From the IMG/VR virus record IMGVR_UViG_3300050029_000114, positions 22,052 through 86,051 of that record: a stretch of DNA of 64,000 nt; one strand, 5' to 3'. A program made the position numbers and the translations under genes. This stretch comes from a virus. The notes under the pieces are model-generated. The model made no database searches. It saw only the letters and a program-made list of their open reading frames with translations, and was not told the origin of the DNA. This document shows positions 1 through 64,000 of the stretch, in pieces. Positions within the stretch are counted from its first letter, which is position 1; each line of letters opens with the position of its first letter.

Positions 1-156
1 CGGCCGGTAGCAGCCGTGGACCCATCTGTCGAACATGGCCGGGTTATGCGTCGAGCACGGCACGACGGCCCCGCCTCCCGGTAGCTCGATCTGCCCGGTC
101 GGCTGGCCGTCGACCTCGCAGGCGCATGGGGCCTCGATGGTCGCGGCCATGCTCAT
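1..156 (-). CDS. Small Cys-rich protein, truncated by the window edge
   Basis: The first 52 codons of a leftward gene, starting MSMAATIEAP and running off the left edge with no stop. The ATG overlaps the stop of the helicase-loader gene (ATGA), which supports this start and an operon with it. Cysteines at residues 11, 13, 34 and 49 suggest a zinc-binding or disulfide protein, but the visible part is too short to assign. It would be the next gene of the replication cluster. Confidence 0.6.
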   Translation of the reverse strand, partial: MSMAATIEAPCACEVDGQPTGQIELPGGGAVVPCSTHNPAMFDRWVHGCYRP

Positions 157-863
157 CTAGCCCGTCGCCGGTCCTGGCCGCTCAACACCACGGCGATCGC
201 CTTGTCGCCCACGAGACGGGAGAATGTGCGGGCCCCGAGATGGGTTTCGAGGGCGGCCCGGTCGAGGTTGCTCGTGATGATCGTCGGCCGCTCGTCAAGC
301 CACCGTCGGTTCACCACGGCGTACAACCGTTCGGCGGTCCACTCGGTGGCCCGTTCCCCGCCTACGTCGTCGATGACGAGCAGGTCTACCCCGGTCAGGG
401 CGTCGAGTGCCCTCTCCGGGCCGTTGGGCCGTAGCTCCTCCAACATCTCGTCGATCGGCTTGAACGCGATCGTGGCGCCCTCGTCGCTGGCCGCCCGGAT
501 CGCAGCGCACGCCAGATGGCTTTTCCCGGTCCCGACGGGGCCGAGGATCACGAGGTTCCTGCCTCCCGGGTCCGTCGACCAGTCGCCTATCCGCTCTCCG
601 GGGATCAGCCCGACGAAGTCGGCCAGCCGGGCCTCGTGGAACCGGGGCGGTATCGCCCGCTCCCACCGGGCCCATGCGTTCCGCTCGTCGGCCTCCGCCC
701 TGGCGGCCGCTCTGACCTCGGGGTCCATGCTGAGGGCCCTTAGCGTGACCGGCTGGTCCGCGGCCGGGAGCGGGGGCTGTAGGGCCCCTCCACGGTCGGC
801 TAGCTGCCGCTTCAGGTCGGCGATCAAGCTCGCCTGGCCGATGCGCTGCGGCTCGCCGCTCAT
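153..863 (-). CDS. DnaC/IstB-type AAA+ helicase loader
   Basis: A 236-residue ATPase. Walker A GPVGTGKS is at 108-115, Walker B LLVIDDVGG at 161-169, and a sensor-I-like ITSN at 196-199. Size and motif spacing fit the DnaC/IstB/DnaA family, whose phage members load the replicative helicase onto DNA. The N-terminal 100 residues lack a recognisable zinc site and may be the helicase- or initiator-contacting part. It follows the SSB and HTH-protein genes, so it belongs to the replication module. The ATG lies 7 nt after a TAGAGT -10 hexamer, so the mRNA may be leaderless. An IS21-type transposition helper is excluded by context. Confidence 0.88.
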   Translation of the reverse strand: MSGEPQRIGQASLIADLKRQLADRGGALQPPLPAADQPVTLRALSMDPEVRAAARAEADERNAWARWERAIPPRFHEARLADFVGLIPGERIGDWSTDPGGRNLVILGPVGTGKSHLACAAIRAASDEGATIAFKPIDEMLEELRPNGPERALDALTGVDLLVIDDVGGERATEWTAERLYAVVNRRWLDERPTIITSNLDRAALETHLGARTFSRLVGDKAIAVVLSGQDRRRAR

Positions 864-870
864 GCCATCA

Positions 871-884
871 ACTCTAGCGCGCTA
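871..884 (-). promoter_or_regulatory. TAGCGCGC-TAGAGT promoter box (site A)
   Basis: On the minus strand TAGCGCGC is followed directly by TAGAGT, then 7 nt to the ATG of the helicase loader. It is one of nine copies of this box before leftward genes. The spacing predicts a leaderless or near-leaderless mRNA. No -35 hexamer is evident. Confidence 0.6.
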
Positions 885-909
885 TGGCTGCCCGTGCGTC
901 CCATTACCG

Positions 910-1632
910 TCACAGGTCTTCAATGTACCCGCTCGGCTGCGATCTATCCGTCATCATGCCAGCGTCCCGTCCTCCGCCGTTCGCTTTCGGTGTCGGGCGT
1001 TCGTCCAGCCATCTGTCCTTATTCAGCCAGGTAGCGGGGTAGGGGATGAAGTCCCGTTCGCATCCCGGGAAGGCAGCGAACATACGGGCCGCCGCGATAA
1101 TCGTGTCCGGGTCGGCGCGCTTGACCGCCTTGTCCCATGCTCGCTTGGCGTCGGCTCGGGCTACGTGGCGGGGATAGGGGACGTAGAACTCATCGAATCG
1201 TGATTCGGGGTTCTTCTTCCCTTCATCTACTTCTAAACCTAATAAAAGGCGCGATTCCGGTTCAATACCGCTCTCGTGCGGTTTCGAGTCCGCGTCGGTG
1301 CGGTTTCGAGTCCGCGTCGGTGCGGTCTTGTCGTCGGGGGTCGTGGGCCACAGCCAATAGCTCACGAGAGGGTGCCCTCCCCCGGGGCGAGCCGTGCGCT
1401 CGATGGTCACCGCACCGACCGCTGTCAGGTCTGCGATCGCCCTGTCGAGGGTGTCAGTTGAGTAGCCGGTTAGTTCTGCCAGCCTGGGTCGGCTGGGATG
1501 GGCCTCGTCGCTCGTTATGGCATGGGACTGGAGTACTAACAGGAGCCGAATGGCGCGGTCTGGAAGCGGCGGGTCGTGGAACAGAAACCGTTTATAGATG
1601 GCGACGAATGGCTCGCCGTGAAGGCGGGCCAC
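910..1632 (-). CDS. Replication-module winged-helix DNA-binding protein
   Basis: A 240-residue protein. Residues about 20-85 look like a helix-turn-helix (RLAELTGYSTDTLDRAIADL) followed by a wing, as in phage replication initiators and GntR/RepA-like N-termini. A polar linker (about 100-140) leads to a C-terminal region with FIPYPATWLNKDRW, a pattern common at the end of phage DnaD/O-like primosome proteins. It starts with GTG immediately after the SSB stop (ATGTAGGTG) and lies between SSB and the helicase loader. It probably binds the origin and brings in the helicase. The exact family is not fixed by eye. Confidence 0.65.
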   Translation of the reverse strand: MARLHGEPFVAIYKRFLFHDPPLPDRAIRLLLVLQSHAITSDEAHPSRPRLAELTGYSTDTLDRAIADLTAVGAVTIERTARPGGGHPLVSYWLWPTTPDDKTAPTRTRNRTDADSKPHESGIEPESRLLLGLEVDEGKKNPESRFDEFYVPYPRHVARADAKRAWDKAVKRADPDTIIAAARMFAAFPGCERDFIPYPATWLNKDRWLDERPTPKANGGGRDAGMMTDRSQPSGYIEDL

Positions 1633-2145
1633 CTACATCTGCCAGCGGGGCCGCATCCGATCCCTCGTCGGGTCCGGCGCCATCTCGATAGCGAACGGTT
1701 CTTCCTCTTGCGGTCCCGCATAGGTCGATCCGCCGCTCGCCGCTGTCCGGCCTCCGCTCCGCTCGCTGGGCTCGTTCGGCGTGTGCCGCTCGTTCTTCGT
1801 GACCGTGACGGTCGCCCAACTCATCGCGGCGCCTATCTCGTCGGCGACAAGCTCGACCTTCGACCGTTTCTGGCCCTCTTGGTTCTCCCAGGTCCGCTGG
1901 TCGAGGCGGCCCGTCACGATCAGCCGTGTGCCCTTCTCGATGGACTCGGCGGTGTTCTCGGCTAGCTGGCCCCAGCAGGTCACGTCGAAGAACGACACTT
2001 CTTCGACCCATTCGTCATCCCGTTTCCATGATCGGTTGACGGCGAGCCCGAAGCTCGCGGTGGCCTTGCCGCTCGCGGTGAACCGTAGCTCGGGGGCCCG
2101 GGTGCAGTTGCCGGTCAGGGTGATCGCATTCGTGTTCCTGCTCAT
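1633..2145 (-). CDS. ssb: Single-stranded DNA-binding protein
   Basis: A 170-residue SSB. The OB fold occupies about residues 1-110, with the hallmark starts ITLTGNCTRAPELRFTASGK and FFDVTCWGQLAEN and the IVTGRLDQRTWENQEGQKR strand. A polar tail follows. The usual acidic C-terminal tip (DDDIPF-like) is missing: the protein ends in basic RDRMRPRWQM, and the nearest match is an internal EEEPF about 26 residues from the end. It overlaps the upstream gene by ATGA. A CCCTCACC leader box lies 16 nt before the ATG. Confidence 0.95.
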   Translation of the reverse strand: MSRNTNAITLTGNCTRAPELRFTASGKATASFGLAVNRSWKRDDEWVEEVSFFDVTCWGQLAENTAESIEKGTRLIVTGRLDQRTWENQEGQKRSKVELVADEIGAAMSWATVTVTKNERHTPNEPSERSGGRTAASGGSTYAGPQEEEPFAIEMAPDPTRDRMRPRWQM

Positions 2146-2600
2146 CGTGTGCTCGCTGGTGGGTGAGGGTGTCGCTCGTGTGCTGCCTGGAGGGAGGGTG
2201 GGAGCCTGCTAACCAGTCGGGGGGTGAGACGCGGCCATAGGGTCCGGGCCTCGATCCCTTCCTCTGGCTTGGTCGGGTCGACCCATCGGATCAGCCCGTA
2301 GGTGACTAGCTGCCCGAACGCTCGGGCGAGCGGGCTGTTCCGGTTCGTTTCGTCCCGGCCGCCGTGTCTCGGGCTCACGCCGAGGCTGGCAGCGAGCATC
2401 TCGATCAGGATGGGGGTGCAGCGGTCGGGCCTCGCTATCGCCGCAAGGCGTTGCCCGGCTAGGAGGGCCGTCGGTCCGACGATCGGCAGCCAGTACGTCA
2501 GGCTGTAGGAAGTCATGGGGCTCGTGAACCCGTCGGCGGCGGCCGGGTCGCACCATTCGGCAACGATCAGTCTCTCGGGCAGGGGAATCCGGGCGCTCAT
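2142..2600 (-). CDS. Conserved-looking protein of the recombination/replication operon
   Basis: A 152-residue protein of unknown family. It has a hydrophobic central part (residues 25-70, including LIEMLAASLGVSPRHGGRDE) and a possible winged-helix layout in LARAFGQLVTYGLIRWVD, resembling a small DNA-binding adaptor. It overlaps both neighbours by 4 bp (ERF upstream, SSB downstream), so it is translated with them. A helper role in replication or recombination is inferred only from position. Confidence 0.7.
   Translation of the reverse strand: MSARIPLPERLIVAEWCDPAAADGFTSPMTSYSLTYWLPIVGPTALLAGQRLAAIARPDRCTPILIEMLAASLGVSPRHGGRDETNRNSPLARAFGQLVTYGLIRWVDPTKPEEGIEARTLWPRLTPRLVSRLPPSLQAAHERHPHPPASTR
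2162..2169 (-). promoter_or_regulatory. CCCTCACC leader box before ssb
   Basis: CCCTCACC on the minus strand, 16 nt upstream of the SSB ATG. It is one of eight copies in the non-structural regions. Confidence 0.45.
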
Positions 2601-3646
2601 AGCGCCTGCTTTTTGGCGTCGGCGTCGGCCTTGATGATCGCCGTTCCCAGCCGCTTGCGGAGTGTGTCGAGGTTCCCGTTCGTGGACCGCCCTCGCCGCT
2701 GCAACCGTTCGGCCAGGGCCCTCGGGCTCAACTTGGCGATCGCCTCGATCATCGGGTCGATGCCCTTGTCGGCGAACAGGTCGTCAAGGTTGTCCCGCTG
2801 ATATTCGCCTTCCTGGCGGTCGCTGTCCGGCCCGTCTGCCGTTTCGGGGGCGCTTGCCGCCCGTCCCGGCTGCGGCGGCTCTGGCGGCCCTGTGGGGGCC
2901 TCTGGCTGGCTCGTGGTCTTGCCGGTCTGGATAGCTGTCGTCACTTGGGCGACGAACGCCTCGTGGGCAGCCGGAGTCTTGACCGCTGTCTGCCAGGTGG
3001 CCCAAAGGTCGGCGCCCTGTTCCTTCGTCAGTTCCCCCGCCTCGGTGTGGGCGTGCAGGTCGTTCTTCGTCTGCTGGCGGGTCTGCTGGTAGTGCTCGTC
3101 GCTGTCCCAGCCGTGCTCATGGGCCCATATCTCGGCCTGTTCGGCCTCGGTCTTGGTCGGTGCGCCGGGGGCGTCCGTCTCGCTGTGGCTGCTGTCGGCG
3201 TCGTCTTTCGCATCGCCGATCTGGAATAGCTCCATCAGGCAGTACTTGAACGCCTGCGTCTCCGCCTTGTTCGCGCCCTTGTCACTGTTGTCCCGGCCGA
3301 GCCCGATGAGCGGGCCCGCCTCGATGTAGTCGGTGATCCCGCCGGGCCCGTAGACGGTGTAGGTGATCGTCAGGCAGTCCTCAGTCCACGGTTTCCCGTT
3401 GGAGAGGTAGTCCTTGACGGACCGGTCGATGACGTGGGGGACGATGACGACGCCGTGGCGGGCGCACAGCCGTTGCGCCTCTGCGGTGATCGCCTCGATG
3501 CCCCGGTAGCGGTATTGCGCTCCCTGGGTCATCTGCTCGTTTTTGCCGATGGGCGGCATGTCCCGCATGACGCGGGCTATCGCCTCGATGACGTGCGCAG
3601 CGGGCGCCTCGGTCGCGGTCGTTGCGGTCGTGGTCTGCTCTGCCAT
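2597..3646 (-). CDS. erf: ERF-family single-strand annealing protein with SAP-like tail
   Basis: A 349-residue protein. Residues about 15-155 match the ERF superfamily: GAQYRYRGIEAITAEAQRLCARHGVVIVP, then GPLIGLGRDNSDKGANKAETQAFKYCLMELFQIGD, the typical end of the annealing core. A long low-complexity linker follows. The last 50 residues (LSPRALAERLQRRGRSTNGNLDTLRKRL) resemble a SAP/LEM-type DNA-binding hairpin. ERF proteins anneal complementary strands during phage recombination. A Gam-like nuclease inhibitor upstream and SSB downstream complete a recombination set. A CCCTCACC box and GGAGG site precede the ATG. Confidence 0.88.
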   Translation of the reverse strand: MAEQTTTATTATEAPAAHVIEAIARVMRDMPPIGKNEQMTQGAQYRYRGIEAITAEAQRLCARHGVVIVPHVIDRSVKDYLSNGKPWTEDCLTITYTVYGPGGITDYIEAGPLIGLGRDNSDKGANKAETQAFKYCLMELFQIGDAKDDADSSHSETDAPGAPTKTEAEQAEIWAHEHGWDSDEHYQQTRQQTKNDLHAHTEAGELTKEQGADLWATWQTAVKTPAAHEAFVAQVTTAIQTGKTTSQPEAPTGPPEPPQPGRAASAPETADGPDSDRQEGEYQRDNLDDLFADKGIDPMIEAIAKLSPRALAERLQRRGRSTNGNLDTLRKRLGTAIIKADADAKKQAL

Positions 3647-3664
3647 TGTTGGCCTCCGGGGCTC

Positions 3665-3672
3665 GGTGAGGG
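3665..3672 (-). promoter_or_regulatory. CCCTCACC leader box before erf
   Basis: CCCTCACC on the minus strand, 18 nt upstream of the ERF start. The GGAGG ribosome site lies between them. Confidence 0.45.
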
Positions 3673-3685
3673 TGACGGTCGAAGT

Positions 3686-3871
3686 CTACTGCGGGGGTGT
3701 GTCCGATAAGCCAGCGAGCATGGCGGCGGAAGCTAGGACCAGCCGCCCGGTTACGCCGTCGACCGTCGGGGCGCCCCCGTCGAATAGGCATTCCAGAAGT
3801 TCGCCGCAGCGGTCCTCGCTGATGGCCGCCTCGAAGATACGCCGGGCTGCTGCGTCTAATGGGTGGCTCAT
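3686..3871 (-). CDS. Small protein between gam-like and erf genes
   Basis: A 61-residue protein beginning MSHPLDAAARR. The start is chosen because its ATG overlaps the stop of the Gam-like gene (ATGA); the frame is open further upstream but that stretch reads as antisense-type low-complexity sequence. It is predicted mostly helical and has two cysteines. No family was recognised. Confidence 0.6.
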   Translation of the reverse strand: MSHPLDAAARRIFEAAISEDRCGELLECLFDGGAPTVDGVTGRLVLASAAMLAGLSDTPPQ

Positions 3872-4506
3872 GCGGGGGCGACCTTGACGGTCAGGTGTTC
3901 GGGCTCGATCATCAGGCCCGGCACGACGGCTACCTCGCCGGTTGTCGCGTCGACGATCTGGCCGTCCTTGATCTTGAACCGGTCCTGCACCTTGTCGGCT
4001 ACCGGCTGCGGGTGCGCCTTCAATGTCTCCGGCGCGTTCGTCTCCGCCCACGCCACGTAGGCGTCCTTCCCGACGATCTTCACCGTGTCGGCGTGCATCG
4101 TGGACCGCACGACCCCCGATGGCAGCGAGAGGGTTTTGGCGGTCGGGTCGGCCTCCCGGCGGGCCCGCTGGTAGCGGTTGAGATGGTTCTCGAAGAACAC
4201 GATCTTCGCGGCCGGGCGGCGCCGCTGGGCGGTAAGCCAGTCGGTAACCTGCTCGACCCAATGCTGGGCTTTCGCTTCGGCGTCGGCTATCTCCCGATTC
4301 GCGGCAGCGACATGGCGCATGGCCCACTCGGCGCTGTTGTCATCCTCGATCCGCCATGCGTAGGCGCGGGACGCGCTCGACATCGGGTGCGGGATCGGCT
4401 GGGTGCTGTTCTGGCTGAGGATCAGGTCGACCGCTAACTCGACCTCGTGCGGGTCGAGCCCGGTGGTCGGCGCTGATAACTCGGGGGGAATCGGGTCGGC
4501 TGTCAT
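3868..4506 (-). CDS. gam: Gam-like host-nuclease inhibitor
   Basis: About 212 residues. The core matches phage Mu Gam-type proteins: a helical stretch WAMRHVAAANREIADAEAK, a second long helix ending HLNRYQRARREAD, then the strand TKTLSLPSGVVRSTM and AYVAWAETN. Gam proteins bind double-stranded DNA ends and block RecBCD/AddAB-type nucleases. I place the start at MTADP (4506), which has GGAGG six bases upstream, rather than the ATG at 4518 that overlaps that site. A degenerate TAGCGCGC promoter and a CCCTCACC box precede it. Confidence 0.82.
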   Translation of the reverse strand: MTADPIPPELSAPTTGLDPHEVELAVDLILSQNSTQPIPHPMSSASRAYAWRIEDDNSAEWAMRHVAAANREIADAEAKAQHWVEQVTDWLTAQRRRPAAKIVFFENHLNRYQRARREADPTAKTLSLPSGVVRSTMHADTVKIVGKDAYVAWAETNAPETLKAHPQPVADKVQDRFKIKDGQIVDATTGEVAVVPGLMIEPEHLTVKVAPA

Positions 4507-4519
4507 GGGCGCCTCCAAT

Positions 4520-4527
4520 GGTGAGGG
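4520..4527 (-). promoter_or_regulatory. CCCTCACC leader box before gam
   Basis: CCCTCACC on the minus strand, 13 nt upstream of the preferred Gam start. Confidence 0.45.
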
Positions 4528-4536
4528 AACGACCCA

Positions 4537-4548
4537 ACCTTAGCGCGC
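4537..4548 (-). promoter_or_regulatory. Degenerate promoter box (site B)
   Basis: On the minus strand GCGCGC is followed by TAAGGT. This is a weak copy of the TAGCGCGC-TATAGT box, about 30 nt upstream of the Gam start. Confidence 0.4.
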
Positions 4549-4571
4549 GGGCGGTCCGGCGCGCCGGGGCG

Positions 4572-4862
4572 TCAGTATTGGTACACCGACCACGAGGCCA
4601 GGAGGTTGCCGCCCGTCCACGGCGCCCGGTAGCGGCCGTCGGGGAACACCGCCCCGCAGTTCGTCGTCCCGTACGAGTGGGCCGCGAACGGGATGCCCTC
4701 CCACGAGCCTCGCACCCAATCGTCGAACTCGCTGCCCGTCGAGTTATACCCGGACCAGGCCCGCACGGCGCACGCTAGGGCGGGACCTCGGGTGTGGGCT
4801 TGGACAGGGCTGGCGAACCCGAAGCTCGCTGCCGCTATCAATGCTAGGACTGTCCGTTTCAC
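4572..4862 (-). CDS. Small exported protein
   Basis: A 96-residue protein with a clear N-terminal signal peptide (MKRTVLALIAAASFGFASPVQA, likely cut after VQA). The mature part of about 73 residues has two cysteines and many Trp/Tyr/Gly residues. The GTG start has a strong GAGGAGG site. It has its own transcription block: a 12-bp hairpin lies just upstream. It could act in the cell envelope, for example in superinfection exclusion or as a wall-active accessory, but nothing identifies a function. Confidence 0.75.
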   Translation of the reverse strand: MKRTVLALIAAASFGFASPVQAHTRGPALACAVRAWSGYNSTGSEFDDWVRGSWEGIPFAAHSYGTTNCGAVFPDGRYRAPWTGGNLLASWSVYQY

Positions 4863-4886
4863 GGGGCCTCCTCGTCCGGGGAAAGG

Positions 4887-4926
4887 TCAGCGCCCCGGGC
4901 CCTCTTGGGGCGCACCGGGGCGCTGA
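4887..4926 (-). terminator. Perfect 12-bp hairpin
   Basis: TCAGCGCCCCGG (4887-4898) pairs perfectly with CCGGGGCGCTGA (4915-4926) around a 16-nt loop. There is no T-run, as is usual for actinobacterial terminators. It lies after the 4994-5610 genes and before the exported-protein gene. Confidence 0.65.
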
Positions 4927-4993
4927 TGTCGGCCCTCACCGTAGCTCCCGGAGGAGCAAAGGCGTCGAGGGAACCACCGCTCGACGTTGCCCA

Positions 4994-5161
4994 CTATACC
5001 GCTCGGCCGGTCCTCCGGTGTTCCCAAGCCTCATCCCACCCGGCCCGCCATCCCGCCCGGTATGTCTCCTCGAAGCATCGCCGCCCGGCGATCCTCCGTC
5101 CCAGCCATCGCCTCGCCCGCCGTACCCGCGACCCTGGGGGTTGCAGATGCGGGTGATGCAC
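4994..5161 (-). CDS. Possible 55-residue basic protein
   Basis: A GTG-started frame 5 nt after the stop of the membrane-protein gene. The C-terminal half, EETYRAGWRAGWDEAWEHRR, has the Tyr/Trp-Gly repeats seen in many small phage proteins. There is no good ribosome site, so it depends on coupling or is not expressed. Confidence 0.4.
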   Translation of the reverse strand: MHHPHLQPPGSRVRRARRWLGRRIAGRRCFEETYRAGWRAGWDEAWEHRRTGRAV

Positions 5162-5166
5162 CGGGA

Positions 5167-5610
5167 CTACTTTTGGGCGGCGACCGCTGCGATGTTCACC
5201 CGGTGGATGCCGTTCACGTGGATGGCCGTCAGTAGGCCCTCGACGCCGAGGGCGATCCCGACGACGCTGCTCTGCACGTCGGCCGACACCGAGAACCCTG
5301 GGTGGATCAGGCCGACGAGGGCGACGACGGCCGCTACCGCTCCCGCTATCGCCGTTGCGCCGGTCGCCCCGGTGGCGACGGTGACGGGCGGGCTCGTGTC
5401 GGCTGGCGCCGCGGCCGGGCTCGGGCTCGTGCTCACCCTCGGGTTGAGGTCGACATAGACCGGCAGGGTGATCCCGGTCTGCGTGAGCGCGGCCGTGAGC
5501 GGATGGGATTCGAGGACGGCCTCGCCGGGTGGGAGCGGCGGAGCCCATCCTTGGGCGGCTGCTTCCTCCTGCCAGGTCGGGGCGGCTACGGGCTGGGCCT
5601 GCTCTGACAT
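5167..5610 (-). CDS. Membrane protein, holin-like
   Basis: A 147-residue protein. The N-terminal 70 residues are Pro/Ala-rich and polar. Residues about 79-103 (ATGATAIAGAVAAVVALVGLI) form a transmembrane segment and about 112-130 a second. The N-in polar arm with two helices resembles holin or spanin-associated phage membrane proteins. GGAGGAGC precedes the ATG and promoter box C lies just upstream. It sits near a secreted Rpf-like hydrolase, which supports a role in lysis. The family was not identified. Confidence 0.6.
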   Translation of the reverse strand: MSEQAQPVAAPTWQEEAAAQGWAPPLPPGEAVLESHPLTAALTQTGITLPVYVDLNPRVSTSPSPAAAPADTSPPVTVATGATGATAIAGAVAAVVALVGLIHPGFSVSADVQSSVVGIALGVEGLLTAIHVNGIHRVNIAAVAAQK

Positions 5611-5643
5611 TGGGCGCTCCTCCGGTTACTCGCTGTGACCGGA

Positions 5644-5657
5644 ACGATAGCGCGCTA
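5644..5657 (-). promoter_or_regulatory. TAGCGCGC-TATCGT promoter box (site C)
   Basis: The box overlaps the stop codon of the HNH gene (its TAG is part of the motif) and drives the membrane-protein gene, whose ATG is about 34 nt downstream. Confidence 0.55.
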
Positions 5658-6131
5658 GTGGGCTCCGCCTTGATTCTTGGCCTTCCATCGCTTAACTCGG
5701 CAGTTGTTGCCGCACACCTGCGCGTCCAATCGGAGCGCCGTGATGTCCACCCCGCAAACCTCGCACGCGCGCCGTCCCGCCGCTTGCTTGCGTGCTCGGT
5801 TCAAGCTGGCGATCCCTTGTCCGACGATGCCTTCGCCGTGTTGGTTACGAATGATCGAGCCGATCGGATGGTGCTCACGGTTATGGGTCGACGACGTTTT
5901 CGGGACGAGATTGCCGAGCGTGTTGTCGGTCTTGTCCTCGTTGTCGTGGTGGACGTGGAGGGCCGGGTCCGTTAGCAGCCCGGCATCCCACGCCAGCTTG
6001 CGGTGCTCGGCCACATACCCGTCCGCCATCGCAAGCGGGTGCGTCGGCTCGAACAGCATCACGTATCCCTGGGTGCCGATCCTACGCTTGGTCCCGTAGC
6101 TCGGGCGCTTGCCGCCCTTACCGGATCGCAC
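5655..6131 (-). CDS. HNH endonuclease
   Basis: A 158-residue HNH_3-type nuclease. The motif region is VHHDNEDKTDNTLGNLVPKTSSTHNREHH (about residues 59-87), with the HH, N and H positions in place. A C-terminal CEVCGVDI...CGNNC zinc knuckle is present. Free-standing HNH genes of this sort are usually homing endonucleases. The GTG start lies 8 nt after a TATAGT hexamer with no ribosome site, so it may be translated from a leaderless mRNA. It separates the Rpf-like gene from the membrane-protein gene. Confidence 0.88.
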   Translation of the reverse strand: MRSGKGGKRPSYGTKRRIGTQGYVMLFEPTHPLAMADGYVAEHRKLAWDAGLLTDPALHVHHDNEDKTDNTLGNLVPKTSSTHNREHHPIGSIIRNQHGEGIVGQGIASLNRARKQAAGRRACEVCGVDITALRLDAQVCGNNCRVKRWKAKNQGGAH

Positions 6132-6139
6132 AACTGGTA

Positions 6140-6145
6140 ACTATA
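6140..6145 (-). promoter_or_regulatory. -10 TATAGT of the HNH gene
   Basis: TATAGT on the minus strand, 8 nt before the GTG start. No clear -35. The layout predicts a leaderless mRNA. Confidence 0.4.
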
Positions 6146-6153
6146 GCCGTTAC

Positions 6154-6747
6154 TCAGACTCCGCACATTCGGCTCGTGTTCGGCCACGGTGACCAACCCG
6201 CTCGCGCTTGGAGCCAGACTCCTGCCGCATCCTGCACGCTGGGCGGGGCCAGGTCCGCCCGGCCATTCGCATACCGGGGTAAGCCCATGCCGCGCATGAC
6301 ACTGTTCCACGTTCCGGGCGCCCATTGCAGGGCCCCGTAGTAGCCGTTGCCGGTGTCCTCGGCGTAGTTGCCGCCGCTCTCGTGCTGGCGGATACACGCC
6401 CACACCCCGCCGGGAGCCGGACCGGTCGCTGTCCGCTGGAGGGCGACCTTGTGGGGCGCCCGGGTCGGGGTGCGGGGTGCAGGTGTCCGCGGGGCCGAGG
6501 TTACCCGCTGGGCGGCCCTCGGTGCTGGACTAGGGGCCGTGGCCGCCGGTTGGGCCGGGATTATCGTTGCGGGCGTCTGCGGGCCTTCTAGTGCCCTCTC
6601 GTGGTTAGCCGTCGACCAGGGCCGTGCGCTGGGCGCAAGAACCTCCAGACGGGTAGTGCGGGTGGGCTGGGTTTGGGCGGCCTGGGCAGCGATAAGGCTG
6701 GCGCCGATCAGCGCAGCTATCCCAAGCCGGAGCCTTGCTCCGAGCAT
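6154..6747 (-). CDS. Exported Rpf/transglycosylase-like wall hydrolase
   Basis: A 197-residue protein. A signal peptide spans 1-24 (LGIAALIGASLIAAQAAQ). A Pro/Ala/Thr-rich linker runs to about 110, then an 80-residue domain beginning VWACIRQHESGGNY. That is the resuscitation-promoting-factor/lysozyme-like fold, with catalytic Glu at 123, the GYYGALQWAPGTW block and a probable disulfide C118-C195. Such enzymes cleave peptidoglycan glycan strands. Being Sec-exported, it could help lysis, lysogeny-independent release or wakening of dormant hosts. Rpf-type domains are typical of Actinobacteria, so it also points to the host. Confidence 0.88.
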   Translation of the reverse strand: MLGARLRLGIAALIGASLIAAQAAQTQPTRTTRLEVLAPSARPWSTANHERALEGPQTPATIIPAQPAATAPSPAPRAAQRVTSAPRTPAPRTPTRAPHKVALQRTATGPAPGGVWACIRQHESGGNYAEDTGNGYYGALQWAPGTWNSVMRGMGLPRYANGRADLAPPSVQDAAGVWLQARAGWSPWPNTSRMCGV

Positions 6748-6753
6748 CCGGCG

Positions 6754-6784
6754 ACCCTAATGCCTGGCTGCCGGGCCGTGTCAA
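6754..6784 (-). promoter_or_regulatory. TTGACA / TAGGGT promoter of the Rpf-like gene
   Basis: Minus strand TTGACA (6779-6784), 19-nt spacer, TAGGGT (6754-6759), then 6 nt to the ATG. This fits a sigma-70 promoter with a leaderless start. It is unlike the repeated phage boxes. Confidence 0.5.
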
Positions 6785-6787
6785 GTC

Positions 6788-7054
6788 TCACGCAAGTTTC
6801 CCTATCACCAGCGGGTCGGCCCCGGACGGCGCCAACGTCAAGTCGACGATCACCGTGTCGCCGATCGTCGGCGAATACGAAGCCAGGTAGCTGACATTCG
6901 GAATCGTCACCGTCCCGATCACGACATCCACACTGTTCGGGCCCGTATGCGTCGCCGCTATCACTCCCCACCGTCGCCACACGTTCCCGCCCGGCGGGCC
7001 CGGCACCAACCGCGAAGCGATGGCCCGCTCGGTCGCAGCTACCGCCGGGTGCAT
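6788..7054 (-). CDS. Small tail-end protein
   Basis: An 88-residue protein from MHPAVAATERAIASRLVPGP. It is beta-rich (VDVVIGTVTIPNVSYLASYSPTIGDTVIVDL), resembling the OB-like baseplate/tail-tip proteins that end actinophage tail operons. Its ATG overlaps the stop of the upstream minor tail gene (TGATG), which fixes the start. Confidence 0.65.
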   Translation of the reverse strand: MHPAVAATERAIASRLVPGPPGGNVWRRWGVIAATHTGPNSVDVVIGTVTIPNVSYLASYSPTIGDTVIVDLTLAPSGADPLVIGKLA

Positions 7055-8199
7055 CAGGTGTTCCTCGCCGCAACCGACACGAAAGTCTGCGGCGCGGTCA
7101 AATCGGCGACGAACGTGAAGCTCTGGATCGCCACCGTCGGGATCACCCCAAGGTCGGCCATCAAGTCGACCGTCACCACGTCGTAGCCTTCGAGCGCCGG
7201 GTGCGGGGCCGCGGACCATGAAAGCTGTTCGCTGCCGCCCGCGTTCTGGAGCAGCAACGCCAGCGCAGCGGCGTCGCAGTCGCCCTGAGTCGTGATAGAC
7301 GATGTGTTCAAGAACACCGGCCTCCGCCCGAACGCACCCGGGTAGATCGGCGACAACGGGTTCGTTATCTCGGCCTCACCGCGCAACGGCACAGCGATCC
7401 CGGTCCCGCTCGCCGTCACCACCGCTACGTTCGCGGCGGCCTTCCCGCCGACGGGGGCGAGCGTCACCAGCCGGTTCGTCGCTGCCGTCGTAAGGTTCTC
7501 GTCGCCCGCCAGGTACTCCCAAACTGGCGGCAGGCTCGTCGGGTCCGGGTATGCCCTCAACACGACGGTCCCGGTCGCGTCGAAGTAGAGCACCATCCCC
7601 CCGGCCGCCGCCAAAGCGATCGCGCTCGCCCACGGGTCGGTGTTCTCCTGATAGACCGTCAACGGGACAAGCTGGCCGGTGCCCGCCAAGTTGTATGTCA
7701 GGCCCGGGTACCGGGAATCGATGATATCGTGGATCGCCGTCGCCAGGTTCGTCCCGGCCGCGATCACATACGGAACCTCGAACTTGGCCCCCGCCACCAC
7801 CACCGACCGGTCGCTGCCGATCAACGGGATCGCCCCGGTCGTGTCCGGCGTAACATCCTCCAGGCGGAACACCCCGCACGGCAGGAGCTCGGGCGGGCTG
7901 CCGTCGTTGTAGTCGAACCCGCTGTATAGCAATAGCTCCGATAGGTACGGGGCGAGCGGCGCATTCGGGTTCGTCGGGGTCAGCGACAGGTCGCCCGGGT
8001 CGACGCTCGATGCTCTCAGTTTCCGCAGGGTCGGCGCTGTCGTGTCGAGCGTGACCGCCGCACCGGGCAGCAACGGAATGTCCTTCAACGTCGAGGACAC
8101 CGCGCCCGACGAGATGTTCACCTGCTGAATGTCAGCGCGCACCACCGGGCTCCCGCCGTTGATCACTGCGTTGTCGAACGCCTTCGTCCGGGTCAGCAT
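7054..8199 (-). CDS. Minor tail protein (DUF5047-like)
   Basis: A 381-residue protein from MLTRTKAFDNAVINGGSPVVRADI. The start of the fold, and the stretch APYLSELLLYSGFDYNDG...LPCGVFRLEDVTPDTTG, resemble the DUF5047 tail proteins of actinobacteriophages, which sit after the tape measure at the tail tip (distal-tail/hub region). The start is placed two bases after the upstream stop. Assignment is by pattern and position. Confidence 0.72.
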   Translation of the reverse strand: MLTRTKAFDNAVINGGSPVVRADIQQVNISSGAVSSTLKDIPLLPGAAVTLDTTAPTLRKLRASSVDPGDLSLTPTNPNAPLAPYLSELLLYSGFDYNDGSPPELLPCGVFRLEDVTPDTTGAIPLIGSDRSVVVAGAKFEVPYVIAAGTNLATAIHDIIDSRYPGLTYNLAGTGQLVPLTVYQENTDPWASAIALAAAGGMVLYFDATGTVVLRAYPDPTSLPPVWEYLAGDENLTTAATNRLVTLAPVGGKAAANVAVVTASGTGIAVPLRGEAEITNPLSPIYPGAFGRRPVFLNTSSITTQGDCDAAALALLLQNAGGSEQLSWSAAPHPALEGYDVVTVDLMADLGVIPTVAIQSFTFVADLTAPQTFVSVAARNT

Positions 8200-8200
8200 C

Positions 8201-9745
8201 TCACGGGACGGCGACCTGATAGAAGTCGAACGATACCGTCCTGAACTGGCTCGTGTTTTGGTCGTTCGTCGTGGTCCGCACCGTGGTTGGCTGGGCCGAC
8301 AGCCGCCCATAGAACTGCTCCATCTCGTCGTCGCCGTAAAGGGTCTGGAGGAGCAGCGTGTCCCGGGCGGCCCGCAACGCCAGCCATGCCTCCCATGCGG
8401 TGTCGTTCGGGAAGAACAACGTCACCGTGATCGTCGATGCCCGCAGCGCGCCGATATGCACGACCGGGAACTGGCGGTTGATCGGGTTGAACACCGTCAC
8501 CGCCGCGTCGCCCTTGTCGCCCATCCCCACCACCTGGCAGAGCCCGGTGTTCAACGCCGGGTTCGACACCGACTTCAGCCACGTCAATCCGTCGCTCGGC
8601 TGCGTGTACTTCGTGACCGTCGAATACGGGCCCGGCACGAGGATCGGTCCCGCCAGCGTGTCCACGACCTGGGCCCGGTACTGAGTCTGCGGCTTCGTCG
8701 CGCTACGCGGGCACTCATAGTCGTATGCGACGTTCGCCCCGCCTCCCACCAGCACGGGCGCCAGGTTCAAGCCGCGCACGAAGCGCCACGTCACCCCGCC
8801 GTCGTCGGACCGCTGGACCGTGTAGTTCGTCGGTACGTCGCCGCCGGTCGGTGTGACCGTGAGCCTTGTCCTCCCGTTAGCAAGGTCGGCACCAACCGCC
8901 AGGAGGGGCGCTGGCGGTGCCGCCAGCGAGATCGTGTACTGCGAATGGGCCCAACTGCCTGTCAAGCCGGACAGGGCCGAAGTCGCCCTCGTGTAGACCC
9001 GCCACACGCCGTTCATCTGGAGAACTGTCGGCGTGTATGTCGTCACCCCGGCACCTACCGTGACCCGCTCGGTCGCCGGGGAACTAGCCGCGTCGAACCC
9101 GGGGGCCTGGTACTGCGCCTGCGTGAAGAACGCCACTTGCGCTGAAGCTTCGCTCCCGCCTTCCGGATCACTGTACGTCCAGGCGGCCTGCGGGACCGCT
9201 GTCGTCGTGACCGTCCCGGTCGGCGCCGTCGGGGTCGCTGTCGGCGGCAGGTAGTAGGTGACAATGATCGAGACTTTGTAGATCGAGACGCCCGCCTCGA
9301 CGTTCTGGAACACGAGGGCTAGCTGGTTTAGCTGGGCCGGTGACAATGCCCCCGAATACGTGAACCCGTATGGGCCGCCCACCCCGGAGCCCGGTGAGGC
9401 GGCGTGAACGATGTTGTTGTTCGTCACTGTCGCCAGCACGGTCGAAGTCGTCGTGTCGATTAGCTGGACCGTCTCGAAGTTGCGGCCGAGCGTGTTCGGG
9501 TCGGTCCCGGTCGCCCGATATTGGATGGTCAGATATTGGAGCGTGGCATTGGCTGGCAGCGCATACGGCCCGAACCCAATCTCGAAGTTGACAGCGGTGT
9601 TGCTCGACGGATTCGTGACATAGCTGTTGTCGTTGTTGTCAGCAAGGATCGCGTCGATCGTGTTCGACGGCGCCGAGCCCTGCGTCAACGTCCACGCCCC
9701 GCCGTTCCCGATAGTCGAAGTCGGGTTAAGGGTATGCGTCGTCAC
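8201..9745 (-). CDS. Minor tail protein with Ig/FN3-like modules
   Basis: A 514-residue protein directly after the tape measure, overlapping it by 4 bp. The N-terminal 170 residues are Thr/Asn-rich beta sequence. Two fibronectin/Ig-like stretches follow (APTGTVTTTAVPQAAWTYSDP and PPAPLLAVGADLANGRTRLTVTP). The C-terminal 130 residues, ending VSFDFYQVAVP, resemble tail-tip/Dit-type regions. It probably forms part of the tail tip that meets the cell surface. Confidence 0.75.
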   Translation of the reverse strand: MTTHTLNPTSTIGNGGAWTLTQGSAPSNTIDAILADNNDNSYVTNPSSNTAVNFEIGFGPYALPANATLQYLTIQYRATGTDPNTLGRNFETVQLIDTTTSTVLATVTNNNIVHAASPGSGVGGPYGFTYSGALSPAQLNQLALVFQNVEAGVSIYKVSIIVTYYLPPTATPTAPTGTVTTTAVPQAAWTYSDPEGGSEASAQVAFFTQAQYQAPGFDAASSPATERVTVGAGVTTYTPTVLQMNGVWRVYTRATSALSGLTGSWAHSQYTISLAAPPAPLLAVGADLANGRTRLTVTPTGGDVPTNYTVQRSDDGGVTWRFVRGLNLAPVLVGGGANVAYDYECPRSATKPQTQYRAQVVDTLAGPILVPGPYSTVTKYTQPSDGLTWLKSVSNPALNTGLCQVVGMGDKGDAAVTVFNPINRQFPVVHIGALRASTITVTLFFPNDTAWEAWLALRAARDTLLLQTLYGDDEMEQFYGRLSAQPTTVRTTTNDQNTSQFRTVSFDFYQVAVP

Positions 9746-12030
9746 GACCCGACTCCCGCCTGCGCCATCCCCAACACCCGCTGCAAGGTGGCCGCTATCT
9801 CGTGTTCGGCGATGCTCTTGAACGCCGCCATCACGTCGTCAGCGTTGGTGCCCGGCCCGAAGCTCGCCGATATCTCGATCGTCCCGATCAGCGGCCCCCC
9901 GCCTGGCCCGCTCGGGCTGCCCGATCGGGTCTGCTGGGCGTTCTGCTGCATCTGACGGGACACGACGAACTCTCCGCCGTGACCGACCATCAGGATTGGT
10001 TCGTCAGGCCGCCCCGGTATCCACCCGCCCTCCTGGGCATGGAACAAGCCCCCGACCTTACCGATGGCGCCGGTCACCCCGCCGATCACCCCGGCGATGC
10101 CGCTGACCGCTCCGCTGATCTTCGACGCTATCCCCTGGATGATGCTCCACGCCGTCTGGATCACCTTGGTCACGCCCGCCCATGCGTCGTTCCACGCCGT
10201 CTTGAACGTGTTGATCGCCACGGTTATGAGCCCGAGGCCGAGGTTAACGATGAAGTTGAATACCGTCTGCATCTGGCTCCATGCCGTCTGGACTACCGCC
10301 GACACCCCGGCCCATACGGCATTCCAAACGGTTTGAAGGAGGAGAATATTTAGGCGAATCGGCAGTAACCCGATGTCGACTAGCGTGCGGAATATCTGGA
10401 TAACCACCGAAACTACAGCCTCTGTGATCGCCTTGATCGCGCCCCAAATAGCCGTCCAGTGATCCTTCACCAGCATAATCGCGGCCACGAACGGCAGGAA
10501 TATCTCGATTATCAACATGATGTGCTGGCGCACAAAGTCGGCGGCCGCGCTGGCTATCGATTTGATGAATCCCCAAACGGTGTCCCAATTTCTGTACAGC
10601 AGGTAGGCCGCAGCGATCACGACGGCGATCACGGCTATGACCGGCAGGAACGGCAGAAGCATGGCGGCCCCGGCGGCGATCGAAGCGGCAGCGGTGGCGG
10701 CCATGCTCGCTACCCAAGCGACGGCCCCGGCTATCGCCGCTGCGGCGGTCGTAGCCCATCCCGCTACGGCAGAGGCTGCCTGCGTCGCCATTGTCGCTAC
10801 CCAATCCGCGGCGTACATAGCCATCAATGCGATCGTTTCGCTCAGGCTGGCCGTCGCCTCGACGGCCCATGTTGTCGCCGCCGCAGCCGCTCGGGCTGCC
10901 ACTAGCAGGAATCCGGCCCCGGCCTCTGTCTCGGTGACCGTAGCGATGGCTAGCTCGGCGATGTAAACGCCGATGGCGGTTACAAGGACCCCGCCGATTA
11001 CCGCTCCCAAGGCTATTGCCGCTGTCTTGTGCCGCTCCAAAAACTGCACGCCGCTTAGGAGGATTGACGCCAATAGTTCGAGCTTCGGGATCAGCCAGAG
11101 TCCGACCTTCACGCCCAAGTCTTGGAAGGTCGCCTCCAGAACCTTCACCTTGCCACCGAACGTCTCGGCTTGCGCCTGGGCGCTCCCGGCGAACCGGGTC
11201 CCCAGCGCGGTTACAGCGAGCGCGCCCGCGTTCCCGGCGGCGGCCAGCTTCGTTGTCGCCGCTGCGACGGCCTCGTGTGCCTTCGTCACCCCGGCAGCGG
11301 CCGTGGTAACGGCCTTGTGCGCGTTGAGCAAAGCGGTCGCCGCCGCCGCCCCTTTCAGATGCCCGGACGTGACCTGCCCCTCGACGATCGTCAACTTGGC
11401 CTGGGCTGCCGTCAGTTTGTCGGATGCCGGGGCCACCGCAGCCTCGGCCTTGGCGAGCGTGTCGTGCGCCTTCGCCGCGGCGGTCACCCCGCCGTTCGCT
11501 ATCCCAAGGTCAATGCCGTACCGCTTCAAGATGCCAGTGTTCCCCTCGGCCACCTTCCCGACGAGGGTCGCCGCCGTCTCCAAGTCGATATGCCGGGCAG
11601 CAGCCACGTTCACGGCGACAGCCAAGTCCTTCAACGCCAACGTCGGATTGTTTGTGGCCTGGGTCAACCGGGCGAGAGCGGCCTCGGTTTGGGCATTCGT
11701 GTACCCGTAATGCTCGTTCGTCGAATCGGCCGCCTTGATCTGCCCGGCGAACTTGTCGATGCTGCCCCCGGCCGCGGTGATGGCCGTTTCAAGTCGGGCG
11801 TGCGCTGCCTCCCACTGGTCGGCCATTTTGATGGCGAACGCCCCGCCGACCACGGCCACCACGCCGAGCCCGAGAATGGCTTTCTGGCCGACCTGGGCGA
11901 ACTTGCCGAACGTCGATTCGCTTTTCGCCTCGGCCTCGCTCGCGGCGGCCTGGACCTCTTTGTTGAGTGCGCTGGAGAACCCGCCAGTTACTGGCAAGAC
12001 CTCAATGAACGCGGTGCCCACGACCCCCAT
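9742..12030 (-). CDS. Tape measure protein
   Basis: A 762-residue protein, Ala-rich and helical through about residue 330. Several hydrophobic segments follow (residues about 340-600). Repeated W-x-x-x-W-x-x-I/V units (NWDTVWGFIKSI, HWTAIWGAIKAI, VWNAVWAGVSAV, AWNDAWAGVTKV) mark the tape-measure C-terminal region. A Gly-rich end follows, with GGEFVVSRQMQQNA. It follows the frameshifted chaperone pair, as expected. Its length predicts a tail of roughly 110-120 nm by the usual rule of about 0.15 nm per residue. Confidence 0.95.
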   Translation of the reverse strand: MGVVGTAFIEVLPVTGGFSSALNKEVQAAASEAEAKSESTFGKFAQVGQKAILGLGVVAVVGGAFAIKMADQWEAAHARLETAITAAGGSIDKFAGQIKAADSTNEHYGYTNAQTEAALARLTQATNNPTLALKDLAVAVNVAAARHIDLETAATLVGKVAEGNTGILKRYGIDLGIANGGVTAAAKAHDTLAKAEAAVAPASDKLTAAQAKLTIVEGQVTSGHLKGAAAATALLNAHKAVTTAAAGVTKAHEAVAAATTKLAAAGNAGALAVTALGTRFAGSAQAQAETFGGKVKVLEATFQDLGVKVGLWLIPKLELLASILLSGVQFLERHKTAAIALGAVIGGVLVTAIGVYIAELAIATVTETEAGAGFLLVAARAAAAATTWAVEATASLSETIALMAMYAADWVATMATQAASAVAGWATTAAAAIAGAVAWVASMAATAAASIAAGAAMLLPFLPVIAVIAVVIAAAYLLYRNWDTVWGFIKSIASAAADFVRQHIMLIIEIFLPFVAAIMLVKDHWTAIWGAIKAITEAVVSVVIQIFRTLVDIGLLPIRLNILLLQTVWNAVWAGVSAVVQTAWSQMQTVFNFIVNLGLGLITVAINTFKTAWNDAWAGVTKVIQTAWSIIQGIASKISGAVSGIAGVIGGVTGAIGKVGGLFHAQEGGWIPGRPDEPILMVGHGGEFVVSRQMQQNAQQTRSGSPSGPGGGPLIGTIEISASFGPGTNADDVMAAFKSIAEHEIAATLQRVLGMAQAGVGS

Positions 12031-12032
12031 CG

Positions 12033-12389
12033 TCAGCCTCCGCCTATCAGGCCCATCATCGCGGCCTGCCCGGCCTGGGCGGCCTCGCTCTCACCCCACG
12101 CCTCGCGGGTCGGGTCGTCCGCGCCGTCAAGCCACTTATCGAACTCAGCTTTCTCCTTCGCATCGAGGTTCCGGGTGAACATGACGTACAGGACGCTCAG
12201 TAGTCGCGGCAGCCTTAGCCGCGTGAGGTCGACGCCTTCGAGGAGCGCGTTGCCGTCGATCGTCTCCCATTGCCAGGCAGCGAGCCAGAGGAGCGTCGCT
12301 GCTCTCGTGTAGGGCGGCCCGTGTATACCTCCATCAGTTCGTTGAACGCGTCCCCGAATGTCTCGCTTGGAATCATGATGTCGTGTCGC
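12033..12389 (-). CDS. Tail assembly chaperone, -1 frame extension
   Basis: The -1 frame relative to the first chaperone gene is open here, between a TGA at 12390-12392 and a TGA at 12033-12035. It encodes AATLLWLAAWQWETIDGNAL and FTRNLDAKEKAEFDKWLDG, typical of the T part of G-GT chaperones. It has no convincing start of its own and ends two bases before the tape-measure ATG. I infer that about 90 residues are added to the G protein by -1 slippage between 12218 and 12389. No canonical heptamer is obvious. Confidence 0.75.
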   Translation of the reverse strand, partial: ATRHHDSKRDIRGRVQRTDGGIHGPPYTRAATLLWLAAWQWETIDGNALLEGVDLTRLRLPRLLSVLYVMFTRNLDAKEKAEFDKWLDGADDPTREAWGESEAAQAGQAAMMGLIGGG

Positions 12390-12682
12390 TCATAGATAGC
12401 GTCGTGGAGCACCGCATACTCGTCCTCGGGCAAAACGCGCCGGTAAAACTCCATGATCCCGTTGATATCAACGATCTGCCGTCCGCGCTGGTCGTAGCGG
12501 ACGAGTCGCCCGATAGTCATGTCGAGGCCGACGCCCGGATCGCCCATTGCCGTGAACTGGAGAATTTCGTGTTCGCCGGGGATGATCCGTTGGTTGCTAT
12601 CGACCTTGTTGAACTTCAAGCCGAATGTGACCGGTTCTCGTTCGGGCTCCGTTGAGGCCTCGAAGATTCCTAGGTCGGGCAT
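12215..12682 (-). CDS. Tail assembly chaperone (G-type)
   Basis: A 155-residue protein. Residues 1-110 are acidic and folded-looking (GEHEILQFTAMGDPGVGLDMTIG, VLPEDEYAVLHDAIYERHD). The last 35 residues in this frame are basic, low complexity and poorly protein-like, consistent with translation normally leaving the frame. By family it binds the tape measure during tail assembly. It lies between connector genes and the tape measure, the canonical position. Confidence 0.85.
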   Translation of the reverse strand: MPDLGIFEASTEPEREPVTFGLKFNKVDSNQRIIPGEHEILQFTAMGDPGVGLDMTIGRLVRYDQRGRQIVDINGIMEFYRRVLPEDEYAVLHDAIYERHDIMIPSETFGDAFNELMEVYTGRPTREQRRSSGSLPGNGRRSTATRSSKASTSRG

Positions 12683-12698
12683 GGGTTCTCCTTCGTTG

Positions 12699-13088
12699 TT
12701 AGAAGCTGTTGACTTCGGCTAGGGCCTCGGCGAGTTTCTTCTCCAAGTAGGGTCGGAACTCGCTGCCCGGGTGGTTGACGTGACGCAAGAACATGAGTTG
12801 GCCGCCCATCTTCTTCCAGTTGAACACGAGCAGCGGGTTCCCGTCGATGGGGTGGGGGGCGGTCTTGGTCTTGTCGGTCCCGACCATGATGTGCGGGCCG
12901 TCGGACTGCATCGACATGCGCTTCACGATGGTCGGGCCAAGGAACTCTCGTGCGAACTTGGGGCTCAGCAGCGATATCGTTTTCAGCTTGATCCGCTCGC
13001 CCAACACCAGCATGTGGCGGGCGAGCGGACCGTCCGTCTCTCGGAAGAATGCCGCCACGGCGGCGCGGTCGATATCTACTTTCGCCAT
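12699..13088 (-). CDS. HK97 gp10-like head-tail joining protein
   Basis: A 129-residue protein (MAKVDIDRAAVAAFFRETDG), with a basic helix followed by beta sequence and a long C-terminal helix PYLEKKLAEALAEV. Size and helical ends fit the HK97 gp10/neck family. It overlaps the upstream gene at one base (TGATG) and precedes the chaperones. Confidence 0.65.
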   Translation of the reverse strand: MAKVDIDRAAVAAFFRETDGPLARHMLVLGERIKLKTISLLSPKFAREFLGPTIVKRMSMQSDGPHIMVGTDKTKTAPHPIDGNPLLVFNWKKMGGQLMFLRHVNHPGSEFRPYLEKKLAEALAEVNSF

Positions 13089-13588
13089 CAGGTCAGGTCG
13101 ATCGTGACGATCATGGTCATGCCGCCTATCTCCCCGGCGGCCGGGGTCGGGGTGACCGGGCCCAGCGACACGCCTTTCGGGTCGCCGAACGCTCGTGCGT
13201 TGGCGGCGGTCATCAGGCCCCGGTGCATCAGGAACGCATCCGTCATCAGGTCGATGCCGCTCGCCTGAATGTCGGCGGCGCTCGGCGCCATCGTGCCCTG
13301 CCCGACGCCCTCCAAACTCGGGATCAGCCGGTTGATCTGCACCGTGAACGTCGCCACCCGCGTCGACGACGGCCGGATGAACTGCGGCGTGGCGGCCTGG
13401 CCGGGCGTGCCAGTGAAGATCGAGTCGAACGCCACCACCAACTGCTCGCAGTCCTCCGCGATCGTCGTCCCGGTCGCGAACTGGCGGTCCGGCAACGGTA
13501 CCGGCGGGCTCGCCGTAGCGAACGCGTTCTGGACTGCCGCCAGCAACGCTAGGGCGAGGTCGGCGGCGTTCGTGTTCCCGGTGCTCAC
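13088..13588 (-). CDS. Tail terminator-like protein
   Basis: A 166-residue protein starting GTG within a GTGA overlap. Its pattern, LALALLAAVQNAF at the N-terminus then CEQLVVAFDSIFTGTPG and VQINRLIPSLEG, resembles tail terminator/neck proteins that cap the tail tube. The position between a connector gene and the gp10-like gene supports this. Confidence 0.6.
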   Translation of the reverse strand: MSTGNTNAADLALALLAAVQNAFATASPPVPLPDRQFATGTTIAEDCEQLVVAFDSIFTGTPGQAATPQFIRPSSTRVATFTVQINRLIPSLEGVGQGTMAPSAADIQASGIDLMTDAFLMHRGLMTAANARAFGDPKGVSLGPVTPTPAAGEIGGMTMIVTIDLT

Positions 13589-14022
13589 TCGGGGGCTCCT
13601 AGCGGTACGCCCTTCAGGCGTTCAAGCTGGGTTATCAACCGGGTGCGCGGCAGGTCGCGGCGGCGCTCGGCAATCAGAGCCACGGATGCGGCGGCCTTGA
13701 CGGCCGGGTGGCCCTGCACCCAGGCGATCACGACGTTCGCCGCGCCGGTCGGCGCGATCAGCATGGACGGTCCGTACCGTTTCATCTGCTGGTCGGGGGC
13801 GACGGCGATCTTCGCTGCCATCGCCGTCCGGCTTCTCGGCCCGGATTCCTCCCACAACCGCCGCAGGATGGTCGTCTCCAACTCGCTGACTCCCAGCCGC
13901 TCCAGTCTGGCGGTCGGGAACGTCGCATCCGACCTCGGCGGGGCCGGCTGGCCGCGCCTGTCGCCGACCTTCCGCCGGGGCGGGTAGTTCGGATGCGGGA
14001 ACCCGGCGTACGGGTCAGGCAT
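13585..14022 (-). CDS. Connector-region protein
   Basis: A 145-residue protein. The first 40 residues are Pro/Arg-rich, then helical (LERLGVSELETTILRRLWEES), with a hydrophobic ANVVIAWVQGHPAVKAAASVALIAERR segment. Its position among neck genes suggests a head-tail connector or minor virion protein. It overlaps the next gene by GTGA and the previous by 8 bp. Confidence 0.55.
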   Translation of the reverse strand: MPDPYAGFPHPNYPPRRKVGDRRGQPAPPRSDATFPTARLERLGVSELETTILRRLWEESGPRSRTAMAAKIAVAPDQQMKRYGPSMLIAPTGAANVVIAWVQGHPAVKAAASVALIAERRRDLPRTRLITQLERLKGVPLGAPE

Positions 14023-14551
14023 TGGCTGGGACTCTGCTCGTGATGAATCCTCGGCGGCGGGCCTCCCGCACCCAGGCGCGGGCCCGGTCGACGGTCACGC
14101 CGTTCGCCTCCGCCAGCTTCACGGTCGGGGCCGCCGACTGTGTAGCCGCCAGCCCATAGGCGTCCGCCACGGAACGGTAGAACTCGTCGTCACGCATGGC
14201 CCCGTCACCGGCCACGAGGGCGGCGAGGGTGTCGGCCTGTTCCTCGGCTCCGTCCCGCTCGCCCCACTCGGAGCGTGTCGCGGCCTCGGCTCGTTCCTGG
14301 CTGTCGGTTGCGTCGTGATGGTGCGTGGCAAGCTCAGCAAGAAGCTCGGATCGGCCGGGCCCGTTAGCCCAAGCGATCAGCCGTCCCGTCGGCACCCCGC
14401 GCACGACTGGCGATCCGATCCCGGCGCGCCGGGCGAGCAGCAGTTCGACGATGACGAGGCGCCCGTCGACCTGGCGGAAGCGGGCTCGGGCCTCGGTGCC
14501 GTCGTCGAGGGTCGCCCGGCACCATCCTGCCCGGGTCGCTATCACGTTCAC
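14015..14551 (-). CDS. Protein with C-terminal HTH, unknown role
   Basis: A 178-residue protein. The N-terminal 60 residues are beta-rich (GWCRATLDDGTEARARFRQVDGRLVIVELLLA). The C-terminus carries a helix-turn-helix pattern, PTVKLAEANGVTVDRARAWVREARRRGFI, as in many actinobacterial regulators. A DNA-binding protein at the start of the tail operon could regulate late genes. The GTG start has only a weak ribosome site. Confidence 0.6.
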   Translation of the reverse strand: MNVIATRAGWCRATLDDGTEARARFRQVDGRLVIVELLLARRAGIGSPVVRGVPTGRLIAWANGPGRSELLAELATHHHDATDSQERAEAATRSEWGERDGAEEQADTLAALVAGDGAMRDDEFYRSVADAYGLAATQSAAPTVKLAEANGVTVDRARAWVREARRRGFITSRVPANA

Positions 14552-14606
14552 CAGGCCACACTACATGAGCATCCGCCGACTTGGCCGGATGGTTAGTAGA
14601 TTGGGA

Positions 14607-15755
14607 TCAGGTGCCCTTGTAGTTGAGAACCTGATGCAACGTGTGCTCGATCGCGACGAGGTCCGCTTGGTCGGCCATCACCTGGTCGATCGACTTGTAT
14701 GAATCGGGGTGTTCGTCGAGCAGCGCCTTCGCGTCTCCGTCATTCCACGCCCGGCCCTTCATCGCTGTCTCTAACGATTCGACGGTCAACGTCTTACGGG
14801 CCGCCGATCGGGACATGCGCCGTCCCGCACCATGTGAGCACGACTCGTAGCTGGCCGGATTCCCGAGCCCGCGGACAATGTAGCTCGACGTGCCCATCGA
14901 ACCGGGGATCACGCCCTCGTCGCCGGTCCCGGCTTTGATCGCCCCTTTGCGGGTCAGCCACACGTTCCGGCCGTGGTGGTTCTCCATCTGCGTGAAGTTG
15001 TGATGGCAGTTGATGCGGCGTACCTCGTTGCCGACGCCGTGCTCCCGGTCAACGCCAACGAATCCCCATAGCTGGGTGAGAACGGCATCCATCATCGCGG
15101 CGCGGTTCCCTAGCGCGTACCGCTGCGCCCATTGCATGTCGCTGATGTAGGCGTCGAACTCGTGGGTTCCCTGGACGAGATAGGCAAGGTCGGGGTCGTC
15201 TAGCTCGATGAACCATTGGCGCATGAGCCGCTTCGCCCCGTCGATGTGCTTCTTGGCTAGCTGGTTGCCGATCCCTCTGCTACCGGAGTGGAGAACGACC
15301 CACACCCGGTCGCGTTCGTCGAGGCAGACCTCGACGAAATGGTTGCCGCTGCCCAAGCTGCCATATTGGTTGGCGGCGGTCGCTGCCTCTTTCTGGCTGA
15401 AGTGCGCTGGTATCTCGACCCCGCGCGCTGATGCGTGGCCCTTGCCTACCCCGGCCGGTACAACCTCGGCGATCCACCCGTGGAGCGGGTCAAGGTTGTC
15501 GGGCAGGCCGTCGGCGACTAGGTCCGTCTCGACGGCGATCATGCCGCAGCCGATATCGACACCGACCGCTGCTGGGACGATCGCTCCTCGTGTCGGGATG
15601 ACCGATCCGATGGTAGCTCCGATACCGATATGGGCGTCGGGCATGAGGGCAAGATGCCCGTCAATGAATGGCAGTCGGCTGGCTTTGGCTGCCTGCTCGA
15701 TCGTGGCGGCCTCGATGTCCGAGCCCCACGCCAGCACGTTACCGATCTTCTGCAC
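14607..15755 (-). CDS. rtcB: RtcB RNA ligase
   Basis: A 382-residue RtcB. The diagnostic motifs are present: GVDIGCGM (metal Cys), GSGNHFVE, LHSGSRG, NCHHNF, PGSMGTSSY and the guanylation motif CSHGAGRRMSR. RtcB joins 2',3'-cyclic phosphate ends to 5'-OH ends, the products of tRNA anticodon nucleases and toxins, using GTP and Mn. The start is GTG at 15755, with GAAAGGG about 9 nt upstream. A tRNA gene lies 1.8 kb away and a highly folded 5' leader precedes it. The likely role is repair of host or phage tRNAs cleaved as an antiphage defence. Confidence 0.95.
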   Translation of the reverse strand: MQKIGNVLAWGSDIEAATIEQAAKASRLPFIDGHLALMPDAHIGIGATIGSVIPTRGAIVPAAVGVDIGCGMIAVETDLVADGLPDNLDPLHGWIAEVVPAGVGKGHASARGVEIPAHFSQKEAATAANQYGSLGSGNHFVEVCLDERDRVWVVLHSGSRGIGNQLAKKHIDGAKRLMRQWFIELDDPDLAYLVQGTHEFDAYISDMQWAQRYALGNRAAMMDAVLTQLWGFVGVDREHGVGNEVRRINCHHNFTQMENHHGRNVWLTRKGAIKAGTGDEGVIPGSMGTSSYIVRGLGNPASYESCSHGAGRRMSRSAARKTLTVESLETAMKGRAWNDGDAKALLDEHPDSYKSIDQVMADQADLVAIEHTLHQVLNYKGT

Positions 15756-15782
15756 CGTCGCTGCCCTTTCTCTCGATTGGCG

Positions 15783-15918
15783 GGAGCTAGGAGTAGGCGT
15801 GTAGAGACGCCTCGTTCTTAGGCCACGGTCTAGTTGTCGAACACAAACCCGACAGCTACGACTCGCCCGCTCGGTATGCAACCTCCTACTAGGTACCGGA
15901 CTGTGGCCTCCTAGCTCC
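15783..15918 (-). ncRNA. Highly structured RNA upstream of rtcB (Y-RNA-like candidate)
   Basis: A 136-nt minus-strand element in the rtcB leader. Its ends form a perfect 11-bp stem (GGAGCTAGGAG, 15908-15918, with CTCCTAGCTCC, 15783-15793). Inside, 15899-15908 pairs with 15821-15830 (one mismatch). That stem encloses two hairpins (15872-15876/15894-15898 and 15835-15839/15850-15854), and a 6-bp hairpin sits beside it (15795-15800/15807-15812). The region has no ORF. Size, end-closing stem and position before rtcB recall bacterial YrlA (Y) RNAs; a cis-acting riboregulator is the alternative. No Ro60 gene is visible. Confidence 0.6.
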
Positions 15919-15927
15919 ACGCGCCGA

Positions 15928-15941
15928 ACTATAGCGCGCTA
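15928..15941 (-). promoter_or_regulatory. TAGCGCGC-TATAGT promoter box (site D)
   Basis: It drives the structured RNA and rtcB. Transcription would start about 7 nt after TATAGT, 3-5 nt before the outer stem. The box contains the stop codon of the upstream glycosyltransferase. Confidence 0.6.
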
Positions 15942-16943
15942 GGGGCCGACGTGCGCCCTGATCGCCTCTGCGGCCCTCTGTGCCGCTTGCCCGTCCGTTG
16001 CGACGTAAACGGTGCGGACCATCTCCTCGCGGGCTGTGCGGACCTCTGGCGGATCGCTGAGGGCAATCTCGACGGCCCGGACTAGGTGCTCAGGGTCGGA
16101 TGCCCCGACCTGGCCGCGCGGCCAGTCCCAAAACCGGCCGCCATGCTGCACGTCCCGCCGGTACCACGGGGCGTTCAACCACACGAGCGGGATGCCCAAG
16201 CTCGCCGCCTCCGGCAGAAGACTCGTGTTGTCGCCCACCAACACCGAGGCCCGGGCGAACACGTCGTCCACGTCGGGAACTGTCTCGACGCCGATCGCCT
16301 GCCACCGCTGCTCGATCTTCCGCCATAGGCGCGGGTGGCCGTGCCCGATCACCTTGAACCGGTCCGCCAACGCCGGGAGGGCGTCGTCGTAGTGGCGCCA
16401 CGCCCCGATCGTCTCCGGTATCTTCCTCGCCCCGAACCCGTGGAACGTGACCGCCACCGTCGGCACTACCTCGCCCAACCCTGACGGCTTCAGCTTCCCG
16501 TCGTGCCAGCGGTCCAGGCGCGGGCAGCCGACCGCCACCGCCGGGGTTTCCGGGTACTCGTCCCGCCACCGGTCGGCGACCGCCTCCGATGGGCACAAGA
16601 AGAGGGCGGTCCCGTCGTGGCCTCCGCTGCCGCTGTAGCTCGTGTCGCCCGCGGTGTTCGGGTCGCCGTCGTAGCTCTGCCCGGCGCCGTGCTCGACGTA
16701 GACGGTGCGCCGCCCGGCTCGCTCGACGGTCGTCTGATCCATGATCCCCGCTACGATCACCGCTGGGCCTAGCCCGTGGGGCGCGCCCCACTCGACCCGG
16801 TCCTGCACCCATTCGGGCGGCTCGACACTGGCGAACTGGCCCGCCAGGTAGATCGTGCCCCGCTCCCCCATATCCAGGGCCCTCCAGATCGGCTCGATAT
16901 GGGCCAGGTAGTGGGTCATCGTGGCGTACACGTCGACTGTCAT
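15939..16943 (-). CDS. GT-B glycosyltransferase, CDP-glycerol/epimerase-like
   Basis: A 334-residue protein. The C-terminal half has the GT-B nucleotide-sugar region: VPDVDDVFARASVLVGDNTSLLPEAASLGIPLVWLNAP, as in CDP-glycerol glycerophosphotransferases and UDP-GlcNAc 2-epimerase-like enzymes. CPSEAVADRW and VGCPRLDRW are also GT-B-like. It probably adds a sugar or polyol phosphate to a phage or host surface polymer. It is transcribed from box E and is one of several modification genes in the window. Confidence 0.75.
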   Translation of the reverse strand: MTVDVYATMTHYLAHIEPIWRALDMGERGTIYLAGQFASVEPPEWVQDRVEWGAPHGLGPAVIVAGIMDQTTVERAGRRTVYVEHGAGQSYDGDPNTAGDTSYSGSGGHDGTALFLCPSEAVADRWRDEYPETPAVAVGCPRLDRWHDGKLKPSGLGEVVPTVAVTFHGFGARKIPETIGAWRHYDDALPALADRFKVIGHGHPRLWRKIEQRWQAIGVETVPDVDDVFARASVLVGDNTSLLPEAASLGIPLVWLNAPWYRRDVQHGGRFWDWPRGQVGASDPEHLVRAVEIALSDPPEVRTAREEMVRTVYVATDGQAAQRAAEAIRAHVGP

Positions 16944-16952
16944 CGCCCTCGG

Positions 16953-16966
16953 ACTCTAGCGCGCTA
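16953..16966 (-). promoter_or_regulatory. TAGCGCGC-TAGAGT promoter box (site E)
   Basis: TAGAGT lies 9 nt before the GT start codon's ribosome region (ATG at 16943). The stop codon of the small zinc protein is inside the box. Confidence 0.6.
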
Positions 16967-17075
16967 GGGGCCTCGTGGGTTCGTGGCGGGGACAGTAGAA
17001 CGGGCCGTTGATATGCCCGCAAGCCTGGCTGCAAACGCAGCAATGGCCCGGTCCCAATCGGATCGGGCTATCCAT
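16956..17075 (-). CDS. 39-residue zinc-finger-like protein
   Basis: ATG at 17075, overlapping the end of the next gene by 8 bp; the stop is inside promoter box E. The sequence includes HCCVCSQACGHINGPFYCPRH, with paired Cys/His suited to one zinc ion. It fills what would otherwise be an empty gap. No family was recognised. Confidence 0.5.
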   Translation of the reverse strand: MDSPIRLGPGHCCVCSQACGHINGPFYCPRHEPTRPLAR

Positions 17076-17475
17076 TCGGATGGGCCTTGCCGGATGCCGG
17101 GTCGTTCCATCTCAGGTCGTCGTCCCTACCCATCCCGCACTCGCTGCACTTGCCGTGGCCGTACTCGCCTTCGGCCACGTCTGACAACCTGAACGGATGG
17201 CCGTCGCCCGGCCAGCCGTCCTCGCTCGGGCTGATGTCGATGAACACTTCCGGTTGCTTCCCGGTCGCCCGCGCTGTCCGCATGAACTCGTCCCACTGCT
17301 CAGCGGCGGCCAGGTTGTTCACCGTCATGCTCAACTGGCCAATGGGGGTCGCCTTCGCCCAGCTTGCGTTGCGGTCGCCGCGGGCTACCGCCGATAGGTT
17401 GATCTGGATGCCTGCATCCTTGCCGGGCAGCAAGGTTAGGCCGGTCAGGTAGAACTTGGCTCGGGTGGTACGCAT
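17068..17475 (-). CDS. Conserved-looking protein with C-terminal zinc knuckle
   Basis: A 135-residue protein (MRTTRAKFYLTGLTLLPG). The first 85 residues are a beta-rich domain (GIQINLSAVARGDRNASWAKATPIGQLSMTV). The C-terminus has KCSECGMG and downstream His. It resembles single-domain early proteins of actinophages of unknown function. The ATG has a GAGGAG site. It lies just downstream of the tRNA gene. Confidence 0.65.
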   Translation of the reverse strand: MRTTRAKFYLTGLTLLPGKDAGIQINLSAVARGDRNASWAKATPIGQLSMTVNNLAAAEQWDEFMRTARATGKQPEVFIDISPSEDGWPGDGHPFRLSDVAEGEYGHGKCSECGMGRDDDLRWNDPASGKAHPNG

Positions 17476-17544
17476 CGTGGCTCCTCGCGCTGATAGGGCG
17501 GAACTAGCGACGATGCGAGGGGCGCTCGGCCAACTCGACGTTCG

Positions 17545-17617
17545 AGGCGGAGACGGGACTCGAACCCGTGTCCTCTGGCTTATGAGGCCAACGCGCTACC
17601 GACTGCGCCACTCCGCT
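17545..17617 (-). tRNA. tRNA-Met (CAU)
   Basis: A 73-nt cloverleaf. Acceptor AGCGGAG/CTCCGCC (position 1-72 is an A-C mismatch), D arm GCGC/GCGC with loop AGTCGGTA, anticodon arm TTGGC-CTCATAA-GCCAG (CAU), T arm ACGGG-TTCGAGT-CCCGT. The 3' CCA is not encoded. The CUCAUAA loop fits elongator Met; Ile2, after lysidine modification, is the alternative. Confidence 0.92.
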
Positions 17618-17634
17618 CCGGCGAGTGTAGCCGC

Positions 17635-17928
17635 TCAGGTGGTCCGGCCGAGGTATCTGTCGCGCTCGGGGAACGTGCCCGTGCGGATACCGGTCATCAA
17701 GTCGTCGGTGATGGTGCCCTCCGGGCTGTAGCCAAGGTCGGCGGGCCAATGCTCGATCCTGGCGACCTTGACCGTCTCGTTCGCACGCTTCAAGCGGCGC
17801 ACCAGTTCCCGGGCCATGCAGTCCGGGCAGTTCGACCGCTCGCATCCGACGACGCTCTCGCTGTCGCCCTTCTCCCGCTGGCAGCCGTGGCCGCCCATGG
17901 CCTCGATAACTATTCTGTAATCTCCGAT
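17635..17928 (-). CDS. GGHGC-motif protein with 5' end disrupted by an HNH insertion
   Basis: The core from MGGHGCQREKGD (ATG at 17898) has Cys residues in GGHGCQ, VGCERSNCPDC and an alpha-helical middle. It resembles small actinophage proteins that normally start with an IEA-GGHGC pattern. Upstream the frame stays open through codons for GDYRIVIEA, and an AAAGAGG site lies 6 nt before an ATC codon (17926-17928) where an ATG would be expected. So the natural start appears to have become ATC next to the HNH insertion, and translation may use ATC weakly or the internal ATG at 17898. Confidence 0.6.
   Translation of the reverse strand: MGDYRIVIEAMGGHGCQREKGDSESVVGCERSNCPDCMARELVRRLKRANETVKVARIEHWPADLGYSPEGTITDDLMTGIRTGTFPERDRYLGRTT
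17899..17928 (-). repeat. Left copy of recoded 30-bp repeat
   Basis: Encodes [10 protein letters not shown] in frame with the downstream gene. Seven of the nine residues shared with the right copy use a different synonymous codon wherever a third base differs (GGA/GGT, GAT/GAC, AGA/AGG, ATA/ATC, ATC/ATT, GCC/GCT). Confidence 0.75.
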
Positions 17929-17958
17929 GTCACACCTCTTTCGGGTTATTGTTGCTAG

Positions 17959-18654
17959 GTGAAATCTCGATCGGTTGAGCCTTGCCAGGTCGCCGAATGC
18001 GGCGGCCGGTTTTACGCCCGTGGATGGTGCCGGTCACACTACAAGCGGTGGCAACGCTGGGGCGATCCGCTTGGTGTCGGGCCTCGCCGGGTCCGTCCGC
18101 CCCGCCCATGCGCCGTCCCGGGCTGCCCGAACCGTCACGCCGCGCATGGATACTGCCAGGCGCACTGGACGCGAGTACGCCGATATGGCGACCCGCGGGC
18201 CGATCGACCGATCGCTGTCCCGGCTCCAGATCGTTGCATCGTTGAAGGATGCGGGCGAAAACCATTCGGGCATGGCCTCTGCCAAGCGCACTATTCGCGC
18301 TTACGCCACACCGGCGGCCTTCGAGCGGATATCCCGATCGGTGCTCCTCGCCGTGAACTAGCCGATGGCGAGGAGCGGATCGGCAAGGATGGGTACGTCT
18401 GGACCCGAAGGGCCGGGCAGAGCGGCTACCAGCATCGGCTCCTGATGGCTGAGCACTTGGGGCGTCCCCTGCTCGGTAATGAGAATGTCCATCACCGCAA
18501 CGGGGACAGGGCCGACAACCGGCTTGAAAACCTTGAACTCTGGATTGCTCCGCAGCCGCCGGGGCAGCGGGTAACCGACACATTGATGTGGGCACGAGAG
18601 GTTGTCGCGCTCTACAGCGCCCTTGTGGATAGCGGCGATGCGGTGGTTCGGTAA
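17959..18654 (+). CDS. HNH homing-type endonuclease on the opposite strand
   Basis: A 231-residue protein, the only long convincing plus-strand gene. Four N-terminal repeats of the form C-x-V-x-x-C/GC...G-x-C-x-x-H-Y/W ([20 protein letters not shown] and relatives to about residue 125) look like zinc-binding DNA-recognition units. An HNH_3 domain follows, [20 protein letters not shown] (about 175-195), after [24 protein letters not shown]. It starts with GTG. It is inserted against the direction of all neighbours and flanked by a 30-bp recoded repeat. This is typical of a recently mobile homing gene. Confidence 0.93.
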
Positions 18655-18683
18655 GCCTCAATAACGATCCTGTAGTCACCCAT
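18654..18683 (-). repeat. Right copy of recoded 30-bp repeat
   Basis: Encodes [10 protein letters not shown] from a true ATG (18681-18683), with GAGGAGG upstream. The frame then runs 13 codons into antisense HNH sequence and stops, leaving a 23-residue decoy ORF. Confidence 0.75.
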
Positions 18684-18730
18684 TATCGGTCCTCCTCGGT
18701 TGCTGCGTCTGGCCTGCTGGCGCCAGGGTA

Positions 18731-21634
18731 CTAGAAGCCGAGCATCGACTCGAACAGCGCGTGGTAGCGGGGCAGCAGCACCTTCCATTCGTGCTCAGCG
18801 GCGATCCGGTCGGCCTCCGCGCTCATCCGGCCCATCAGGTCCGGGTCGGTCTGCAACCGGTCCATGCGCTCCGCCAATGAGGAGGCGTCGGTGTCGTGCA
18901 GGTCGACGCGCCCGGCCTGGCAGCGGAAGCTCCGGTACGTCTGACATTCGATCAGCATCTCGGCCGGGAGGATCGACCGGTTCGGCTCGGCGTCCGGCAT
19001 GAGCACCGGCATCCCCCGGCTCAGGGCCTCCATCATCGGCAAGCTCTGCCCGCCGTACCGCCTGGGGGCGATCACCACGTCGCCGTCGTCGTAGAGTCGC
19101 CGGTTGTCTCGTACGTCCTCGACTCGTAGGTCTAGCTCGATGTGCGACGGGAACCGGCGTGGCAGGGTCGGCATCTGTTGGGCGCGCACCACCAGCCGTG
19201 TCGGCTGCTCCACGATGTAGAGGGCGTCGATCAGAACGGTCGTCCCGGCCCGGTCGTGCCCGGCTGGGTGGCCGAGGACATGCAGGAAGCTGCGAACCTC
19301 GGTGCGGTGCTCGTAAGGGAAGCGGCTGCGGTCGATGCCATGCGGGACGTGCACCGCGTCCGGTACCTCGTCGATATGCCACGTCGAGGGGGCGATGAAC
19401 AGGTCGGGGCGGGGCAGGTCGTGGTCGGCGAAGTACCGGAAGAACTCGAAGTTGTAGATGCACGCCGTCTTGACGCCCAGCTTGGCGGCCAGGTCGTAGA
19501 TGCGGTACGCGTACGGTGTCTCGGCGGTGATAACCACGTCGAGCCCGCCCAGCCATAGCTCTAGCTGCTGGTCGCTGCACGTCAGGTCGCTGCCCTTGAA
19601 CTCGAACACGGCGGCCCCCGGGAACCGCTCCAAGTGCATCGGGTACGGGGAGATGTCGCCCATGTCCACGACGAGGGCCTTGTCCGGCTTCAAGTGGCGC
19701 ACGAGGTCGGCCGACTGGATGCCGAGCCCTCGGTTCTCGCTCCGACAGATGATCCCCAACCGTAGGTGGCGGCCCCCGTAGACCGTCTCGTCGCGCGGGT
19801 TCGGTGCGCCCTCCGGGGTCGGCCCGTCGTACTCCCACGTCATCCCGTACTTCGGGTCGGTCCCCCGGCCGTCGGTGTGCGTCGACCGTTTCAGGTCGCC
19901 CTCGGGGGCGTACAACCACAGCTTGAACTCCCCCCACCCGCGGGTTATCCCCCGCTTCATCCACCGGTTGTGGACGACGCCGTGCAGCACGTCCTCGATC
20001 ATCGTGCGGGCCTTCGCCCCGAAGTAGTCGGCCATGAGCCACCGGTAATGCTCGGTGCCCGACAGGTGGGGCCGCTGGCTCCACTGCACTGTTCGCATCA
20101 GCGGGGCGCCCTCCACGTCGACCGGCGCGGTGTCGAGCATCAGGTGTTGATGCTCCGGCTGGATGCGCGCCTCGTGGTGCAACCGAATCGTGTGGGCCTG
20201 GCCGCTGCGGACGGCCCGCACCAGCGCAGACCAGTCGACCTGGCCGACGATCGGGGTATCGTGCTCGACGAACAGAACGCAGTCAGATCGCACCCGGTCG
20301 AGCGTCGCTCTCGTCATGGCGGCCTGGTGGGTGTACTCGTCGAACATGATCGGCAGGACGTTCCGCCAGCGATGGTTCGTCGCCCACGCCAGCCGCCGCC
20401 GGTACTCGTCGTAGTCGGCCCGGCGGTCCTCCTGCTCGGGCCGGAGCCCGTCGACCATGACCAGTATCTCGCAGTCGCCTAGCTCGGTCTGCGCCCGGAT
20501 ACTGTCGATCGTCTCGGCGATCACGTCGATGCTCGGGTGCGCCGGTATCACGCTGGTCGGCATCAGTACCGTCACGGCGGCCGGTACAAGGGAAACGGGC
20601 CCCGAAGGGCCCGCTTCCCCGGACGAGTCGTTGCATCGCTCGCCCTCGCTGGCGGGGCCTTGCGGCCCCTCTATGGGTGTATTCGTGTCGCCCGTGCTGG
20701 TGCTGGCGTTGGCCTTCAATGTAGCCAGGTCGTCGGCCAGCCACCAAGCCATCTCCCGTTTCTTGCCCTGCCACCACGCGTGGCAGCGGGCCGCCTGGGC
20801 GGGCCAGTCGTCAAGTACCTGCTCGACCGTCACCCCGAAGTCGGCCCAATCCTCCAACACCGGGAACGGCGGCTCCTCCCCGAACAGGTACCGCCAGTAT
20901 CCTCGCTCGTCCGGCGTGTTCGGGGCGCTCGTGTCAGCTATCGGCACGCACCCTGCCTCCAACGCCTCGAACAGCCGGAACGTGTCCGGCGAGTAGGTGC
21001 CGCTCGGGCATGGGATGACCTTGCTGGCCGCCATCTCCCTCAGATAGTCCGGGTAGTCGAACCCGCTCCCGAAGATGCGGGTCACTCGGGTCCGGCCGTC
21101 ATGGTGGCTGTCCCGGCGGGCCTGCAACGCCTGGATGCACTCCTCCCGGCGGGCGTTGTTCAACTGCCCGGCGAAGAACCACCCCTGGGTGCGGCGCTCG
21201 GCCGGGTCGAACGTGTCCAAGATGCCCGGCGCCTGCGGCGGGAACCCGTCGCCTATCCGCCGGTCGGCCCGGTCGTGGCGGCCCTCGTGCGGGGTCTGCA
21301 CCCATACCTTCATGTTCGGGTGGGTCAGCCGCTCGTACGGGAACTCGCCTTCCTCGTCGCCGCACAGCAGCACGAGCACCCACTGGAACCGGGCGAGCGC
21401 CGCGTTGATCTGCTCGACCTGGGTGGCGTACCACCGGGCCGGGAACACGACGATCGCCCCGTCCTCGCTCTCAGGGACCTCCTGCGCCGTCGCATAGTGC
21501 TCCCACTCCATCGGCAGGGTCGGTGCCCGCCAAGCCCATACGGCCCCGGCTAGCAGCCCCTCAATGATCCCCTGATCCCAGTAGCCGCGGGCGTAGACGC
21601 CGGGCTCGGTGCCCCACCATATGACAGCGGTCAT
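18731..21634 (-). CDS. Three-domain glycosyltransferase
   Basis: A 967-residue protein starting at MTAVIWWG. Residues about 1-300 resemble an exostosin/GT47-like domain (IPCPSGTYSPDTFRLFEALEAGCVPI). Residues about 306-350 are a low-complexity linker. About 354-470 is a GT2-like GT-A domain (VTVLMPTSVIPAHPSIDVIAETIDSIR, then CVLFVEHDTPI where a DxD-type site is expected). About 625-967 is a GT4 GT-B domain (RLGIICRSENRGLG and YGGQSLPMMEALSRGMPVLMPD). It could build a whole oligosaccharide on a virion or host polymer. The linker encodes strong RNA hairpins. Confidence 0.85.
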   Translation of the reverse strand: MTAVIWWGTEPGVYARGYWDQGIIEGLLAGAVWAWRAPTLPMEWEHYATAQEVPESEDGAIVVFPARWYATQVEQINAALARFQWVLVLLCGDEEGEFPYERLTHPNMKVWVQTPHEGRHDRADRRIGDGFPPQAPGILDTFDPAERRTQGWFFAGQLNNARREECIQALQARRDSHHDGRTRVTRIFGSGFDYPDYLREMAASKVIPCPSGTYSPDTFRLFEALEAGCVPIADTSAPNTPDERGYWRYLFGEEPPFPVLEDWADFGVTVEQVLDDWPAQAARCHAWWQGKKREMAWWLADDLATLKANASTSTGDTNTPIEGPQGPASEGERCNDSSGEAGPSGPVSLVPAAVTVLMPTSVIPAHPSIDVIAETIDSIRAQTELGDCEILVMVDGLRPEQEDRRADYDEYRRRLAWATNHRWRNVLPIMFDEYTHQAAMTRATLDRVRSDCVLFVEHDTPIVGQVDWSALVRAVRSGQAHTIRLHHEARIQPEHQHLMLDTAPVDVEGAPLMRTVQWSQRPHLSGTEHYRWLMADYFGAKARTMIEDVLHGVVHNRWMKRGITRGWGEFKLWLYAPEGDLKRSTHTDGRGTDPKYGMTWEYDGPTPEGAPNPRDETVYGGRHLRLGIICRSENRGLGIQSADLVRHLKPDKALVVDMGDISPYPMHLERFPGAAVFEFKGSDLTCSDQQLELWLGGLDVVITAETPYAYRIYDLAAKLGVKTACIYNFEFFRYFADHDLPRPDLFIAPSTWHIDEVPDAVHVPHGIDRSRFPYEHRTEVRSFLHVLGHPAGHDRAGTTVLIDALYIVEQPTRLVVRAQQMPTLPRRFPSHIELDLRVEDVRDNRRLYDDGDVVIAPRRYGGQSLPMMEALSRGMPVLMPDAEPNRSILPAEMLIECQTYRSFRCQAGRVDLHDTDASSLAERMDRLQTDPDLMGRMSAEADRIAAEHEWKVLLPRYHALFESMLGF
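20597..20682 (-). repeat. Two tetraloop hairpins inside the glycosyltransferase linker
   Basis: Minus strand GGGGCC-GCAA-GGCCCC (20654-20669) and GGGCCC-TTCG-GGGCCC (20597-20612), preceded by a 16-bp sequence (20667-20682) identical to 45723-45738 in an intergenic hairpin region. The DNA looks like a captured terminator or processing module read through in frame. Confidence 0.6.
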
Positions 21635-21660
21635 GGTTTCGCTGACCCGCGTACCTCGGC

Positions 21661-22044
21661 CTAAACGTTCTTGATGTCCCGCTCGGCCTGCTCCTCGATC
21701 CCGACGAGTGCAGCCCGGCCTCCGACCGCTTCGAGGATCGCGTCGAGCTTGACCTGTTGGGCTCGGCCCTCCCGGTTCTGCGCCGACTGGATGATGAAAA
21801 CCATGATGAACGTGACGACGGTCGTGAACGTGTTGATGTACAGCCCGTAGTTCGTGTTCTGAAGCCCTCCCCTGACGAAAAACAGCCCGGACGCCCAGGA
21901 GAGCACGACGAGGATGGCTAGGGCTATCGCCCATGTCGAGCCGAGCCAGCCGGTCATCGCCGAGACGGCCCGCACTAGCACCGGCGGGTTCTGTGCCTGC
22001 GTCTCGGCCTCGATCGCCTCGACTGCGTCGAGCGGGGCCATCAC
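21661..22044 (-). CDS. Two-helix membrane protein, iron-permease-like; holin candidate
   Basis: A 127-residue protein. Hydrophobic segments lie at about 36-57 (TWAIALAILVVLSWASGLFF) and 66-88 (YGLYINTFTTVVTFIMVFII), followed by QSAQNREGRAQQVKLDAILEA. The pattern matches the low-affinity iron permease-like family (INTFTTVVTFIMVF..QN.QNRE). In phages, proteins of this shape next to the endolysin often act as holins, and this gene follows the endolysin by 7 bp. Function is inferred. Confidence 0.65.
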   Translation of the reverse strand: MMAPLDAVEAIEAETQAQNPPVLVRAVSAMTGWLGSTWAIALAILVVLSWASGLFFVRGGLQNTNYGLYINTFTTVVTFIMVFIIQSAQNREGRAQQVKLDAILEAVGGRAALVGIEEQAERDIKNV

Positions 22045-22051
22045 GCTCCTG

Positions 22052-22975
22052 TCATTGGGTCGCCCCGTGGATCGCGGCTAGCTCGGCCGTGATCTTCACG
22101 ATAGCGTCGTGGTCGCCTGGCACCCCGCCGGTCGGCAGGCTCGCCACGAGGGCCTGGAGGGATGCTAGGGCGGCCTCGTCGGCGTTCAGCCGCGCCAGCC
22201 ATGACGCCACCCGGTCGGGTGTCCCGGCGAACCGGTAATACCGGAACGGGTCGCCCGTCGTGTCGGCGTGCTCGAACGTCACGATCACGTACCCGGTCGT
22301 CCACGGGGCCCCGCCGATCGTCTCGCTCGATCCGGTCCCGGCGTGCCACTCCGGGTGAGCGTTCAGCCCGCCGCAATACGGGGCACCGTCGGCCGTGAAG
22401 ATGCTGCCGTCCGGCTTCATCGACCACGACCCGCCGCTGATCGGGTCGCCGAAAGTGACTGCTGTGATCATCGGTCCTCCTATGTCCGCCGCGGCGGCGA
22501 TAGCTGGTAGCTGCCCCAGGCGCAACGGCCCCGGGCACGGATGGTTCCCCCAGGCAACGTCCGGCTGGCCGGTCGGGAAATGGCAGTGTGCCGTGATGCC
22601 CTTACCGCCATGGTCGACGGCCGTGTAGGGCCACTGGCCGGGCTCGGCTATGTCATGCAGCCATCGGAGCAGCTTCACGAGCGTCCCGATCTGCGCCACG
22701 TTCATGTACTCGTCCACGGTGCCGTCTACCTCGATGGACCCGTACCAGCCGTTGCCGTTCATCTGCGCCCACGAGACTTCGGCCGTGTCGATGTACTGCT
22801 CTAGCTCCCCGTTCGCCCCGACCCAGAAATGGGAGCTAGCGCCGTGGGCGGGGTCGACGAAGTAGCCGTACGGGTCGACGTGGGTTGTCGTGACGTGGAT
22901 GACCCAACCGAAGTAGCCGGACCGGGCGAGCCCGTGGCTCGGGACCGGCTTCTGGATAGCGAACGAGCAGAGCAT
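22052..22975 (-). CDS. Endolysin, N-acetylmuramoyl-L-alanine amidase type
   Basis: A 307-residue protein. The amidase_2/PGRP fold spans residues about 20-150: WVIHVTTTHVDPYG with zinc His27, ASSHFWVGANGELEQYID, then HCHFPTGQP and NHPCPGP providing the later His and Cys147 ligands. It cleaves the bond between muramic acid and the stem peptide. The C-terminal 140 residues carry a small beta module (MKPDGSIFTADGAPYCGG) and a helical tail and may bind the wall. There is no signal peptide, so a holin is expected. It is driven by box F with a near-leaderless ATG. Confidence 0.87.
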   Translation of the reverse strand: MLCSFAIQKPVPSHGLARSGYFGWVIHVTTTHVDPYGYFVDPAHGASSHFWVGANGELEQYIDTAEVSWAQMNGNGWYGSIEVDGTVDEYMNVAQIGTLVKLLRWLHDIAEPGQWPYTAVDHGGKGITAHCHFPTGQPDVAWGNHPCPGPLRLGQLPAIAAAADIGGPMITAVTFGDPISGGSWSMKPDGSIFTADGAPYCGGLNAHPEWHAGTGSSETIGGAPWTTGYVIVTFEHADTTGDPFRYYRFAGTPDRVASWLARLNADEAALASLQALVASLPTGGVPGDHDAIVKITAELAAIHGATQ

Positions 22976-22985
22976 TCCGGGCCGG

Positions 22986-22999
22986 ACTCTAGCGCGCTA
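22986..22999 (-). promoter_or_regulatory. TAGCGCGC-TAGAGT promoter box (site F)
   Basis: TAGAGT is 10 nt before the endolysin ATG. The palindrome is extended here by another GCGC repeat. Confidence 0.6.
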
Positions 23000-23015
23000 G
23001 CGCGCCGGTTACGCG

Positions 23016-23049
23016 CCACCGCCCCGGGCGGGTGGCCTCGGGGCGGTGG
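23016..23049 (-). terminator. Perfect 11-bp GC hairpin
   Basis: CCACCGCCCCG (minus strand, 23039-23049) pairs with CGGGGCGGTGG (23016-23026) around a 12-nt loop, after the small basic gene and before the endolysin promoter. Confidence 0.7.
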
Positions 23050-23079
23050 TCGCTGCGGTGTCTCGGGTGGCTTATGGGA

Positions 23080-23292
23080 TCATGCCGTGTACCTCGACCC
23101 TGGGTTTAGCCGCTCTAGGCGGGCGATCGTCTCGTCTACCTTGTCCGCGTCGACGTACAAGGAGATGGCTTTGGCCGGGGTGCCGCTCTTGGTGGTCCGG
23201 CGGATACCGACCTGGGTGGCCTGGCGGCGCTCCCGGCGGATCGAGGCCAACTGGCCGTGCGTGGCGTTCGTGATCTTCATCGGGCGGGCCAT
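23080..23292 (-). CDS. Small basic protein, possible ribbon-helix-helix DNA binder
   Basis: A 70-residue, Arg/Lys-rich protein (MARPMKITNATHGQLASIRRERRQ). The C-terminus AISLYVDADKVDETIARLERLNPG has a strand followed by a helix, as in MetJ/Arc-type dimers. Monocistronic: promoter upstream, terminator downstream. The ATG lies 6 nt after TAGGAT. Autoregulation is plausible. Confidence 0.6.
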   Translation of the reverse strand: MARPMKITNATHGQLASIRRERRQATQVGIRRTTKSGTPAKAISLYVDADKVDETIARLERLNPGSRYTA

Positions 23293-23298
23293 GTGTCC

Positions 23299-23337
23299 AT
23301 CCTACCCCTCGGCTCCCGTTTGTCTAGGGGTTTCTAG
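23299..23337 (-). promoter_or_regulatory. CTAGAAACCCCTAGACA promoter
   Basis: The element spans 23321-23337, its 3' TAGACA serving as -35. TAGGAT at 23299-23304 is the -10 with a 16-nt spacer. Confidence 0.65.
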
Positions 23338-23710
23338 CGGCTGCCGTTATCGGCGCCCTCTCCCCTGAGCGGTAAGCCCGATCGTAATCCCGGCGGCACT
23401 GGCGGCATCGTCGATGTCCCTTCCGGTTGCGCAGGGTGTTCTCCGGCGTGTAGTCGTGCCCTTGCGGGCAGGCGGTTTTGCCGTTCGTGTCCCGGCGGTC
23501 ACCGGGGCGTCCGCTGCGCGTGTTGGCTGATCGGGTCGCGGGGCGGAGGTGGTCGGGATTGCAGCAGCGGCGGTGCGGGCAGGAGCCTCCACCGGGGCAC
23601 GCCTTGTCCTCGTTATGGCATTGGTGATCCAAGTCGAGTCCCGGCGGTACCGGCCCTTTCTTGAGTCGCTGGCGCTCGGCCAGGTTCCGTTGGCGTGGCT
23701 TGCGTGGCAC
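23324..23710 (-). CDS. HNH endonuclease
   Basis: A 128-residue protein. GLDLDHQCHNEDKACPGGGSCPHRRCCNPDHLRPAT holds the HNH core with extra zinc Cys, and CPQGHDYTPENTL...CRQCRRDY a second zinc site. It overlaps the upstream glycosyltransferase by 98 bp, so insertion may have trimmed that gene. Its stop codon is part of the downstream promoter element. Confidence 0.87.
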   Translation of the reverse strand: MPRKPRQRNLAERQRLKKGPVPPGLDLDHQCHNEDKACPGGGSCPHRRCCNPDHLRPATRSANTRSGRPGDRRDTNGKTACPQGHDYTPENTLRNRKGHRRCRQCRRDYDRAYRSGERAPITAAARNP

Positions 23711-24653
23711 CGTCCTCCATACCTATCAGCCGCAGAAACTCTGTGACTCGGTGGGTGTAGGTGTGGAAGTCTAATACGTGCTGGCGGCCCGTTGCGGCTA
23801 TCTGGCGGCGCTCGTCGTCGGCCTTCACGTAGTAGTCGATCAGCGAGCGAAGCTGCCCCCAATCGCCTAGCTCCCACAGCCGCAGGTGGGTGCCATCGGT
23901 GTAGCTCTCCTCGATACCCTCCGTGTACGGGTGCAACAGGAAGCCGCCCCGGCCGACCGTCTCCGGTACCCGGTCGCTCCAGTACCAGCCGGTCCCGCCA
24001 ACCATGCAGGAATCCCCGACGACCACCCGGCTGCTCGCATACAGGTCGGCCAGGTCGGGGCCTCGTATCCCGCCGCGGCGCCGGTTCGGCCAGAACCTCA
24101 CCCCGCCCATATCCTTCAGGAACGCGACAAGCTGGCCGCGGTGCGCCCACTCCGTGTGGTAGCCGTATCGGGTGCCCACGAACGCCACGTCGGCGTCGAA
24201 CTCGTCCCGGTACTGGCCGGGTGTCTCCGCCTCCGGCCCGAACACGCCTGGCGGCAGCCAGTGATGGTTGATCCCCAACGCCTTGAACCGGGCCTGGTTG
24301 CCGCCGTCGGCGGTGCACACATGCTCGCACCGGAAGAACGGCGACAGGGGAATGTCCTCCTCGCGGGGCAAGTCCCACCACTTGTCGAGATGGTATCCGG
24401 CGGTCACGATCCCGGCCTGGCGGAGCTTCCCCAACCCGACGATCATGGCGTCGAGGTCGCTGTCCAGGCCCTTCGTCCGGGTCCACACGACCAGCGGAAC
24501 CTCGTGCTCCATCGCGATGCCCGGCAGGTCGGCCCACACGTGCTCCTGCTCCTGCACTCGCACGACCTCATGCCCGGCTAGCTCGAAACTCGCCGACACA
24601 TGGTTCTCGGTGCTCGACGGCGGCCCGAAGTTCCCGAGATATGCCAGTTTCAC
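23613..24653 (-). CDS. Glycosyltransferase (CgeB/GT4-like)
   Basis: A 346-residue protein (MKLAYLGNFGPPSSTENHVSA). Features are a GT-B N-terminus, DVAFVGTRYGYHTEWAHRGQL (start of the second domain), then LYASSRVVVGDSCMVGGTGWYWSDRVPETVGRGGFLLHPYTEG, the glycosyl_transf_1_2/CgeB pattern. The last 35 residues are low complexity and overlap the HNH gene. Starts with GTG in a GTGA overlap with the upstream gene. Confidence 0.82.
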   Translation of the reverse strand: MKLAYLGNFGPPSSTENHVSASFELAGHEVVRVQEQEHVWADLPGIAMEHEVPLVVWTRTKGLDSDLDAMIVGLGKLRQAGIVTAGYHLDKWWDLPREEDIPLSPFFRCEHVCTADGGNQARFKALGINHHWLPPGVFGPEAETPGQYRDEFDADVAFVGTRYGYHTEWAHRGQLVAFLKDMGGVRFWPNRRRGGIRGPDLADLYASSRVVVGDSCMVGGTGWYWSDRVPETVGRGGFLLHPYTEGIEESYTDGTHLRLWELGDWGQLRSLIDYYVKADDERRQIAATGRQHVLDFHTYTHRVTEFLRLIGMEDGATQATPTEPGRAPATQERAGTAGTRLGSPMP

Positions 24654-25057
24654 TCCTGGGCCGCCTTCCGCCCGGTGGCCGTCTGCGGGCCCTTGTGCGT
24701 CGCCCTGGGTTTCGTGGCCGTAGCAGGCCTTGTAGGGGCCTCTGGCGGCCGATTCAGTAGCTCGTGCTGGTCAGGGTGTTTGCGGGCGTGGTCAGCGTGC
24801 AGTCTGGAATGGTGGGCGATGGTCGCGTGGACGTGGCACGTCCGGTACTTGGTCCCGCCGACCGAGTGTTTCCCTACCCGCCAGCAGCCCTTCTCGGCGC
24901 AGTTGAAATGCATCAACGCCTTGATGACCACACCGAGCAGGGCGAACTCGGTCAGGTCGCTGCCGAACCCGCTCCAGAACCCGTACCACGGGCCGGAGAG
25001 GTTGTCTAGCCCGAGTACCCTGGCTAGAAAGTCGAAGATATCTCGGACGCCGTGCAT
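24650..25057 (-). CDS. Membrane protein with zinc knuckle
   Basis: A 135-residue protein. One amphipathic/hydrophobic helix around residues 20-50 (LTEFALLGVVIKALMHF) is followed by NCAEKGCWRVGKHSVGGTKYRTCHVHATIAHH, a Cys/His cluster recurrent in actinophage membrane proteins. The basic tail is low complexity. It sits between the exported CHAP gene and a glycosyltransferase. The role is unknown; lysis association is possible. Confidence 0.65.
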   Translation of the reverse strand: MHGVRDIFDFLARVLGLDNLSGPWYGFWSGFGSDLTEFALLGVVIKALMHFNCAEKGCWRVGKHSVGGTKYRTCHVHATIAHHSRLHADHARKHPDQHELLNRPPEAPTRPATATKPRATHKGPQTATGRKAAQE

Positions 25058-25087
25058 GGCCCGGAGGTTACCGCTGGATTGGTGCAG

Positions 25088-25870
25088 CTAGATGGATGAG
25101 AACGCGAACACGTAGCCGTCGCCGACGTGGCGGATATGGCGGTCGACGACCCCGGTGTTGTCGCCGTTGCCTTCGATAGTGTTGATCGTGACGCCATCGG
25201 TCCATTCGATGAGGGCGACGTGCGAGGCATAGCCCGTGGCGCCGCCTTGGCCGGTCAGGTCGATGTAGACGAGCCCGCCTATCTGCGGGCCAGCGGTGAT
25301 CCGCCCGGATCGTTGCGCGTCGCCCATCAACGCCGCGGGCCCGTCCTCATAGACGAATCCGGGTACGAACGCCTTGCGGGCGACCCATGACACAAACTTG
25401 GCGCACCAAAACCCGCCTGCCGTGTACGGACCTGCTAACCCGACCTGGCTGGCGGCGATGCCGATGTCCTCCGGTTCTATCGGCCCGGTGAACGTGTAGC
25501 TCTCGCCGTGGACGTTCCGCATCAGGTAGCCGTCTCGGGTAAGCGAGAATCCTCCTGGGGCAAACTGGCCGTGCGCTGCCCGCTCAGCGCCTGGGTTGGG
25601 GGTGATAGCCGCATACCCGAGATAGCTGAACAGCCAGTGGCCGGGCGCGTTGCCGCTGGTCCATATGCCGCCGAAGTTGGTCATCCCGTACCATCCGCCC
25701 TCCGGGCTGGCCGTGCTCTGCACTACCAGTTCGCCGTTCGGCGGTGTCGGCCATGCTGGCGGCCCGTCGGCGCGGGCGACGGCCGGAGCTAGGAGACAGG
25801 CGGCAATGAAGGTTGCCACTAGAGCCCGGAACGTCGGGCGGCTAGACAGGTGGGGTGTCGGGGTAGTCAC
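25088..25870 (-). CDS. Exported CHAP-domain wall amidase
   Basis: A 260-residue protein. Twin hydrophobic signal region at about 14-34 ending VARA. The C-terminal domain has FWCAKFVSWVARKA (nucleophile Cys156), SHVALIEW (His217) and TINTIEGNGDN (third residue), the CHAP/NlpC-P60 arrangement that cuts peptidoglycan peptides. The middle 100 residues have no assigned fold. It has its own promoter (box G) and AAAGGAT site. With the Rpf-like protein it is a second Sec-exported hydrolase in this phage. Confidence 0.85.
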   Translation of the reverse strand: MTTPTPHLSSRPTFRALVATFIAACLLAPAVARADGPPAWPTPPNGELVVQSTASPEGGWYGMTNFGGIWTSGNAPGHWLFSYLGYAAITPNPGAERAAHGQFAPGGFSLTRDGYLMRNVHGESYTFTGPIEPEDIGIAASQVGLAGPYTAGGFWCAKFVSWVARKAFVPGFVYEDGPAALMGDAQRSGRITAGPQIGGLVYIDLTGQGGATGYASHVALIEWTDGVTINTIEGNGDNTGVVDRHIRHVGDGYVFAFSSI

Positions 25871-25899
25871 GCGTATCCTTTCGGCTAGGAATCGCCCGA

Positions 25900-25913
25900 A
25901 CTATAGCGCGCTA
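25900..25913 (-). promoter_or_regulatory. TAGCGCGC-TATAGT promoter box (site G)
   Basis: Precedes the CHAP gene by about 30 nt with a normal ribosome site in between. Confidence 0.6.
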
Positions 25914-25918
25914 GTGGT

Positions 25919-26794
25919 CTAGTTAGCTCCGGCGCGTCGCACCCGGCGGTGTAGGTCCGGGCTCATCACGCTCGCCCGGCGCCGCAAGTTGTGCGGGTTA
26001 ACGCTCGACAGGAACAGGTCCGTCAGGTAGAGGCCCGTCCGGCCCTTATCCAAGAACGCCCACGGATCGAGAACGATAGCCGTCACGCCCTGGCGGGTGA
26101 TCTGCGTCACCCGTTGCGGCAACCGGCATTTCCCCACCATCGACGGCGTGAGAGCGAGAGCCAGTTCGCAAGCAATCTCGGCGCACGCCCGCACTCCGCT
26201 CCGGGGCGGCATCTGCCCGTAGTTGACCACGACCTCCCACGTCAACGGCTGCGACGAATCCAAGTCCATGCGCTGGTAAGCGGGCCACCCCGGGTTCTGG
26301 CCTGTCTTGGGGTCGGCCAGCCGCACCAGCCAGCGGTTGTCGTCCACCCGGTATGTCGACGGGTCGACGGTCACCCCGTCGATCGTCATCGACTGGACAG
26401 AGGACACCGGATAGACGCCCAACGTGACCTCGTACACGGGCGCTGTCGCCGGGCCGCCCCGCTCCTCGGTGTTCACCCCCGAGTAGATCATCGCAGCGTT
26501 GAATCCCTGCAAGCCGCCCGTGAAATACCCGAACGGCCACAACGGGTAGATCGGGCGCCCGTGATCACGGGTCAACGACCGGGGGTATGGGCGCACCACG
26601 TCCTGGCAGGAACCGGCCCACCGCTGCCCGGATAGCTCGAACAGGATGTCGCTCGCGGCCTGGAGGCAGTCCTCCATGAGTGCCAGGTCGAACGAAACGT
26701 TCGAGCACGGCTCGCAGATGTCGTCGGGGCCCGCCCACGGCGAACAGGTGCCAGCGCATGGCACTCCGGCCCCGGTTTGGACTACGAAAGACAC
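25919..26794 (-). CDS. Head-tail adaptor
   Basis: A 291-residue protein. The N-terminal CEPCSNVSFDLALMEDCLQAASDILFELSGQRWAG is the helix pair typical of actinophage head-to-tail adaptors (HK97 gp6-like). It is followed by VTLGVYPVSSVQSMTIDGVTVDPSTYRVDDNRWLVR, also standard in that group, and a helix ACAEIACELALAL. It would dock on the portal ring. Oddly, it sits downstream of the fibre genes, far from the other connectors at 12.7-14.5 kb. Confidence 0.8.
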   Translation of the reverse strand: MSFVVQTGAGVPCAGTCSPWAGPDDICEPCSNVSFDLALMEDCLQAASDILFELSGQRWAGSCQDVVRPYPRSLTRDHGRPIYPLWPFGYFTGGLQGFNAAMIYSGVNTEERGGPATAPVYEVTLGVYPVSSVQSMTIDGVTVDPSTYRVDDNRWLVRLADPKTGQNPGWPAYQRMDLDSSQPLTWEVVVNYGQMPPRSGVRACAEIACELALALTPSMVGKCRLPQRVTQITRQGVTAIVLDPWAFLDKGRTGLYLTDLFLSSVNPHNLRRRASVMSPDLHRRVRRAGAN

Positions 26795-26825
26795 GGCGGC
26801 TCCTCTCGCCCCCGATAGTACGGGC

Positions 26826-29090
26826 TCACCGGCATACCAGGGCGTGACCTTCCCGGCAGGCTCGGGTGGTCGGGGCGATGATCGTGCATCCCCGCTGCGA
26901 GGGCAACGGGAACGGGGCCGGGAATACCTCCTCGATCCGCGTCATCGTGTCGATCAGTTTGAGCGCGTCGGTGAGGGTCCGCCGGTAGGTGGCGGTCTGC
27001 ACTGCGATGTCGGCCAGGTCGGCTAGCTGGTCGTCGTCGGTGATCGTATGCGTCTCGGTGATCGGGTGCTGGTCGGTCAGCCCTATCGTGTCGGTCAGCG
27101 CCCGGGTGATTGCCCGGCCGATGGGGTCCGTGAGGGTCAGCGGGTCGGCGGCAGCGTGTATCTCCGTGAGGGTCAGCGGGTCGGAGAGGCCCAGCGGGTT
27201 CGTCTGCGGCCGTGCTGCGGCCTGTGCGGCCACAGCCGGGTCGGTCAGCCCTTCGGCCTCGATGGTCGCCCGGATCGCGTGTTGGGCTAGGTTCGCCTGG
27301 TCGGTAAGACCCTCGGGCTCGGTCAGCGGCCTGACCGCGGCCTGTGCGGCCACCTTCGGGTCGGTCAGGCCCTCGGCCTCGGCGATCGCACGGCTGGAGG
27401 CGGTCGCCTGAACGAGCGGGTCGGCTAGCGATTCCCGGTCGGTGAACAGGTCGACCCCGGCCCCGGACCGGTTGATCAGGTCGAGCAGGCCCAGCGACTC
27501 GGTGACTACCCGGATATACGGGACCGCCTGGGAGCGCGGGTCCGTCAGGCCGACCGTCTCCGTCAGCGTCCGGGTAACGGCGCGCGCCGCGATCGCGTCG
27601 GTCAGGCCCTCCGGGTCCGTAGCGGGGCGGCTGGCGGCCTGGGCAGGCACCCTGGGGTCGGGCAGGCCCTCCGGGTCCGTGAGGGCCCTCGCTGCGGCCT
27701 GGGCAGCCACCCTGGGGTCGCTGATGCCCTCGGCGTCGGCAATCGCCCGGATCATCGTCTGGACGGAAGCCTCGGCGTCCGTCAGCCCCAACGCCTCCAC
27801 CAGTGTCCGGGTCAGGGTCCGCAGCGCCGTGTCTGTCAGACCCTCGGCGTCTGTGGGCGCCTGGGCGGCCGAGAGGGCCTGGCCGAGAGCTAGCGCCGAA
27901 CTCTGCCCTGGCGGCAAACCGAGGGACACGAACCCTAGCCGCGATTGGGCGGTCCCCAGCGTCCCGTCCGCAGTGTTCGTCCCGACCCGCACATCGGCCA
28001 GCCCGATCACGTCGAAGAAGATGCCCCGGCTCGTCTGATTCGCCAGGCTGTCGGTGATGCCCTCGGCGTCCGTGAACGTCCGGCTGTACGACCACTGCCA
28101 GCCGGTATCGTTCCCGCCGTTCGTGGCGTTGGCGCTCGCCTGCCACGTCGCCCCGCCCGTCGCGTTGCTATCGGTCAGGGAGACGTAGTTGGCGGTGAAT
28201 GTCCCCGAAGCCTTCGAGAGCGTCCACTGTGACCCGGGGGAGGAGGAGACGAACGTGTAGTGGTGGGCCGAACCGGAGCCCTCCGTGAACGTGGTCACCG
28301 TTTGGGTGGTCCCGGCTGTCCACGTCACCGTTGTCGTCCCGCCCGTGAAGGCCAGGGATGCGAACGTGTTGGAGCCGCTGATCGTGACGTTCGTCGCGGC
28401 GATGGTGACAGCGTTGTAGGTGAGCCCGCCCCCGGCGAACGTCGTCGGGGCGGCAATGGCCGCGAACGAGATTGTGGAGGTCCCGGCGCTGAACGTGAGC
28501 CCGGTCGCCGCCGCGCTCCACGCCACGCTCCCGCCGTTCGTGATCGTGATAGTCGAGGACCCGAGGGTAAGACTCCGGGTGAACCCGGAGTCGACCTGGA
28601 AGGTCCCGACACTGATCGGCTGGCTACCGGTATCGAGCGCCCCGCGGATCACTTGGAAGGACCCGGACAACGCGATAGTGATCCCCGAGGAAAGCAGCCA
28701 GGAACCGCCCGCCCCGTTGAACTTGGTCGTCCCGAGGTTGTGGCCCCCGGTGTCAATCGTTAGCTGGGTGGCGGCCGTCGATGCGAAAGTGATCGCCGAC
28801 GTATTGACGTTCCCGAGGGTGTACGTCCACCCGGTCGACGGGAACAGCAGGGCGAGTGTCCCGTTCGCCGTGCTCGTCCCGATCGTCAGTGTCACCCCCG
28901 CCGTGTGGGTGACCGTGCTCGTGTAGCCGGTCAGGTCGATGCTGCGGCAGACAGCCCCGGCATCGACCGTCAGCGCCCCCGAGGTCCCGGTCGCCACCAC
29001 GTCGTCGGCGGCGGTCGGGGCGAAGCCCTCGACCCATGTCCCGGCGGATGACCATGCCCCGCCTCCGTTAGCGATCGTGCGGGTCGCCAT
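26826..29090 (-). CDS. Fibre-like virion protein 1 with EGLTD tandem repeats
   Basis: A 754-residue protein. Residues 1-330 are Thr/Ser/Gly-rich beta sequence (MATRTIANGGGAWSSAGTWVEG, then repeated short strands), suggesting a beta-helix or Ig-like stalk. Residues about 335-720 (about 26930-28090) are roughly 22 imperfect repeats of about 17 residues around EGLTD-x-x-x-x-x-x-x-R-x-x-T-D. The last 35 residues end in basic, Cys-containing sequence. It is paralogous to 42805-45636. It is probably a surface fibre or head decoration. No known receptor-binding domain was identified. Confidence 0.75.
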   Translation of the reverse strand: MATRTIANGGGAWSSAGTWVEGFAPTAADDVVATGTSGALTVDAGAVCRSIDLTGYTSTVTHTAGVTLTIGTSTANGTLALLFPSTGWTYTLGNVNTSAITFASTAATQLTIDTGGHNLGTTKFNGAGGSWLLSSGITIALSGSFQVIRGALDTGSQPISVGTFQVDSGFTRSLTLGSSTITITNGGSVAWSAAATGLTFSAGTSTISFAAIAAPTTFAGGGLTYNAVTIAATNVTISGSNTFASLAFTGGTTTVTWTAGTTQTVTTFTEGSGSAHHYTFVSSSPGSQWTLSKASGTFTANYVSLTDSNATGGATWQASANATNGGNDTGWQWSYSRTFTDAEGITDSLANQTSRGIFFDVIGLADVRVGTNTADGTLGTAQSRLGFVSLGLPPGQSSALALGQALSAAQAPTDAEGLTDTALRTLTRTLVEALGLTDAEASVQTMIRAIADAEGISDPRVAAQAAARALTDPEGLPDPRVPAQAASRPATDPEGLTDAIAARAVTRTLTETVGLTDPRSQAVPYIRVVTESLGLLDLINRSGAGVDLFTDRESLADPLVQATASSRAIAEAEGLTDPKVAAQAAVRPLTEPEGLTDQANLAQHAIRATIEAEGLTDPAVAAQAAARPQTNPLGLSDPLTLTEIHAAADPLTLTDPIGRAITRALTDTIGLTDQHPITETHTITDDDQLADLADIAVQTATYRRTLTDALKLIDTMTRIEEVFPAPFPLPSQRGCTIIAPTTRACREGHALVCR

Positions 29091-29113
29091 CGCTTACCGC
29101 CGGGCCGCGGCGA

Positions 29114-29335
29114 TCAGCCGGGCGGGACGGCCCCTTCGATGACGGCGGCCGGAAGCTCGCCGGTTATCTGGAAGATCGCTAGGTGTAGCTCCTCGATCTG
29201 CGCCTGAAGCATCGCGACGGCTTCGTCCTTCCAGTCCGGCTCGTCTGTCTCGTCCGCTTCCACGAACCGGGCGATGGCCGCGGACTTCGAGTTGTGGGTC
29301 CGGATGAGTAGCTGGTTTACGTCGTCCTTGGTCAT
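29114..29335 (-). CDS. Small coiled-coil protein between fibre genes
   Basis: A 73-residue acidic, helical protein from MTKDDVNQLLIRTHNSK. ALAQIEELHLAIFQITGE-like heptads suggest oligomerisation (visible: AMLQAQIEELHLAIFQITGE). The ATG overlaps the spike gene's stop (TAATG). It may be a fibre chaperone or linker. Confidence 0.6.
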   Translation of the reverse strand: MTKDDVNQLLIRTHNSKSAAIARFVEADETDEPDWKDEAVAMLQAQIEELHLAIFQITGELPAAVIEGAVPPG

Positions 29336-31704
29336 TACGAGGGAGTGTACGTGCTCGTCGTGAGGTCGTGCTGTAGGCCGGTCACTGCGCCCTGCATGAT
29401 CCCGACGGCCGACGGGATCACCGCGACGGTGAACGTCTCGCCCGAGGCTGAAGTCACGCAATCCTTGTTGACCGTCGCCGTCAGCCCGTCGTCGCTGACC
29501 GCGATGATCTGCGTGCCCGCCGGTATCTTCCCGCTCTGCGCAGTGACCACGGCGTTGAGCATTTGTTTGCGGAACGAGAAGTTGGCGACCGCGGTCGTGA
29601 CGAAGAGGGTCCGGGCGGAGGATATGCCGGTAGTCCCGTTGCCCCCGACCGTCTTGATATTGGCGGCGGCCGTCGCGATATGGAGTTGGTTTTTGGAGAG
29701 GAATACCCGATCCAATCCTTGGAGCACGATCGGGTTTACCGGCTGGACGACGCTCTTAACGCCATCCACGTTCCCTACGATCTGATAGTCGTAGCGGACG
29801 ACCCCGGGATGCTGGACCTGATCCGCCCCGAGGATCATATCTAACGGGCAGGCGCCGTCCGGGGTCGCCGTCGAGTTGTTGTGGTTGATCTTCACATGAT
29901 CATTGATCGGCGCTCCTCCCCGCATTCCGATACAGGGCGAGGCTCCGTGGGCCCCGAAGCTGTTATCCAGAATGTAGGTGTCGAGGTTCCCGGGGTCGGC
30001 GTTCGGCTCGAAGTCGATGTGGTAGCTGCTCTGATTCCACATGAAGTTACTGATCACATGATTGTGATAGCAGTGGGTCCCTAGGATCGCCCCCTGGGCG
30101 TTACCCGTGAACCCGCATTGCTGGACGATGAGCCCGGTCGTCGGGCGCATATAGGCCGCGCTGGTGAGCCAAGACGAGAAGTTCATCGCGTCGGACGGCG
30201 AGTTAGCCATCCGGCAGTTGAAGTGGCGGGGGTCCTTGCAGGCTTGCACAGAGAACAGATGCTGGCCCTGGACGGCGTTCGTCGATGGCCCGTTGTGGTA
30301 GACCCCGCCGAAGAACACGTCGGGCAGGACGCATTGGAGCCCGGAGAGGTTCACGGCGGCTGCCGGGCTCGCCGCGTTCGCCAATGTCAGCGTGTGTCCG
30401 TCGGTACTGATCGAGGAGATGGTGACCTTCCCTCCGGCGAAGAACGGGGAGAGCAGGACCGGGTTGTTCGGTGGCGCTGCGTTCGTGGCGGGGAGCGCGC
30501 ACCAAGGCGGCATCGTCGTGGAGATGGTCAGGTTGTTCGTCCCGGATGCGGTTGCCAGCATCTTGATCTGCGGGTTCCCGCCGACACAGGAAAGGGTGAA
30601 GCTGTTGACCCCGACCGTCCCTACGTAGGCGTTCGTTGAAATGTTGATCTTCTGACCGCTAGCCGAGTTAGTCGCCAGCACGTCGATCTGCGTGGTCGGG
30701 GAGGAGGACAGGGAGAACGTCCCGCCCGTCACAGTCCCGACGAACGTGTTGGATGGGATGTACGGCCCCATCACCAGCCGGTAGACCCCGGCGTCGCCGG
30801 AGAGGATCGCTGCGTCCGTGATGGTCTTGCTCCCCGAGGACATCGAGCAGCCGGAGTCAGTCCGGTTGAACGCGGCCGGGATGCCCGTCCCGACGACGCT
30901 CCGGTAGGCGGTGTCATCGCCAGCCAGGATCGAGTTGTCCGTCACGGTCGCCGAGCCGCTGGTCGTGGTGCAGCTATCGGTTCGGTAGTTCGGGGTGCCA
31001 ACCCCGCCGCTTGTCAGGGTCGTGGCGCCGTTGTTGATTGCGCCGTCCTCGATAGTCAGGTTCGTGAAGCTCCCGTAGAACTGTGCGTTCTGCCATTGGA
31101 CATCGCGGCATTCAAGCTCGTTGACGATGTCTCGTTTCAGGAGCGGCGCCCCGCCCGTGAAGGCCGGGTCCATGAAGGCGTTGTTGCCCGACGTGTAGCT
31201 GTTGAACTGGCAGCCGACTCCGCCCTCCCGGCCGGTACCGGAGACGCCCGGCGCTCCGCCGCTCATGTTGCCGAGGGTCGTCGCTCCGCCCTCGAACCGA
31301 ATGTTGTCTCGGTAGAGGAGGAACATCTGCCCGTCTACCCGGAGCTTGGTTGTCGCGCCCAACGTGACGAGCGTGTTATCGAGCAGGGTCGTCGTGTACC
31401 ACTTGTAGAGCCCGTAGGAGGAGGCTTTCACGCCGGTCAGGTCGATAGGTCCGCGGAGCTTCAACGTGACAGACCCGTTCCCGGCGTGAGCGGCGTTCGA
31501 GTTTTGGGTCGCGAGGGCGTGCGTCGAATCGATAATCGACATGATCTGCGTGTTAGCGGGCCAGTCCCCGGTTAGCCCGAGCCCGATATCGTCGCTGGTC
31601 AGGTTCGCTCCGGTCACCGTGAGGGTGTTATCGGTGCCGGTAGTGGTAGCGGTCGCGAATGTCTCGTCCGCTCCGACGCTGGTTGTGAGGGTGAGAAGGT
31701 TCAC
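29335..31704 (-). CDS. Tailspike/fibre with right-handed beta-helix
   Basis: A 789-residue, Asn/Gly/Thr-rich protein. Central turns such as FNCRMANSPSDAMNF, GLIVQQCGFTGNAQGAIL, NHVISNFMWNQSSYHIDF and DTYILDNSFGAHG are the short strand-turn ladder of pectate-lyase-type beta-helices. Phage proteins of this kind bind or cleave surface polysaccharide. Cysteines are unusually common for a spike. There is no obvious catalytic signature. Overlaps both neighbours. Confidence 0.75.
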   Translation of the reverse strand: MNLLTLTTSVGADETFATATTTGTDNTLTVTGANLTSDDIGLGLTGDWPANTQIMSIIDSTHALATQNSNAAHAGNGSVTLKLRGPIDLTGVKASSYGLYKWYTTTLLDNTLVTLGATTKLRVDGQMFLLYRDNIRFEGGATTLGNMSGGAPGVSGTGREGGVGCQFNSYTSGNNAFMDPAFTGGAPLLKRDIVNELECRDVQWQNAQFYGSFTNLTIEDGAINNGATTLTSGGVGTPNYRTDSCTTTSGSATVTDNSILAGDDTAYRSVVGTGIPAAFNRTDSGCSMSSGSKTITDAAILSGDAGVYRLVMGPYIPSNTFVGTVTGGTFSLSSSPTTQIDVLATNSASGQKINISTNAYVGTVGVNSFTLSCVGGNPQIKMLATASGTNNLTISTTMPPWCALPATNAAPPNNPVLLSPFFAGGKVTISSISTDGHTLTLANAASPAAAVNLSGLQCVLPDVFFGGVYHNGPSTNAVQGQHLFSVQACKDPRHFNCRMANSPSDAMNFSSWLTSAAYMRPTTGLIVQQCGFTGNAQGAILGTHCYHNHVISNFMWNQSSYHIDFEPNADPGNLDTYILDNSFGAHGASPCIGMRGGAPINDHVKINHNNSTATPDGACPLDMILGADQVQHPGVVRYDYQIVGNVDGVKSVVQPVNPIVLQGLDRVFLSKNQLHIATAAANIKTVGGNGTTGISSARTLFVTTAVANFSFRKQMLNAVVTAQSGKIPAGTQIIAVSDDGLTATVNKDCVTSASGETFTVAVIPSAVGIMQGAVTGLQHDLTTSTYTPS

Positions 31705-32411
31705 GAAATCACCTGATAGAGAAGGTCGATGAGAATGTTCGGCTGGGGGAAGCGGAGCCCGATATCGAACCCGTTGACGGTGACGTTCAACGGGACCGGG
31801 ATCGCGTCCGCGGTGGCCTCGTTCAACGGCTCAAAGGAGAGAGTCGGCGGGACCGGATGGGGGACCGCGAACGTGACCGTTGCCATCGTCGGGGTCGCGG
31901 CCCCGGTCGCGCTGGGCCGGTAGGCGGTCGGGTTCCCGCCGGTAGTGAACTTGACCTCTCCCCGCACATCGTTCCCGGCTATCACCGGGCCGGGGACTCC
32001 GGGCGCGTTCCCGAGCGCGCCACCCGCCGCGATGGTCGCGGCGGTCCCGGTTCCGGTCAGATGGGTGAGAGGGAACACCTGTAGGCCGCCCAACGTGAGA
32101 ACACAGACGAGGAGGTCCCCGAGGGCGTGAGCTTTCACCGGGCTTCCCTCGATCCCCCGGGTCACGGAGACATGAGAGGCGTCCGGCGGCTGGCCGACCA
32201 TCACGTACTCCGGTTGGGTATCCGGCGGGGAGAGCGGGGAGATAGCGGCCCGGTACTGGCTGACCCCCGCGACCGGCTGCGGGAGCGGGAGCCCGGAGGA
32301 GACGACCTGCCATGTTTCCACGGTGCCCGGAGCAGGCGCGGCGGCCCACGGTTGGGCTGTGCCCGCCAGCGTGGTAAGTGCCGCGTTGGCGAACAGGTCG
32401 AGAACGCCCAT
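31701..32411 (-). CDS. Virion protein upstream of the spike
   Basis: A 236-residue, Pro/Ala/Val-rich beta protein. YVMVGQPPDASHVSVTRGIEGSPVKAHALGD resembles the fibre/baseplate attachment domain found before spikes in many phages (TRGxxGTxAxxHxxGD). It likely anchors the spike or fibre. Overlaps the spike gene by 4 bp. Confidence 0.68.
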   Translation of the reverse strand: MGVLDLFANAALTTLAGTAQPWAAAPAPGTVETWQVVSSGLPLPQPVAGVSQYRAAISPLSPPDTQPEYVMVGQPPDASHVSVTRGIEGSPVKAHALGDLLVCVLTLGGLQVFPLTHLTGTGTAATIAAGGALGNAPGVPGPVIAGNDVRGEVKFTTGGNPTAYRPSATGAATPTMATVTFAVPHPVPPTLSFEPLNEATADAIPVPLNVTVNGFDIGLRFPQPNILIDLLYQVIS

Positions 32412-32414
32412 CGG

Positions 32415-32666
32415 TTAGCCGCTAGGCCAGTGAGCCGGGTCCGGTCCTTTTTCGACTCCCTCGCCCGGATCGAACTCCGGTTCCGGCTGGCGGTTCTCCA
32501 CCGGCCAGTGAGCCTCGTCCGGTCCCTTTACGCCTCCGGCGCCCTCCGTGACCTCTACGGGCCCGCTAGGGGCCTCCCCGGTCAGGGTGGCCGCGTCGAC
32601 GGTAGCCACATCTGGGGAACCGATGGTCACGACAACCTCGTCGCTGATCCCGCTGCCGTCGCTCAC
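32415..32666 (-). CDS. Small acidic virion-associated protein
   Basis: An 83-residue, acidic, Pro-rich protein, predicted disordered. Two near-identical units, KGPDEAHWP and KGPDPAHWP, near the C-terminus. Starts GTG. Possibly a docking peptide for a structural partner; no family. Confidence 0.55.
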   Translation of the reverse strand: MSDGSGISDEVVVTIGSPDVATVDAATLTGEAPSGPVEVTEGAGGVKGPDEAHWPVENRQPEPEFDPGEGVEKGPDPAHWPSG

Positions 32667-32681
32667 GTCAGGCCCCCAAAC

Positions 32682-33275
32682 CTAAAGCCAGGCGCGCTCC
32701 AGATAGGCGACAGCCCGCTTCGCTACCGCTGGGTCGTCTCCCATAAATCCGATCGCACGATTGCATGGTCCGCACAGTAGCGCCCTCACTTTCCCGCTCC
32801 GGTGACAATGGTCGATATCTAGCGGTCGATCCGTCCGTAGGCAGATCGGGCACTCGCCCTGCTGGGCGTCGACCAACGCCTGGTATTCCTCGGCGGTCAG
32901 TCCTCGCCTGCGGAGCCGGGCATTGAGTCGTACCTGTACCCGATTCGCCGCGCTCCAGCGGTTCATGGCTGCCGCGAGGCATGGTCGACAGGTCCGCTTC
33001 GGCTGGTCCCGAGTCGTATCCCAACCGAACTCGCCCTCGTCCACGAACTGCTTGCACGACCCGCACCACCGATATCCCTCCGCTGAGTCCGGCCTCGATG
33101 GACGAACGGCACGCAACTCGATCCCGCGTCGCTTCTGATCTGCATGGGCGGCGCATAACCCGTGGGCATGATTCATTCGATCGCACTCGGGGAAGCTGCA
33201 CTTCTGCCGTCCTTTAGGTCGCTTCGGTTTGCGAGGGGTCTTTGGTCGAGCGGCGAACTTCTCGGGTCTTTCCAT
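32682..33275 (-). CDS. Recombination endonuclease VII-type nuclease
   Basis: A 197-residue protein. The C-terminal 75 residues match endonuclease VII: GLTAEEYQALVDAQQGECPICLRTDRPLDIDHCHRSGKVRALLCGPCNRAIG, with the CxxC...CxxC zinc site and DIDHCH active site. The N-terminal half has two more zinc-type motifs (CSFPECDRMNHAHGLCAAH and CGSCKQF...CRPC). Endo VII resolves branched DNA before packaging; such genes also behave as free-standing homing nucleases. It interrupts the tail genes, which favours mobility. Confidence 0.9.
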   Translation of the reverse strand: MERPEKFAARPKTPRKPKRPKGRQKCSFPECDRMNHAHGLCAAHADQKRRGIELRAVRPSRPDSAEGYRWCGSCKQFVDEGEFGWDTTRDQPKRTCRPCLAAAMNRWSAANRVQVRLNARLRRRGLTAEEYQALVDAQQGECPICLRTDRPLDIDHCHRSGKVRALLCGPCNRAIGFMGDDPAVAKRAVAYLERAWL

Positions 33276-33316
33276 GCGGCCATTCTAGCCGCTCGTTGTA
33301 AGGTGGAACTAGTCGG

Positions 33317-33892
33317 TCAAGCACCCAAAAGCTGGTGGTTCCAGTCGACGACCAGGCTGTCCGAGGCGCCCTTGTTCACGACCGGGCTCAGCAACGCCCG
33401 GCTGATCGTGTTCGCCGCGGTGCTCGTCGCGTCGGCCAGCGTGTCGTTCACGATCACGACCTCGGCCAGCGAGTTGACGGTGACCACTCCGGCCGCCCAA
33501 GTCGTCTGCCATTGAATCTGGCGGGACGACCCGGAGAGCGTCGACTTCGGCCACGTCGCGTCGATCGCCACGTCGGAAGTCGCCGTGTACGTCACGAGGG
33601 CGGCCCCGGCGCCCGTCTTGGCGACAGCGGTGTTCCCGATGCCGAGCTTCATGCACGTCACCTGGCCGGGCGGGGAACCGATACCGGCGGCCCGCTCCCC
33701 GTAGTACTGGTCGCCGATCTGCGTGATCAGGTTGCGGAACACCCCAAGTTCCTTCAGGTGTCCGTCCTCGTCGACCAACCGGAAGAAGCCGTGCCCGGTC
33801 AGGCCGACGCCATCGACATTCCCCACGTCCCGGGGCCGGACGCCGAGAACCTGGCAGGCCCGGTGGAAGCTGGGAACCTCTATAGCTCGCAT
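33317..33892 (-). CDS. Virion protein after the major tail protein
   Basis: A 191-residue protein (MRAIEVPSFHRACQVLG). The C-terminal 110 residues are beta-rich (TYTATSDVAIDATWPKSTLSG, NSLAEVVIVNDTLADATSTAANTISRALL), a pattern seen in tail-fibre-associated or head-fibre proteins. Structural by position only. Confidence 0.6.
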   Translation of the reverse strand: MRAIEVPSFHRACQVLGVRPRDVGNVDGVGLTGHGFFRLVDEDGHLKELGVFRNLITQIGDQYYGERAAGIGSPPGQVTCMKLGIGNTAVAKTGAGAALVTYTATSDVAIDATWPKSTLSGSSRQIQWQTTWAAGVVTVNSLAEVVIVNDTLADATSTAANTISRALLSPVVNKGASDSLVVDWNHQLLGA

Positions 33893-33908
33893 GGATTCGA
33901 CCTTTCGG

Positions 33909-34556
33909 TTAGCTGACGGGTGTGGCCTGGGAACCGCACTGGATGGTCGGCAGCGTCCTCGTGTACGCGTAGCCGAGGGTGCTCGCGCTGTCCCACAGCC
34001 AGTCGCCAGCGGGCCCGTCCTCGAAGTTCGGATTCTCGCTCGTGTAGCCCTGGAACATGCGGCTCATGTGGTTCACGTCGAACGTCGTCTTGTCTGGCTG
34101 CCAGTAAGTCCGGCCCAGGTACCAATGGATGTACGGGTAGAACACGTCGAGGTCGCCGTTGACGATGTGCTTCGTCCAAAGCTCCATCGAAACCCCGAAC
34201 GGCGCCCCGATCGCCCCGACCCGCGGTGTGGTCGCCCCGATCGTGAACCCACCGGCCGTGATCGGCAGGCCGCCCACGAGCATCTGCTCTAGCTCCGGGT
34301 CGAGGGTGCATATCTCCAACACGAGGTCGTACCGCTTGAACCGGTCCCGCTCCTTGTACGTGACGCACAGGCCGCCCCCGGCGTTCATTACCTCGATGTC
34401 ATTGCCCTTCGTGAAAACGGGCGTGAGGTCGAGCTTCACGAGAGCGTCGGTCGTGTACATGTTGCCCGCGCCCGGGATCGGCACGCCGTCCTGCTCCAAC
34501 ACGGCGACCCTCGTGGCGACCGCCTCGACGGATGCCCCGCAGTTCTGTTCGGCCAT
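33909..34556 (-). CDS. Major tail (tube) protein
   Basis: A 215-residue protein. VAVLEQDGVPIPGAGNMYTTDALVKLDLTPVFTKGNDIEVMNAGGGLCVTYK, then RYDLVLEICTLDPELEQMLVGG and APFGVSMELWTKHI, match the tube proteins of actinobacteriophages. Polymerises into the tail tube. It follows the capsid genes and is far (22 kb) from its usual neighbour, the chaperone pair. Confidence 0.85.
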   Translation of the reverse strand: MAEQNCGASVEAVATRVAVLEQDGVPIPGAGNMYTTDALVKLDLTPVFTKGNDIEVMNAGGGLCVTYKERDRFKRYDLVLEICTLDPELEQMLVGGLPITAGGFTIGATTPRVGAIGAPFGVSMELWTKHIVNGDLDVFYPYIHWYLGRTYWQPDKTTFDVNHMSRMFQGYTSENPNFEDGPAGDWLWDSASTLGYAYTRTLPTIQCGSQATPVS

Positions 34557-34579
34557 CTATCGACTCCCTTGCTCGATAC

Positions 34580-35473
34580 TCACGAGGCCCCCGGGCTGGA
34601 GTAGACCGGCAGAGAAACCTCGACTCCGACGTGGACGCAGTTTGGCACAGCCACGACCGCCGGGCGGTACGCCCGCCACTCGATCGTGTTCAAGCTCTGC
34701 ACTATCGCCTGATCCCACGTGTCGGGGACGACCGTGATCGGGCCCAGGTACACGGTCGGCATCAGCGTCGCGTAAGCGAACTGCGTCGCCCCTGGCGCCA
34801 CGCCCTCCGGGCCCTGCCCGGTGTACCCGGCGTCGGGAATGATGACCGTGCCCATGTACGTCTGAATCTGGCCGGGCACCGTCTTGAACGTGTTGCCTAG
34901 CTCCGACCATTTCGATCCAAGCTGCCGGGTGCAGTGGATCGCCCCTCGGGCCCCGGTGCTGAAGTCGGCGATCGCCTGCTCCAAGATAGCGAGCGCGTCC
35001 GCCACTGACGCCGGGGAACCGGAGTTCAAGATGCTGACGCTCGTGTCGTCCGCCAGGAAGAAGTTAGGCCAACCGCTCGCCTGCGCCTGAGTCCCAAGCC
35101 AGAACTCCTTCGCGATCGCCTTGCTCTGCGCCGCCCGCAGCGCCCGGGTGGCCCGGTCCTGATAGGAATGGGCCTCCCACCCGAACGAACTGCACTTATC
35201 TCCCGCCCAAACCTCGAACGGGACCGCGTCGACGATGCCCGGGTTCGCCGGGGTCGACAAGGTGCCGCCGCCGCACGGGTCCACGATCGCTGTCGCCGTG
35301 CACATCTGCTCGGGCAGGTAGCGGACCCCGCCCTCCCAACGAAGCTCCGCCCCGTCGATGTCGGTCAGTTTCTCCTCGGTAACGAGATACGGGCCCGACA
35401 ACGACGCCAGCAACCCGACAACGGGCTCCTCCGCCGGAGGGGTACGGACTACACCCAGGCCGAATGTCGCCAT
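34580..35473 (-). CDS. Capsid-like protein, candidate pentamer subunit
   Basis: A 297-residue protein (MATFGLGVVRTPPAEEPVVG). ALRAAQSKAIAKEFWLGTQAQ and ALAILEQAIADFSTGARGAIHC are an E-loop/spine-helix-like arrangement, and it sits directly after the main capsid gene. Some mycobacteriophages (Rosebush type) use separate hexamer and pentamer capsid proteins of about this size and order, so I infer a second capsid subunit. A different structural role is possible. Confidence 0.6.
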   Translation of the reverse strand: MATFGLGVVRTPPAEEPVVGLLASLSGPYLVTEEKLTDIDGAELRWEGGVRYLPEQMCTATAIVDPCGGGTLSTPANPGIVDAVPFEVWAGDKCSSFGWEAHSYQDRATRALRAAQSKAIAKEFWLGTQAQASGWPNFFLADDTSVSILNSGSPASVADALAILEQAIADFSTGARGAIHCTRQLGSKWSELGNTFKTVPGQIQTYMGTVIIPDAGYTGQGPEGVAPGATQFAYATLMPTVYLGPITVVPDTWDQAIVQSLNTIEWRAYRPAVVAVPNCVHVGVEVSLPVYSSPGAS

Positions 35474-35525
35474 CGTCTAGCCCGTACCCTTCCCGCTCGT
35501 CGGTTCTTCCCTCAGCCCGGCTCGG

Positions 35526-37304
35526 TCAGGAACCGCTCAGGCAAAGGCTGGACGTGTCGACGGTGCTGGCCGTCTGGCCGTTCGGGCAGATGTCGAACTG
35601 CAAGCTGATCGACTCGTGGCCCCTGAAGATCGCCTTCTCGAACGTCTCCGAGAACATCTGGAAGTTGTTCGTGGCGTTGAGCGTCGAGTCGCGGATCATG
35701 CCCAGGTTGAGCTCTCCGCCGTCGAGGAACATCCAGCTTCCCTCCGGGTACAGCCAGGTGATCACGTCCTGGCTCCACGGGAGCAGCAGTCCGGCGCCCT
35801 GCACGCCGAAGCCCTGGCCGGACTGGCCGGTCGGGGCGTCCATCGTGCGGGTCGTGTTGATCTGCCGGACAGCGAAGAAGTTGTCGATCTGCGCGTCCGT
35901 CACTGCAAGCCGTTCGGCGCCGCTGCCGCTGTCGCCGGGAAGCTGGCGGGCCAGGTCGACCCGGATCACGTAGTCGAGCCAGTCCGGGTACACGAACCGC
36001 AGCGGGGCGTCCGGGTCCATCCGGTGCCGGTACCGCATGGCGGCGGCGGCCCGGTCGACAATCGCGAGTACGTCTCGGGCTGCGCCGAGCAGGATCGTCT
36101 CGCCGAACGCTGTCGTCGAACCCGTGATCATCGCCGCCTGCAACGTGGCCTCGGCGAGCCGTGCGTGCACGGCGTCGACCTCCTCCAAGTATTGGGCGAT
36201 CTGCTCGGGGAAGTACCGGGACTGGAAGTTGCCGAACTGAGCGATCGACGTGACCGCGTCGACGGTGCTCTCCTGCACGTTCTGGCAAAGGAATGTGGCG
36301 TGGGGCTTCAGGGCCGGGCTCACCGGGTTGGCGTCGTTCGCAGCGGTCCAAAGTGCGGCCGGGCCGTCGGCGGTCACCTGGGCGAGCGTGTGCGGCAAGA
36401 TGTACCGCAATCCGCCTCGGGTCGCCCCGAACTGCGCCATCGCGCCTTTCACGGGCCGGTCAGCGACGCTGATCCCGGCGACGTTGTAATCCACGCCAAC
36501 CGGGCCGCAGATGCCGCCGCTGGCGGTCAGTCCGGCCTCGGCGGCGGCCGCGGCCATCGCTGCGGGCTCCAACACGGCCCGAACCTTGCGGTCGTTGTTC
36601 GCGGCGTCCTGATCGAGCCACCGGTCGGCCGGGTACATCGGCTTGCTGTCGATCATGCCCAACGGGATGAACTCGCCATTCCCGGCATCGCTGCTGACCT
36701 TCATCACGGCGTCGATCCGCTTTTTGGCGGAGTGGGCGAACTTCTCGATGTCGAGCGGTTCGCCCGGCACGATGCCCGGCAGGTCGGCTGAAGCGACCAG
36801 CGAAGGCCGGACCCTGGTCACGGCGTCGGTCGCGGTCGCGGTCGGCCGGTGGGCCCTGGGGGTCCGGCTCGCCAGTCGGCTGATGCGGGGCAGCACCGGC
36901 TCGGGGGCGCCCCCGCTGGCGGCGACGGGCACCGGCTCGGGCTCGACCGTCTCCTCCGCCTCTCCCGTGGTGGGCTCGGGCTCGGTTGCTGTCTCCGCGG
37001 CGGTCGGGTCGCCCTCGGCGACCGTCTCGGCCGGGGCCTCGGCGGGAAGCTCGGCGAGCAGTTCGGCGGCCTGGGCGACGCGCTCGGCACGCTCATCGGC
37101 GTGGGCCTGAAGCTGAGCCTCAATCTCGCGGTTGCGGTCGCGGGCCTCCGTCAACACCGCGATGTCGTCGGCCGACGGGTCGGCCCGGTCAACCGTGGCG
37201 ACTCGCTCGGCGATCGCGGCCTGGAGGGCGTGAAGCTCCTCGTCGGTCAGCGGGTTCGCCTCGTCGTGGAGACGCTCCAACAGGGCAAGCAGTTCCGGGT
37301 CCAT
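35526..37304 (-). CDS. Major capsid protein with scaffold-like N-terminus
   Basis: A 592-residue protein from MDPELLALLERLHDEA (GGAGG 6 nt upstream). Residues 1-95 are charged coiled-coil, like an HK97 delta/scaffold domain. An Ala/Glu/Thr-rich linker runs to about 150. The HK97-like body follows, with IDAVMKVSSDAGNGEF, EQIAQYLEEVDAVHARLAEATL (spine helix region) and MRYRHRMDPDAPLRFVYPDWL (A-domain). The prohead protease upstream would remove the N-terminus. Confidence 0.82.
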   Translation of the reverse strand: MDPELLALLERLHDEANPLTDEELHALQAAIAERVATVDRADPSADDIAVLTEARDRNREIEAQLQAHADERAERVAQAAELLAELPAEAPAETVAEGDPTAAETATEPEPTTGEAEETVEPEPVPVAASGGAPEPVLPRISRLASRTPRAHRPTATATDAVTRVRPSLVASADLPGIVPGEPLDIEKFAHSAKKRIDAVMKVSSDAGNGEFIPLGMIDSKPMYPADRWLDQDAANNDRKVRAVLEPAAMAAAAAEAGLTASGGICGPVGVDYNVAGISVADRPVKGAMAQFGATRGGLRYILPHTLAQVTADGPAALWTAANDANPVSPALKPHATFLCQNVQESTVDAVTSIAQFGNFQSRYFPEQIAQYLEEVDAVHARLAEATLQAAMITGSTTAFGETILLGAARDVLAIVDRAAAAMRYRHRMDPDAPLRFVYPDWLDYVIRVDLARQLPGDSGSGAERLAVTDAQIDNFFAVRQINTTRTMDAPTGQSGQGFGVQGAGLLLPWSQDVITWLYPEGSWMFLDGGELNLGMIRDSTLNATNNFQMFSETFEKAIFRGHESISLQFDICPNGQTASTVDTSSLCLSGS

Positions 37305-37482
37305 CCGATTCCTCCAAGGTGAGCACAGCGGTTTGGGATACATCTCACGAGGGCGAGAACCGGCGGCCGGGCGACTGCGTGGCCTCGGCTGGCCTTTAGG
37401 ATCGGACTAGGTGCGACCCCGCTCTATCTCTTGCCGGGGCAGGGTAGCGCGGATATGAACGGCGTGGGGTGGATGGCGCGCG

Positions 37483-38124
37483 CTACGAGCCTGCTGGGCC
37501 TTGGAACGGCGGCCAGTAGGAGAGCGGCAGGCTCGGGTCGTTGAACGGGTTATCCCACATCCCGTCGGGCCCGTTCGTGCCTCCCCACTTGCGTTTCATG
37601 TAAGCGATCAGCCGGTCGATAGGGACGTGGGCCCCGCCGAGGTCGACGCCGTGCCGGAACCCTGCCATCGCCACGTCCACGCTCACCTTCAGCCAGTACG
37701 GCTCGCTCAGGTTGAACCCTCGGGCGATCCGGTGCCCATAGTCGAAGTCCTCGTAGTAGCCCGGGTAGAAGTTCTCGTCGAACAACCCCACCGTCTCTAG
37801 GGCGCGCCGGTTGAAGGCGATCAGGTGCCAGCCGATCCCGTGGGCGGCCTCGACGGCCACGGCCTCCGGGTTGGCGTCGAGCGCGTCGATGAAGTCCTGG
37901 CCGCCGGGCTCGCCGAACCGGATCGACGCCGAACACACGATCAGCCAGTCGGCCTTCTCGTTGAGAACCTTGCGGGCCCCGACGTTCCATGCTGCCGCCA
38001 CGCCGTGGTTGATCCGGCTGTTGTCGACGACGATGATCCGGCCGGGCAGCAGGCGGCAGCTAGCGAGGCAGCGGTCGGTCCACGGCTGGTGGATCGACGG
38101 GATCACCATGAAGTACTCGGTCAC
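37483..38124 (-). CDS. GT2-family glycosyltransferase
   Basis: A 213-residue protein starting GTG in a GTGA overlap with the FkbM gene. TEYFMVIPSIHQPWTDRCLAS, RIIVVDNSRINHGVAAAWNVGARK and LFDENFYPGYYEDFDYGHRIARG are the GT-A nucleotide fold and acceptor ED motif typical of rhamnosyl/galactosyl transferases. Lying between protease and capsid genes in a run of modification enzymes, it probably glycosylates a virion protein or host receptor. Confidence 0.83.
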   Translation of the reverse strand: MTEYFMVIPSIHQPWTDRCLASCRLLPGRIIVVDNSRINHGVAAAWNVGARKVLNEKADWLIVCSASIRFGEPGGQDFIDALDANPEAVAVEAAHGIGWHLIAFNRRALETVGLFDENFYPGYYEDFDYGHRIARGFNLSEPYWLKVSVDVAMAGFRHGVDLGGAHVPIDRLIAYMKRKWGGTNGPDGMWDNPFNDPSLPLSYWPPFQGPAGS

Positions 38125-38825
38125 GGGCGCGGCTTGAACATGTAGTGGTGCTCGTGGTCGAACGCCAGGAACGTCTCCTCGTACCGGTGGAGGCGCATGT
38201 GGGTGAGCAGGTCGTCGGGGGTGTCGCCGTAGCGGTCCCGCATGAACTCGGGGTGGACCGAGATGAAGAAGATCGGTCGGTCCTCCTCCAGCAGCCGTCC
38301 GGCCCCAAGGATCATGCGGTACTCGGCGCCCTCGATGTCGACGGTCACCACGTCCGGTCGGCGCTCGATGCGGGCCGTGAACGTGTTGAGCGTGATCGTC
38401 GGGCAGTCCGGTCGCTCGTCGATGTGCAGGAACCCGTGGTCGAGGATCGTCTCCCCGGTAGCGCAGTCCGGCCAGCCTGTCTCCGGGCTCAACGGCCAGT
38501 GCGGCCGCGTGATGTTGTCTGTCTCCCCGGCGAACCCCACGAAGCAAGCCTCGGGTTCGCCGGGCACGTTCGCCTCCCACACCGTCCGTATGTTCGGCCA
38601 CACCTTCGGGTTCGGCTCGATCATTGCCACGTCCGCGCCCCAAGTCGCCCAAAGGGTCGGCAGGTCGCCCTCCTCAGCGCCCACGTCGACCACGAAGTCG
38701 CCCGGCCGTATGACCGAGTACATGGCCGCCAGGCGTTCCTTCTCCCAATACGGCCAGGCGATCCAACTGGCCCGCGGTTCGCCCAACTCCAGCGGCCACC
38801 GGTCGTTGATCCGTATGAGCGTCAC
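38121..38825 (-). CDS. FkbM-family methyltransferase
   Basis: A 234-residue protein, GTG start at 38825 overlapping the upstream stop. FVVDVGAEEGDLPTLWATWGADVAMIEPNPKVWPNI is the SAM-binding Rossmann start. PTITLNTFTARIERRPDVVTVDIEGAEYRMILGAGRLL is the FkbM signature (VDVEGxE). FkbM enzymes O-methylate sugars; with the adjacent GT2 it could cap a glycan. Confidence 0.88.
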   Translation of the reverse strand: MTLIRINDRWPLELGEPRASWIAWPYWEKERLAAMYSVIRPGDFVVDVGAEEGDLPTLWATWGADVAMIEPNPKVWPNIRTVWEANVPGEPEACFVGFAGETDNITRPHWPLSPETGWPDCATGETILDHGFLHIDERPDCPTITLNTFTARIERRPDVVTVDIEGAEYRMILGAGRLLEEDRPIFFISVHPEFMRDRYGDTPDDLLTHMRLHRYEETFLAFDHEHHYMFKPRP

Positions 38826-39478
38826 CGTTCCGCCACGTGCCAGCGCCAGTCCGGGTAGCGGCCACCCATGCCGTCCTGCTCGGCGTGGACCGACGTGAGC
38901 CCGGCGTCGGCGATCCATCCCTGAACTAGCTCGTCGGGCAGGTGGCCCTCGTCCTCGAAGTCGATGTCCGAGACGATCTGGAAGATGAACCGCCCACCCG
39001 GCCGCAACACCCGGCCGACGGCGTTCACTATCGCCGCGGCGTCGGGCCTGGTCAGGTGTTGGAGGACAACGACCGAGAACGCCGCATCGTAGGGCTCGTG
39101 GCCCCGGAACAGGCGCAGGTCGGCTGCCCCTCCCAGCATCCACGTCACGTTCCCGGTCCCGGCCGCGGCCGCCTCTATCCCGGCGAGCGCCAGCATCCGG
39201 TGGCTCGGGTCGATGCCCAACACCCGGGCGTCCGGGTGGGCGAGAGCGACCGGGATTGTCAGCCGTCCGCAGCCGCACCCGACATCGAGCAGCCGGGTGT
39301 ACGGGCCCGGCGGAAGATGTGTCTCGATCTGTTTCAGGCACAGGTCGGTCGTGTACTGCCACTGGCCGGGCGTCTCCGCCCAAACCTCCATGCGCGCCGT
39401 CTCGATGTCCGGCGCCAGGGAGTCCCAATAGCGGCCTGCTCCGCTCGTCACTATCCCTCCGGGGGCTCGCTCGATCAC
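38822..39478 (-). CDS. Class I SAM-dependent methyltransferase
   Basis: A 218-residue protein. LLDVGCGCGRLTIPVALAHPDARVLGIDPS is motif I, AAFSVVVLQHL motif IV and VGRVLRPGGRFIFQIV the post-motif strand. ATGA overlaps on both sides tie it to the FkbM gene and the coiled-coil gene. The substrate is unknown; a sugar or lipid in the same modification pathway is the best guess. Confidence 0.88.
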   Translation of the reverse strand: MIERAPGGIVTSGAGRYWDSLAPDIETARMEVWAETPGQWQYTTDLCLKQIETHLPPGPYTRLLDVGCGCGRLTIPVALAHPDARVLGIDPSHRMLALAGIEAAAAGTGNVTWMLGGAADLRLFRGHEPYDAAFSVVVLQHLTRPDAAAIVNAVGRVLRPGGRFIFQIVSDIDFEDEGHLPDELVQGWIADAGLTSVHAEQDGMGGRYPDWRWHVAER

Positions 39479-40302
39479 GTTCGGCGCGGTGCCCGTTTCT
39501 TGACCGGTCGGGCCGCCACGGCGGCCGATGTGACCTTCTTCTCCTCCTCAACGATCTTCTGCTGCCGCATCCGGTCGGCAAGGATCGCTTCTAGCTCCTC
39601 GATCCGAGCGTCTAGCTCCTCGATCCGCTCCTCCGCCGTCGCGACGGCCGCCAGGTCGTCGGGGTCGGGTTGCTTGCCCGCCCTCTCGTCCAGTCGCATC
39701 ACCCGCCGTAACGCTGCCAGCGCAAGCACGGTCTGTGCCCGTTCGTCCTTGCGGGCGTCCAGTTCTTCCTTGCGGGCAGCCGTCATATCGCTATTGACCA
39801 GCGTGTGAATCTGCTTCAGTTGGGATTCGGTTACCACGGCGCGCTCCTCGGCGAGCCGGGCAACCTCGTCGAGTGCTCGCTTCGATTCGGCCTGGGCGTC
39901 AAGAAGTAGCTTCGCTGCCGTGGCAGCCTGGGTCGCCGCCTCCTCGGTCCGGGCTGCCAGGGTCGCAGCGGCGATGGCCCTCTGCTTGTCGGCCTCGTCG
40001 GTGCGCTCACGCAGCGTCACGGCCGCCTCGGCCGCCAGCGTTGCCGCCTCTTTCGCCTGTTGGGCAACCTCGTCGGTCCGGGTGATGGATTCGGCCTGGG
40101 CAGCCTGCAACAGCGTCGCCGCCTTGGCGGCCTCGGCAGCGGCGGCAGCGGCGGTCGCTGCTCGGGCTTCCTCGCGCTTGTCCTGCCTATCCCACTCCTC
40201 GCGCCGGGCGCTACGAGCCTGCTTGCCGTTTAGCAACGATAGGGAGACTCCGGTTATCAGCGCGACTAATGCCGCCCCGAGGATCCCGTACACCTGGGTC
40301 AC
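39475..40302 (-). CDS. Membrane-anchored coiled-coil protein
   Basis: A 275-residue protein from a GTG at 40302. One transmembrane helix at residues 2-21 (QVYGILGAALVALITGVSLSLL). Then about 220 residues of Ala/Glu/Arg/Lys coiled coil (repeats such as AATLAAEAAVTLRERTDEADKQRA). A basic C-terminus ends KKRAPRRT. It may be a virion-associated or host-membrane scaffold, or possibly spanin-like; no family. Confidence 0.65.
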   Translation of the reverse strand: MTQVYGILGAALVALITGVSLSLLNGKQARSARREEWDRQDKREEARAATAAAAAAEAAKAATLLQAAQAESITRTDEVAQQAKEAATLAAEAAVTLRERTDEADKQRAIAAATLAARTEEAATQAATAAKLLLDAQAESKRALDEVARLAEERAVVTESQLKQIHTLVNSDMTAARKEELDARKDERAQTVLALAALRRVMRLDERAGKQPDPDDLAAVATAEERIEELDARIEELEAILADRMRQQKIVEEEKKVTSAAVAARPVKKRAPRRT

Positions 40303-40310
40303 GGAGGCCC

Positions 40311-42323
40311 TCAGCCCTGCATCGAGGCGACCAGCCGCTCCGCTGCCACCGGGCGCAACGGGGCGATGGTCGCTTCGGCCGTGGCGACTCGGGCCGTCAG
40401 GTCGGCTATCTGCTGCGCCTGCTCGGCCTGCGCCCGCTCCCACGGCATCGGCTGCCGGATAACGCCAGACGCCACGAGGGCTGTGACGGTCCCGTTGGCG
40501 AATGCGGCGTGCGGGTCGCCGATCGGCGCTACAAGCCCGCTGGCGGCCGCTGAGGCGGCTATCCCGGCGATCGGGAAGCCCGGGACTGTCACCCCGGCCA
40601 AGATGGCAACAAGGTCCAGTCCTTTGCCCGACCATACGCTCCGCCAGTCGCCCGAGGTCGAGCACGCGGCGAACGCCTGCACCTGCGCCTCGGTGGCGTC
40701 GAACTTGACGACCCCGGCTATCCACGGCCCGAAGTCGTCATCCCCGGCCACGACCTGCGCCATGCGCTCCACTCCGGGCCCGCCGTCGTAGTGGGCTCGG
40801 ACCGCCTCAACGCTCATCGCTCGGGTCGTGCTGGCATGCCCGCATCCCATCGATAGATGACCGACGTGGACGATGCCGCCCTCGGCCGTCAGGAACGGCC
40901 GCATGTTGAACGCTGCGTACCCGGTCTGGCTGCGCGGCGGGGTCATGCACCGGTCGGTGTACCCGGTGTGGCACGAGAACCAACTGGCGATGTGCCCGTA
41001 CACTCGGCGCCACCCATTCTCGTCGGGCGCCTCGATCGTCAATGGGCAGGCGTACCGGCCGTTCGGCTGGCGGACCATGCGCCGGTCGCCGACGTGGAAT
41101 CCCGGGTTCTCGAAGTACCGTGCTGGCGGCGGGCTCGGCGGCTGGGCGGCAGCCAGGACCGGTTCTGGCTCGGGGTGAAGCTCGGCGGTCGTGGCGGCCT
41201 GCTCGGCGCACTCGACGCACGGCTCGTCAACGGTCGCGCTCGCAGCGACCTGCCCGGCGGTCGGGGCGGTGTCGGCCTCGATGAACGCATCCTCGAACGC
41301 CGGGAACGGCGTCATCGTCAGGCCCATCACCCGGATCAGGCTGAACTTCACGATCCCGTCGATGCAGTCGCCGTCCATGTCCCGCTCGGTGCACTCGAAC
41401 TCGCCTTCGCTCTCGCACACGTCGATCGAAACGCCGAACTTGCCGCGGGCCGCCACGATCTGCTCGGCCTGACGGCCTGCGTCGCTGTCGTCGTAGAAGC
41501 CTTTGCCCATAGCGACCTGGCTGACCGTCCCGACGCCAGTGATCGCCCCCGCCAGGACGGCGCCATAGTGGCCGCCCTCGGTGACGGTCTGGAGCATGAG
41601 CGGTTGCGGCGGGTTCCTGTACTCGATGGCCCCCGGGTTGATGTACCGGCCGTCGCCGGTCGGCTTGCCCTCGTACGCCATCTCGCTCCGCCATCCGCCC
41701 GCCAGCACCGGCCGGTCGCCTTGTGCTAGCTGCTCGGCGAGCGCATCCATCACGGATACATAGCCGCCAGTAACGTCCGGCGTCCCAGCCCACTCCGCGG
41801 TCGGCACCGCGGCGGCCGCGGTCAGCCCGGCCTCGGTCCAGTTCTTCGCGTCGATGAGCCGCCAGTCGGCGCCGTCCTGCTCCACGCCGAACCGGGCCCC
41901 TAGCCGGGCCATCGTCTCGGCAACTGGCTCCCAGGTGCCGCCTGTCTCCGCGCTGGCGATGAACTGGTCGATCCCTAGCGGCTGGGCGTGCTCGACCGTC
42001 CCACCGGTCAGCATCCCGGCGGCAAGGACAGCCGCGCCGTGGCCGTGGCCGTGGTTCGCGTCGCCGCTGTGGCTGTGCTGATGGTCATGGGTCGTGTCGC
42101 CTCCCTGGCTGCCGTAGCTCGGGTGCGGGTGACTGTGATTGCCGTCAATGGGCGCGTGGGCGGCGGCAAGCTCGACCCCGAACGGGGCGACAGGGCGCGC
42201 CGTGTTGGTGAAGGTCGTGCCGGTCACGTCGCCGACCGCGACGCCTCCTCCGGGCGGGAGATGATCAGCCGGTACCCCGGGCGGCTGTCCGGGTGCGTGC
42301 CGCTCGAACAGCTTCGACTTCAT
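40311..42323 (-). CDS. Prohead protease-like protein with His-rich loop
   Basis: A 670-residue protein. GKGFYDDSDAGRQAEQIVAARGKFGVSIDV...DGIVKFSLIRVMGLTMTPFPAFEDAFIE (about residues 270-345) has the layout of HK97-type prohead proteases. The N-terminus has a His-rich stretch (residues about 63-96, including HDHQHSHSGDANHGHGHG). The second half (RMVRQPNGRYAC...HIASWFSCHTGYTDRCMTPP) with many His/Cys and a helical end is a separate domain. It lies just upstream of the capsid region. The fusion to a large extra domain is unusual. Confidence 0.7.
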   Translation of the reverse strand: MKSKLFERHAPGQPPGVPADHLPPGGGVAVGDVTGTTFTNTARPVAPFGVELAAAHAPIDGNHSHPHPSYGSQGGDTTHDHQHSHSGDANHGHGHGAAVLAAGMLTGGTVEHAQPLGIDQFIASAETGGTWEPVAETMARLGARFGVEQDGADWRLIDAKNWTEAGLTAAAAVPTAEWAGTPDVTGGYVSVMDALAEQLAQGDRPVLAGGWRSEMAYEGKPTGDGRYINPGAIEYRNPPQPLMLQTVTEGGHYGAVLAGAITGVGTVSQVAMGKGFYDDSDAGRQAEQIVAARGKFGVSIDVCESEGEFECTERDMDGDCIDGIVKFSLIRVMGLTMTPFPAFEDAFIEADTAPTAGQVAASATVDEPCVECAEQAATTAELHPEPEPVLAAAQPPSPPPARYFENPGFHVGDRRMVRQPNGRYACPLTIEAPDENGWRRVYGHIASWFSCHTGYTDRCMTPPRSQTGYAAFNMRPFLTAEGGIVHVGHLSMGCGHASTTRAMSVEAVRAHYDGGPGVERMAQVVAGDDDFGPWIAGVVKFDATEAQVQAFAACSTSGDWRSVWSGKGLDLVAILAGVTVPGFPIAGIAASAAASGLVAPIGDPHAAFANGTVTALVASGVIRQPMPWERAQAEQAQQIADLTARVATAEATIAPLRPVAAERLVASMQG

Positions 42324-42389
42324 GGGCGTGCCTCCTCGCGAACCTGCCTCATCCGCATGAGGGTAGCGTCCCGGCGCCCTGGACGCGAA

Positions 42390-42420
42390 GATGCCCCCGG
42401 CGGATCAGGCCGAGGGCATC
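42390..42420 (-). terminator. 12-bp hairpin closing the 42.4-42.8 kb unit
   Basis: Minus strand GATGCCCTCGGC pairs with GCCGGGGGCATC (one G-T pair) around a short loop; followed by TTCGCGT. It lies 15 bp after the second small ORF and 67 bp before the protease start. Confidence 0.65.
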
Positions 42421-42434
42421 GTTCGCTGCTGCTA

Positions 42435-42557
42435 TCAGGCCAGCCGTATTGTCGCCGTGCCTCCCCGGATCGTGCGCACTCCCCGGTTACCTCGGGCTAT
42501 CGTCCGACTGTTCTCCGTGTTCGCTCCCCTTACCGTTCGGGCTCCCGCTGGCTTCAT
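42435..42557 (-). CDS. Possible 40-residue repetitive basic peptide
   Basis: ATG overlaps the stop of the preceding small ORF (ATGA). The sequence repeats R-T-V/I-R-G-like units (RTVRGANTEN, RTIARGNRG, RTIRGGTATIR). The repetition is also visible in the DNA. Either a short basic peptide or part of a structured RNA. Confidence 0.4.
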   Translation of the reverse strand: MKPAGARTVRGANTENSRTIARGNRGVRTIRGGTATIRLA

Positions 42558-42709
42558 TCAGGAATCCCCCGTGCTCTGCCCGGGTGGTGGTCGTTAGTCG
42601 TCAGGCCAGGTTCACAGCCGTACTTGCGAAGGCACATCCACGGTCCTGCGTGGGCTCGCCCGGATCGCACCGGACCCGATAAGGCCCCCTCCCTCGGGGA
42701 TACGCCCAT
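42554..42709 (-). CDS. Possible 51-residue protein
   Basis: Starts MGVSPREGALSGPVRSG; an in-frame GTG at 42670 is an alternative. The C-terminus has MCLRKYGCEPGLTTNDHHPG, with two Cys and two His. No good ribosome site. Coding is not certain. Confidence 0.4.
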   Translation of the reverse strand: MGVSPREGALSGPVRSGRAHAGPWMCLRKYGCEPGLTTNDHHPGRARGIPE

Positions 42710-42741
42710 CGGCCAAACGTGAGAGCCCCGCCGGGGCCGGA

Positions 42742-42781
42742 GTCCTACCCCGCTATAGGTTATCTGTCTAGAGGGTTCTAG
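42742..42781 (-). promoter_or_regulatory. CTAGAACCCTCTAGACA promoter
   Basis: Element at 42765-42781, -35 TAGACA, 17-nt spacer, -10 TAGGAC (42742-42747). A GCCCC/GGGGC hairpin (42725-42737) lies at the predicted 5' end of the transcript. Confidence 0.6.
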
Positions 42782-42804
42782 CGGATTTCTGAGATTTCTT
42801 TCGG

Positions 42805-45636
42805 CTAGGCGTGGACCGCCCGGCGATGCCCTACCTCCGCTACCTCCCCGGAGTCCGGGACCGCAAGTGGATCGTTGACCGTCCGGACGTGGGCGGCGGA
42901 CCCGCCGGTCGTCGTCGTTACCGCCCACGCGACCGGATCGGCCAGCGCGGAGAGGTCCGTCCCCGCGTAGACCGGATGGCGGGCCGGGACCGGCCCCTGC
43001 ACCTGGCGGCGCCCGCCGATAGCGTCCACCCATCCGAGGTCGAACCCGCCTAGAAGGTCCGTGACCGTGAACATGAGATAGCGGATAGCCGTGAACGGGT
43101 CGGAGAGGCCCTCCGCGTCGGTGAGCGTCCACACGACCGGGGAGTACTGGAAGATTTCGGCTAGCTCCTCCGCGTCCGTGATCGTCCGGCCGAGCACAAG
43201 CCCGGCCGTCTCCGCGTCCGTCAGCCCGGCCGGGTCTATCAGCGCCCGGACGTAGCTCTGACCGGTGACCTTCGGGTCCGTCAGCCCGGCTGCGTCGAGC
43301 ATGGCCCGGGCGAACTGGCGCGCCGTCGCGTCCGCGATCCCGGCGGGGTCGGTTACCGTCCTGCCGAAGTTGCTCACCCGGCTCGTCGCGTCCGTCAGCC
43401 CGGCGGGGTCCGCGATCACCCGGCGGCTAGCCTCCAGCCGCGAGGACGGATCGGTCAGACCGGCGGAGTCCGTGATCGTGCGGGCCAGGTTCCGGGCGGC
43501 CGGGTCCGTCAGGCCGAGGGCGTCCGTGGCGGACCGTACATAAGTAGCAGCCCGGGCGGCCGGGTCCGTCAGGCCGAGGGCGTCCGTGGCCGGGCGGCCG
43601 AATCCTTCCGCCCTGCTCGTAGAGTCCGTCAGCCCTAGAGCGTCAGTCGGCGACTTCATTATCGCCACGACGGCGACCTTCGGGTCCGTCAGCCCTTCAG
43701 CCTCAGTAACGCTCCGGACCGACGCCTCCGCGCGCCCGGCTGCGTCCGTCAGCCCGGCCGGGTCCGTGATCGTGACAGCCAGCGCGCGGACCTCACTGTC
43801 GCTGATCCCCTCCGGGTCGCTCACCGGCCGGGTAAGACTCCGAGGCTGGCTATCCGATAATCCCGCCGCGTCGGCTGTGAGGACCCTAGAGAGGCCCCTC
43901 GTCTGACTGTCGGTGAGTCCTGCGGCCTCCGTCGCCAGTACGCGAGCTATGGCCCGGGACTCCGTATCCGTTAGGCCCTCTACGTCGGCCAGCGCGCGGG
44001 CTACCGCCCGGATGAGGGCGTCCGTCAACCCTTCCGTATCGGTTGGCGCCCGGAGGGATGCGACGGCCCGGCCCAGCGGGTCCGTCAGCCCAACTAGGTC
44101 GGTAATCGTTCGGACTACGGCCCTAGTCTCCGCGTCCGTCAGCCCGGCTAGATCAGTCAGCGAGCGGCCTACCGCCCGAGTGAGGGCATCTACGAGGCCC
44201 TCCGTCTCCGTCAGCGTCCGGGTTAGAGCGTCAGCGCGCGGGTCGGTCAGTCCCTCCGCCTCGGTCGCGAGGGTCCGGCTCAACGTCCGAGGCTGGGTAT
44301 CCGTCAGCCCGCACGCGTCCGTGACCGTCCGGCTCCACGCCGTCCCGCCCGGCGTGAAGGTCTGGACTATCGCGTCGGTCAGCCCTTCCGCTTCCGTCGC
44401 CAGGGTACGGTCGAGGGTCCGCGGAACGGAGTCCGTCAGGCCCTCCGCCTCAGTGAGCGCCCGGGAGAGCGTGTCCGCCCGGGAGTCCGTCAGACCCTCC
44501 GCGTCCGTGAACGTCTGCTTGTAGGCGGCGGCCTGCGTGACCGGGTCGGTCAGTCCCTCCGCCTCCGCCGTGAGCGTCGGGGAGAGCGTGCCCGGCGCCC
44601 GGAAAAACCAGCCGGTGTTCCGGGCTGTGTCCACAGAGTTGGCCCCGGCGTACCAGCTAGCTCCGCCGGTCGCGGTCGAGTCGGTCAGGTCCAGAAAGTT
44701 GACGGATACCGACCCGGACGCCTTCGAGAGCGTCCACGCCGTGCTAGGGGTAGAGGAGACGAACGTGAACACCTTGCCAGTGATAGCGGCAGAGGAGAAC
44801 GTGGTCACCGTCCACGTCGAGCTAGCGCCCATCGTGTAGGTCTTGGCGTTCGCCGTCCCCTGAAATGAGAGGGTTCCGAACGTGCCGCCACCGAGGAGGT
44901 TCATCCCGGAGCCGGTCTGTGTCCACTGGATATTGAGAGTCCCGATGGACAGGGAGGAGGCGCCCTGCCACGTTCTCGCCCCGGCAGCCGCGCTCGTAAG
45001 GTTGAAGGTCGCGGACGCCCCGGAGAACGTCAGACCGGTGACGTTCGTCGCGTCGAAACAGGTTCCGGACGCAGCGAGGTTGAAGGTTGCCGCTCCCAGC
45101 GTCACGACCCGGGTCGATCCTCCGGTGATCGCGAAGGAGCCGATCGAATAGGTCAGCCCGTTGTAGTCCACGTCCCCGAGGGAATGGGTAAGAGTGGTCG
45201 ACGAGCTACCAGTCAGCCCGTGGTTCACGAACTGGTATTTGCCGTTGGTGCTCGTGGAGAACGTGACGTTACCGGTGGTCTGCCCGCCGAAATCGATCGT
45301 TAGCCGGGTCGCTGACACGGTGGACTTAAACGTCCATGCCGAAGTCGTCGCGTTGCTGAGCGTGTACGTCCACCCGGAAGTCGGGAACTTCAGTGCAAGC
45401 GTACCGTTGGCGGTGCTCGTCCCGACCTGAATGTTGAACGCGCCGTGCGTGAACGTGTTCGTGTAGCCCGTCAGATCGATCGACCGGCACGACGAGGTAG
45501 AAGTCACGCTGATCGACCCGGATGTGGCGGTCGCGACCACATCGTCGGAGGCGGTCGGGACGGCTGCCTCTACCCAGGTGGCGGTATCAGACCAGGCCCG
45601 GGTTCCTCCGGAGTTACTGATCGTCCGGGTCGCCAC
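42805..45636 (-). CDS. Fibre-like virion protein 2 with EGLTD tandem repeats
   Basis: A 943-residue paralogue of the 26826-29090 protein. Both start MATRTI and share the N-terminal beta region (DDVVAT.TSG, CRSIDLTGYT, GTSTANGTLAL, GWTYTL). Residues about 350-850 (about 43080-44590) carry nearly 30 repeats of the 17-residue EGLTD unit. The C-terminal 80 residues are non-repetitive. Starts with GTG. Two such genes suggest a duplicated surface fibre with variable repeat number. Confidence 0.75.
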   Translation of the reverse strand: MATRTISNSGGTRAWSDTATWVEAAVPTASDDVVATATSGSISVTSTSSCRSIDLTGYTNTFTHGAFNIQVGTSTANGTLALKFPTSGWTYTLSNATTSAWTFKSTVSATRLTIDFGGQTTGNVTFSTSTNGKYQFVNHGLTGSSSTTLTHSLGDVDYNGLTYSIGSFAITGGSTRVVTLGAATFNLAASGTCFDATNVTGLTFSGASATFNLTSAAAGARTWQGASSLSIGTLNIQWTQTGSGMNLLGGGTFGTLSFQGTANAKTYTMGASSTWTVTTFSSAAITGKVFTFVSSTPSTAWTLSKASGSVSVNFLDLTDSTATGGASWYAGANSVDTARNTGWFFRAPGTLSPTLTAEAEGLTDPVTQAAAYKQTFTDAEGLTDSRADTLSRALTEAEGLTDSVPRTLDRTLATEAEGLTDAIVQTFTPGGTAWSRTVTDACGLTDTQPRTLSRTLATEAEGLTDPRADALTRTLTETEGLVDALTRAVGRSLTDLAGLTDAETRAVVRTITDLVGLTDPLGRAVASLRAPTDTEGLTDALIRAVARALADVEGLTDTESRAIARVLATEAAGLTDSQTRGLSRVLTADAAGLSDSQPRSLTRPVSDPEGISDSEVRALAVTITDPAGLTDAAGRAEASVRSVTEAEGLTDPKVAVVAIMKSPTDALGLTDSTSRAEGFGRPATDALGLTDPAARAATYVRSATDALGLTDPAARNLARTITDSAGLTDPSSRLEASRRVIADPAGLTDATSRVSNFGRTVTDPAGIADATARQFARAMLDAAGLTDPKVTGQSYVRALIDPAGLTDAETAGLVLGRTITDAEELAEIFQYSPVVWTLTDAEGLSDPFTAIRYLMFTVTDLLGGFDLGWVDAIGGRRQVQGPVPARHPVYAGTDLSALADPVAWAVTTTTGGSAAHVRTVNDPLAVPDSGEVAEVGHRRAVHA

Positions 45637-45675
45637 GCCCCGAGGGTATCTGCCCGACCGTCAGACGCGAGGGGA

Positions 45676-45738
45676 CCCCGGCCTAGGACCGGGGCCTCCT
45701 CTATCGAGCGGGACCCGGAGGTCCCTCTATGGGTGTAT
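45676..45738 (-). terminator. Two tandem hairpins between small membrane gene and fibre 2
   Basis: Minus strand GGGACC-TCCG-GGTCCC (45710-45725) and CCCCGG/CCGGGG with a 7-nt loop (45676-45694). The upstream 16 bp (45723-45738) also occur in the glycosyltransferase linker at 20667-20682. Confidence 0.6.
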
Positions 45739-45747
45739 GGATGGCCG

Positions 45748-45822
45748 CTAGACGCGGCGGGCGAGGTAGATGATCAGGAGGATTACCAGGATCAGGATGA
45801 CGGTCCCGAGGCCGATATACAC
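45748..45822 (-). CDS. 24-residue single-helix membrane peptide
   Basis: GTG start with AGGGG 8 nt upstream. The sequence MYIGLGTVILILVILLIIYL-ARRV is one transmembrane helix with a basic end, a form common in phages next to virion genes. It follows the two-helix protein by 9 nt. Confidence 0.7.
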   Translation of the reverse strand: MYIGLGTVILILVILLIIYLARRV

Positions 45823-45831
45823 GACCGGCCC

Positions 45832-46026
45832 CTACAGGAGCGTGGCGGCGGTGAGGAGGAACCCGCCGACGCCTAGCCAGCCGATGGCGTCGACCGCTTC
45901 CCGCGCCTTCGCTCCGATCACGCCGAACGCGAGGAGAACCGCCACGGCGAACGCGACGCAGGCGAGGACGAGGACGATAACCCGGAGTAGCCCTCGCTCC
46001 CGGGCGTAGCTCCTAGGGGCGACCAT
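45832..46026 (-). CDS. Two-helix membrane protein
   Basis: A 64-residue protein with hydrophobic segments 15-37 (RVIVLVLACVAFAVAVLLAFG) and 48-64 (IGWLGVGGFLLTAATLL). ATG overlaps the upstream stop (TGATG). Possibly a second holin or antiholin; no family. Confidence 0.65.
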   Translation of the reverse strand: MVAPRSYARERGLLRVIVLVLACVAFAVAVLLAFGVIGAKAREAVDAIGWLGVGGFLLTAATLL

Positions 46027-46724
46027 CAGGCGACCGTGAACACTTCTCCGGCAGCGGCGCCCGGGTCGACCGTGAACGCGACCGGCGCGGGCGCCGGGAT
46101 CGGATTCCCGTCCGGACCGTTGACCGGATTCCCGGCGGAATCGACCGGGGCGTCAACGGAGGCGTTCCCGCTTCCCGCCTTCAACGGCGTGAGCGTTCCC
46201 GTCCAGACGGTATGCCCGGCGGCGTCCGTCGATTCGGTGGCGGCGCCGACCGTGACGAGCGTGGTGTCGTCCACGGTCACGACCGGGGCGGCCAGATCGG
46301 CAGGAGAGTCCGTCTCCTCACCCAGGCGGTCGGAGAAATCGACCGTGTAGGTGCCGGTTCCATCGATGTTGAACGTACCCATAGCTGTGTCTCCTCTGAT
46401 CGTTAGCCTGACGGCTGCCGCCGGGCCGGGTGCGGGGGGTTCGAGTTGCGCCAGAATCCTATCCAACCGGGACAGAGTTTCAGCGAACCCGTTGGTGACG
46501 GTTGCTGTCGCCTCGGTGATGGCAGCCGTGGTGGCCCCCATCGCTTCGACTACGGCTGCCGCTGCGGCCTGTATGGCGGCCACGACTGGAGTGTCGTCGT
46601 CGTCATGGTCAGCCTTGATCGCCGCAAGAATCTCGGCGAGCAACGTGTTCGTGGTCGGCGGTCTGGCCAGCACCCAGGCGGCCGCGGCCAGGTACTCGTC
46701 CTGCGAATGGTCGCCCACGCTCAC
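46026..46724 (-). CDS. Decoration-like protein with coiled N-terminus and Ig-like C-terminus
   Basis: A 232-residue protein from a GTG at 46724. Residues 1-100 are Ala-rich helix (VVAAIQAAAAAVVEAMGATTAAITEATATV). Residues 115-232 are beta-rich (MGTFNIDGTGTYTVDFSDRLG..AFTVDPGAAAGEVFTVA), like a bacterial Ig-type head decoration domain. A GAGGAG site lies 8 nt before the in-frame ATG at 46382, so the Ig module may also be made alone. Confidence 0.65.
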   Translation of the reverse strand: MSVGDHSQDEYLAAAAWVLARPPTTNTLLAEILAAIKADHDDDDTPVVAAIQAAAAAVVEAMGATTAAITEATATVTNGFAETLSRLDRILAQLEPPAPGPAAAVRLTIRGDTAMGTFNIDGTGTYTVDFSDRLGEETDSPADLAAPVVTVDDTTLVTVGAATESTDAAGHTVWTGTLTPLKAGSGNASVDAPVDSAGNPVNGPDGNPIPAPAPVAFTVDPGAAAGEVFTVA

Positions 46725-46740
46725 GCCCTGACTGTACCCG

Positions 46741-46917
46741 CTAGACCTTCGAAGTAGTCGCCATGGCTGCGGCTCGGGCCACGGCCGCCTGGGTGCTGGC
46801 CTCCGTGACCTTCGCACCCTTCCCGGGCGCCGGACGCCCTTTCTGCGCGGCGTGGATCAGGCGGGCGTTCGTGCGGGCCTGCTGGATGCGTTCAACGATC
46901 CGGTCGGCCTGGCTCAT
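46741..46917 (-). CDS. Small basic protein after the portal gene
   Basis: A 58-residue protein (MSQADRIVERIQQARTNARLIHAAQKG). Helical, basic, Ala-rich C-terminus. ATG overlaps the portal stop (ATGA). No family; a minor head protein or internal peptide is possible. Confidence 0.65.
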   Translation of the reverse strand: MSQADRIVERIQQARTNARLIHAAQKGRPAPGKGAKVTEASTQAAVARAAAMATTSKV

Positions 46918-49900
46918 ACAAGTCCTCCCTGGCGGGCGATCCGCAAGATAGTCCGGTAGAGGGCGTCGGCGCTCATCGGGTTATGCGGGTCGTCGATCCC
47001 CGGTGGCACCAACTGGTCGAGTCGGCGCATCGCGGCCTGCTCCTCGGTCCGGTACATCGGCCCCCACTCGTCCTGGCTTTCGCCCGTGAACCTGGCGACC
47101 TCGGCCTCCAAGCTCGTAACCTCCTGCACGTAGTCGGCCTCGGTCATTTCCCATGCTGGGGTGCCGCCACGCTCGGCGGCGCTCAGGATCATGCGGGCCT
47201 CGTCGGCCTGGGCGGTCGCCTCGACGCGGGCTATCTCGGCGGCCGCCTCGGCCCGGTTCGCCATGATCGAGTTCAAGTCGTACGGGGAATCGATGAGGCT
47301 GTTCACGTTGAGCCCGCCATACCGGGTCGTGTCGACGATGGCCCGGCCGTTGCTCAGGGTGTTCGCCGCGTCGATGATGCGTGTCTCGGTGAGCCATATC
47401 TGCATGGCTTCGTCGGTCGTCAACTCGCGGCCCAGCAGCCGCGACAGGCTGGCGGCTATCTCGTCGGGGCTCAACGCCGTCGAATCCCCCGCCAACGCAA
47501 ACCAGTTTTGGGTCAGCCGGGATGTTTCCTTGTCGGTCAGCGCGTCGTACCAGTCGGCGTTGTACCCGCCCGGCCTCACGTACTCGCCGTTCACGAGTAC
47601 CGACTGCGGGGGCCGCTGCACCATGCCCTTGTCGGCCTCGGCGTTCTGCAACAGCGACGTGTGCTCGTCCCTGATCCCGCCCAAGATGTCCCTCAACTCG
47701 GAACGGATCGCGTCGACCTCGCCCTTCGCCCACGCTTCAAGCTCGGCCGTGACTTCGCCGTCGGCCTGCGCGAAACCAAGCAAGTCGGCGAGAGCTCCAG
47801 GGTCGAGAGTGCTCGCCGTCCCGGTGTCCGCCATGCTCGTGCCCTCGTCAACGGCGGCGCCCTGGTCAACGAGGTCGCCGTTCTCGTCGACCACCGGGCT
47901 CGGTTCGCCGTTCGTGTCGATGATCACGGGCGCCATGTCGCATGTGCAGCCGTCGTGGTCGCCCGGGAAGAAGAAGTCTGTTTCCGGCCAACCCTCATTG
48001 TTCGCCAACACGTCGTCGTCGAAGTTCACGAACGTCACGCCGTCGAGGGACTGGTGCGGCTCGAATGGCCGCTCGGCGCCACCCCACTGCCACTCGTATC
48101 CGTCGATGCCGCCACCGGCCGCGTCGACGACGCCCATCATCGCCTCGCCCGTCGCCACTCCGCCCAGCGGGTTCCCGCCCGCGTCGGTGACCGGTTGGCC
48201 GTTCCCGCCTTGCGGGTCGGCACCACCGGCTATCCCCATCGATTCGCGCACCAGCGACGAAGGGATCGTGATCGAAGGGTCGGCTTCGCCCAAGCCTGGC
48301 GCCCCGGCGGTCGGGTCGTACAGGCGTTGCCCGGCTAGGGCGGTCAACGAGTCCGTCAGGTTCGTGACGGCGGCGTCGGTCGCGGCCTGGGCTCCTGCCA
48401 TCAGATCGTCGACAGCGGTTTGCGGTGGGGCTCCCAGCCCGGCCTCGATGGCGGTCAACGCCTGGGAGCGGGCCAGGTCGATCCACGCCCCGGTGTCCTC
48501 GGCGAGTCCGTCGAACGCCCCGGCCAGCGGGTCGTCGACTCCGGCCGCGGCAACTAGCTCCGGGCCGCATGTCACCGTCACGAGCCGATTCGGCTTGTCC
48601 TTGATCAACGCTGCGATCAGAGTTTTCTCGCCACCCTTCGCCCGGTGGGTCGCTGCCCGTATCTTCGCTCCGGCGCGCTCCAGGGCCCGGCGCATCGCCA
48701 CGTCCGACTCGATCAGGATGCGGTGCCGTAGCTGGCGGTCTATCTCCGTGAGGCGGGCCCCGACGTTGGTTGCCACTCCGGCGGCCTGGAACGCCTTAGC
48801 GAGCCCTGTGGGGGCCTCTCCTGCCCGAATCTCGGCCCCGGCCGGGGCCGTGTGTGCGGCTGCTGCGGGTGGGGTTGGGGCCGCGGCCGGGGCGGGCGGC
48901 GGGGCGGGCGGCGGGCTGCCTGGGCCCGGTATCGGCATGGCCGGGCCCTGCACGGGTGGCACGTTCGATCCTGGCATCTCGACGATGCCGGACTGAGGGG
49001 CCGGGACGAGAACGCCGGGGAACAGCCCGGTCCTTGCTAGAAGCTGGGAGAACAGGAACGGGTCCATGCGCGGCGAGTTGAGCATCAAGCGGAGAAGTTT
49101 CTCGTCGTCGTCGGGTGCGTCGTCCTCCCTGTACCCGACGTATCGGCGGCGGGCCTCCTCGCTGATCACGCCGTCGCTGAACGCCTGCTGGGCGTTCTCA
49201 GCCTGGTCCGGATGGACGATCAGGGCGGTCGCGTCGAACCACACGAAGATCGTCCGGGCGACCGCGGGGTCTACACCGGCCTCGATGAGCGCGCCCTGGA
49301 AGTATCCGGCCGTCAGGGCGTCGCACACGAGGATCGCCCTGGGCTCGATGTGGCTGTCGAACTCCTCCTCCTTGATGGTGGCGGCGTTCGCGAACGTCGT
49401 GTTCATCATCCCGAGCGTGACCTCGACGGGCATGTTCAACCCTCGGGCGATCCGCAATATCCGCTGGTCTATCTCCGCCGCCAAGATCGGGTCGCGGGGC
49501 CGGGAGAGGATCAGGTGCCGAACCTCTTTCAGCACTTCAGCCGGGCCCCGGATCACCACCGGCACGACGGCGGCGGCGCTGCCTTCCTCCTGTATCGGCG
49601 TGATCATCGACTCGGCAAGGTCGGCCGAGAACGGATCTTCCGTCTCCTCGCCATCGCCACCGTCGCGGGTCGGGTCGGCGCTCCCGAAGCTCAGTTCGCT
49701 CGGCACGAGCAGGATGCCGCTACTTAGCCGGGACTTGGCCCCGGCCCGAACCTCCCGGGACAGCAGCAGCAGCGCCTCGCACTCGCTGAGCACGCCCCGC
49801 ATCGCGCACGTCGCCAACGCCGAGATACGCGGGTGGCGCTCCCACATGCGGATCACCACGTCGTCGGCCGGTACCGGCGTGCCGCCCTGGCTGTTCCCCA

Positions 49901-51605
49901 GCCCGTCCCGCACGATGTACTCGTCGCCCACGACGGTCAGTTCGTCCACCGACCGTATCTGCCACTCCTCGTCTCCGGTGTCGGCGTCCTCGTGGCCGTG
50001 CAGGTAGCACTCGGCGGCGACCTCGAAGTTGAGGCTCATCTCCCGCACCAACGCGCTCTGACCGCCCTCGGTCGACCGCAACCGGGCGAGGGTCGCCATC
50101 GCTATCTTCGCCACCGTCGCATCGACGTTCGCCTCGTCGCTGTCGACCGCGATCGGCGCCTGCTCGGGGTCCGGCTGCACCGCGGCGTACAGGCGCAGCT
50201 TCGACATCAGGTTCGCCAGGAAGCTCGTCGAGTTGCCGGTGTAGTAGACGGTCCCGTTGCGGCGGGCCAGCCAGGTTCCGTTCGCTGTCGTCGGGCACCA
50301 AATCGTCCCGGTGTAAGTGGTCCGGGTGAGGGAGCAGTTGCGGAGCCCGACTGTCACCTTGCGCTTGATGGTCAGGAGCGAGCGGTCCTCGGTTCGGTCG
50401 CGCCGAATCTGTGGAAGGCGACCACTCAGGATGCAGGCCAACGCCACGGGCTCTAACCATCGGCTGTTCTTTTGGCCGATGATCGTCGTGCCGTCCGGCT
50501 TGACGTGGCCGTCCGCGGCTATCGAAGTTGCTATGAACAGTTCAAGCTGGGCAGCGGTTAATGCGAGGATGAACCCGTCGGCTACCTGCTTGCCCGGCGC
50601 CACTGAAAGCAGCAGGGCGGACGCTGCGAGGTTCATCTTGAAATGCGAGATGGTCGAGTTAGGCGGCCGGTACTCACGCCATGCGGGCTCCGGGTTAGTC
50701 GTCCTGCCCGCGCCTAGTGACTCGGCCTCTGGCCCGATGAGCGCGGTGAGCGCCGCCCGGATGCGGGCCACGTTCTCGGGGTACGCGCTGTGCGACTGGT
50801 AGATAACGGCACGGCGCCGGTTGATCGTCCCCTCAGTCCAGAACCATGCCACTAGTTCGACCAGCGCATCCGACCATTTCGGGTCGGTCGGCAAGTCTGC
50901 GCTCGGCGCTGCTGTGAGCAGGCGGAACGGATGGTGGCCGCCCACCTTGCATCGGTCGCCGATGCTGGCTAGCTCCTCTGACGTTGCCCAGCCAGTCAGC
51001 CAATGCCTAGGGCCCGCGCTATCCCGCTGGCGCTCGGTCGGCCAGCGGTGCCCGAGGCTCGACAGCGAAGAATGGTCCCGGCCCTCCACCGACAACATCG
51101 GCTCATCGGCAACCTCAAACCGGTTGACCGCCTCGACCGGCTGCCACTCGCTCAACCCGGTCGCCGTGTTCAACGTCAGCGCCCGGTCGCCCTCCTCTAC
51201 CTCATCGACCGACAACCAACCCCGTGTCGTGAGGATTTCGGACATACGGTCCAAACAGTAATGAACTTCACCAATTTCATCGAAGTAGTCCCATGCCTCG
51301 CTCTGCCAGGTTTGGCGGCGGCGGCGGGCCCCGGCGACGGCCCTGCGGTCGTGTAGGTCGACTCGTGCCGCGCTGGCGATCAGGGCCGGTTGGGTGTTCG
51401 TCCGGCGCCCGAATGTGTGCGCTTTCGCCGGGAGGACCGCGTCCGGCGTGACGGTGCCCTGCGTGGCCCGCTTGCTCTTGCTCCTCGCCACCGACCTGCC
51501 CGGTTCGGGTTCGGTCGGCGGCGGGCTCGCCGCTGTCACCGCGTCAGTGCCTAGGTGCTCCTCCCGGCGTCGCCGCTCGCTCGGTGTCTCCCGCGCCCCG
51601 GCCAT
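46914..51605 (-). CDS. Portal protein with intein and MuF-like C-terminal region
   Basis: A 1563-residue precursor starting MAGARETPSE (TGATG overlap with the upstream gene). Extein parts: QTWQSEAWDYFDEIGEVHY then STSFLANLMSKLRLY, the conserved actinophage portal helix, interrupted by a 342-residue intein. The portal core continues to about residue 950. Near residues 1180-1225, PHQSLDGVTFVNFDDD...FPGDHDGCTCDMAP resembles the MuF minor-head motif, and about 300 helical residues follow. The spliced product is about 1221 residues. No separate MuF gene is seen, so portal and MuF functions appear fused. Confidence 0.85.
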   Translation of the reverse strand: MAGARETPSERRRREEHLGTDAVTAASPPPTEPEPGRSVARSKSKRATQGTVTPDAVLPAKAHTFGRRTNTQPALIASAARVDLHDRRAVAGARRRRQTWQSEAWDYFDEIGEVHYCLDRMSEILTTRGWLSVDEVEEGDRALTLNTATGLSEWQPVEAVNRFEVADEPMLSVEGRDHSSLSSLGHRWPTERQRDSAGPRHWLTGWATSEELASIGDRCKVGGHHPFRLLTAAPSADLPTDPKWSDALVELVAWFWTEGTINRRRAVIYQSHSAYPENVARIRAALTALIGPEAESLGAGRTTNPEPAWREYRPPNSTISHFKMNLAASALLLSVAPGKQVADGFILALTAAQLELFIATSIAADGHVKPDGTTIIGQKNSRWLEPVALACILSGRLPQIRRDRTEDRSLLTIKRKVTVGLRNCSLTRTTYTGTIWCPTTANGTWLARRNGTVYYTGNSTSFLANLMSKLRLYAAVQPDPEQAPIAVDSDEANVDATVAKIAMATLARLRSTEGGQSALVREMSLNFEVAAECYLHGHEDADTGDEEWQIRSVDELTVVGDEYIVRDGLGNSQGGTPVPADDVVIRMWERHPRISALATCAMRGVLSECEALLLLSREVRAGAKSRLSSGILLVPSELSFGSADPTRDGGDGEETEDPFSADLAESMITPIQEEGSAAAVVPVVIRGPAEVLKEVRHLILSRPRDPILAAEIDQRILRIARGLNMPVEVTLGMMNTTFANAATIKEEEFDSHIEPRAILVCDALTAGYFQGALIEAGVDPAVARTIFVWFDATALIVHPDQAENAQQAFSDGVISEEARRRYVGYREDDAPDDDEKLLRLMLNSPRMDPFLFSQLLARTGLFPGVLVPAPQSGIVEMPGSNVPPVQGPAMPIPGPGSPPPAPPPAPAAAPTPPAAAAHTAPAGAEIRAGEAPTGLAKAFQAAGVATNVGARLTEIDRQLRHRILIESDVAMRRALERAGAKIRAATHRAKGGEKTLIAALIKDKPNRLVTVTCGPELVAAAGVDDPLAGAFDGLAEDTGAWIDLARSQALTAIEAGLGAPPQTAVDDLMAGAQAATDAAVTNLTDSLTALAGQRLYDPTAGAPGLGEADPSITIPSSLVRESMGIAGGADPQGGNGQPVTDAGGNPLGGVATGEAMMGVVDAAGGGIDGYEWQWGGAERPFEPHQSLDGVTFVNFDDDVLANNEGWPETDFFFPGDHDGCTCDMAPVIIDTNGEPSPVVDENGDLVDQGAAVDEGTSMADTGTASTLDPGALADLLGFAQADGEVTAELEAWAKGEVDAIRSELRDILGGIRDEHTSLLQNAEADKGMVQRPPQSVLVNGEYVRPGGYNADWYDALTDKETSRLTQNWFALAGDSTALSPDEIAASLSRLLGRELTTDEAMQIWLTETRIIDAANTLSNGRAIVDTTRYGGLNVNSLIDSPYDLNSIMANRAEAAAEIARVEATAQADEARMILSAAERGGTPAWEMTEADYVQEVTSLEAEVARFTGESQDEWGPMYRTEEQAAMRRLDQLVPPGIDDPHNPMSADALYRTILRIARQGGLV
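50232..51257 (-). mobile_element. LAGLIDADG intein in the portal gene
   Basis: 342 residues (117-458 of the precursor). It begins with Cys1 (CLDRMSEILTTRGWLSVDEV, N-terminal block A) and has a block-B-like SLSSLGHRW. It ends in block F/G GTWLARRNGTVYYTGN followed by Ser+1. The penultimate residue is Gly rather than the usual His. LVELVAWFWTEGTI and FIATSIAADGHVKPDG are the two LAGLIDADG-type helices of a homing endonuclease. The insertion is at a conserved portal site, Y-S. Confidence 0.9.
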
Positions 51606-51949
51606 CAGCCCTCGATGTTCTTCTTCTCGATGTACCCGCCGACCGCGTGGATAGCGGAGTCGGCGGCGTTTATTAGCATCTGCACTCCGGCCACGGTCCA
51701 GAAGAACACTAGGTCGAACTTCATCGGCCATCGGGCCAGGTCTACTGCGTGGGCGATAAGCAGCATGGCTCCTGATACCCACGCGCCCATGCAGTACGGG
51801 CATTGCACCAGCCCGCCCAGCGGGTGTGACTGCGGCGGGAACCGGCGGAACCATCGCTCCCGAAGCGAGTCAAGCTGGTCGTCTGAGACGATGTAGCGGG
51901 TGATCCGGGCGGCGGCGAACGCCAACACGATCAGGGTGAGCGCGATCAT
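51605..51949 (-). CDS. DUF1360-like membrane protein
   Basis: About 114 residues if it starts at MIALTLIV; in-frame starts exist up to 52033. IVSDDQLDSLRERWFRRFPPQSHPLGGLVQCPYCMGAWVSGAMLL matches DUF1360 proteins, with a CPYC motif between two hydrophobic segments. Such proteins recur in actinophages and actinobacteria; the function is unknown. Its stop overlaps the portal ATG. Confidence 0.72.
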   Translation of the reverse strand: MIALTLIVLAFAAARITRYIVSDDQLDSLRERWFRRFPPQSHPLGGLVQCPYCMGAWVSGAMLLIAHAVDLARWPMKFDLVFFWTVAGVQMLINAADSAIHAVGGYIEKKNIEG

Positions 51950-52088
51950 CGGGTCCGGCTCCACCATGCCCTGACCCAGCACCCAGCACAACCCTTCCAT
52001 CGTCCTCGCCCTACCCATCGGTGGGTCGCGCATTCCTTCGGCCCGATGCCGGGCAGCGTCGGCTGGATAGCGTCGGGCGCTGTCGTAG

Positions 52089-52364
52089 TCATCGGGCTCG
52101 GCGTAGCTGTGCAGCGATCTGGCGGAGTGTCCGGTTGACTGTGCGGATCGTCACGCTCTGCGGTTTGCGGGCCTCTCGGCGGACTATGGCGGCTGCTCGG
52201 TCAAGTGTGGCCGCGTCGTCGGCCCGTTCGCTCATGTCGTAGGCCCGCCAGTCGGGGACGGGTTCTCCGAACAGCCGGTCGATGGGCACCGGCTCGAACG
52301 GTACCTCGCTGGGCCGCAGCCTCCGTCCGGTTCCGGGCACGATCCAGGCTCCGATCGCCGTCAC
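52089..52364 (-). CDS. Small protein after the Acb2-like gene
   Basis: A 91-residue protein. The C-terminal helix AATLDRAAAIVRREARKPQSVTIRTVNRTLRQIAAQL is basic. ATGA overlap with the Acb2-like gene suggests the two are co-expressed. No family. Confidence 0.6.
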   Translation of the reverse strand: MTAIGAWIVPGTGRRLRPSEVPFEPVPIDRLFGEPVPDWRAYDMSERADDAATLDRAAAIVRREARKPQSVTIRTVNRTLRQIAAQLRRAR

Positions 52365-52639
52365 TGGCCTCGGGCCACCGCTGCGATCGCGTGGAACAGC
52401 GTCTCCTCCAGGCGGGTCAGGGCCGTCGACTGCTCCCGGCTAAGCGGGCAAAGCTCCACGATTGCCGTCCCGAACGCCTTAGCGGCCTCCCGCAGCGAAT
52501 CCATCGTCCCGGTTACCTCGGGCCCGGTCGGCGGGTGCAGGGTCAGGTCGTGATCTACGCGCTGGCGTAACTCTTCTCGACGGTCGGAGTCCGGCACTCG
52601 GCTGATCGTGATGCCTTGGCGGACATCTCCCTCGCCCAT
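52361..52639 (-). CDS. Acb2/Tad1-type hairpin protein (anti-CBASS/Thoeris sponge)
   Basis: A 92-residue protein. The last 62 residues fit the Acb2 helical hairpin: LHPPTGPEVTGTMDSLREAAKAFGTAIVELCPLSREQSTALTRLEETLFHAIAAVAR. This matches the family pattern (Y/L)HPPTG..., IR.AAK..A..I....P.SRE.S.ALT.LEE...WA.A.IAR. Acb2 proteins bind cyclic di- and trinucleotides and related signals and so block CBASS, and some block Thoeris. Start at 52639 (TGAGATG junction). The motif's aromatic positions are changed here, so ligand range cannot be predicted. Confidence 0.82.
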   Translation of the reverse strand: MGEGDVRQGITISRVPDSDRREELRQRVDHDLTLHPPTGPEVTGTMDSLREAAKAFGTAIVELCPLSREQSTALTRLEETLFHAIAAVARGQ

Positions 52640-52640
52640 C

Positions 52641-52949
52641 TCAGGCGTCGACCGTGTCGGCGACGGCAAGCTCCGCGAGCGCGCCCGCCCGCCAACCCTT
52701 CAACGGGTGCCCGCAGCCGCAGCCGCTTCCCCGGCTCGCCCTCCACGCCACGCCGTCGGCCGTGAACTCGACCGGGTAGTGCGACGGGTCAAGTGTCCCG
52801 TCGACCTGGCCGTGCCTGAGCACGGTCGGCTGCCGCCCCTTCACCCCGAACGCATAGGCGTGCCCGTCGGCTACGACGAGCCGGACGGTCGAGTGGATCA
52901 CCCCGTCGATGGTGATGTTGGCGGGCCACAGGTCGAACTCGACGTTCAT
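52641..52949 (-). CDS. Conserved-looking beta protein
   Basis: A 102-residue protein (MNVEFDLWPANITIDGVIHS). Alternating strands, RLVVADGHAYAFGVKGRQPTVLRHGQVDGTLDPSHYPVEFTADGVAW. A Cys-x-Cys cluster GSGCGCGHPLKG near the end. Transcribed just ahead of the Acb2-like gene; no known function. Confidence 0.65.
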   Translation of the reverse strand: MNVEFDLWPANITIDGVIHSTVRLVVADGHAYAFGVKGRQPTVLRHGQVDGTLDPSHYPVEFTADGVAWRASRGSGCGCGHPLKGWRAGALAELAVADTVDA

Positions 52950-53002
52950 AGCCCGGTATGGTAGGCCACCAGCGGGCTCTCAGCGCGTGACCTGGGGCGC
53001 GG

Positions 53003-53039
53003 CACCGCCCCCGGGCTGGCTAGGCGGCCGGGGGCGGTG
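53003..53039 (-). terminator. Perfect 12-bp hairpin
   Basis: Minus strand CACCGCCCCCGG (53028-53039) pairs with CCGGGGGCGGTG (53003-53014) around a 13-nt loop, after the 53056-53232 gene. Confidence 0.7.
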
Positions 53040-53055
53040 ATACTGCCGGGGGGTT

Positions 53056-53232
53056 CTACCCAGCCAGCAGGTTGTCCCACTTTCCGGTTTCCTTGCGGAT
53101 GTCCTTCTCCCACTTGGGGAGGGCGGCCTCGACATCGAACTTGCCGCGCAGCGCCTCGGCGAGTTTCACGGCGTCGGCCTTCCACTCGCTGTAGCTCGGG
53201 TGGCTCGGGCTCGGGTGAGGGTGTGCCGTCAT
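53056..53232 (-). CDS. Small helical protein
   Basis: Up to 58 residues. The convincing part is SEWKADAVKLAEALRGKFDVEAALPKWEKDIRKETGKWDNLLAG, acidic/basic helical. The ATG at 53232 overlaps the -10 TAGGAT, so transcripts from that promoter cannot use it. A GTG at 53169 with GGAAGG upstream (37 residues) is the alternative. Monocistronic between a promoter and a terminator. Confidence 0.6.
   Translation of the reverse strand: MTAHPHPSPSHPSYSEWKADAVKLAEALRGKFDVEAALPKWEKDIRKETGKWDNLLAG
53214..53221 (-). promoter_or_regulatory. CCCTCACC box inside the small helical gene's 5' region
   Basis: Located just downstream of the -10. It is the one copy not placed 13-20 nt before an obvious start codon. 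Confidence 0.35.
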
Positions 53233-53270
53233 CCTACCGCGGTTCGTTCGGCTTGTCTAGGGTTTTCTAG
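53231..53270 (-). promoter_or_regulatory. CTAGAAAACCCTAGACA promoter
   Basis: Element at 53254-53270, -35 TAGACA, 17-nt spacer, -10 TAGGAT (53231-53236). Confidence 0.65.
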
Positions 53271-53565
53271 CGTCGGCTCCCGGGTAGTGCTTGGCGATGA
53301 TCCGGTCGGCCCACTCCCGGAAGTCAGGGTTCTCCGCTCGGCGGGCCTTGCAACGGGCGCACAGGTCGATCGATATCGACACCCACGGCCGGTCGGGCTC
53401 GGGCCACCACCGCTCGATCGACCCAGGTCGCTTGACGGGCTTGTCGCACACGTCGCAGATGATCCGGGGTCGCTGGCCGCGGATACAGATGAACGCGCCA
53501 TCCGGTAGCCGTCCAGCTTCCCCGGGCGCGGGTCGGCGCGCCGGGAGGCTCGGTCGGTCCGTCAT
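53257..53565 (-). CDS. Zinc-ribbon protein
   Basis: A 102-residue protein from MTDRPSLPARR (ATGA overlap upstream). CDVCDKPVKRPGSIERWW and LCARCKARRAENPDFREWADRII form a two-knuckle zinc ribbon with a C-terminal helix. Possibly nucleic-acid or host-RNA-polymerase binding; no family. Its stop codon lies in the promoter element of the next gene. Confidence 0.68.
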   Translation of the reverse strand: MTDRPSLPARRPAPGEAGRLPDGAFICIRGQRPRIICDVCDKPVKRPGSIERWWPEPDRPWVSISIDLCARCKARRAENPDFREWADRIIAKHYPGADARKP

Positions 53566-54059
53566 GCCGCGTCCCGTCTCGGTGTCGCCGCCGTCATCAC
53601 GAGCAGGTGCATGGCGAACCGCTCTACCGCCGCGGCCTCGGTCGGGGTAAGGGTCGGGTCGAAGCTCCGGCCCCGCTGGGCGGCCGCGGCGATCGCCTCG
53701 TCGCGGCTCACTGGAGTTTGACGGCCCGGTACAGGTCGCCGTTCTCGCAGGATGACGCCCTCGCCGTTCGGAAGCTCGGCCAACGTCTCGAACATGCACC
53801 CCGTCAGCGTAGGTGCAGTGCCGTTCGGGCTGGGCGTCGAGCCGGGGGCTGGCGGGTCGTACTCCCATACGCCTTCGCCGATGCGGGTCAGGCCGGGCAG
53901 CGGGGTCGGGGTCAAGTGAAGGGCCCGGTACATCGCCCGGAACACCTGAACACGGGCGAGCCCGGTCCGGCGGGCGATGTCGTCAACGAAGATGCGGCCG
54001 GGCCCGTGGGCGGCTACCTCCGCGAACACTAGGGGACTGGTGGAAGTGGAGCGGGTCAT
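53562..54059 (-). CDS. Winged-helix-like DNA-binding protein
   Basis: A 165-residue protein. Residues about 10-65: VFAEVAAHGPGRIFVDDIARRTGLARVQVFRAMYRALHLTPTPLPG, an HTH with wing. The C-terminus has another helix TPTEAAAVERFAMHLLVMTA. Possibly a transcription regulator of the early region. CCCTCACC box and AAAGGAACC site precede the ATG. Confidence 0.65.
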   Translation of the reverse strand: MTRSTSTSPLVFAEVAAHGPGRIFVDDIARRTGLARVQVFRAMYRALHLTPTPLPGLTRIGEGVWEYDPPAPGSTPSPNGTAPTLTGCMFETLAELPNGEGVILRERRPVPGRQTPVSRDEAIAAAAQRGRSFDPTLTPTEAAAVERFAMHLLVMTAATPRRDAA

Positions 54060-54074
54060 CGGGTGGTTCCTTTC

Positions 54075-54082
54075 GGTGAGGG
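54075..54082 (-). promoter_or_regulatory. CCCTCACC leader box
   Basis: 15 nt upstream of the ATG at 54059, followed by GAAAGGAACC. Confidence 0.45.
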
Positions 54083-54110
54083 TGGTGCTCGGGTGCTGCC
54101 AGGAGGGGGA

Positions 54111-54377
54111 CTAGAGGCCCCGTTCCATCTGTTGGGCGCGCTGGCGGTTCACGCCCAACGCGTCGGCGATCTGCTGGTAGGTGGCCCCCGCCTGGCGGGC
54201 CGTCGAGATGGCTGCCATCCGGCGGGTGACCACCCGGGCTCGGTTCTCGTCGTACTGCTTGACGGCCGCGTCGGCCTTGACGACCTTGCGGACAGCGGGG
54301 GCGGCCTTCGTCGCCCTCTCTGCCTTCGTCGGCTCTGCGGGGCGGCTGGGGGCTTCTCGTTGGCTTGTGGTGGTCAT
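54111..54377 (-). CDS. HTH protein
   Basis: An 88-residue protein. Basic, Ala-rich N-terminus; the C-terminal ARQAGATYQQIADALGVNRQRAQQMERGL is a clear helix-turn-helix of the sigma-70 region 4/transposase kind. Small regulator or nucleoid-type protein. ATGA overlap with the upstream gene. Confidence 0.7.
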   Translation of the reverse strand: MTTTSQREAPSRPAEPTKAERATKAAPAVRKVVKADAAVKQYDENRARVVTRRMAAISTARQAGATYQQIADALGVNRQRAQQMERGL

Positions 54378-55120
54378 TCGCTGTTCCTCTCGTCGTGCTC
54401 GATGGCCTCCTCGTCGGCGCCATCTGCTCGTGCTGCTCCGATCAGCCGTTCCATTGTCTGCGGGCTGAGGGTGATCTGCTGGCGGTAGCTGTCATACGTG
54501 ATGTCATCGCTAGTGAACCCTAGCGCGTGGAGGGGTGGCTTGACGTGCCGGTCGTAGAACGCCTGCGATGCGTCTCGGGCGGCGGCCTCGGCGGCGGCTT
54601 TCTCGCGGTACTTGACAGCGGCGGCGTCCTGCTCGATCTTGAGTAGCCGGTCCCGGCGCCGCAGGTCGGCCCGGTGGATCGCCGCAACACGTTCCTCCTC
54701 GGCGAGCCTGACCAGCCAGTCGGCCCACGGTTCCTTCAAGTCCCGCAGCTGGGCGGCGAACGGAACCCATATCGTCGGGCCGTCGATCTGCAATGTCCGT
54801 TCCTTGCGATGCCAGTACGGGCCTTCGGCTATCTGTGCGTCGGTCCACGGTTCCCCGGTCGCCGGGTCGATCGTGGTCGTGATCTGCGTCTCAACCTCGG
54901 CGGCCACGTACATGCGTGCCGTCTCCCGCCATGTACTCGTCCTCGTGACCGTGAAGCTGTAGCTGCCGTCGTTGTCGACGAGCGTCCACGGCAACCATCT
55001 GGCGTCGGCGTTCCAGTAGTGAAGCTCGGGGTCAAGGGCGATCACCCGGTGCGAGTTGCGGCCAGTGCGCCCCTCGGCATACCGGTAGATGCCGTACCGC
55101 TCTATCTTCTCGCGTCTCAT
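54374..55120 (-). CDS. Early-region protein of unknown function
   Basis: A 248-residue protein from MRREKIERYGIYR. N-terminal beta-rich half with many aromatic residues (WLPWTLVDNDGSYSFTVTRTSTW). The middle is a long charged coil (EEERVAAIHRADLRRRDRLLKIEQDAAAVKYREKAAAEAAARDASQAFY). Acidic end. Overlaps both neighbours by 4 bp. No family recognised. Confidence 0.65.
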   Translation of the reverse strand: MRREKIERYGIYRYAEGRTGRNSHRVIALDPELHYWNADARWLPWTLVDNDGSYSFTVTRTSTWRETARMYVAAEVETQITTTIDPATGEPWTDAQIAEGPYWHRKERTLQIDGPTIWVPFAAQLRDLKEPWADWLVRLAEEERVAAIHRADLRRRDRLLKIEQDAAAVKYREKAAAEAAARDASQAFYDRHVKPPLHALGFTSDDITYDSYRQQITLSPQTMERLIGAARADGADEEAIEHDERNSE

Positions 55121-55602
55121 CGCTGGGCCTCCGCTTCGAACGCCGCAGCGCCAGCGGCGTGCTCGGCGCACCATTCGCTGTCGGGCAGGGCATCCTCGGT
55201 GCAGCGGGCGACGTACGGCCAGTAGCCCGGGTTCACGACGTACTCGCATCGCGGCTGCGCCCGCTTGGTCGCCCGCTCGTAGAGGGCGGCGATCCGGTCG
55301 TCCGCGGCGGCTGTCTCCCGGTCCTTGCGACTCAGCCGTCGGGCGGGGGCGGCGTTGCGTTCCCGTTCGGCGCGGGCTCGCTGCTCGGCAGGCCGGAGCG
55401 GGCCCGCTAGCCGGGCGGCGCGCTGGTCGTCGTTCTCGACCTGCAAGATGTCGCCGACCCGGTACACCCGTTTGCCTACGTCGCCGGGCTGCACCCGGCC
55501 GATAGCCGAACCGAGATGGTGGATATTGCGGCCGACCTGCACCGTCGACTTGTGGACGTGCTCGGCTGCGATCGTGAACAGGAAGATCGGGCGGGCCGTC
55601 AT
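55117..55602 (-). CDS. Early-region protein with possible C-terminal zinc site
   Basis: A 161-residue protein. N-terminal beta part (VQVGRNIHHLGSAIGRVQPGDVGKRVYRVGDILQVEND), basic helical middle, then CEYVVNPGYWPYVARCTEDALPDSEWCAEH with three Cys and a His. KOW/SH3-like start is possible. No family. Confidence 0.6.
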   Translation of the reverse strand: MTARPIFLFTIAAEHVHKSTVQVGRNIHHLGSAIGRVQPGDVGKRVYRVGDILQVENDDQRAARLAGPLRPAEQRARAERERNAAPARRLSRKDRETAAADDRIAALYERATKRAQPRCEYVVNPGYWPYVARCTEDALPDSEWCAEHAAGAAAFEAEAQR

Positions 55603-55947
55603 GGTGTCGTGACCGCCTTCGGGAAGTGCTCCGGGCAGATCGGGCCTTCGGGCGGGTTCTCAACGAGTCGACCTCGGGTCGTCGGCTTCCCGCAACGAGC
55701 GCACTCCGCGTAGAGCGTCCACTCGACCTGCTCGTTCGCCCGGATCAGCAGGTGCGGGACATGCGACTCGAACGCGGACCAGTCGGCCGCGCCTATCGCG
55801 CTGAGCGTCGAGACGCCCATCGTCTCGCCCGCCTGGTAGAGCGCGTCCCGGGCGGTCGCCAAGTGCGACGTACGCCTGGCGGGCCCGCTCGATAGCCCGG
55901 AGAAGGCGCGCCCGGTTCGCTCGGGCCTTGCGTTCCGCGGCGGTCAT
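55599..55947 (-). pseudogene. Zinc-ribbon gene with apparent +1 frameshift
   Basis: A start ATG at 55947 overlaps the previous stop (ATGA) and encodes MTAAERKARANRARLLRAIERARQ-AYVA. The downstream conserved part, ATARDALYQAGETMG... ending with CARCGKPTTRGRLVENPPEGPICPEHF, is in the +1 frame from about 55862 (TTG) and ends in an ATGA overlap with the next gene. Joined, they give a continuous helix and zinc ribbon of about 116 residues. Either a real one-base change, a sequencing error, programmed +1 shifting, or two overlapping genes. Confidence 0.55.
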
Positions 55948-56279
55948 CGGTGAGCCCAATCGGCCGTGCCGTCCGCGCAGCGAATCGGCTCGCCGCACTC
56001 GGCGCAGAAGCCGCGCAACGGATAATCCTGGCGGGTCGCTCCGTTGACGGACGCGCCCCAGCGGTTAGTGATCGAGCCGGGCACCTGGGCGGGCTCGGGC
56101 TTATGGTCCGTAGTGGACATGGCGGGTTCCTTTCGTGGTGAGGGTGACAGCGGTGATTCTACCGCGGATCGGTCGGCTTGTCTAGGGGGTTCTAGCGGCG
56201 GCAGGTGGCGGGAATCGCTCTCGGGGCGGCGGCACACGTGGCAGGCGTCGCCGTCCGGCCAGTAGCGGTGCCGGATCAA
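55944..56279 (-). CDS. Zinc-knuckle protein with internal promoter
   Basis: From TTG at 56279 (TTGA overlap) the frame is open for 111 residues. IRHRYWPDGDACHVCRRPESDSRHLPP at the N-terminus mirrors the start of the next gene upstream (IRHRFTPRDGDRCDCWRTENDP). A complete promoter lies inside it, and a second start, ATG at 56120 with AAAGGAACC, gives a 58-residue protein MSTTDHKPEPAQ...GFCAECGEPIRCADGTADWAH, with a zinc pair. The short form is the surer one. Confidence 0.6.
   Translation of the reverse strand: MIRHRYWPDGDACHVCRRPESDSRHLPPLEPPRQADRSAVESPLSPSPRKEPAMSTTDHKPEPAQVPGSITNRWGASVNGATRQDYPLRGFCAECGEPIRCADGTADWAHR
56137..56144 (-). promoter_or_regulatory. CCCTCACC leader box
   Basis: 16 nt upstream of the ATG at 56120, between the promoter and AAAGGAACC. 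Confidence 0.45.
56156..56195 (-). promoter_or_regulatory. CTAGAACCCCCTAGACA promoter
   Basis: Element at 56179-56195, -35 TAGACA, 17-nt spacer, -10 TAGAAT (56156-56161). The start would be about 30 nt before the ATG at 56120. Confidence 0.68.
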
Positions 56280-56809
56280 CGTGCGGCCCGCTCGACCGTG
56301 ACGGGGCATTCGGCGTCGAGGTAGCGGTGCGGCCAGCGGTGCTCCACGAGGAGCGTCACCGTCCCGTCGCTGTTGTCGGTGCGCTCAGCTACCCGCAGCG
56401 GGTCAAGTCCTTCCCGGTGATCGTAGACGCCGACGATCGTGTCTCCGGGCTCGACGTGGCCTGCGGTCGTCTCTAGCCTGACGGGCGCTGGCGGGGCAGG
56501 GCGGGCCTCCTGGCGGGCTCTCGTGGCCTCCTGCCGTTGGCGGCGCTCATCGGCGCGCTCGGTGCAGGGGCGGCCCTGCTGGTGGTATCCGACGCCGAGG
56601 CTGCGGATCGTCTCGCCGCATGCGTCGCAGCGGAGCATCCGGGTCGGCCCGGTGTCTGTCTGCAAGTCAGGGATTCGGGTGAACCCGCGGACGGTTGGGA
56701 GCGTCGACCAGTGGCGGCGTGGCGGTAGCCCTTGATGGATCGGGTCGTTCTCGGTCCGCCAACAATCGCATCGGTCGCCGTCTCGGGGGGTGAACCGGTG
56801 CCGGATCAT
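56276..56809 (-). CDS. Zinc-finger protein, early region
   Basis: A 177-residue protein from MIRHRFTPRDG (ATGA overlap). CDCWRTENDPIHQ and CDACGETIRSLGVGYHQQGRPC are two metal-binding motifs. A charged helix follows, then a beta-rich end (TTAGHVEPGDTIVGVYDH). The N-terminal motif is duplicated in the next gene. No function known. Confidence 0.65.
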   Translation of the reverse strand: MIRHRFTPRDGDRCDCWRTENDPIHQGLPPRRHWSTLPTVRGFTRIPDLQTDTGPTRMLRCDACGETIRSLGVGYHQQGRPCTERADERRQRQEATRARQEARPAPPAPVRLETTAGHVEPGDTIVGVYDHREGLDPLRVAERTDNSDGTVTLLVEHRWPHRYLDAECPVTVERAAR

Positions 56810-57015
56810 CTGGCCGCCCGCTCGGCTGCCACCTTGCGCTGCCATGCCTTGACGGCGGCGAGGGTGGCCGAAATGTTGTCATGAACCTCGGCGGCCCAGC
56901 CAGCGTCTCGCCACGCCGCGGCTTCCCGCTCGGCCCGGTGCTCCGTCCGGAGCGGCCCGACCCAGCCATCACGTCCGTCCCGTTCGCGGCGCACATAGAA
57001 GCTGGGGGCGCTCAT
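56806..57015 (-). CDS. Small early protein
   Basis: A 69-residue protein from MSAPSFYVRRERDGRDGWVG (ATGA overlap). Short beta part then helix REAAAWRDAGWAAEVHDN, reminiscent of small single-stranded-nucleic-acid or host-takeover proteins. No family. Confidence 0.6.
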   Translation of the reverse strand: MSAPSFYVRRERDGRDGWVGPLRTEHRAEREAAAWRDAGWAAEVHDNISATLAAVKAWQRKVAAERAAR

Positions 57016-57251
57016 CGGGGCGGCCTGAACCCTCGGGGCATGTACCGCCACTCGATGACGGTCGCGGTGCTCTCGCCGCGGGCGGCGGCACGCTTGTCCT
57101 GCCGTTTCACGGCCCGCACCAGCCGGGTCGGGGTCGTGTGGAACTCGACCTTGCCGTCCGGGTGCATGACGGCCAGCAGGCCGCTGTCGTCCCGCATCCG
57201 CTCGACGATCAGCTTGCGGACCGTCAAGGTCGGGGTCGGTGAGTCGGTCAT
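57012..57251 (-). CDS. Small early protein
   Basis: A 79-residue protein. Beta-rich N-terminus (LTVRKLIVERMRDDSGLLAVMHPDGKVEFHT) and a basic helix VRAVKRQDKRAAAR. ATGA overlaps on both sides. No family. Confidence 0.6.
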   Translation of the reverse strand: MTDSPTPTLTVRKLIVERMRDDSGLLAVMHPDGKVEFHTTPTRLVRAVKRQDKRAAARGESTATVIEWRYMPRGFRPPR

Positions 57252-57487
57252 CGTCCGGTCCCGTCGTAGCGGCGAACGGTGTCCTCGTTCTTCAGGGTGA
57301 CCTCGGTGCGATTGCCGCCAAGGTCACGCAGCGTGACGCGCACGCCGTTCGTCGGCAGTTCACCGTTCCGGGTGTTACGCGGATAGAACACGACGTGCGA
57401 GACGTTACGAACGTATTGGCGGCGGTTGTCGTGACGGATGATGTCGCCCCGGTTCAACCGGAACGCTGGGATCGTGGTGAGGGCCAT
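57248..57487 (-). CDS. Small beta protein, first gene of an early operon
   Basis: A 79-residue protein (MALTTIPAFRLNRGDIIRHDNRRQYVRNVSHVVFY). An SH3-like barrel is plausible, with the NRGDII...VRNVSH pattern frequent in actinophage early genes. The ATG is 6 nt after TAGGAT, so the mRNA may be leaderless. Heads a run of nine overlapping genes to 54111. Confidence 0.65.
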   Translation of the reverse strand: MALTTIPAFRLNRGDIIRHDNRRQYVRNVSHVVFYPRNTRNGELPTNGVRVTLRDLGGNRTEVTLKNEDTVRRYDGTGR

Positions 57488-57493
57488 ACGTCC

Positions 57494-57530
57494 ATCCTAC
57501 TCCTCGGCGGTTCTGTCTAGGGGTTTCTAG
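57494..57530 (-). promoter_or_regulatory. CTAGAAACCCCTAGACA promoter
   Basis: Element at 57514-57530, TAGGAT at 57494-57499. The spacer is only 14 nt, shorter than in the other copies. Confidence 0.5.
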
Positions 57531-57961
57531 CGCATCCTGTCAAGCTGGCGGCGGAGGGCGGCAAGCTGGCGGGTGATGTCGGGCCGCATGGGCAGCCCGG
57601 CCTCCCGGGACCGCTGGTGGGCCTCCGTCAGAATGTCCTCCCGCATCAGCGCGCGGCCTAGCTCACCCTCCCCGGCGCGGCCTAGCTGGGTCAGGCACTC
57701 CTCCTTCGTGCTTAGGGCGGAGCGGGCGATCCGCTGGCTGTCCGGGTCGGAGTGGTCTACCCGTGCCAGTCTGCGGGCGGTCCGGGCCGCCTCCCGGTAC
57801 CGGCCGACTAGCTGGCGGCGGGTCGCCGTCGACATCACCCGTGGTGGTGGCAGCATGACGCGGACCTGCCCGGACAGGATGCCGTGGAGGCGCGCCTGGG
57901 CCGGGTCCGGCTCCGGTGGCTGTAGCGGCTCCCCCTCGGGCTCGGGTGACGGGTCGGTCAC
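57527..57961 (-). CDS. Helical protein, early region
   Basis: A 144-residue protein from GTG 57961 (GTGA overlap). Pro-rich acidic N-terminus then helical bundle (MSTATRRQLVGRYREAARTARRLARVDHSDPDSQRIARSAL ... PDITRQLAALRRQLDRM). No family. Confidence 0.6.
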   Translation of the reverse strand: MTDPSPEPEGEPLQPPEPDPAQARLHGILSGQVRVMLPPPRVMSTATRRQLVGRYREAARTARRLARVDHSDPDSQRIARSALSTKEECLTQLGRAGEGELGRALMREDILTEAHQRSREAGLPMRPDITRQLAALRRQLDRMR

Positions 57962-58209
57962 GGTCCCTCCCCCGCGACGATCAGGGCCATGAGCGACCAT
58001 ATGGCTGCGGCCGAGTGGCCGTTAAGCTCGCCGAGAACGTTGAGAACGCCGGTCAGGCAGGTGGCAAGCTCGACAGCGAGAGCTCGGGGGTCCGGGTCGG
58101 CCTCAATCTCGCCGACCGCGGTGGCGTGATCCTCGGCCAGCATCGCTGTCACGACCCTGAACATCGTGCGGGCCGTCTCGGCGGTCGGCCCGTGGATGGG
58201 GGCGCTCAC
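57958..58209 (-). CDS. Small helical protein after the phosphoesterase gene
   Basis: An 83-residue protein from GTG 58209 (GTGA overlaps both ends). All-helical (AETARTMFRVVTAMLAEDHATAVGEIE ... LATCLTGVLNVLGELNGHSAAAIW). No signal peptide. Possibly a regulator or immunity-type partner of the exported enzyme, by position only. Confidence 0.6.
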   Translation of the reverse strand: MSAPIHGPTAETARTMFRVVTAMLAEDHATAVGEIEADPDPRALAVELATCLTGVLNVLGELNGHSAAAIWSLMALIVAGEGP

Positions 58210-59675
58210 GTCGGGTCGTCCGGGTTGTCGGGGTTCGCCTTCAACTGCCGGTAGGTGGCGGCCGGGACTTTCCGTTCTGGCAGCCAGTGCGGGGCGCTGG
58301 GCGGCGGGAGCGTGAAGTCGAACACCCGGTGGAAGTCGTAGGCGGTGCCGTCCGGTGTGGTCGGGCTGATAGGCGGCGCATTGAACAACCACTCGATCAG
58401 GGCGTCCACGCTGGTCGTGTCGGCGGGGGTGCTGTCCGTCCAGCCGAGCCGGACGTACGCTCCCTCGAACACGGCCGGGATGCGCAACCCGACGGGTCGG
58501 CCGTTGATGATCTTCTGGCCGACGGTCCGGTCCAGTTCCCCGGTGTAGAAACACCCGCAGTCGTCCCACGTTTTCATGAACACGGCCCCGGCGTGCTGCG
58601 GGCCGCCCTGCATGGCGTTGATCACCCGGGCGGTCATGTTCTCCCCAACCTGCCAACTGTCGAGATTGTGCTGGCTGTAGTTGCCCGCATCGTCCTGGCC
58701 GGGCAAGAAGAAGCTCACCTGGGGCAGCGTGCCGTTCGCGGCGTCAACGAAGTACTGGCTGTCCGGCTTCAAGTTGTTGCCCTCGGCCGTGTAGATGCAA
58801 CTGGCGAAGCTCGGGCAGATCGCAAACTGGTAGCTGCCGACCCCGGGGCTCGCGGCCCCGTAGATACGCCACGTCACCCCGGCGGCATCCAAGTCTTGGA
58901 ACAGGGTCGGTATGTCGGGCTGCACGGCTGACGGCCGGTAGGCGCCCTGGTATCCGGGGATGCCGGGCAAGCTGCTCGTGTAACACGAAGGCTGATAGCT
59001 CGTCACACCGGTCGGGCTGCGCCACTGTGCGTCGTCGTTCCCGTTGCACGCCCAGCGGGCCCCGAGATGGGTGATGCTGCTGTAGGTCGGCAACTGGCCG
59101 GTGAAGCCTTGGGTCTGGCCTGCCGTGGCGAAGTCGGTGTGCCCGGTCCAGCTTGGCACCGGGTTAGCGGAGTGGTAGTTATCCGCGACGGTTCCCTGCT
59201 GCATGAGTGCCGTCTCCGTGAACGCGGCGGAGGCGGTGATGTACTCGTAGCAGTCTCCTCCTCGATGGCCGGGGTTACAGCCGGTCACGGAGGCCCACTG
59301 GTTATTCATCGCCAGCATCTGGCCGGGGACACCGTGATCTATCTCCGGGGGGATATCGCCCTGGACGGTCGGGGTCGCTGTGACCGGAACACCTTTCTTC
59401 GTGAACGTGTGGATGAGGGCGGTCACGTCGAATGGCTGGCCGGTCCGCGGGTCGACGTTACAGGGCGTCGGCCGGGAGACGGTCATGCAGGCGGCGCCTA
59501 GGGCATGGTCAAAGCTGTTGTTCTCGTCAAGCTGGATGATCAGATGACGGATAGGGGTAGGGAGGGCGGCGGCTCGTAGAGACGCCTGGGAGACTCCGGC
59601 TACGGATAGCGCGGAGAGAGCGGCCATCGCCCCTAGCGAGGCTAGAGCGACCGCTCGTACGGTTCTACGGGTCAT
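58206..59675 (-). CDS. Exported phosphoesterase, phospholipase C/acid phosphatase family
   Basis: A 489-residue protein. Signal peptide 1-31 (AVALASLGAMAALSALSVAG). HLIIQLDENNSFDHALG (44-60) is the N-terminal metal and nucleophile motif of the family (usually MENRSFDH). FMKTWDDCGCFYTGE corresponds to the TxDExGGxYDH motif, and TTSVDALIEWLFNAPPISPTTPDG to the HTSVxxFIEWxFGLPPLT region. Known members cleave phospholipids or phosphomonoesters outside the cell. Several motif residues differ, so substrate is open. CCCTCACC leader and AAGGAAGG site precede the ATG. Confidence 0.83.
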   Translation of the reverse strand: MTRRTVRAVALASLGAMAALSALSVAGVSQASLRAAALPTPIRHLIIQLDENNSFDHALGAACMTVSRPTPCNVDPRTGQPFDVTALIHTFTKKGVPVTATPTVQGDIPPEIDHGVPGQMLAMNNQWASVTGCNPGHRGGDCYEYITASAAFTETALMQQGTVADNYHSANPVPSWTGHTDFATAGQTQGFTGQLPTYSSITHLGARWACNGNDDAQWRSPTGVTSYQPSCYTSSLPGIPGYQGAYRPSAVQPDIPTLFQDLDAAGVTWRIYGAASPGVGSYQFAICPSFASCIYTAEGNNLKPDSQYFVDAANGTLPQVSFFLPGQDDAGNYSQHNLDSWQVGENMTARVINAMQGGPQHAGAVFMKTWDDCGCFYTGELDRTVGQKIINGRPVGLRIPAVFEGAYVRLGWTDSTPADTTSVDALIEWLFNAPPISPTTPDGTAYDFHRVFDFTLPPPSAPHWLPERKVPAATYRQLKANPDNPDDPT

Positions 59676-59959
59676 GCTGGTGATCCTTCCTTTTCGGTGA
59701 GGGATGCTGCTGGTTTGCCTAGCTCTTGCGCGAGGACCCGGATCGCCTGGGCCATCGTCTCCATTCCTTCCTCGGAGAGCAGATGGCCCGTATGCCAGGA
59801 CCCGCAGAAACAGCAGCGGTAGGCGGCGAGCGGGCGGCCCTCCTCAGTCTTGTTCCGGTTGTAGGCGGCGGCCCGGCGGCGGGCCTCATCCTGGCCTAGC
59901 CGCGGTTTATGACCACAGGCGCGGTCCCGGATCGCTTCGGCCTCCGGGTAGGTGATCAC
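59672..59959 (-). CDS. Zinc-ribbon protein
   Basis: A 95-residue protein from GTG 59959 (GTGA overlap). YRCCFCGSWHTGHLLSEEG is a CxxC..H ribbon seen in small actinophage proteins, preceded by KPRLGQDEARRRAAAYNRNK. Its 3' end contains the CCCTCACC box of the phosphoesterase gene. Confidence 0.68.
   Translation of the reverse strand: MITYPEAEAIRDRACGHKPRLGQDEARRRAAAYNRNKTEEGRPLAAYRCCFCGSWHTGHLLSEEGMETMAQAIRVLAQELGKPAASLTEKEGSPA
59696..59703 (-). promoter_or_regulatory. CCCTCACC leader box before the phosphoesterase gene
   Basis: 20 nt upstream of the ATG at 59675, within the 3' end of the preceding gene. Confidence 0.45.
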
Positions 59960-60147
59960 GACGGGTCCTCCCGGCGGCGGAGGAGCAGGTAGATACGACC
60001 CCCTAGCCACGGCCCGAGGAACAGGACCAGGAACAAGCCGCACGCCATCGAGCGGGACCCGCCCAACCCGGCGGCGGTCCCGGCGAATATCCCGGTCACC
60101 CCGAGGAGGACGGCGGAGAGGAACCGGGAGAGGTCACGGCGGGTCAC
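59956..60147 (-). CDS. Two-helix membrane protein
   Basis: A 63-residue protein from GTG 60147 (GTGA overlap). Helices at about 9-28 (FLSAVLLGVTGIFAGTAAGL) and 34-55 (MACGLFLVLFLGPWLGGRIYLLL), positively charged end RRRE. No family. Confidence 0.65.
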   Translation of the reverse strand: MTRRDLSRFLSAVLLGVTGIFAGTAAGLGGSRSMACGLFLVLFLGPWLGGRIYLLLRRREDPS

Positions 60148-60374
60148 CGGACCCTCTGACTTTTCCCGCGGCTCCCCCGGATCGGAAGCGCCCATGCCTG
60201 GCGGCGGCGCTCGTAGTCAGCGCGGGCGGCGCGCCGGGTATCGATCTGCTCGATGATCCGGTCCGCGATCAGCCGGTCGGCCTTCGTGGACCGGAGGCCC
60301 CGGAGCACACGCTCCCACTGGCTCTCCGTCAGCGTCACATCCGCGTGGCAGCGGGGTTCGGGAAAGTGCTTCAT
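60144..60374 (-). CDS. Small basic helical protein
   Basis: A 76-residue protein (MKHFPEPRCHADVTLTESQWERVLRGL). Helical and basic (ADYERRRQAWALPIRGSRGKSQRVR). ATGA overlap upstream with a 48-residue ORF and GGAGGAGG before the ATG. No family. Confidence 0.6.
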   Translation of the reverse strand: MKHFPEPRCHADVTLTESQWERVLRGLRSTKADRLIADRIIEQIDTRRAARADYERRRQAWALPIRGSRGKSQRVR

Positions 60375-60517
60375 AGGTATCCTCCTCCTGCCATGTAGGC
60401 GGTCAGGGCGGCAACGATGGCCGCCACGGTATCCGGGTCGGCCTGCTCGGGCCGGGGAGCCCGGAAGCCGGGGCTGTAGGTGCGGGTCGGGGCCAGGATC
60501 GCCGCGCCGCTAGCCAC
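60371..60517 (-). CDS. 48-residue protein
   Basis: GTG start overlapping the upstream stop; ends in an ATGA overlap. AILAPTRTYSPGFRAPRP then QADPDTVAAIVAALTAYMAGGGYL, the second part a clear helix. Missed by length filters but well placed. Confidence 0.55.
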   Translation of the reverse strand: MASGAAILAPTRTYSPGFRAPRPEQADPDTVAAIVAALTAYMAGGGYL

Positions 60518-60842
60518 GGTCGTCCGTCCACGAAAGAATCTCGTCGGCTCGGGCCAGAAGCTCCCGGTACGCCTCCCACGTGCCCTCGGTCCCGGCGATC
60601 CGGTCGGTGCCCTGCAACGTGTGGAGGGCGGTGTGCGTCGCCCACATCGCGGGCAGGAAGCTGGCGACCGGGTTCCACGTCAGGGTGTTCGGGTTCCACA
60701 CGGCGACGGTCGCGGTCGACTGCTTGGCGTAGTGGGTGTCGTGGTGAATCTGGAAGCGGAGCAGGTGCCCGGTGTGCAGCGTTTCGCCGCTGTCCAAGTC
60801 CCAGCCCTGCCCGTGCTGCGTGACGTTCTGATAGTCGAGCAT
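60510..60842 (-). CDS. Early-region protein
   Basis: A 110-residue protein (MLDYQNVTQHGQGWDLDSGETLHTGHLLRFQIHHDTHY). Central beta stretch STATVAVWNPNTLTWNPVASF, C-terminal helix EAYRELLARADEIL. Follows the next gene by 2 bp. No family. Confidence 0.6.
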   Translation of the reverse strand: MLDYQNVTQHGQGWDLDSGETLHTGHLLRFQIHHDTHYAKQSTATVAVWNPNTLTWNPVASFLPAMWATHTALHTLQGTDRIAGTEGTWEAYRELLARADEILSWTDDRG

Positions 60843-60844
60843 GG

Positions 60845-61042
60845 CTATCGGCTCCTGACCACGGTCACCTGGAACTCGCTGCCGTCGTCCAGTTTCACGA
60901 CGAGCCCGAAGTTGCCGGTCAACACGCCTGCCTCGGCGAAACTGGTCGTGCTCATCACGGCGAACTGCTCGCCGTCGCCCACGCCCAGCAGGTCAGCCTG
61001 CAACGCCTCGGCCACTGCCGCTGCGAACTCGTCCTCGGTCAT
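60845..61042 (-). CDS. Small acidic early protein
   Basis: A 65-residue protein (MTEDEFAAAVAEALQADLLGVG). Helix then beta hairpin (TGNFGLVVKLDDGSEFQVTVV). First gene behind the best promoter in the window, with a 40-nt leader containing CCCTCACC and AAAGGAACC. Expected to be strongly expressed; function unknown. Confidence 0.68.
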   Translation of the reverse strand: MTEDEFAAAVAEALQADLLGVGDGEQFAVMSTTSFAEAGVLTGNFGLVVKLDDGSEFQVTVVRSR

Positions 61043-61060
61043 GGTGGTTCCTTTCGGGTA

Positions 61061-61068
61061 GGTGAGGG
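61061..61068 (-). promoter_or_regulatory. CCCTCACC leader box
   Basis: 18 nt upstream of the ATG at 61042. Confidence 0.45.
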
Positions 61069-61080
61069 TTACCGCTACCC

Positions 61081-61120
61081 ACTATAGCGCGCTAGGGCCC
61101 GGCTGTCTAGGGGTTTCTAG
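61081..61120 (-). promoter_or_regulatory. Composite promoter carrying both repeated boxes
   Basis: CTAGAAACCCCTAGACA (61104-61120) gives -35 TAGACA. After 17 nt, ending in TAGCGCGC, comes -10 TATAGT (61081-61086). It is the only place where both boxes occur in register, and shows how they fit one promoter. Confidence 0.8.
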
Positions 61121-61461
61121 CGGTGCGGGTCGCGGATGCGCTGCCCGTCGTACAGGAGCCATTCGCCGCGCTCGTGCTCCTCGGCTTCGTCGATAGCTAC
61201 CTCGACGATCATTTTCACCTGCTCCTCGCTATAGAGCGGGCCCATCGTCGTCCGCTGAATGTAGAGGATCGTCCGGCCCGGGTTTCTAGCGTCGTGGTGG
61301 TCGGCCTCGATGCGCAGGATCGGCCCGTCGTAGGGTAGGTGGCCGTTGCTCTCGACCCCGAACCGCCATCCCGGCTTGTACCGGAACCGGGCGACGATCC
61401 GCTCGACCTGCTGCAACGGCAATGTCGGTGCCGCCTGGCCTGGCCTCAGTCCGGTCGCCAT
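61117..61461 (-). CDS. Early-region protein
   Basis: A 114-residue protein (MATGLRPGQAAPTLPLQQVERIVARF). Beta strands GPILRIEADHHDARNPGRTILYIQRT and a helix VKMIVEVAIDEAEEHERGE. TGATG overlap with the small membrane peptide gene. Its stop lies inside the promoter element. No family. Confidence 0.63.
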   Translation of the reverse strand: MATGLRPGQAAPTLPLQQVERIVARFRYKPGWRFGVESNGHLPYDGPILRIEADHHDARNPGRTILYIQRTTMGPLYSEEQVKMIVEVAIDEAEEHERGEWLLYDGQRIRDPHR

Positions 61462-61568
61462 CAGCGGTCCCCGCTGTGCGCTATCAGCAGGACGATGGCG
61501 AGGTAGATGCCCGCCACCGCGAACGTGACGGCCATCGCCTCCCCCGTGGTGAACGCTGCGGCGATCAC
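61461..61568 (-). CDS. 35-residue membrane peptide
   Basis: GTG overlaps the stop of the 61565 gene (GTGA); ends in a TGATG overlap. One helix, AVTFAVAGIYLAIVLLIAH. Too small for usual gene finding but tightly coupled on both sides. Confidence 0.55.
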   Translation of the reverse strand: MIAAAFTTGEAMAVTFAVAGIYLAIVLLIAHSGDR

Positions 61569-62341
61569 TTTTTCGCTGCTTTCGGGAACGTCTGCACCAT
61601 CCTCGGGCGGGGCGGCGTCAGCGCCCGTGCCTCCGCTACCGCGGGGCGTGCCGCTGGCGTCGGGTAGCCTTTCGCTGCTGTCTCGAACTCGCCCGCCCAG
61701 CGGATCAACTTGCGGGCCACGTCGAGCCGAACGGCGCGGTCGGCGATCTGTTCGGCTACATCGGCAGCCGGTTTCTGCATGACGTGGAGCAGCGCATCAG
61801 CTCTTGTGGCGGGGGCCGTCCCGGTCGGTCGCTCAGCCTTCGGTATCTCATGGGCCATCGCGTCGATGATCGGCCGTGCTGGCGCCGCTGGCGGGCGCTT
61901 CGCCGTCCGGGCTGCCTCTATGGCCCGCTGGGATAAGGGCGGCTCGACGGGCAGCATAAGGGCCTCTCGTGCCACTCTGGCCGGGTCGGGCAGTTTTGTG
62001 TCGCGCGACCCATTTTCTCGCGCTGCTTTTGCTAGCTCGTGTACGTCTAGCCCTTCGTGCTCCAACATCGCCTCTCCGACGTGGACCCATCGGTAGGCCG
62101 CCTTCCGTGACCTGCCGTGGCGCTCCTCCGTGTACGCCTCAAAGGTCCGGTGGGTCGCCTTGTAGAGCTTCCCCGCGTGGATGATCGCTAGGGCCACGTA
62201 ACCCATCTCGATATCTTCACGGGAGTCCTCCGCTGTGCGGATGGACCGGGCGACGTATTCGTCTAAGCCGTCGAACGTCGAGCACCCCAGCTTCTCTAGC
62301 CCGAGGGCCGGTAACCTGTCGGGCAGTAGGTCAGACGACAT
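61565..62341 (-). CDS. DNA-binding-type protein of the TFEAYxxxR group
   Basis: A 258-residue protein. ALAIIHAGKLYKATHRTFEAYTEERHGRSRKAAYRWVHVGEAM (about 50-92) resembles the HTH segment (yr-THGTFEEYCRERWGxSRxxAYRLIxAA) of phage and plasmid ParB-like or regulatory proteins. A Pro/Ala linker and a C-terminal helical part follow. Likely a DNA-binding regulator or partition-like protein; partner unknown. Confidence 0.68.
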   Translation of the reverse strand: MSSDLLPDRLPALGLEKLGCSTFDGLDEYVARSIRTAEDSREDIEMGYVALAIIHAGKLYKATHRTFEAYTEERHGRSRKAAYRWVHVGEAMLEHEGLDVHELAKAARENGSRDTKLPDPARVAREALMLPVEPPLSQRAIEAARTAKRPPAAPARPIIDAMAHEIPKAERPTGTAPATRADALLHVMQKPAADVAEQIADRAVRLDVARKLIRWAGEFETAAKGYPTPAARPAVAEARALTPPRPRMVQTFPKAAKK

Positions 62342-62669
62342 GGCTGTCGTCCACTACGAGGCATCCGCCCTCGTAGCGCCATGTCAAGCGGGTGTTCCAG
62401 GGATGGCAGGCCACCCCTCGCCAGAGGGTCTGCGTGTGGTCCGGGTACTGGAGTACCTGGCCGCTTAGGGCCTCTAGAACTCGGCGGCCGACCTCCTCGT
62501 GGGTGATCTTCGCCGCGTCGTATTCGACTGAAACGGTGACCGTCTTGGATCGCCATACCGGGTCGGCGTTCCACGGGCCCCATTCGTCGGGAAGTAGGAG
62601 CGGGTCATCGAAGATGATGATCGGGTCGTCGTCGACTGGCTGGGTTGGCGGGCTAGTCTTGATGATCAT
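62331..62669 (-). CDS. Early-region protein
   Basis: A 112-residue protein (MIIKTSPPTQPVDDDPIIIFDD) with a strong AGGAGG site. Acidic start, then VTVSVEYDAAKITHEEVGRRVLEALSGQVLQY and WRYEGGCLVVDD. Overlaps the following gene by 11 bp. No family. Confidence 0.62.
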   Translation of the reverse strand: MIIKTSPPTQPVDDDPIIIFDDPLLLPDEWGPWNADPVWRSKTVTVSVEYDAAKITHEEVGRRVLEALSGQVLQYPDHTQTLWRGVACHPWNTRLTWRYEGGCLVVDDSHVV

Positions 62670-62697
62670 CGGGTACCTCCTAGATAGGTGTCCGGTT

Positions 62698-62735
62698 GCC
62701 TGCGGTGCCGCTCGGGGAAGTGTGGCACCGCAGGC
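62698..62735 (-). terminator. Perfect 12-bp hairpin
   Basis: Minus strand GCCTGCGGTGCC (62724-62735) pairs with GGCACCGCAGGC (62698-62709) around a 14-nt loop, just after the 62742 gene. Confidence 0.75.
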
Positions 62736-62741
62736 CTAATC

Positions 62742-63038
62742 CTAGCCCGGTTCCTGCGGGCTCGGCGTCTCGTGGACCGTGTTGAACGCGGAGTTGTTGT
62801 TCTCGTCGCCGACCCACAGCCAGCAGTTCTGGCCGTAGGAGTGGTGCGCCGCCTTGCTCGGGTCGCCATAGATGTAGAGCGTCCCGTCAGGGTCGACCGA
62901 GAAGCTGGCATCGCCGTGCTCCTCATAGAAGCCGTGGTCCTGAACGTACTCTGCGCCCATCGGCTCGTCGGGCGTCATGTGCTCGTCGTACACCTTGACT
63001 CGGACGGCAGATCGGACATGGCCGTGAAGGATTCTCAT
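62742..63038 (-). CDS. Early-region acidic protein
   Basis: A 98-residue protein (MRILHGHVRSAVRVKVYDEHMTPDEPMG). Beta/aromatic-rich (DASFSVDPDGTLYIYGDP, CWLWVGDENNNSAFN). AAGGAGAG site. Monocistronic between box I and a terminator. No family. Confidence 0.65.
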   Translation of the reverse strand: MRILHGHVRSAVRVKVYDEHMTPDEPMGAEYVQDHGFYEEHGDASFSVDPDGTLYIYGDPSKAAHHSYGQNCWLWVGDENNNSAFNTVHETPSPQEPG

Positions 63039-63071
63039 ACCGCTCTCCTTGGTCGTACTGCGCTGCCCTCA

Positions 63072-63085
63072 ACTCTAGCGCGCTA
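63072..63085 (-). promoter_or_regulatory. TAGCGCGC-TAGAGT promoter box (site I)
   Basis: Upstream of the 62742-63038 gene, about 35 nt before its ATG. The palindrome could also serve the rightward ORF that begins 11 bp away. Confidence 0.6.
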
Positions 63086-63095
63086 GCCTCGCCGG

Positions 63096-63248
63096 GTGCG
63101 GTCTGCTGATGCCATCCAACCGTGCCTGCCCGGGATGGGCCTCGCCGGGGAATGCGCTGAGCATCGCTGGGCGGTCCGGTGGACCGGGCGGGGATGGCGC
63201 CGGTGCGATGCGTGCGGGGTGCGCGGCTGGTGGTTCCGGGCGCGCTAG
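63096..63248 (+). CDS. Rightward 50-residue zinc-knuckle protein
   Basis: GTG start, then a Cys/His-patterned sequence: CLPGMGLAGECAEHRW and GRGWRRCDACGVRGWWFRAR. It ends 3 bp into the opposing leftward gene's stop and fills a 160-bp gap that has no leftward ORF. There is no ribosome site, so a leaderless mRNA from the divergent face of box I would be needed. Confidence 0.45.
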   Translation: MRSADAIQPCLPGMGLAGECAEHRWAVRWTGRGWRRCDACGVRGWWFRAR

Positions 63249-63535
63249 CCCTTCGGTGTCGGGATCGGTGTGATCCTGCCGTCCCGGCGGTGCTTGCCCT
63301 TGTGGTGGCGGCGCAGGAGGCATGGGTTCCGGTCGTTGGCGTGGCCGCAGCGGGGCACGTTGCAGAACGGGATCGCGCAGCGGACTACCTCCTCGACTTT
63401 GTGGCCTGGTGGGCCGAGCAGGACGCTCTCCCATTCGTGGGCGCACGTGTCGATCTTCGGGTTCTGCTCCCAGCCGGGCGGCCAGGGTGTCAGGCCCTTC
63501 TCAGTGATGGTCGGGCCTACCCGGTAGCCGCTCAC
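63245..63535 (-). CDS. Zinc-binding early protein
   Basis: A 96-residue protein from GTG (GTGA overlap). CAHEWESVLLGPPGHKVEEVVRCAIPFCNVPRCGH and CLLRRHHKGKHRR supply several Cys/His ligands. No family; similar small multi-zinc proteins are common in actinophage early regions. Confidence 0.65.
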   Translation of the reverse strand: MSGYRVGPTITEKGLTPWPPGWEQNPKIDTCAHEWESVLLGPPGHKVEEVVRCAIPFCNVPRCGHANDRNPCLLRRHHKGKHRRDGRITPIPTPKG

Positions 63536-64000
63536 ACGTCCTCCCCGTACCCGAACGCGGCCCGGCGCGCCCCGTCATAGTCCGGGGTGTGCCGGACGCC
63601 GGAGGGAACCATCTTCGCCGGGGGCCGCGGGCTCTCCGTCCGCTCCTCGATCCGTTTCGTGTCCTCCCTGATCCGGTCCGCCAGGTTGATCCCCTCCGGC
63701 CGGTCCGCCGCGACGAGCCAGCGTTTCACGACGCTCCTGGACACGTCGTACTGTTTCGCGGCCCGGTAGACGGTCGAGGCCCGGGCGAACGCGACTATCT
63801 CGGCCCGCTCCTCCGCCGTCCAGGAGCGGCGCGGCCGGGGCGCGTGGCGGCGGTCGTCCGGCCCCTGAGGTTCCTGGGGTTCCGTGACCGCTTTGACCTC
63901 AACCGGTTCAGGGGCCTCAACCGGCGGGGGAGGCGGGAGCGGGTGGCGTTCCCGGTCGTAGCCGGGGGAGAGCTGAGCACAGATACCGCCCTCGGCCAGT
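63532..64000 (-). CDS. HTH protein, truncated at the right edge
   Basis: The frame is open from the right edge to a stop at 63532. A Pro-rich region leads into RRSWTAEERAEIVAFARASTVYRAAKQYDVSRSVVKRWL, a transposase/terminase-small-subunit-type helix-turn-helix. A helix and a C-terminal GVRHTPDYDGARRAAFGYGED follow. The upstream start lies outside the window. Candidate terminase small subunit or regulator. Confidence 0.6.
   Translation of the reverse strand, partial: LAEGGICAQLSPGYDRERHPLPPPPPVEAPEPVEVKAVTEPQEPQGPDDRRHAPRPRRSWTAEERAEIVAFARASTVYRAAKQYDVSRSVVKRWLVAADRPEGINLADRIREDTKRIEERTESPRPPAKMVPSGVRHTPDYDGARRAAFGYGEDV

Follow-up and report, generated by a model that had tools for sequence, protein, structure and literature searches.

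An intein with both LAGLIDADG helices in a viral portal gene fused to a MuF-like region, and its relatives at neighbouring sites of one helix

The window analysed here is a stretch of 64,000 nucleotides, bases 22052-86051 of an 86,051-base IMG/VR virus record. A single open frame of 1563 codons occupies positions 46914-51605 of its minus strand, and the ATG of this frame overlaps the stop of the upstream gene as TGATG. The features of the gene are listed below. Residue counts, here and throughout, refer to 89 distinct relatives of the intein, the window included.

46914..51605, minus strand: portal-MuF precursor gene with the intein (open reading frame; phrog_776 and phrog_324 matches)
51258..51605, minus strand: N-extein (116 aa), with its end inside the first conserved portal helix, EAWDYFDEIGEVHY (alignment to 124 intein-free portals)
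50232..51257, minus strand: intein of 342 aa, Cys1 to Asn342 (family alignments; AlphaFold; PDB matches)
51042..51059, minus strand: splicing block B, SLGHRW, with His70 (B10; H in 89/89) and Trp72 (B12; W in 86/89)
50349..50885, minus strand: LAGLIDADG homing endonuclease domain, intein residues ~125-303 (I-DmoI matches)
50829..50867, minus strand: LAGLIDADG helix 1, ALVELVAWFWTEG, with acid E142 (E/D in 87/89)
50508..50546, minus strand: LAGLIDADG helix 2, LELFIATSIAADG, with acid D249 (D in 86/89)
50232..50309, minus strand: splicing blocks F and G, with Cys321 (F4; C in 89/89), Thr340 (G5; T in 89/89), Gly341 (G in 87/89) and Asn342 (N in 89/89)
48639..50231, minus strand: portal body within the C-extein, Ser+1 at its start (phrog_776)
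47832..48794, minus strand: MuF-like region fused to the portal (A7 alignment; model pLDDT 83.3; BFVD matches)
47937..48059, minus strand: MuF-like His/Cys segment PHQSLDG...GDHDGCTCD (invariant H, G, C, C and D columns in eight relatives)
46914..47831, minus strand: C-terminal extension beyond the MuF-like region (end partly common to the IMG/VR relative L001)

The precursor matched the portal family phrog_776 (E 6e-90, precursor residues 463-989), and its identity as a portal is solid. Without residues 117-458 it has 1221 aa. Both this length and the gene coordinates were confirmed on the open reading frame as given in a preliminary description of the locus. That description had proposed an intein in a portal-MuF fusion gene, and the borders, the fold, the relatives and the phrog_776 match agree with it, the MuF part moderately. 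The intein borders read GEVHY / CLDRMSEIL...VYYTGN / STSFLANL. In context (DYFDEIGEVHY / CLDRMSEILTTRGW...VYYTGN / STSFLANLMSKLRLY), the first conserved portal helix is split. The proposed Y-S junction was borne out by 124 intein-free portals (public viral contigs and phages, N-termini), which aligned gaplessly across it, with the helix running uninterrupted through the junction.

The portals of cultured relatives have 542-576 residues. Closer metagenomic relatives, with the intein removed where present, have 830-870 residues and carry the same PHxxLDG...GDHxGCxCD segment, and the long fused portal is common to intein-bearing and intein-free relatives (L146, L148, L153, L003). The portal had earlier been called unusually long, with a MuF-like Cys/His segment inside it. 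The length and the segment were both found, but relatives also have the long fused form. Fusion to the MuF-like region accounts for the length of the window portal, which shares with L001 the presence of a further C-terminal extension, for which a Pfam search of 46914..47831 gave no match. The portal-MuF fusion of L001 (L001:9505-11250) has a longer C-terminal part, in which an ADP-ribosyltransferase-like stretch was seen by eye; a Pfam search of this part also returned no match.

We assign the fused region to MuF with moderate confidence. The precursor matched phrog_324 (head morphogenesis) with an E of 7e-4, PF04233 was found in two relatives at sub-threshold level only, and the segment named above is conserved in portal relatives. 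The named proteins among the BFVD structural matches of the region model were mostly minor capsid or head morphogenesis proteins, and a PDB fold search with the model gave nothing significant.

Intein relatives aligning end to end (residues 1-342) were found in independent phages by tblastn, with E values down to 2e-64. Searches of the intein against Pfam and NCBIfam gave no match, and a single-sequence PDB search gave nothing useful. An AlphaFold model built from a 50-sequence alignment reached a mean pLDDT of 94.6 and a pTM of 0.92. It superposed on the bifunctional inteins TliVMA (Z 25.4, 302 residues), PI-SceI and PI-PfuI, and the predicted fold of the splicing part is that of a Hint domain. 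The endonuclease part (model residues 130-308) matched I-DmoI. The earlier observation that both LAGLIDADG helices are present agrees with the fold and with the acids E142 and D249. A second intein was looked for in the window's own 86-kb record and none was found.

The residues of a class 1 intein are present, namely Cys1, Ser+1, Ser67 and His70 of block B, and terminal Asn342. At the block B position of Ser67, only 4 of the 89 relatives have Ser and most have Thr. The penultimate His that is usual in class 1 is absent, its place being taken by Gly341; this His is not obligatory. Kelley and colleagues (2016) have shown that class 1 mycobacteriophage inteins are often without it and have Gly, Lys or Ser there (PMC5050341). 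Of the 89 family relatives, 87 have Gly in the penultimate position, and one each has His and Ala there, a count that is biased towards Gly by the TGN contained in one of the two search patterns. Searches without the TGN pattern recovered family members with the same ending.

The closest splicing-tested homologue of the window intein is distant, at about 21% identity. The mycobacteriophage RDF intein (Bethlehem gp51, compared through its homologue SargentShorty9 gp54) aligns end to end with the family (hhalign probability 99.3, E 2e-20). Like the window intein, it has a penultimate Gly, WC in block F and Cys1; unlike it, it lies in a different host gene, shares only about 21% identity, has Val rather than Trp at B12, and has been shown experimentally to splice. 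With its native Gly the RDF intein splices completely, and its G316H mutant takes over 5 hours to reach half completion (PMC5050341). The preliminary description had pointed to Gly before the terminal Asn as an oddity. The Gly is there, but the family count and the published precedent (PMC5050341) rule out an anomaly, and Gly341 is the normal penultimate residue of the intein family.

Portal inteins are already known. Family members are carried in the portals of several Gordonia phages (Belphegor, Hail2Pitt/Woes/Lahirium), and portal inteins were included in an earlier survey (PMC5050341). Further members lie in TerL of GordTnk2, GordDuk1 and GMA3, in gp135 of Mycobacterium phage Pinkcreek, and in the portal of Caudovirales GX15bay, whose host is not stated. 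The actinophage and GX15bay inteins resemble the window's end to end (33-42% identity, Cys1, TGN followed by S, C or T, LAGLIDADG), but they occupy other genes or other portal sites (NHW/SAW, YLE/SQMR; the slash marks the insertion point). At the NHW portal site of another contig (L005:1321-2525, the same as L082), a family intein has its last part out of frame, which may reflect decay of this copy or an error in sequencing.

We collected 78 distinct family members from viral contigs. Portal-like proteins, which fall into three groups, hold about 36 of them; the others are spread over terminase-like genes and many further genes of phages. The family profile matched in 23 of 296 Actinomycetes genomes; the strongest matches were mostly family members at one amidase-like site (e.g., /SFMACPHG), and the weaker ones were other inteins. 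The portal helix of the window carries inteins in five other IMG/VR portals (L001, L003, L030, L034 and L111). In the portal tree, L034, L111 and L030 each group with intein-free portals, and the intein-free L146 is sister to the window and L001 together. Five presence changes are needed on this tree to account for the six carriers, yet their inteins are close relatives. This patchy distribution, together with intact endonuclease motifs, fits a homing selfish element. The phage record of L034 also contains a second, distant intein (L272) in a 1063-aa frame, which ends CGN/T and is similar to ThyX-type inteins.

We consider it very likely that this is a homing intein, which splices out of the portal-MuF precursor and uses cleavage of portal genes lacking an intein to spread. 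It would be a bifunctional element inserted in the first conserved helix of the fusion protein. Once the protein is translated, the Hint domain would excise itself and join Tyr116 to Ser459, which would give the 1221-aa portal-MuF protein. Unspliced, the helix would be split by 342 residues and a working portal would not be expected; we share the earlier view that splicing is probably needed for an intact portal. The LAGLIDADG domain would cut the intein-free portal alleles of co-infecting phages, and the intein would spread by homing. This explanation is supported by the seamless intein-free portals, the bifunctional intein fold, and the presence of the complete set of splicing residues and of the two endonuclease acids. 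It is also supported by the end-to-end match to the RDF intein, of a kind shown to splice with its native Gly (PMC5050341), by the patchy distribution and by the 78 family members. The distance of the closest splicing-tested homologue and Ser67 in block B count against it. The borders, the fold, the conserved residues and the patchy distribution were observed directly; for the window intein itself, we infer splicing, cutting and essentiality from homology, and homing likewise. Taken by itself it is one more portal intein; two family-level features, mixed motifs and neighbouring sites, bear on open questions.

Cys1, His B10, Cys F4, Thr G5 and the terminal Asn are invariant in the family (89/89), and Trp B12 is present in 86 of 89. 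Trp B12, Cys F4 and Thr G5 form the signature of class 3 inteins (PMC7891396, PMC7664689), and this triad is complete in 86/89 members; in the window it consists of Trp72, Cys321 and Thr340. However, class 3 inteins are defined as lacking a Cys or Ser nucleophile at position 1, where the family always has Cys. In a structure-based alignment, MchDnaB-1, a class 3 intein, had the top identity (26-27%); for the splicing domain only, the class 3 AceL NrdHF intein was the best match by Z. MchDnaB-1 and the PhoH inteins L294-L296 share with the window His-x-Trp, the block F Cys and Thr G5, but they are without Cys1 and have His before the Asn. The PhoH inteins, of class 3 type, begin with Pro and end in THN.

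The first nucleophile may thus be Cys1, Cys321 in class 3 style, or both, and the sequence is compatible with each. In a class 3 variant of the homing intein explanation, Cys321 with His70, Trp72 and Thr340 would attack the N-junction and Cys1 would be dispensable. The nearly universal triad, the two top structural matches and the same His-x-Trp, Cys and Thr arrangement in MchDnaB-1 (PMC7664689) argue for this route. Against it, Cys1 is invariant, unlike Pro1 of the PhoH inteins, and the F4 Cys of the related RDF, ThyX and methylase inteins is not accompanied by the Trp. In a splicing-block tree with long branches, the PhoH inteins fall together with a TOPRIM intein having both motif sets (93/90), and the tree does not resolve how these inteins relate to the window's family. 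We regard the class 3 route as plausible, though we lean against it.

Loss of the first nucleophile from a phage intein has been proposed as the origin of class 3 inteins (PMC3196547). A large family of phage inteins that combines Cys1 with Trp-Cys-Thr would offer a natural test ground for this proposal. Outside the family, an Actinomycetes genome contains a TOPRIM (primase-type) intein (L302) with Cys1, HRW, VFC and TGN, that is, with class 1 and class 3 motifs. Tori and Perler reportedly described mixed-motif inteins earlier, in 2011.

The six inteins in the portal helix occupy four sites across 15 codons, with 4, 5 and 6 codons between successive sites.

WQ/SDAW: L030, 15 codons upstream of the window's site
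DAW/TY, DAW/SY or DAM/TY: L003, L034 and L111, 11 codons upstream of the window's site
DE/CGEV: L001, 6 codons upstream of the window's site
HY/STSF: window

In the intein tree, where L026 and L028 stand for the contigs of L001 and L003, respectively, the six helix inteins form one clade (83/91). They share this clade and the helix, but the five others differ from the window in site. The window intein has its sister in L001 (100/99), which is inserted at another site, and L030 is placed with L003 (97/86). Forcing the three same-site inteins together was disfavoured (AU p 0.022), which is moderate evidence, as this test was framed once the tree had been seen. One-codon shifts between close relatives were also seen in other portals (GHQ/STTF versus HFN/TTFA; TY/S versus TYN/T).

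Adjacent sites are not new, since the TerL1-a and -b sites lie one residue apart (PMC5050341), and haloarchaeal MCM has four close intein sites (PMC10643990). According to published accounts, inteins at the same site are close kin, and those at different sites of one protein are often highly divergent (PMC2814812, PMC9957025). The neighbouring sites are compatible both with relocation of one insertion and with repeated invasions by endonucleases of relaxed specificity. We also considered that the intein brings its own +1 codon to new sites. Cys, Ser or Thr at +1 occurs in 2%, 0% and 2% of the 124 intein-free portals at three of the four sites. This idea was rejected, because the nearest intein-free relatives (L146, L202) have Thr at two sites; only L001 still fits, with Cys where 124/124 have Ile or Val. 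Sister inteins a few codons apart in one helix would make the origin of new insertion sites testable.

A bolder reading joins the two features. The family would be a living class 1/class 3 intermediate in which both nucleophiles are used or kept, and family members would shift a few codons along the helix. We think this improbable; if it were true, the rule equating an insertion site with a single intein lineage would fail for this family.

The preliminary description had also suggested that the intein could act as a timing or environment sensor. Slow or conditional splicing, aided by the missing penultimate His, would then delay portal assembly. Some inteins are known to splice conditionally, for example that of mycobacterial DnaB (PMC6195587), and an unspliced portal is presumably inactive. 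However, Gly is the family norm, the tested homologue with Gly splices to completion and is slow as a His mutant, and intein-free relatives manage without the intein. The sensor role found no support, the patchy distribution and intact endonuclease motifs fitting a homing selfish element instead, and we judge such a switch very unlikely. Still harder to credit is an intein that splices poorly or no longer, in a phage that is a defective relic. The relative L005/L082, out of frame near its C-terminal end, speaks for this; the open 1563-aa frame, the intact catalytic residues and the high-confidence fold of the window intein speak against it.

Several other genes of the window were noted. A 943-aa minus-strand protein (42805-45636) has, in its second half, 25 copies of a unit of 18-20 residues (TDAEGLTDPxxRAxxRT-like), and it matched phrog_12240 weakly. 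Between this GLTD-repeat protein and the major head protein (35526-37343) lies a minus-strand protein (40311-42323) that matches the C-terminal part of phrog_859 (portal) and phrog_18402 (head maturation protease). A phosphoesterase/phospholipase-C-like protein (PF04185, E 9e-30) is encoded at 58206-59675 of this phage record. An RtcB tRNA ligase gene (14607-15920, E 6e-110) lies near a tRNA-Met (CAT) gene (17544-17617), and the pair may possibly serve the repair of cleaved tRNA.

What the first reader, a model, noticed from the sequence alone, without database searches (positions are those of the whole stretch)
52361..52639. Acb2/Tad1-family counter-defence protein in an early cassette
The C-terminal 62 residues follow the Acb2 helical-hairpin pattern closely (HPPTG, SRE-S-ALT-LEE, AR end). 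Acb2 proteins sequester cyclic oligonucleotides made by CBASS and related signals. Its neighbours (52089-52364 and 52641-52949) are unknown and co-transcribed, so they are candidates for further anti-defence genes.
Basis: partly seen in the sequence, partly recalled or inferred. Interest (0 to 1): 0.72.

Follow-up and report, generated by a model that had tools for sequence, protein, structure and literature searches.

The report
Phage Acb2-type nucleotide-sponge gene
This small phage gene encodes a divergent member of a widespread, already known family of proteins that soak up the bacterial alarm molecules that trigger anti-phage defence; it sits among the DNA-packaging and capsid-portal genes, not in a demonstrated early-gene cassette.

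Summary
Window 52361-52639 (-) encodes a 92-aa protein matching Pfam PF24729 (Acb2/Tad1 hairpin) at E=5.8e-11, 42.8 bits against a cut-off of 27. [quoted passage not shown] Best reading: an Acb2-type cyclic-oligonucleotide sponge of an actinophage-like virus.

(1) 'Early cassette' is not supported: the gene fills a variable slot in a conserved block, CGCG gene - [slot] - DUF1360 gene - portal, seen in six other phages/contigs. (2) The upstream neighbour (52641-52949) belongs to that packaging/portal block, so it is a poor anti-defence candidate; the downstream 91-aa orphan shares the slot. (3) The protein is divergent where T4 Acb2 holds cyclic dinucleotides: T4 Tyr8 aligns with Leu34 (Tyr/His/Phe in 65 of 69 relatives), and a family-wide Asn is Ile85. 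Dinucleotide binding is therefore doubtful; trinucleotides or other ligands remain open. The family is large and known, so interest is low to moderate.

The parts
52361..52639 (-). Acb2/Tad1-hairpin (Acb2-type sponge) gene, 92 aa
   Evidence: PF24729 5.8e-11, phrog_1454 7e-16, AF2 helices 17-31, 40-63, 68-91 at pLDDT 89
52364..52537 (-). hairpin domain proper, residues 35-92 (Pfam match 35-90)
   Evidence: conserved H35, R50, P65, R68, E69, R90 kept; F32L, Y34L, Y46M, W83H, N85I deviate from the family majority
52089..52364 (-). 91-aa orphan gene sharing the slot, start overlaps the sponge gene's stop by 4 bp
   Evidence: no relatives in phages or IMG/VR scans; no Pfam/PHROG/NCBIfam/PADLOC match of weight; single-sequence model poor
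52641..52949 (-). CGCG-motif gene, conserved member of the packaging/portal block
   Evidence: relatives in Cece gp61, DSL-LC01, L096, L099-L102, each upstream of a DUF1360-type gene and portal
51605..52000 (-). DUF1360 / phrog_781 small protein preceding the portal
   Evidence: PF07098 2.6e-6 and phrog_781 6e-18 on the longer ORF 51605-52033; alignment A4
46914..51605 (-). portal protein (phrog_776) with an intein-like insertion and a long C-terminal extension
   Evidence: phrog_776 6.2e-90; sequence

Best explanation
The gene encodes an Acb2-type sponge. Shown: it is a member of the Acb2/Tad1 hairpin family, has the predicted three-helix Acb2 layout, and sits with an orphan gene in a variable slot of the packaging/portal block of an actinophage-like genome. 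Inferred: the protein assembles as a homo-hexamer, as Acb2 does, and binds cyclic oligonucleotide signals made by host CBASS-like enzymes without cutting them, so that effectors stay off and the infected cell lives long enough to release phage. Inferred from position: it is made together with the packaging/portal genes. Also inferred: with Leu in place of the dinucleotide-stacking Tyr and Ile in place of a family-wide Asn, its preferred ligand is more likely a cyclic trinucleotide or another signal than 3',3'-cGAMP held in the T4 manner.
For: PF24729 and phrog_1454 matches with T4 Acb2 as positive control on the same model. [quoted passage not shown] BFVD fold matches are mostly Acb2/Tad1 hairpin proteins. 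Family profile finds solved 'Acb2 homolog 43' 9ptq at 6.6e-9. Core residues H35, R50, P65, R68, E69, R90 kept. The gene is an insertion relative to six syntenic loci, and two relatives of the phage lack the family, as expected of an accessory gene.
Against: T4 Y8, needed for dinucleotide binding, aligns with L34, and T4 F82 with A89. N85 is Ile here and Asn in all relatives sampled. No binding data, no host, no host CBASS known. Most of the family's members are untested. Foldseek against PDB did not return Acb2.
Confidence: 0.68

Rival explanations
1. A family member that has lost the usual ligand: a decaying or repurposed hairpin protein that only oligomerises or binds a different small molecule.
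For: Replacement of the Tyr/His/Phe position (L34), of F32, Y46, W83 and of the family-wide Asn85.
Against: The reading frame is intact and codes like the rest of the genome; the invariant H35, R50, P65, R68, E69, R90 are kept; L023/L024 share part of the changes, so part is a sub-branch trait; T4 Acb2 has Cys and homolog 43 has Thr at the Asn position.
Confidence: 0.17
2. A small structural or packaging protein: the hairpin serves in head or portal assembly, as its place next to the portal suggests.
For: Place between the CGCG and DUF1360-portal genes; relatives directly after the portal in Schomber and UBSmoodge and near terminase or portal in others.
Against: Six syntenic loci lack it in the slot, and Cece and DSL-LC01 lack the family entirely. 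Relatives elsewhere sit by tRNA clusters, toxin-antitoxin genes, integrase or RecA. T4 Acb2 in the same Pfam family is a proven sponge (PMC12657218).
Confidence: 0.1
3. A Tad1-type protein that sequesters gcADPR against Thoeris.
For: The family profile reaches solved Tad1 chains through the shared SRE..AlT..EEAlMW.N stretch.
Against: Tad1 protomers carry an N-terminal antiparallel beta-sheet before the hairpin (PMC12043709); this protein has a helix there and no strands. The Asn shared with Tad1 is Ile here.
Confidence: 0.05

Closest known systems
Acb2 of phage T4 (Vs.4) and of Pseudomonas phage PaMx33
   Same: Same Pfam family, same predicted three-helix protomer, similar length (92 against 88 and 94 aa)
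   Different: T4 Y8 is L34 and T4 F82 is A89; longer N-terminal tail; only the C-terminal 22 columns of the family profile align with T4 by hhalign
Actinophage/Paenibacillus phage hairpin proteins of phrog_1454 (Gordonia phages Schomber, Daredevil, DatBoi; Mycobacterium phage Sparky)
   Same: 34-48% identity over the hairpin
   Different: They keep Tyr/Phe/His at position 34 and Asn at 85; most are shorter at the N terminus
Acb2 homolog 43 (PDB 9ptq)
   Same: Solved hairpin protein matched over the whole domain by the family profile (6.6e-9); six chains in the entry
   Different: Only 0.61 in a single-sequence search with this protein; Thr at the Asn85 position
Tad1 (7uav, 8kbb and others)
   Same: Shares the second-helix motif
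   Different: Lacks the N-terminal beta-sheet that is part of Tad1

Membership tests
Acb2/Tad1 hairpin family (PF24729) | Score over the curated cut-off of 27 bits | tested here: met
   42.8 bits, E=5.8e-11, profile 3-58 of 58
Acb2/Tad1 hairpin family (PF24729) | Two antiparallel helices with conserved H, R, P, SRE, A..T.LEE and AR positions | tested here: met
   Helices 40-63 and 68-91; conserved positions kept except F32 and N85
Acb2 | Short N-terminal helix plus two long antiparallel helices | tested here: met
   Helices 17-31, 40-63, 68-91, pLDDT 89; published layout in PMC10419184
Acb2 | Dinucleotide-pocket residues Y8 and F82 (T4 numbering) | tested here: not met
   Aligned with L34 and A89 in three MAFFT modes; roles of Y8 and F82 from PMC12657218. 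Ala at the F82 position is common to the whole hairpin sub-family, so this one speaks less
Acb2 | Homo-hexamer | not testable with these tools
   Only monomer prediction is offered
Acb2 | Binds cyclic di- and trinucleotides without degrading them; protects phage from CBASS | not testable with these tools
   Needs binding and plaque assays
Tad1 | N-terminal antiparallel beta-sheet preceding the hairpin | tested here: not met
   No strand in the model; residues 1-34 form a tail and a helix; Tad1 layout from PMC12043709

The most novel reading that the evidence does not exclude
A branch of the Acb2 hairpin family that has given up the Tyr-stacked dinucleotide pocket and binds a different immune signal, carried as two-gene cargo with an orphan partner in the packaging/portal block, so that it is made when capsid-linked defence triggers appear.
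Probability: 0.2. Interest if true: 0.5.

Novelty: new member of a known kind. Interest (0 to 1): 0.27.

Why it matters
Hairpin sponges are very common in phages, but most have only a family name and few have tested ligands. In this one the residue that matters for dinucleotide binding in T4 Acb2 is replaced while the rest of the core is kept, which makes it a natural test of which signals the family can hold. The variable slot between the CGCG gene and DUF1360-portal also gives a place to look for other cargo genes in actinophages.

Tried and rejected
Foldseek against PDB: no useful match for this small helical query. NCBIfam and PADLOC: no meaningful hits. A second pattern not requiring Asn85 gave 24 loci, all with Asn. 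A 7-sequence alignment was too diverse to scan with. The genome-contig scan gave three distant hits and no host. Neighbour 52641-52949 as an anti-defence gene: rejected on synteny. Tad1 membership: rejected, no beta-sheet. Pfam scan of the 26 small genes upstream (53056-63729): only a phosphoesterase and an HTH gene, no further known anti-defence family. The orphan's single-sequence structure is too poor to use. The original Acb2 and Tad1 structure papers are not held, so residue roles rest on T4 Y8 and F82 as given in PMC12657218; trinucleotide-site residues could not be mapped.

Full report
WHAT WAS CHECKED. The ORF at 52361-52639 on the - strand is intact, starts with ATG and encodes 92 residues. 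Pfam-A gives a single hit, PF24729 Acb2_Tad1_hairpin, E=5.8e-11, 42.8 bits against a curated cut-off of 27, residues 35-90 on profile positions 3-58 of 58. PHROGs gives phrog_1454, E=7e-16, function unnamed. The family search finds this one place in the 86,051-bp IMG/VR record that holds the window (window = 22052-86051) and nothing over the cut-off in 14 control genomes. T4 Vs.4, the experimentally known Acb2, hits the same model at 7.1e-20, so the model does recognise real Acb2.

WHERE IT LIES. The record is an actinophage-like genome: the portal's best phage matches are phages of actinobacteria at 30-39% identity, and almost all genes run on the - strand. Reading downstream, the order is CGCG gene (52641-52949), sponge gene (52361-52639), orphan (52089-52364), DUF1360/phrog_781 gene (51605-52000), portal (46914-51605), and further on a major head protein (35526-37304) and tape measure (9742-12030). 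The terminase large subunit lies near the other end of the record, at record position 1337-3091. The gap between the CGCG and sponge genes is 1 bp, and the sponge and orphan overlap by 4 bp, so translation is probably coupled (inference from spacing).

THE NEIGHBOURS. The CGCG gene first gave only a weak hit (E=0.7) to Microbacterium phage Cece gp61, but that gene lies five genes before Cece's portal. Its C-terminal CGCG motif is also present in Actinomycetia phage DSL-LC01 and in IMG/VR loci L096, L099, L100/L101 (near-identical) and L102. In all of these a DUF1360-type small protein and then the portal follow. What lies between the CGCG gene and DUF1360 differs: nothing in DSL-LC01, a small gene and two terminase subunits in Cece, a head-morphogenesis-like gene in L096, small genes in L099-L102, and the sponge plus orphan here. 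Cece and DSL-LC01 have no PF24729 match anywhere. So the sponge and orphan are cargo in a variable slot of a conserved packaging/portal block. This removes 52641-52949 as a good anti-defence candidate and makes 'early cassette' unlikely, although expression timing was not measured and a promoter scan settles nothing. A PHROG tally over 92 nearest-neighbour proteins of relatives matched 118 families; those matched most often are terminase, portal, head protease, scaffold, RNA ligase and lysis families, so such a place is common for the family.

WHAT THE PROTEIN LOOKS LIKE. With 69 relatives in the alignment, AlphaFold2 gives helices 17-31, 40-63 and 68-91, mean pLDDT 89.2, pTM 0.73. [quoted passage not shown] Tad1 has a beta-sheet before its two helices (PMC12043709). 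BFVD's best fold matches are mostly Acb2/Tad1 hairpin proteins, the best at E=2.9e-3; the PDB fold search was uninformative. The family profile finds 'Acb2 homolog 43' (9ptq) at 6.6e-9 and Tad1 chains at 1.4e-3.

THE POCKET. In T4 Acb2, Y8A disrupts cyclic-dinucleotide binding and F82 stacks on the bound ligand (PMC12657218). Three MAFFT modes agree that Y8 aligns with L34 and F82 with A89 here. The register at Y8 also follows from the Pfam profile: T4 residues 7-83, Schomber 11-67 and window 35-90 lie on profile 1-58, 1-58 and 3-58. At position 34, 65 of 69 relatives have Y, H or F; at 32, 68 of 69 have F; at 46, 62 have Y or H; at 83, 57 have W. Position 85 is Asn in every relative sampled: 69 of 69 in a sample whose search pattern required it, 24 of 24 loci (with repeats) in a sample that did not, and 13 of 13. 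Here it is Ile. T4 Acb2 has Cys and homolog 43 has Thr there, so Asn is not needed by every sponge. Conserved H35, R50, P65, R68, E69 and R90 are kept. L023/L024 share the 'LHP...TMDSLR' stretch but keep W83 and N85, so some of the change marks a sub-branch and some is this protein's own.

MECHANISM. Most likely a sponge that holds cyclic oligonucleotides made by host CBASS-like systems. Family membership and predicted fold are shown; hexamer, ligand and anti-defence effect are inferred from homology. The lost Tyr lowers the odds of 3',3'-cGAMP binding in the T4 way. Acb2 and Tad1 also bind trinucleotides at a separate site (PMC12043709), so that activity may remain; the residues of that site could not be mapped because the structure papers are not held.

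HOW ORDINARY IT IS. tblastn with this protein matches 203 phage records at E<=0.1. Putative Acb2 genes are already reported in actinophages (Statler, PMC13348362; Xandras and BigBubba, PMC11953737). This is a new, somewhat divergent member of a known kind.

Noticed in passing
window about 50237-51257 (-), residues about 117-456 of the portal ORF 46914-51605: Intein-like insertion in the portal: starts CLDRMSEILTTRGW, ends VYYTGN before Ser, and the portal profile match resumes after it. No Pfam or NCBIfam intein model matched. A portal in L099 has a similar insertion at a different site (after WQSDAW).
   Followed up: partly
window 52641-52949; L096:2148-2471; L097:4828-5202; L098:6652-7092; L099-L102: Undescribed small gene family with a C-terminal CGCG motif, found upstream of DUF1360-portal in diverse actinophages; no Pfam, PHROG or NCBIfam model matches it.
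   Followed up: partly
window 58206-59675 (-): 489-aa protein of the PF04185 phosphoesterase family (E=9e-30) with a signal-peptide-like N terminus among small genes.
   Followed up: no
window 14607-15755 (-): RtcB-type RNA ligase (PF01139, E=3e-110), which could repair RNA cut by host defences.
   Followed up: no
L006:3974-6262 and L016:2986-5289: In Gordonia phages Schomber and UBSmoodge the hairpin gene lies in the order portal - hairpin - RNA ligase - ADP-ribosyltransferase, a possible counter-defence group inside the structural genes.
   Followed up: no
L012:1007-1210 (NC_048693.1) and KT361654-KT361657, MH460827: Hairpin genes of several Paenibacillus phages are annotated as phosphomannomutase, apparently a propagated misannotation.
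   Followed up: no
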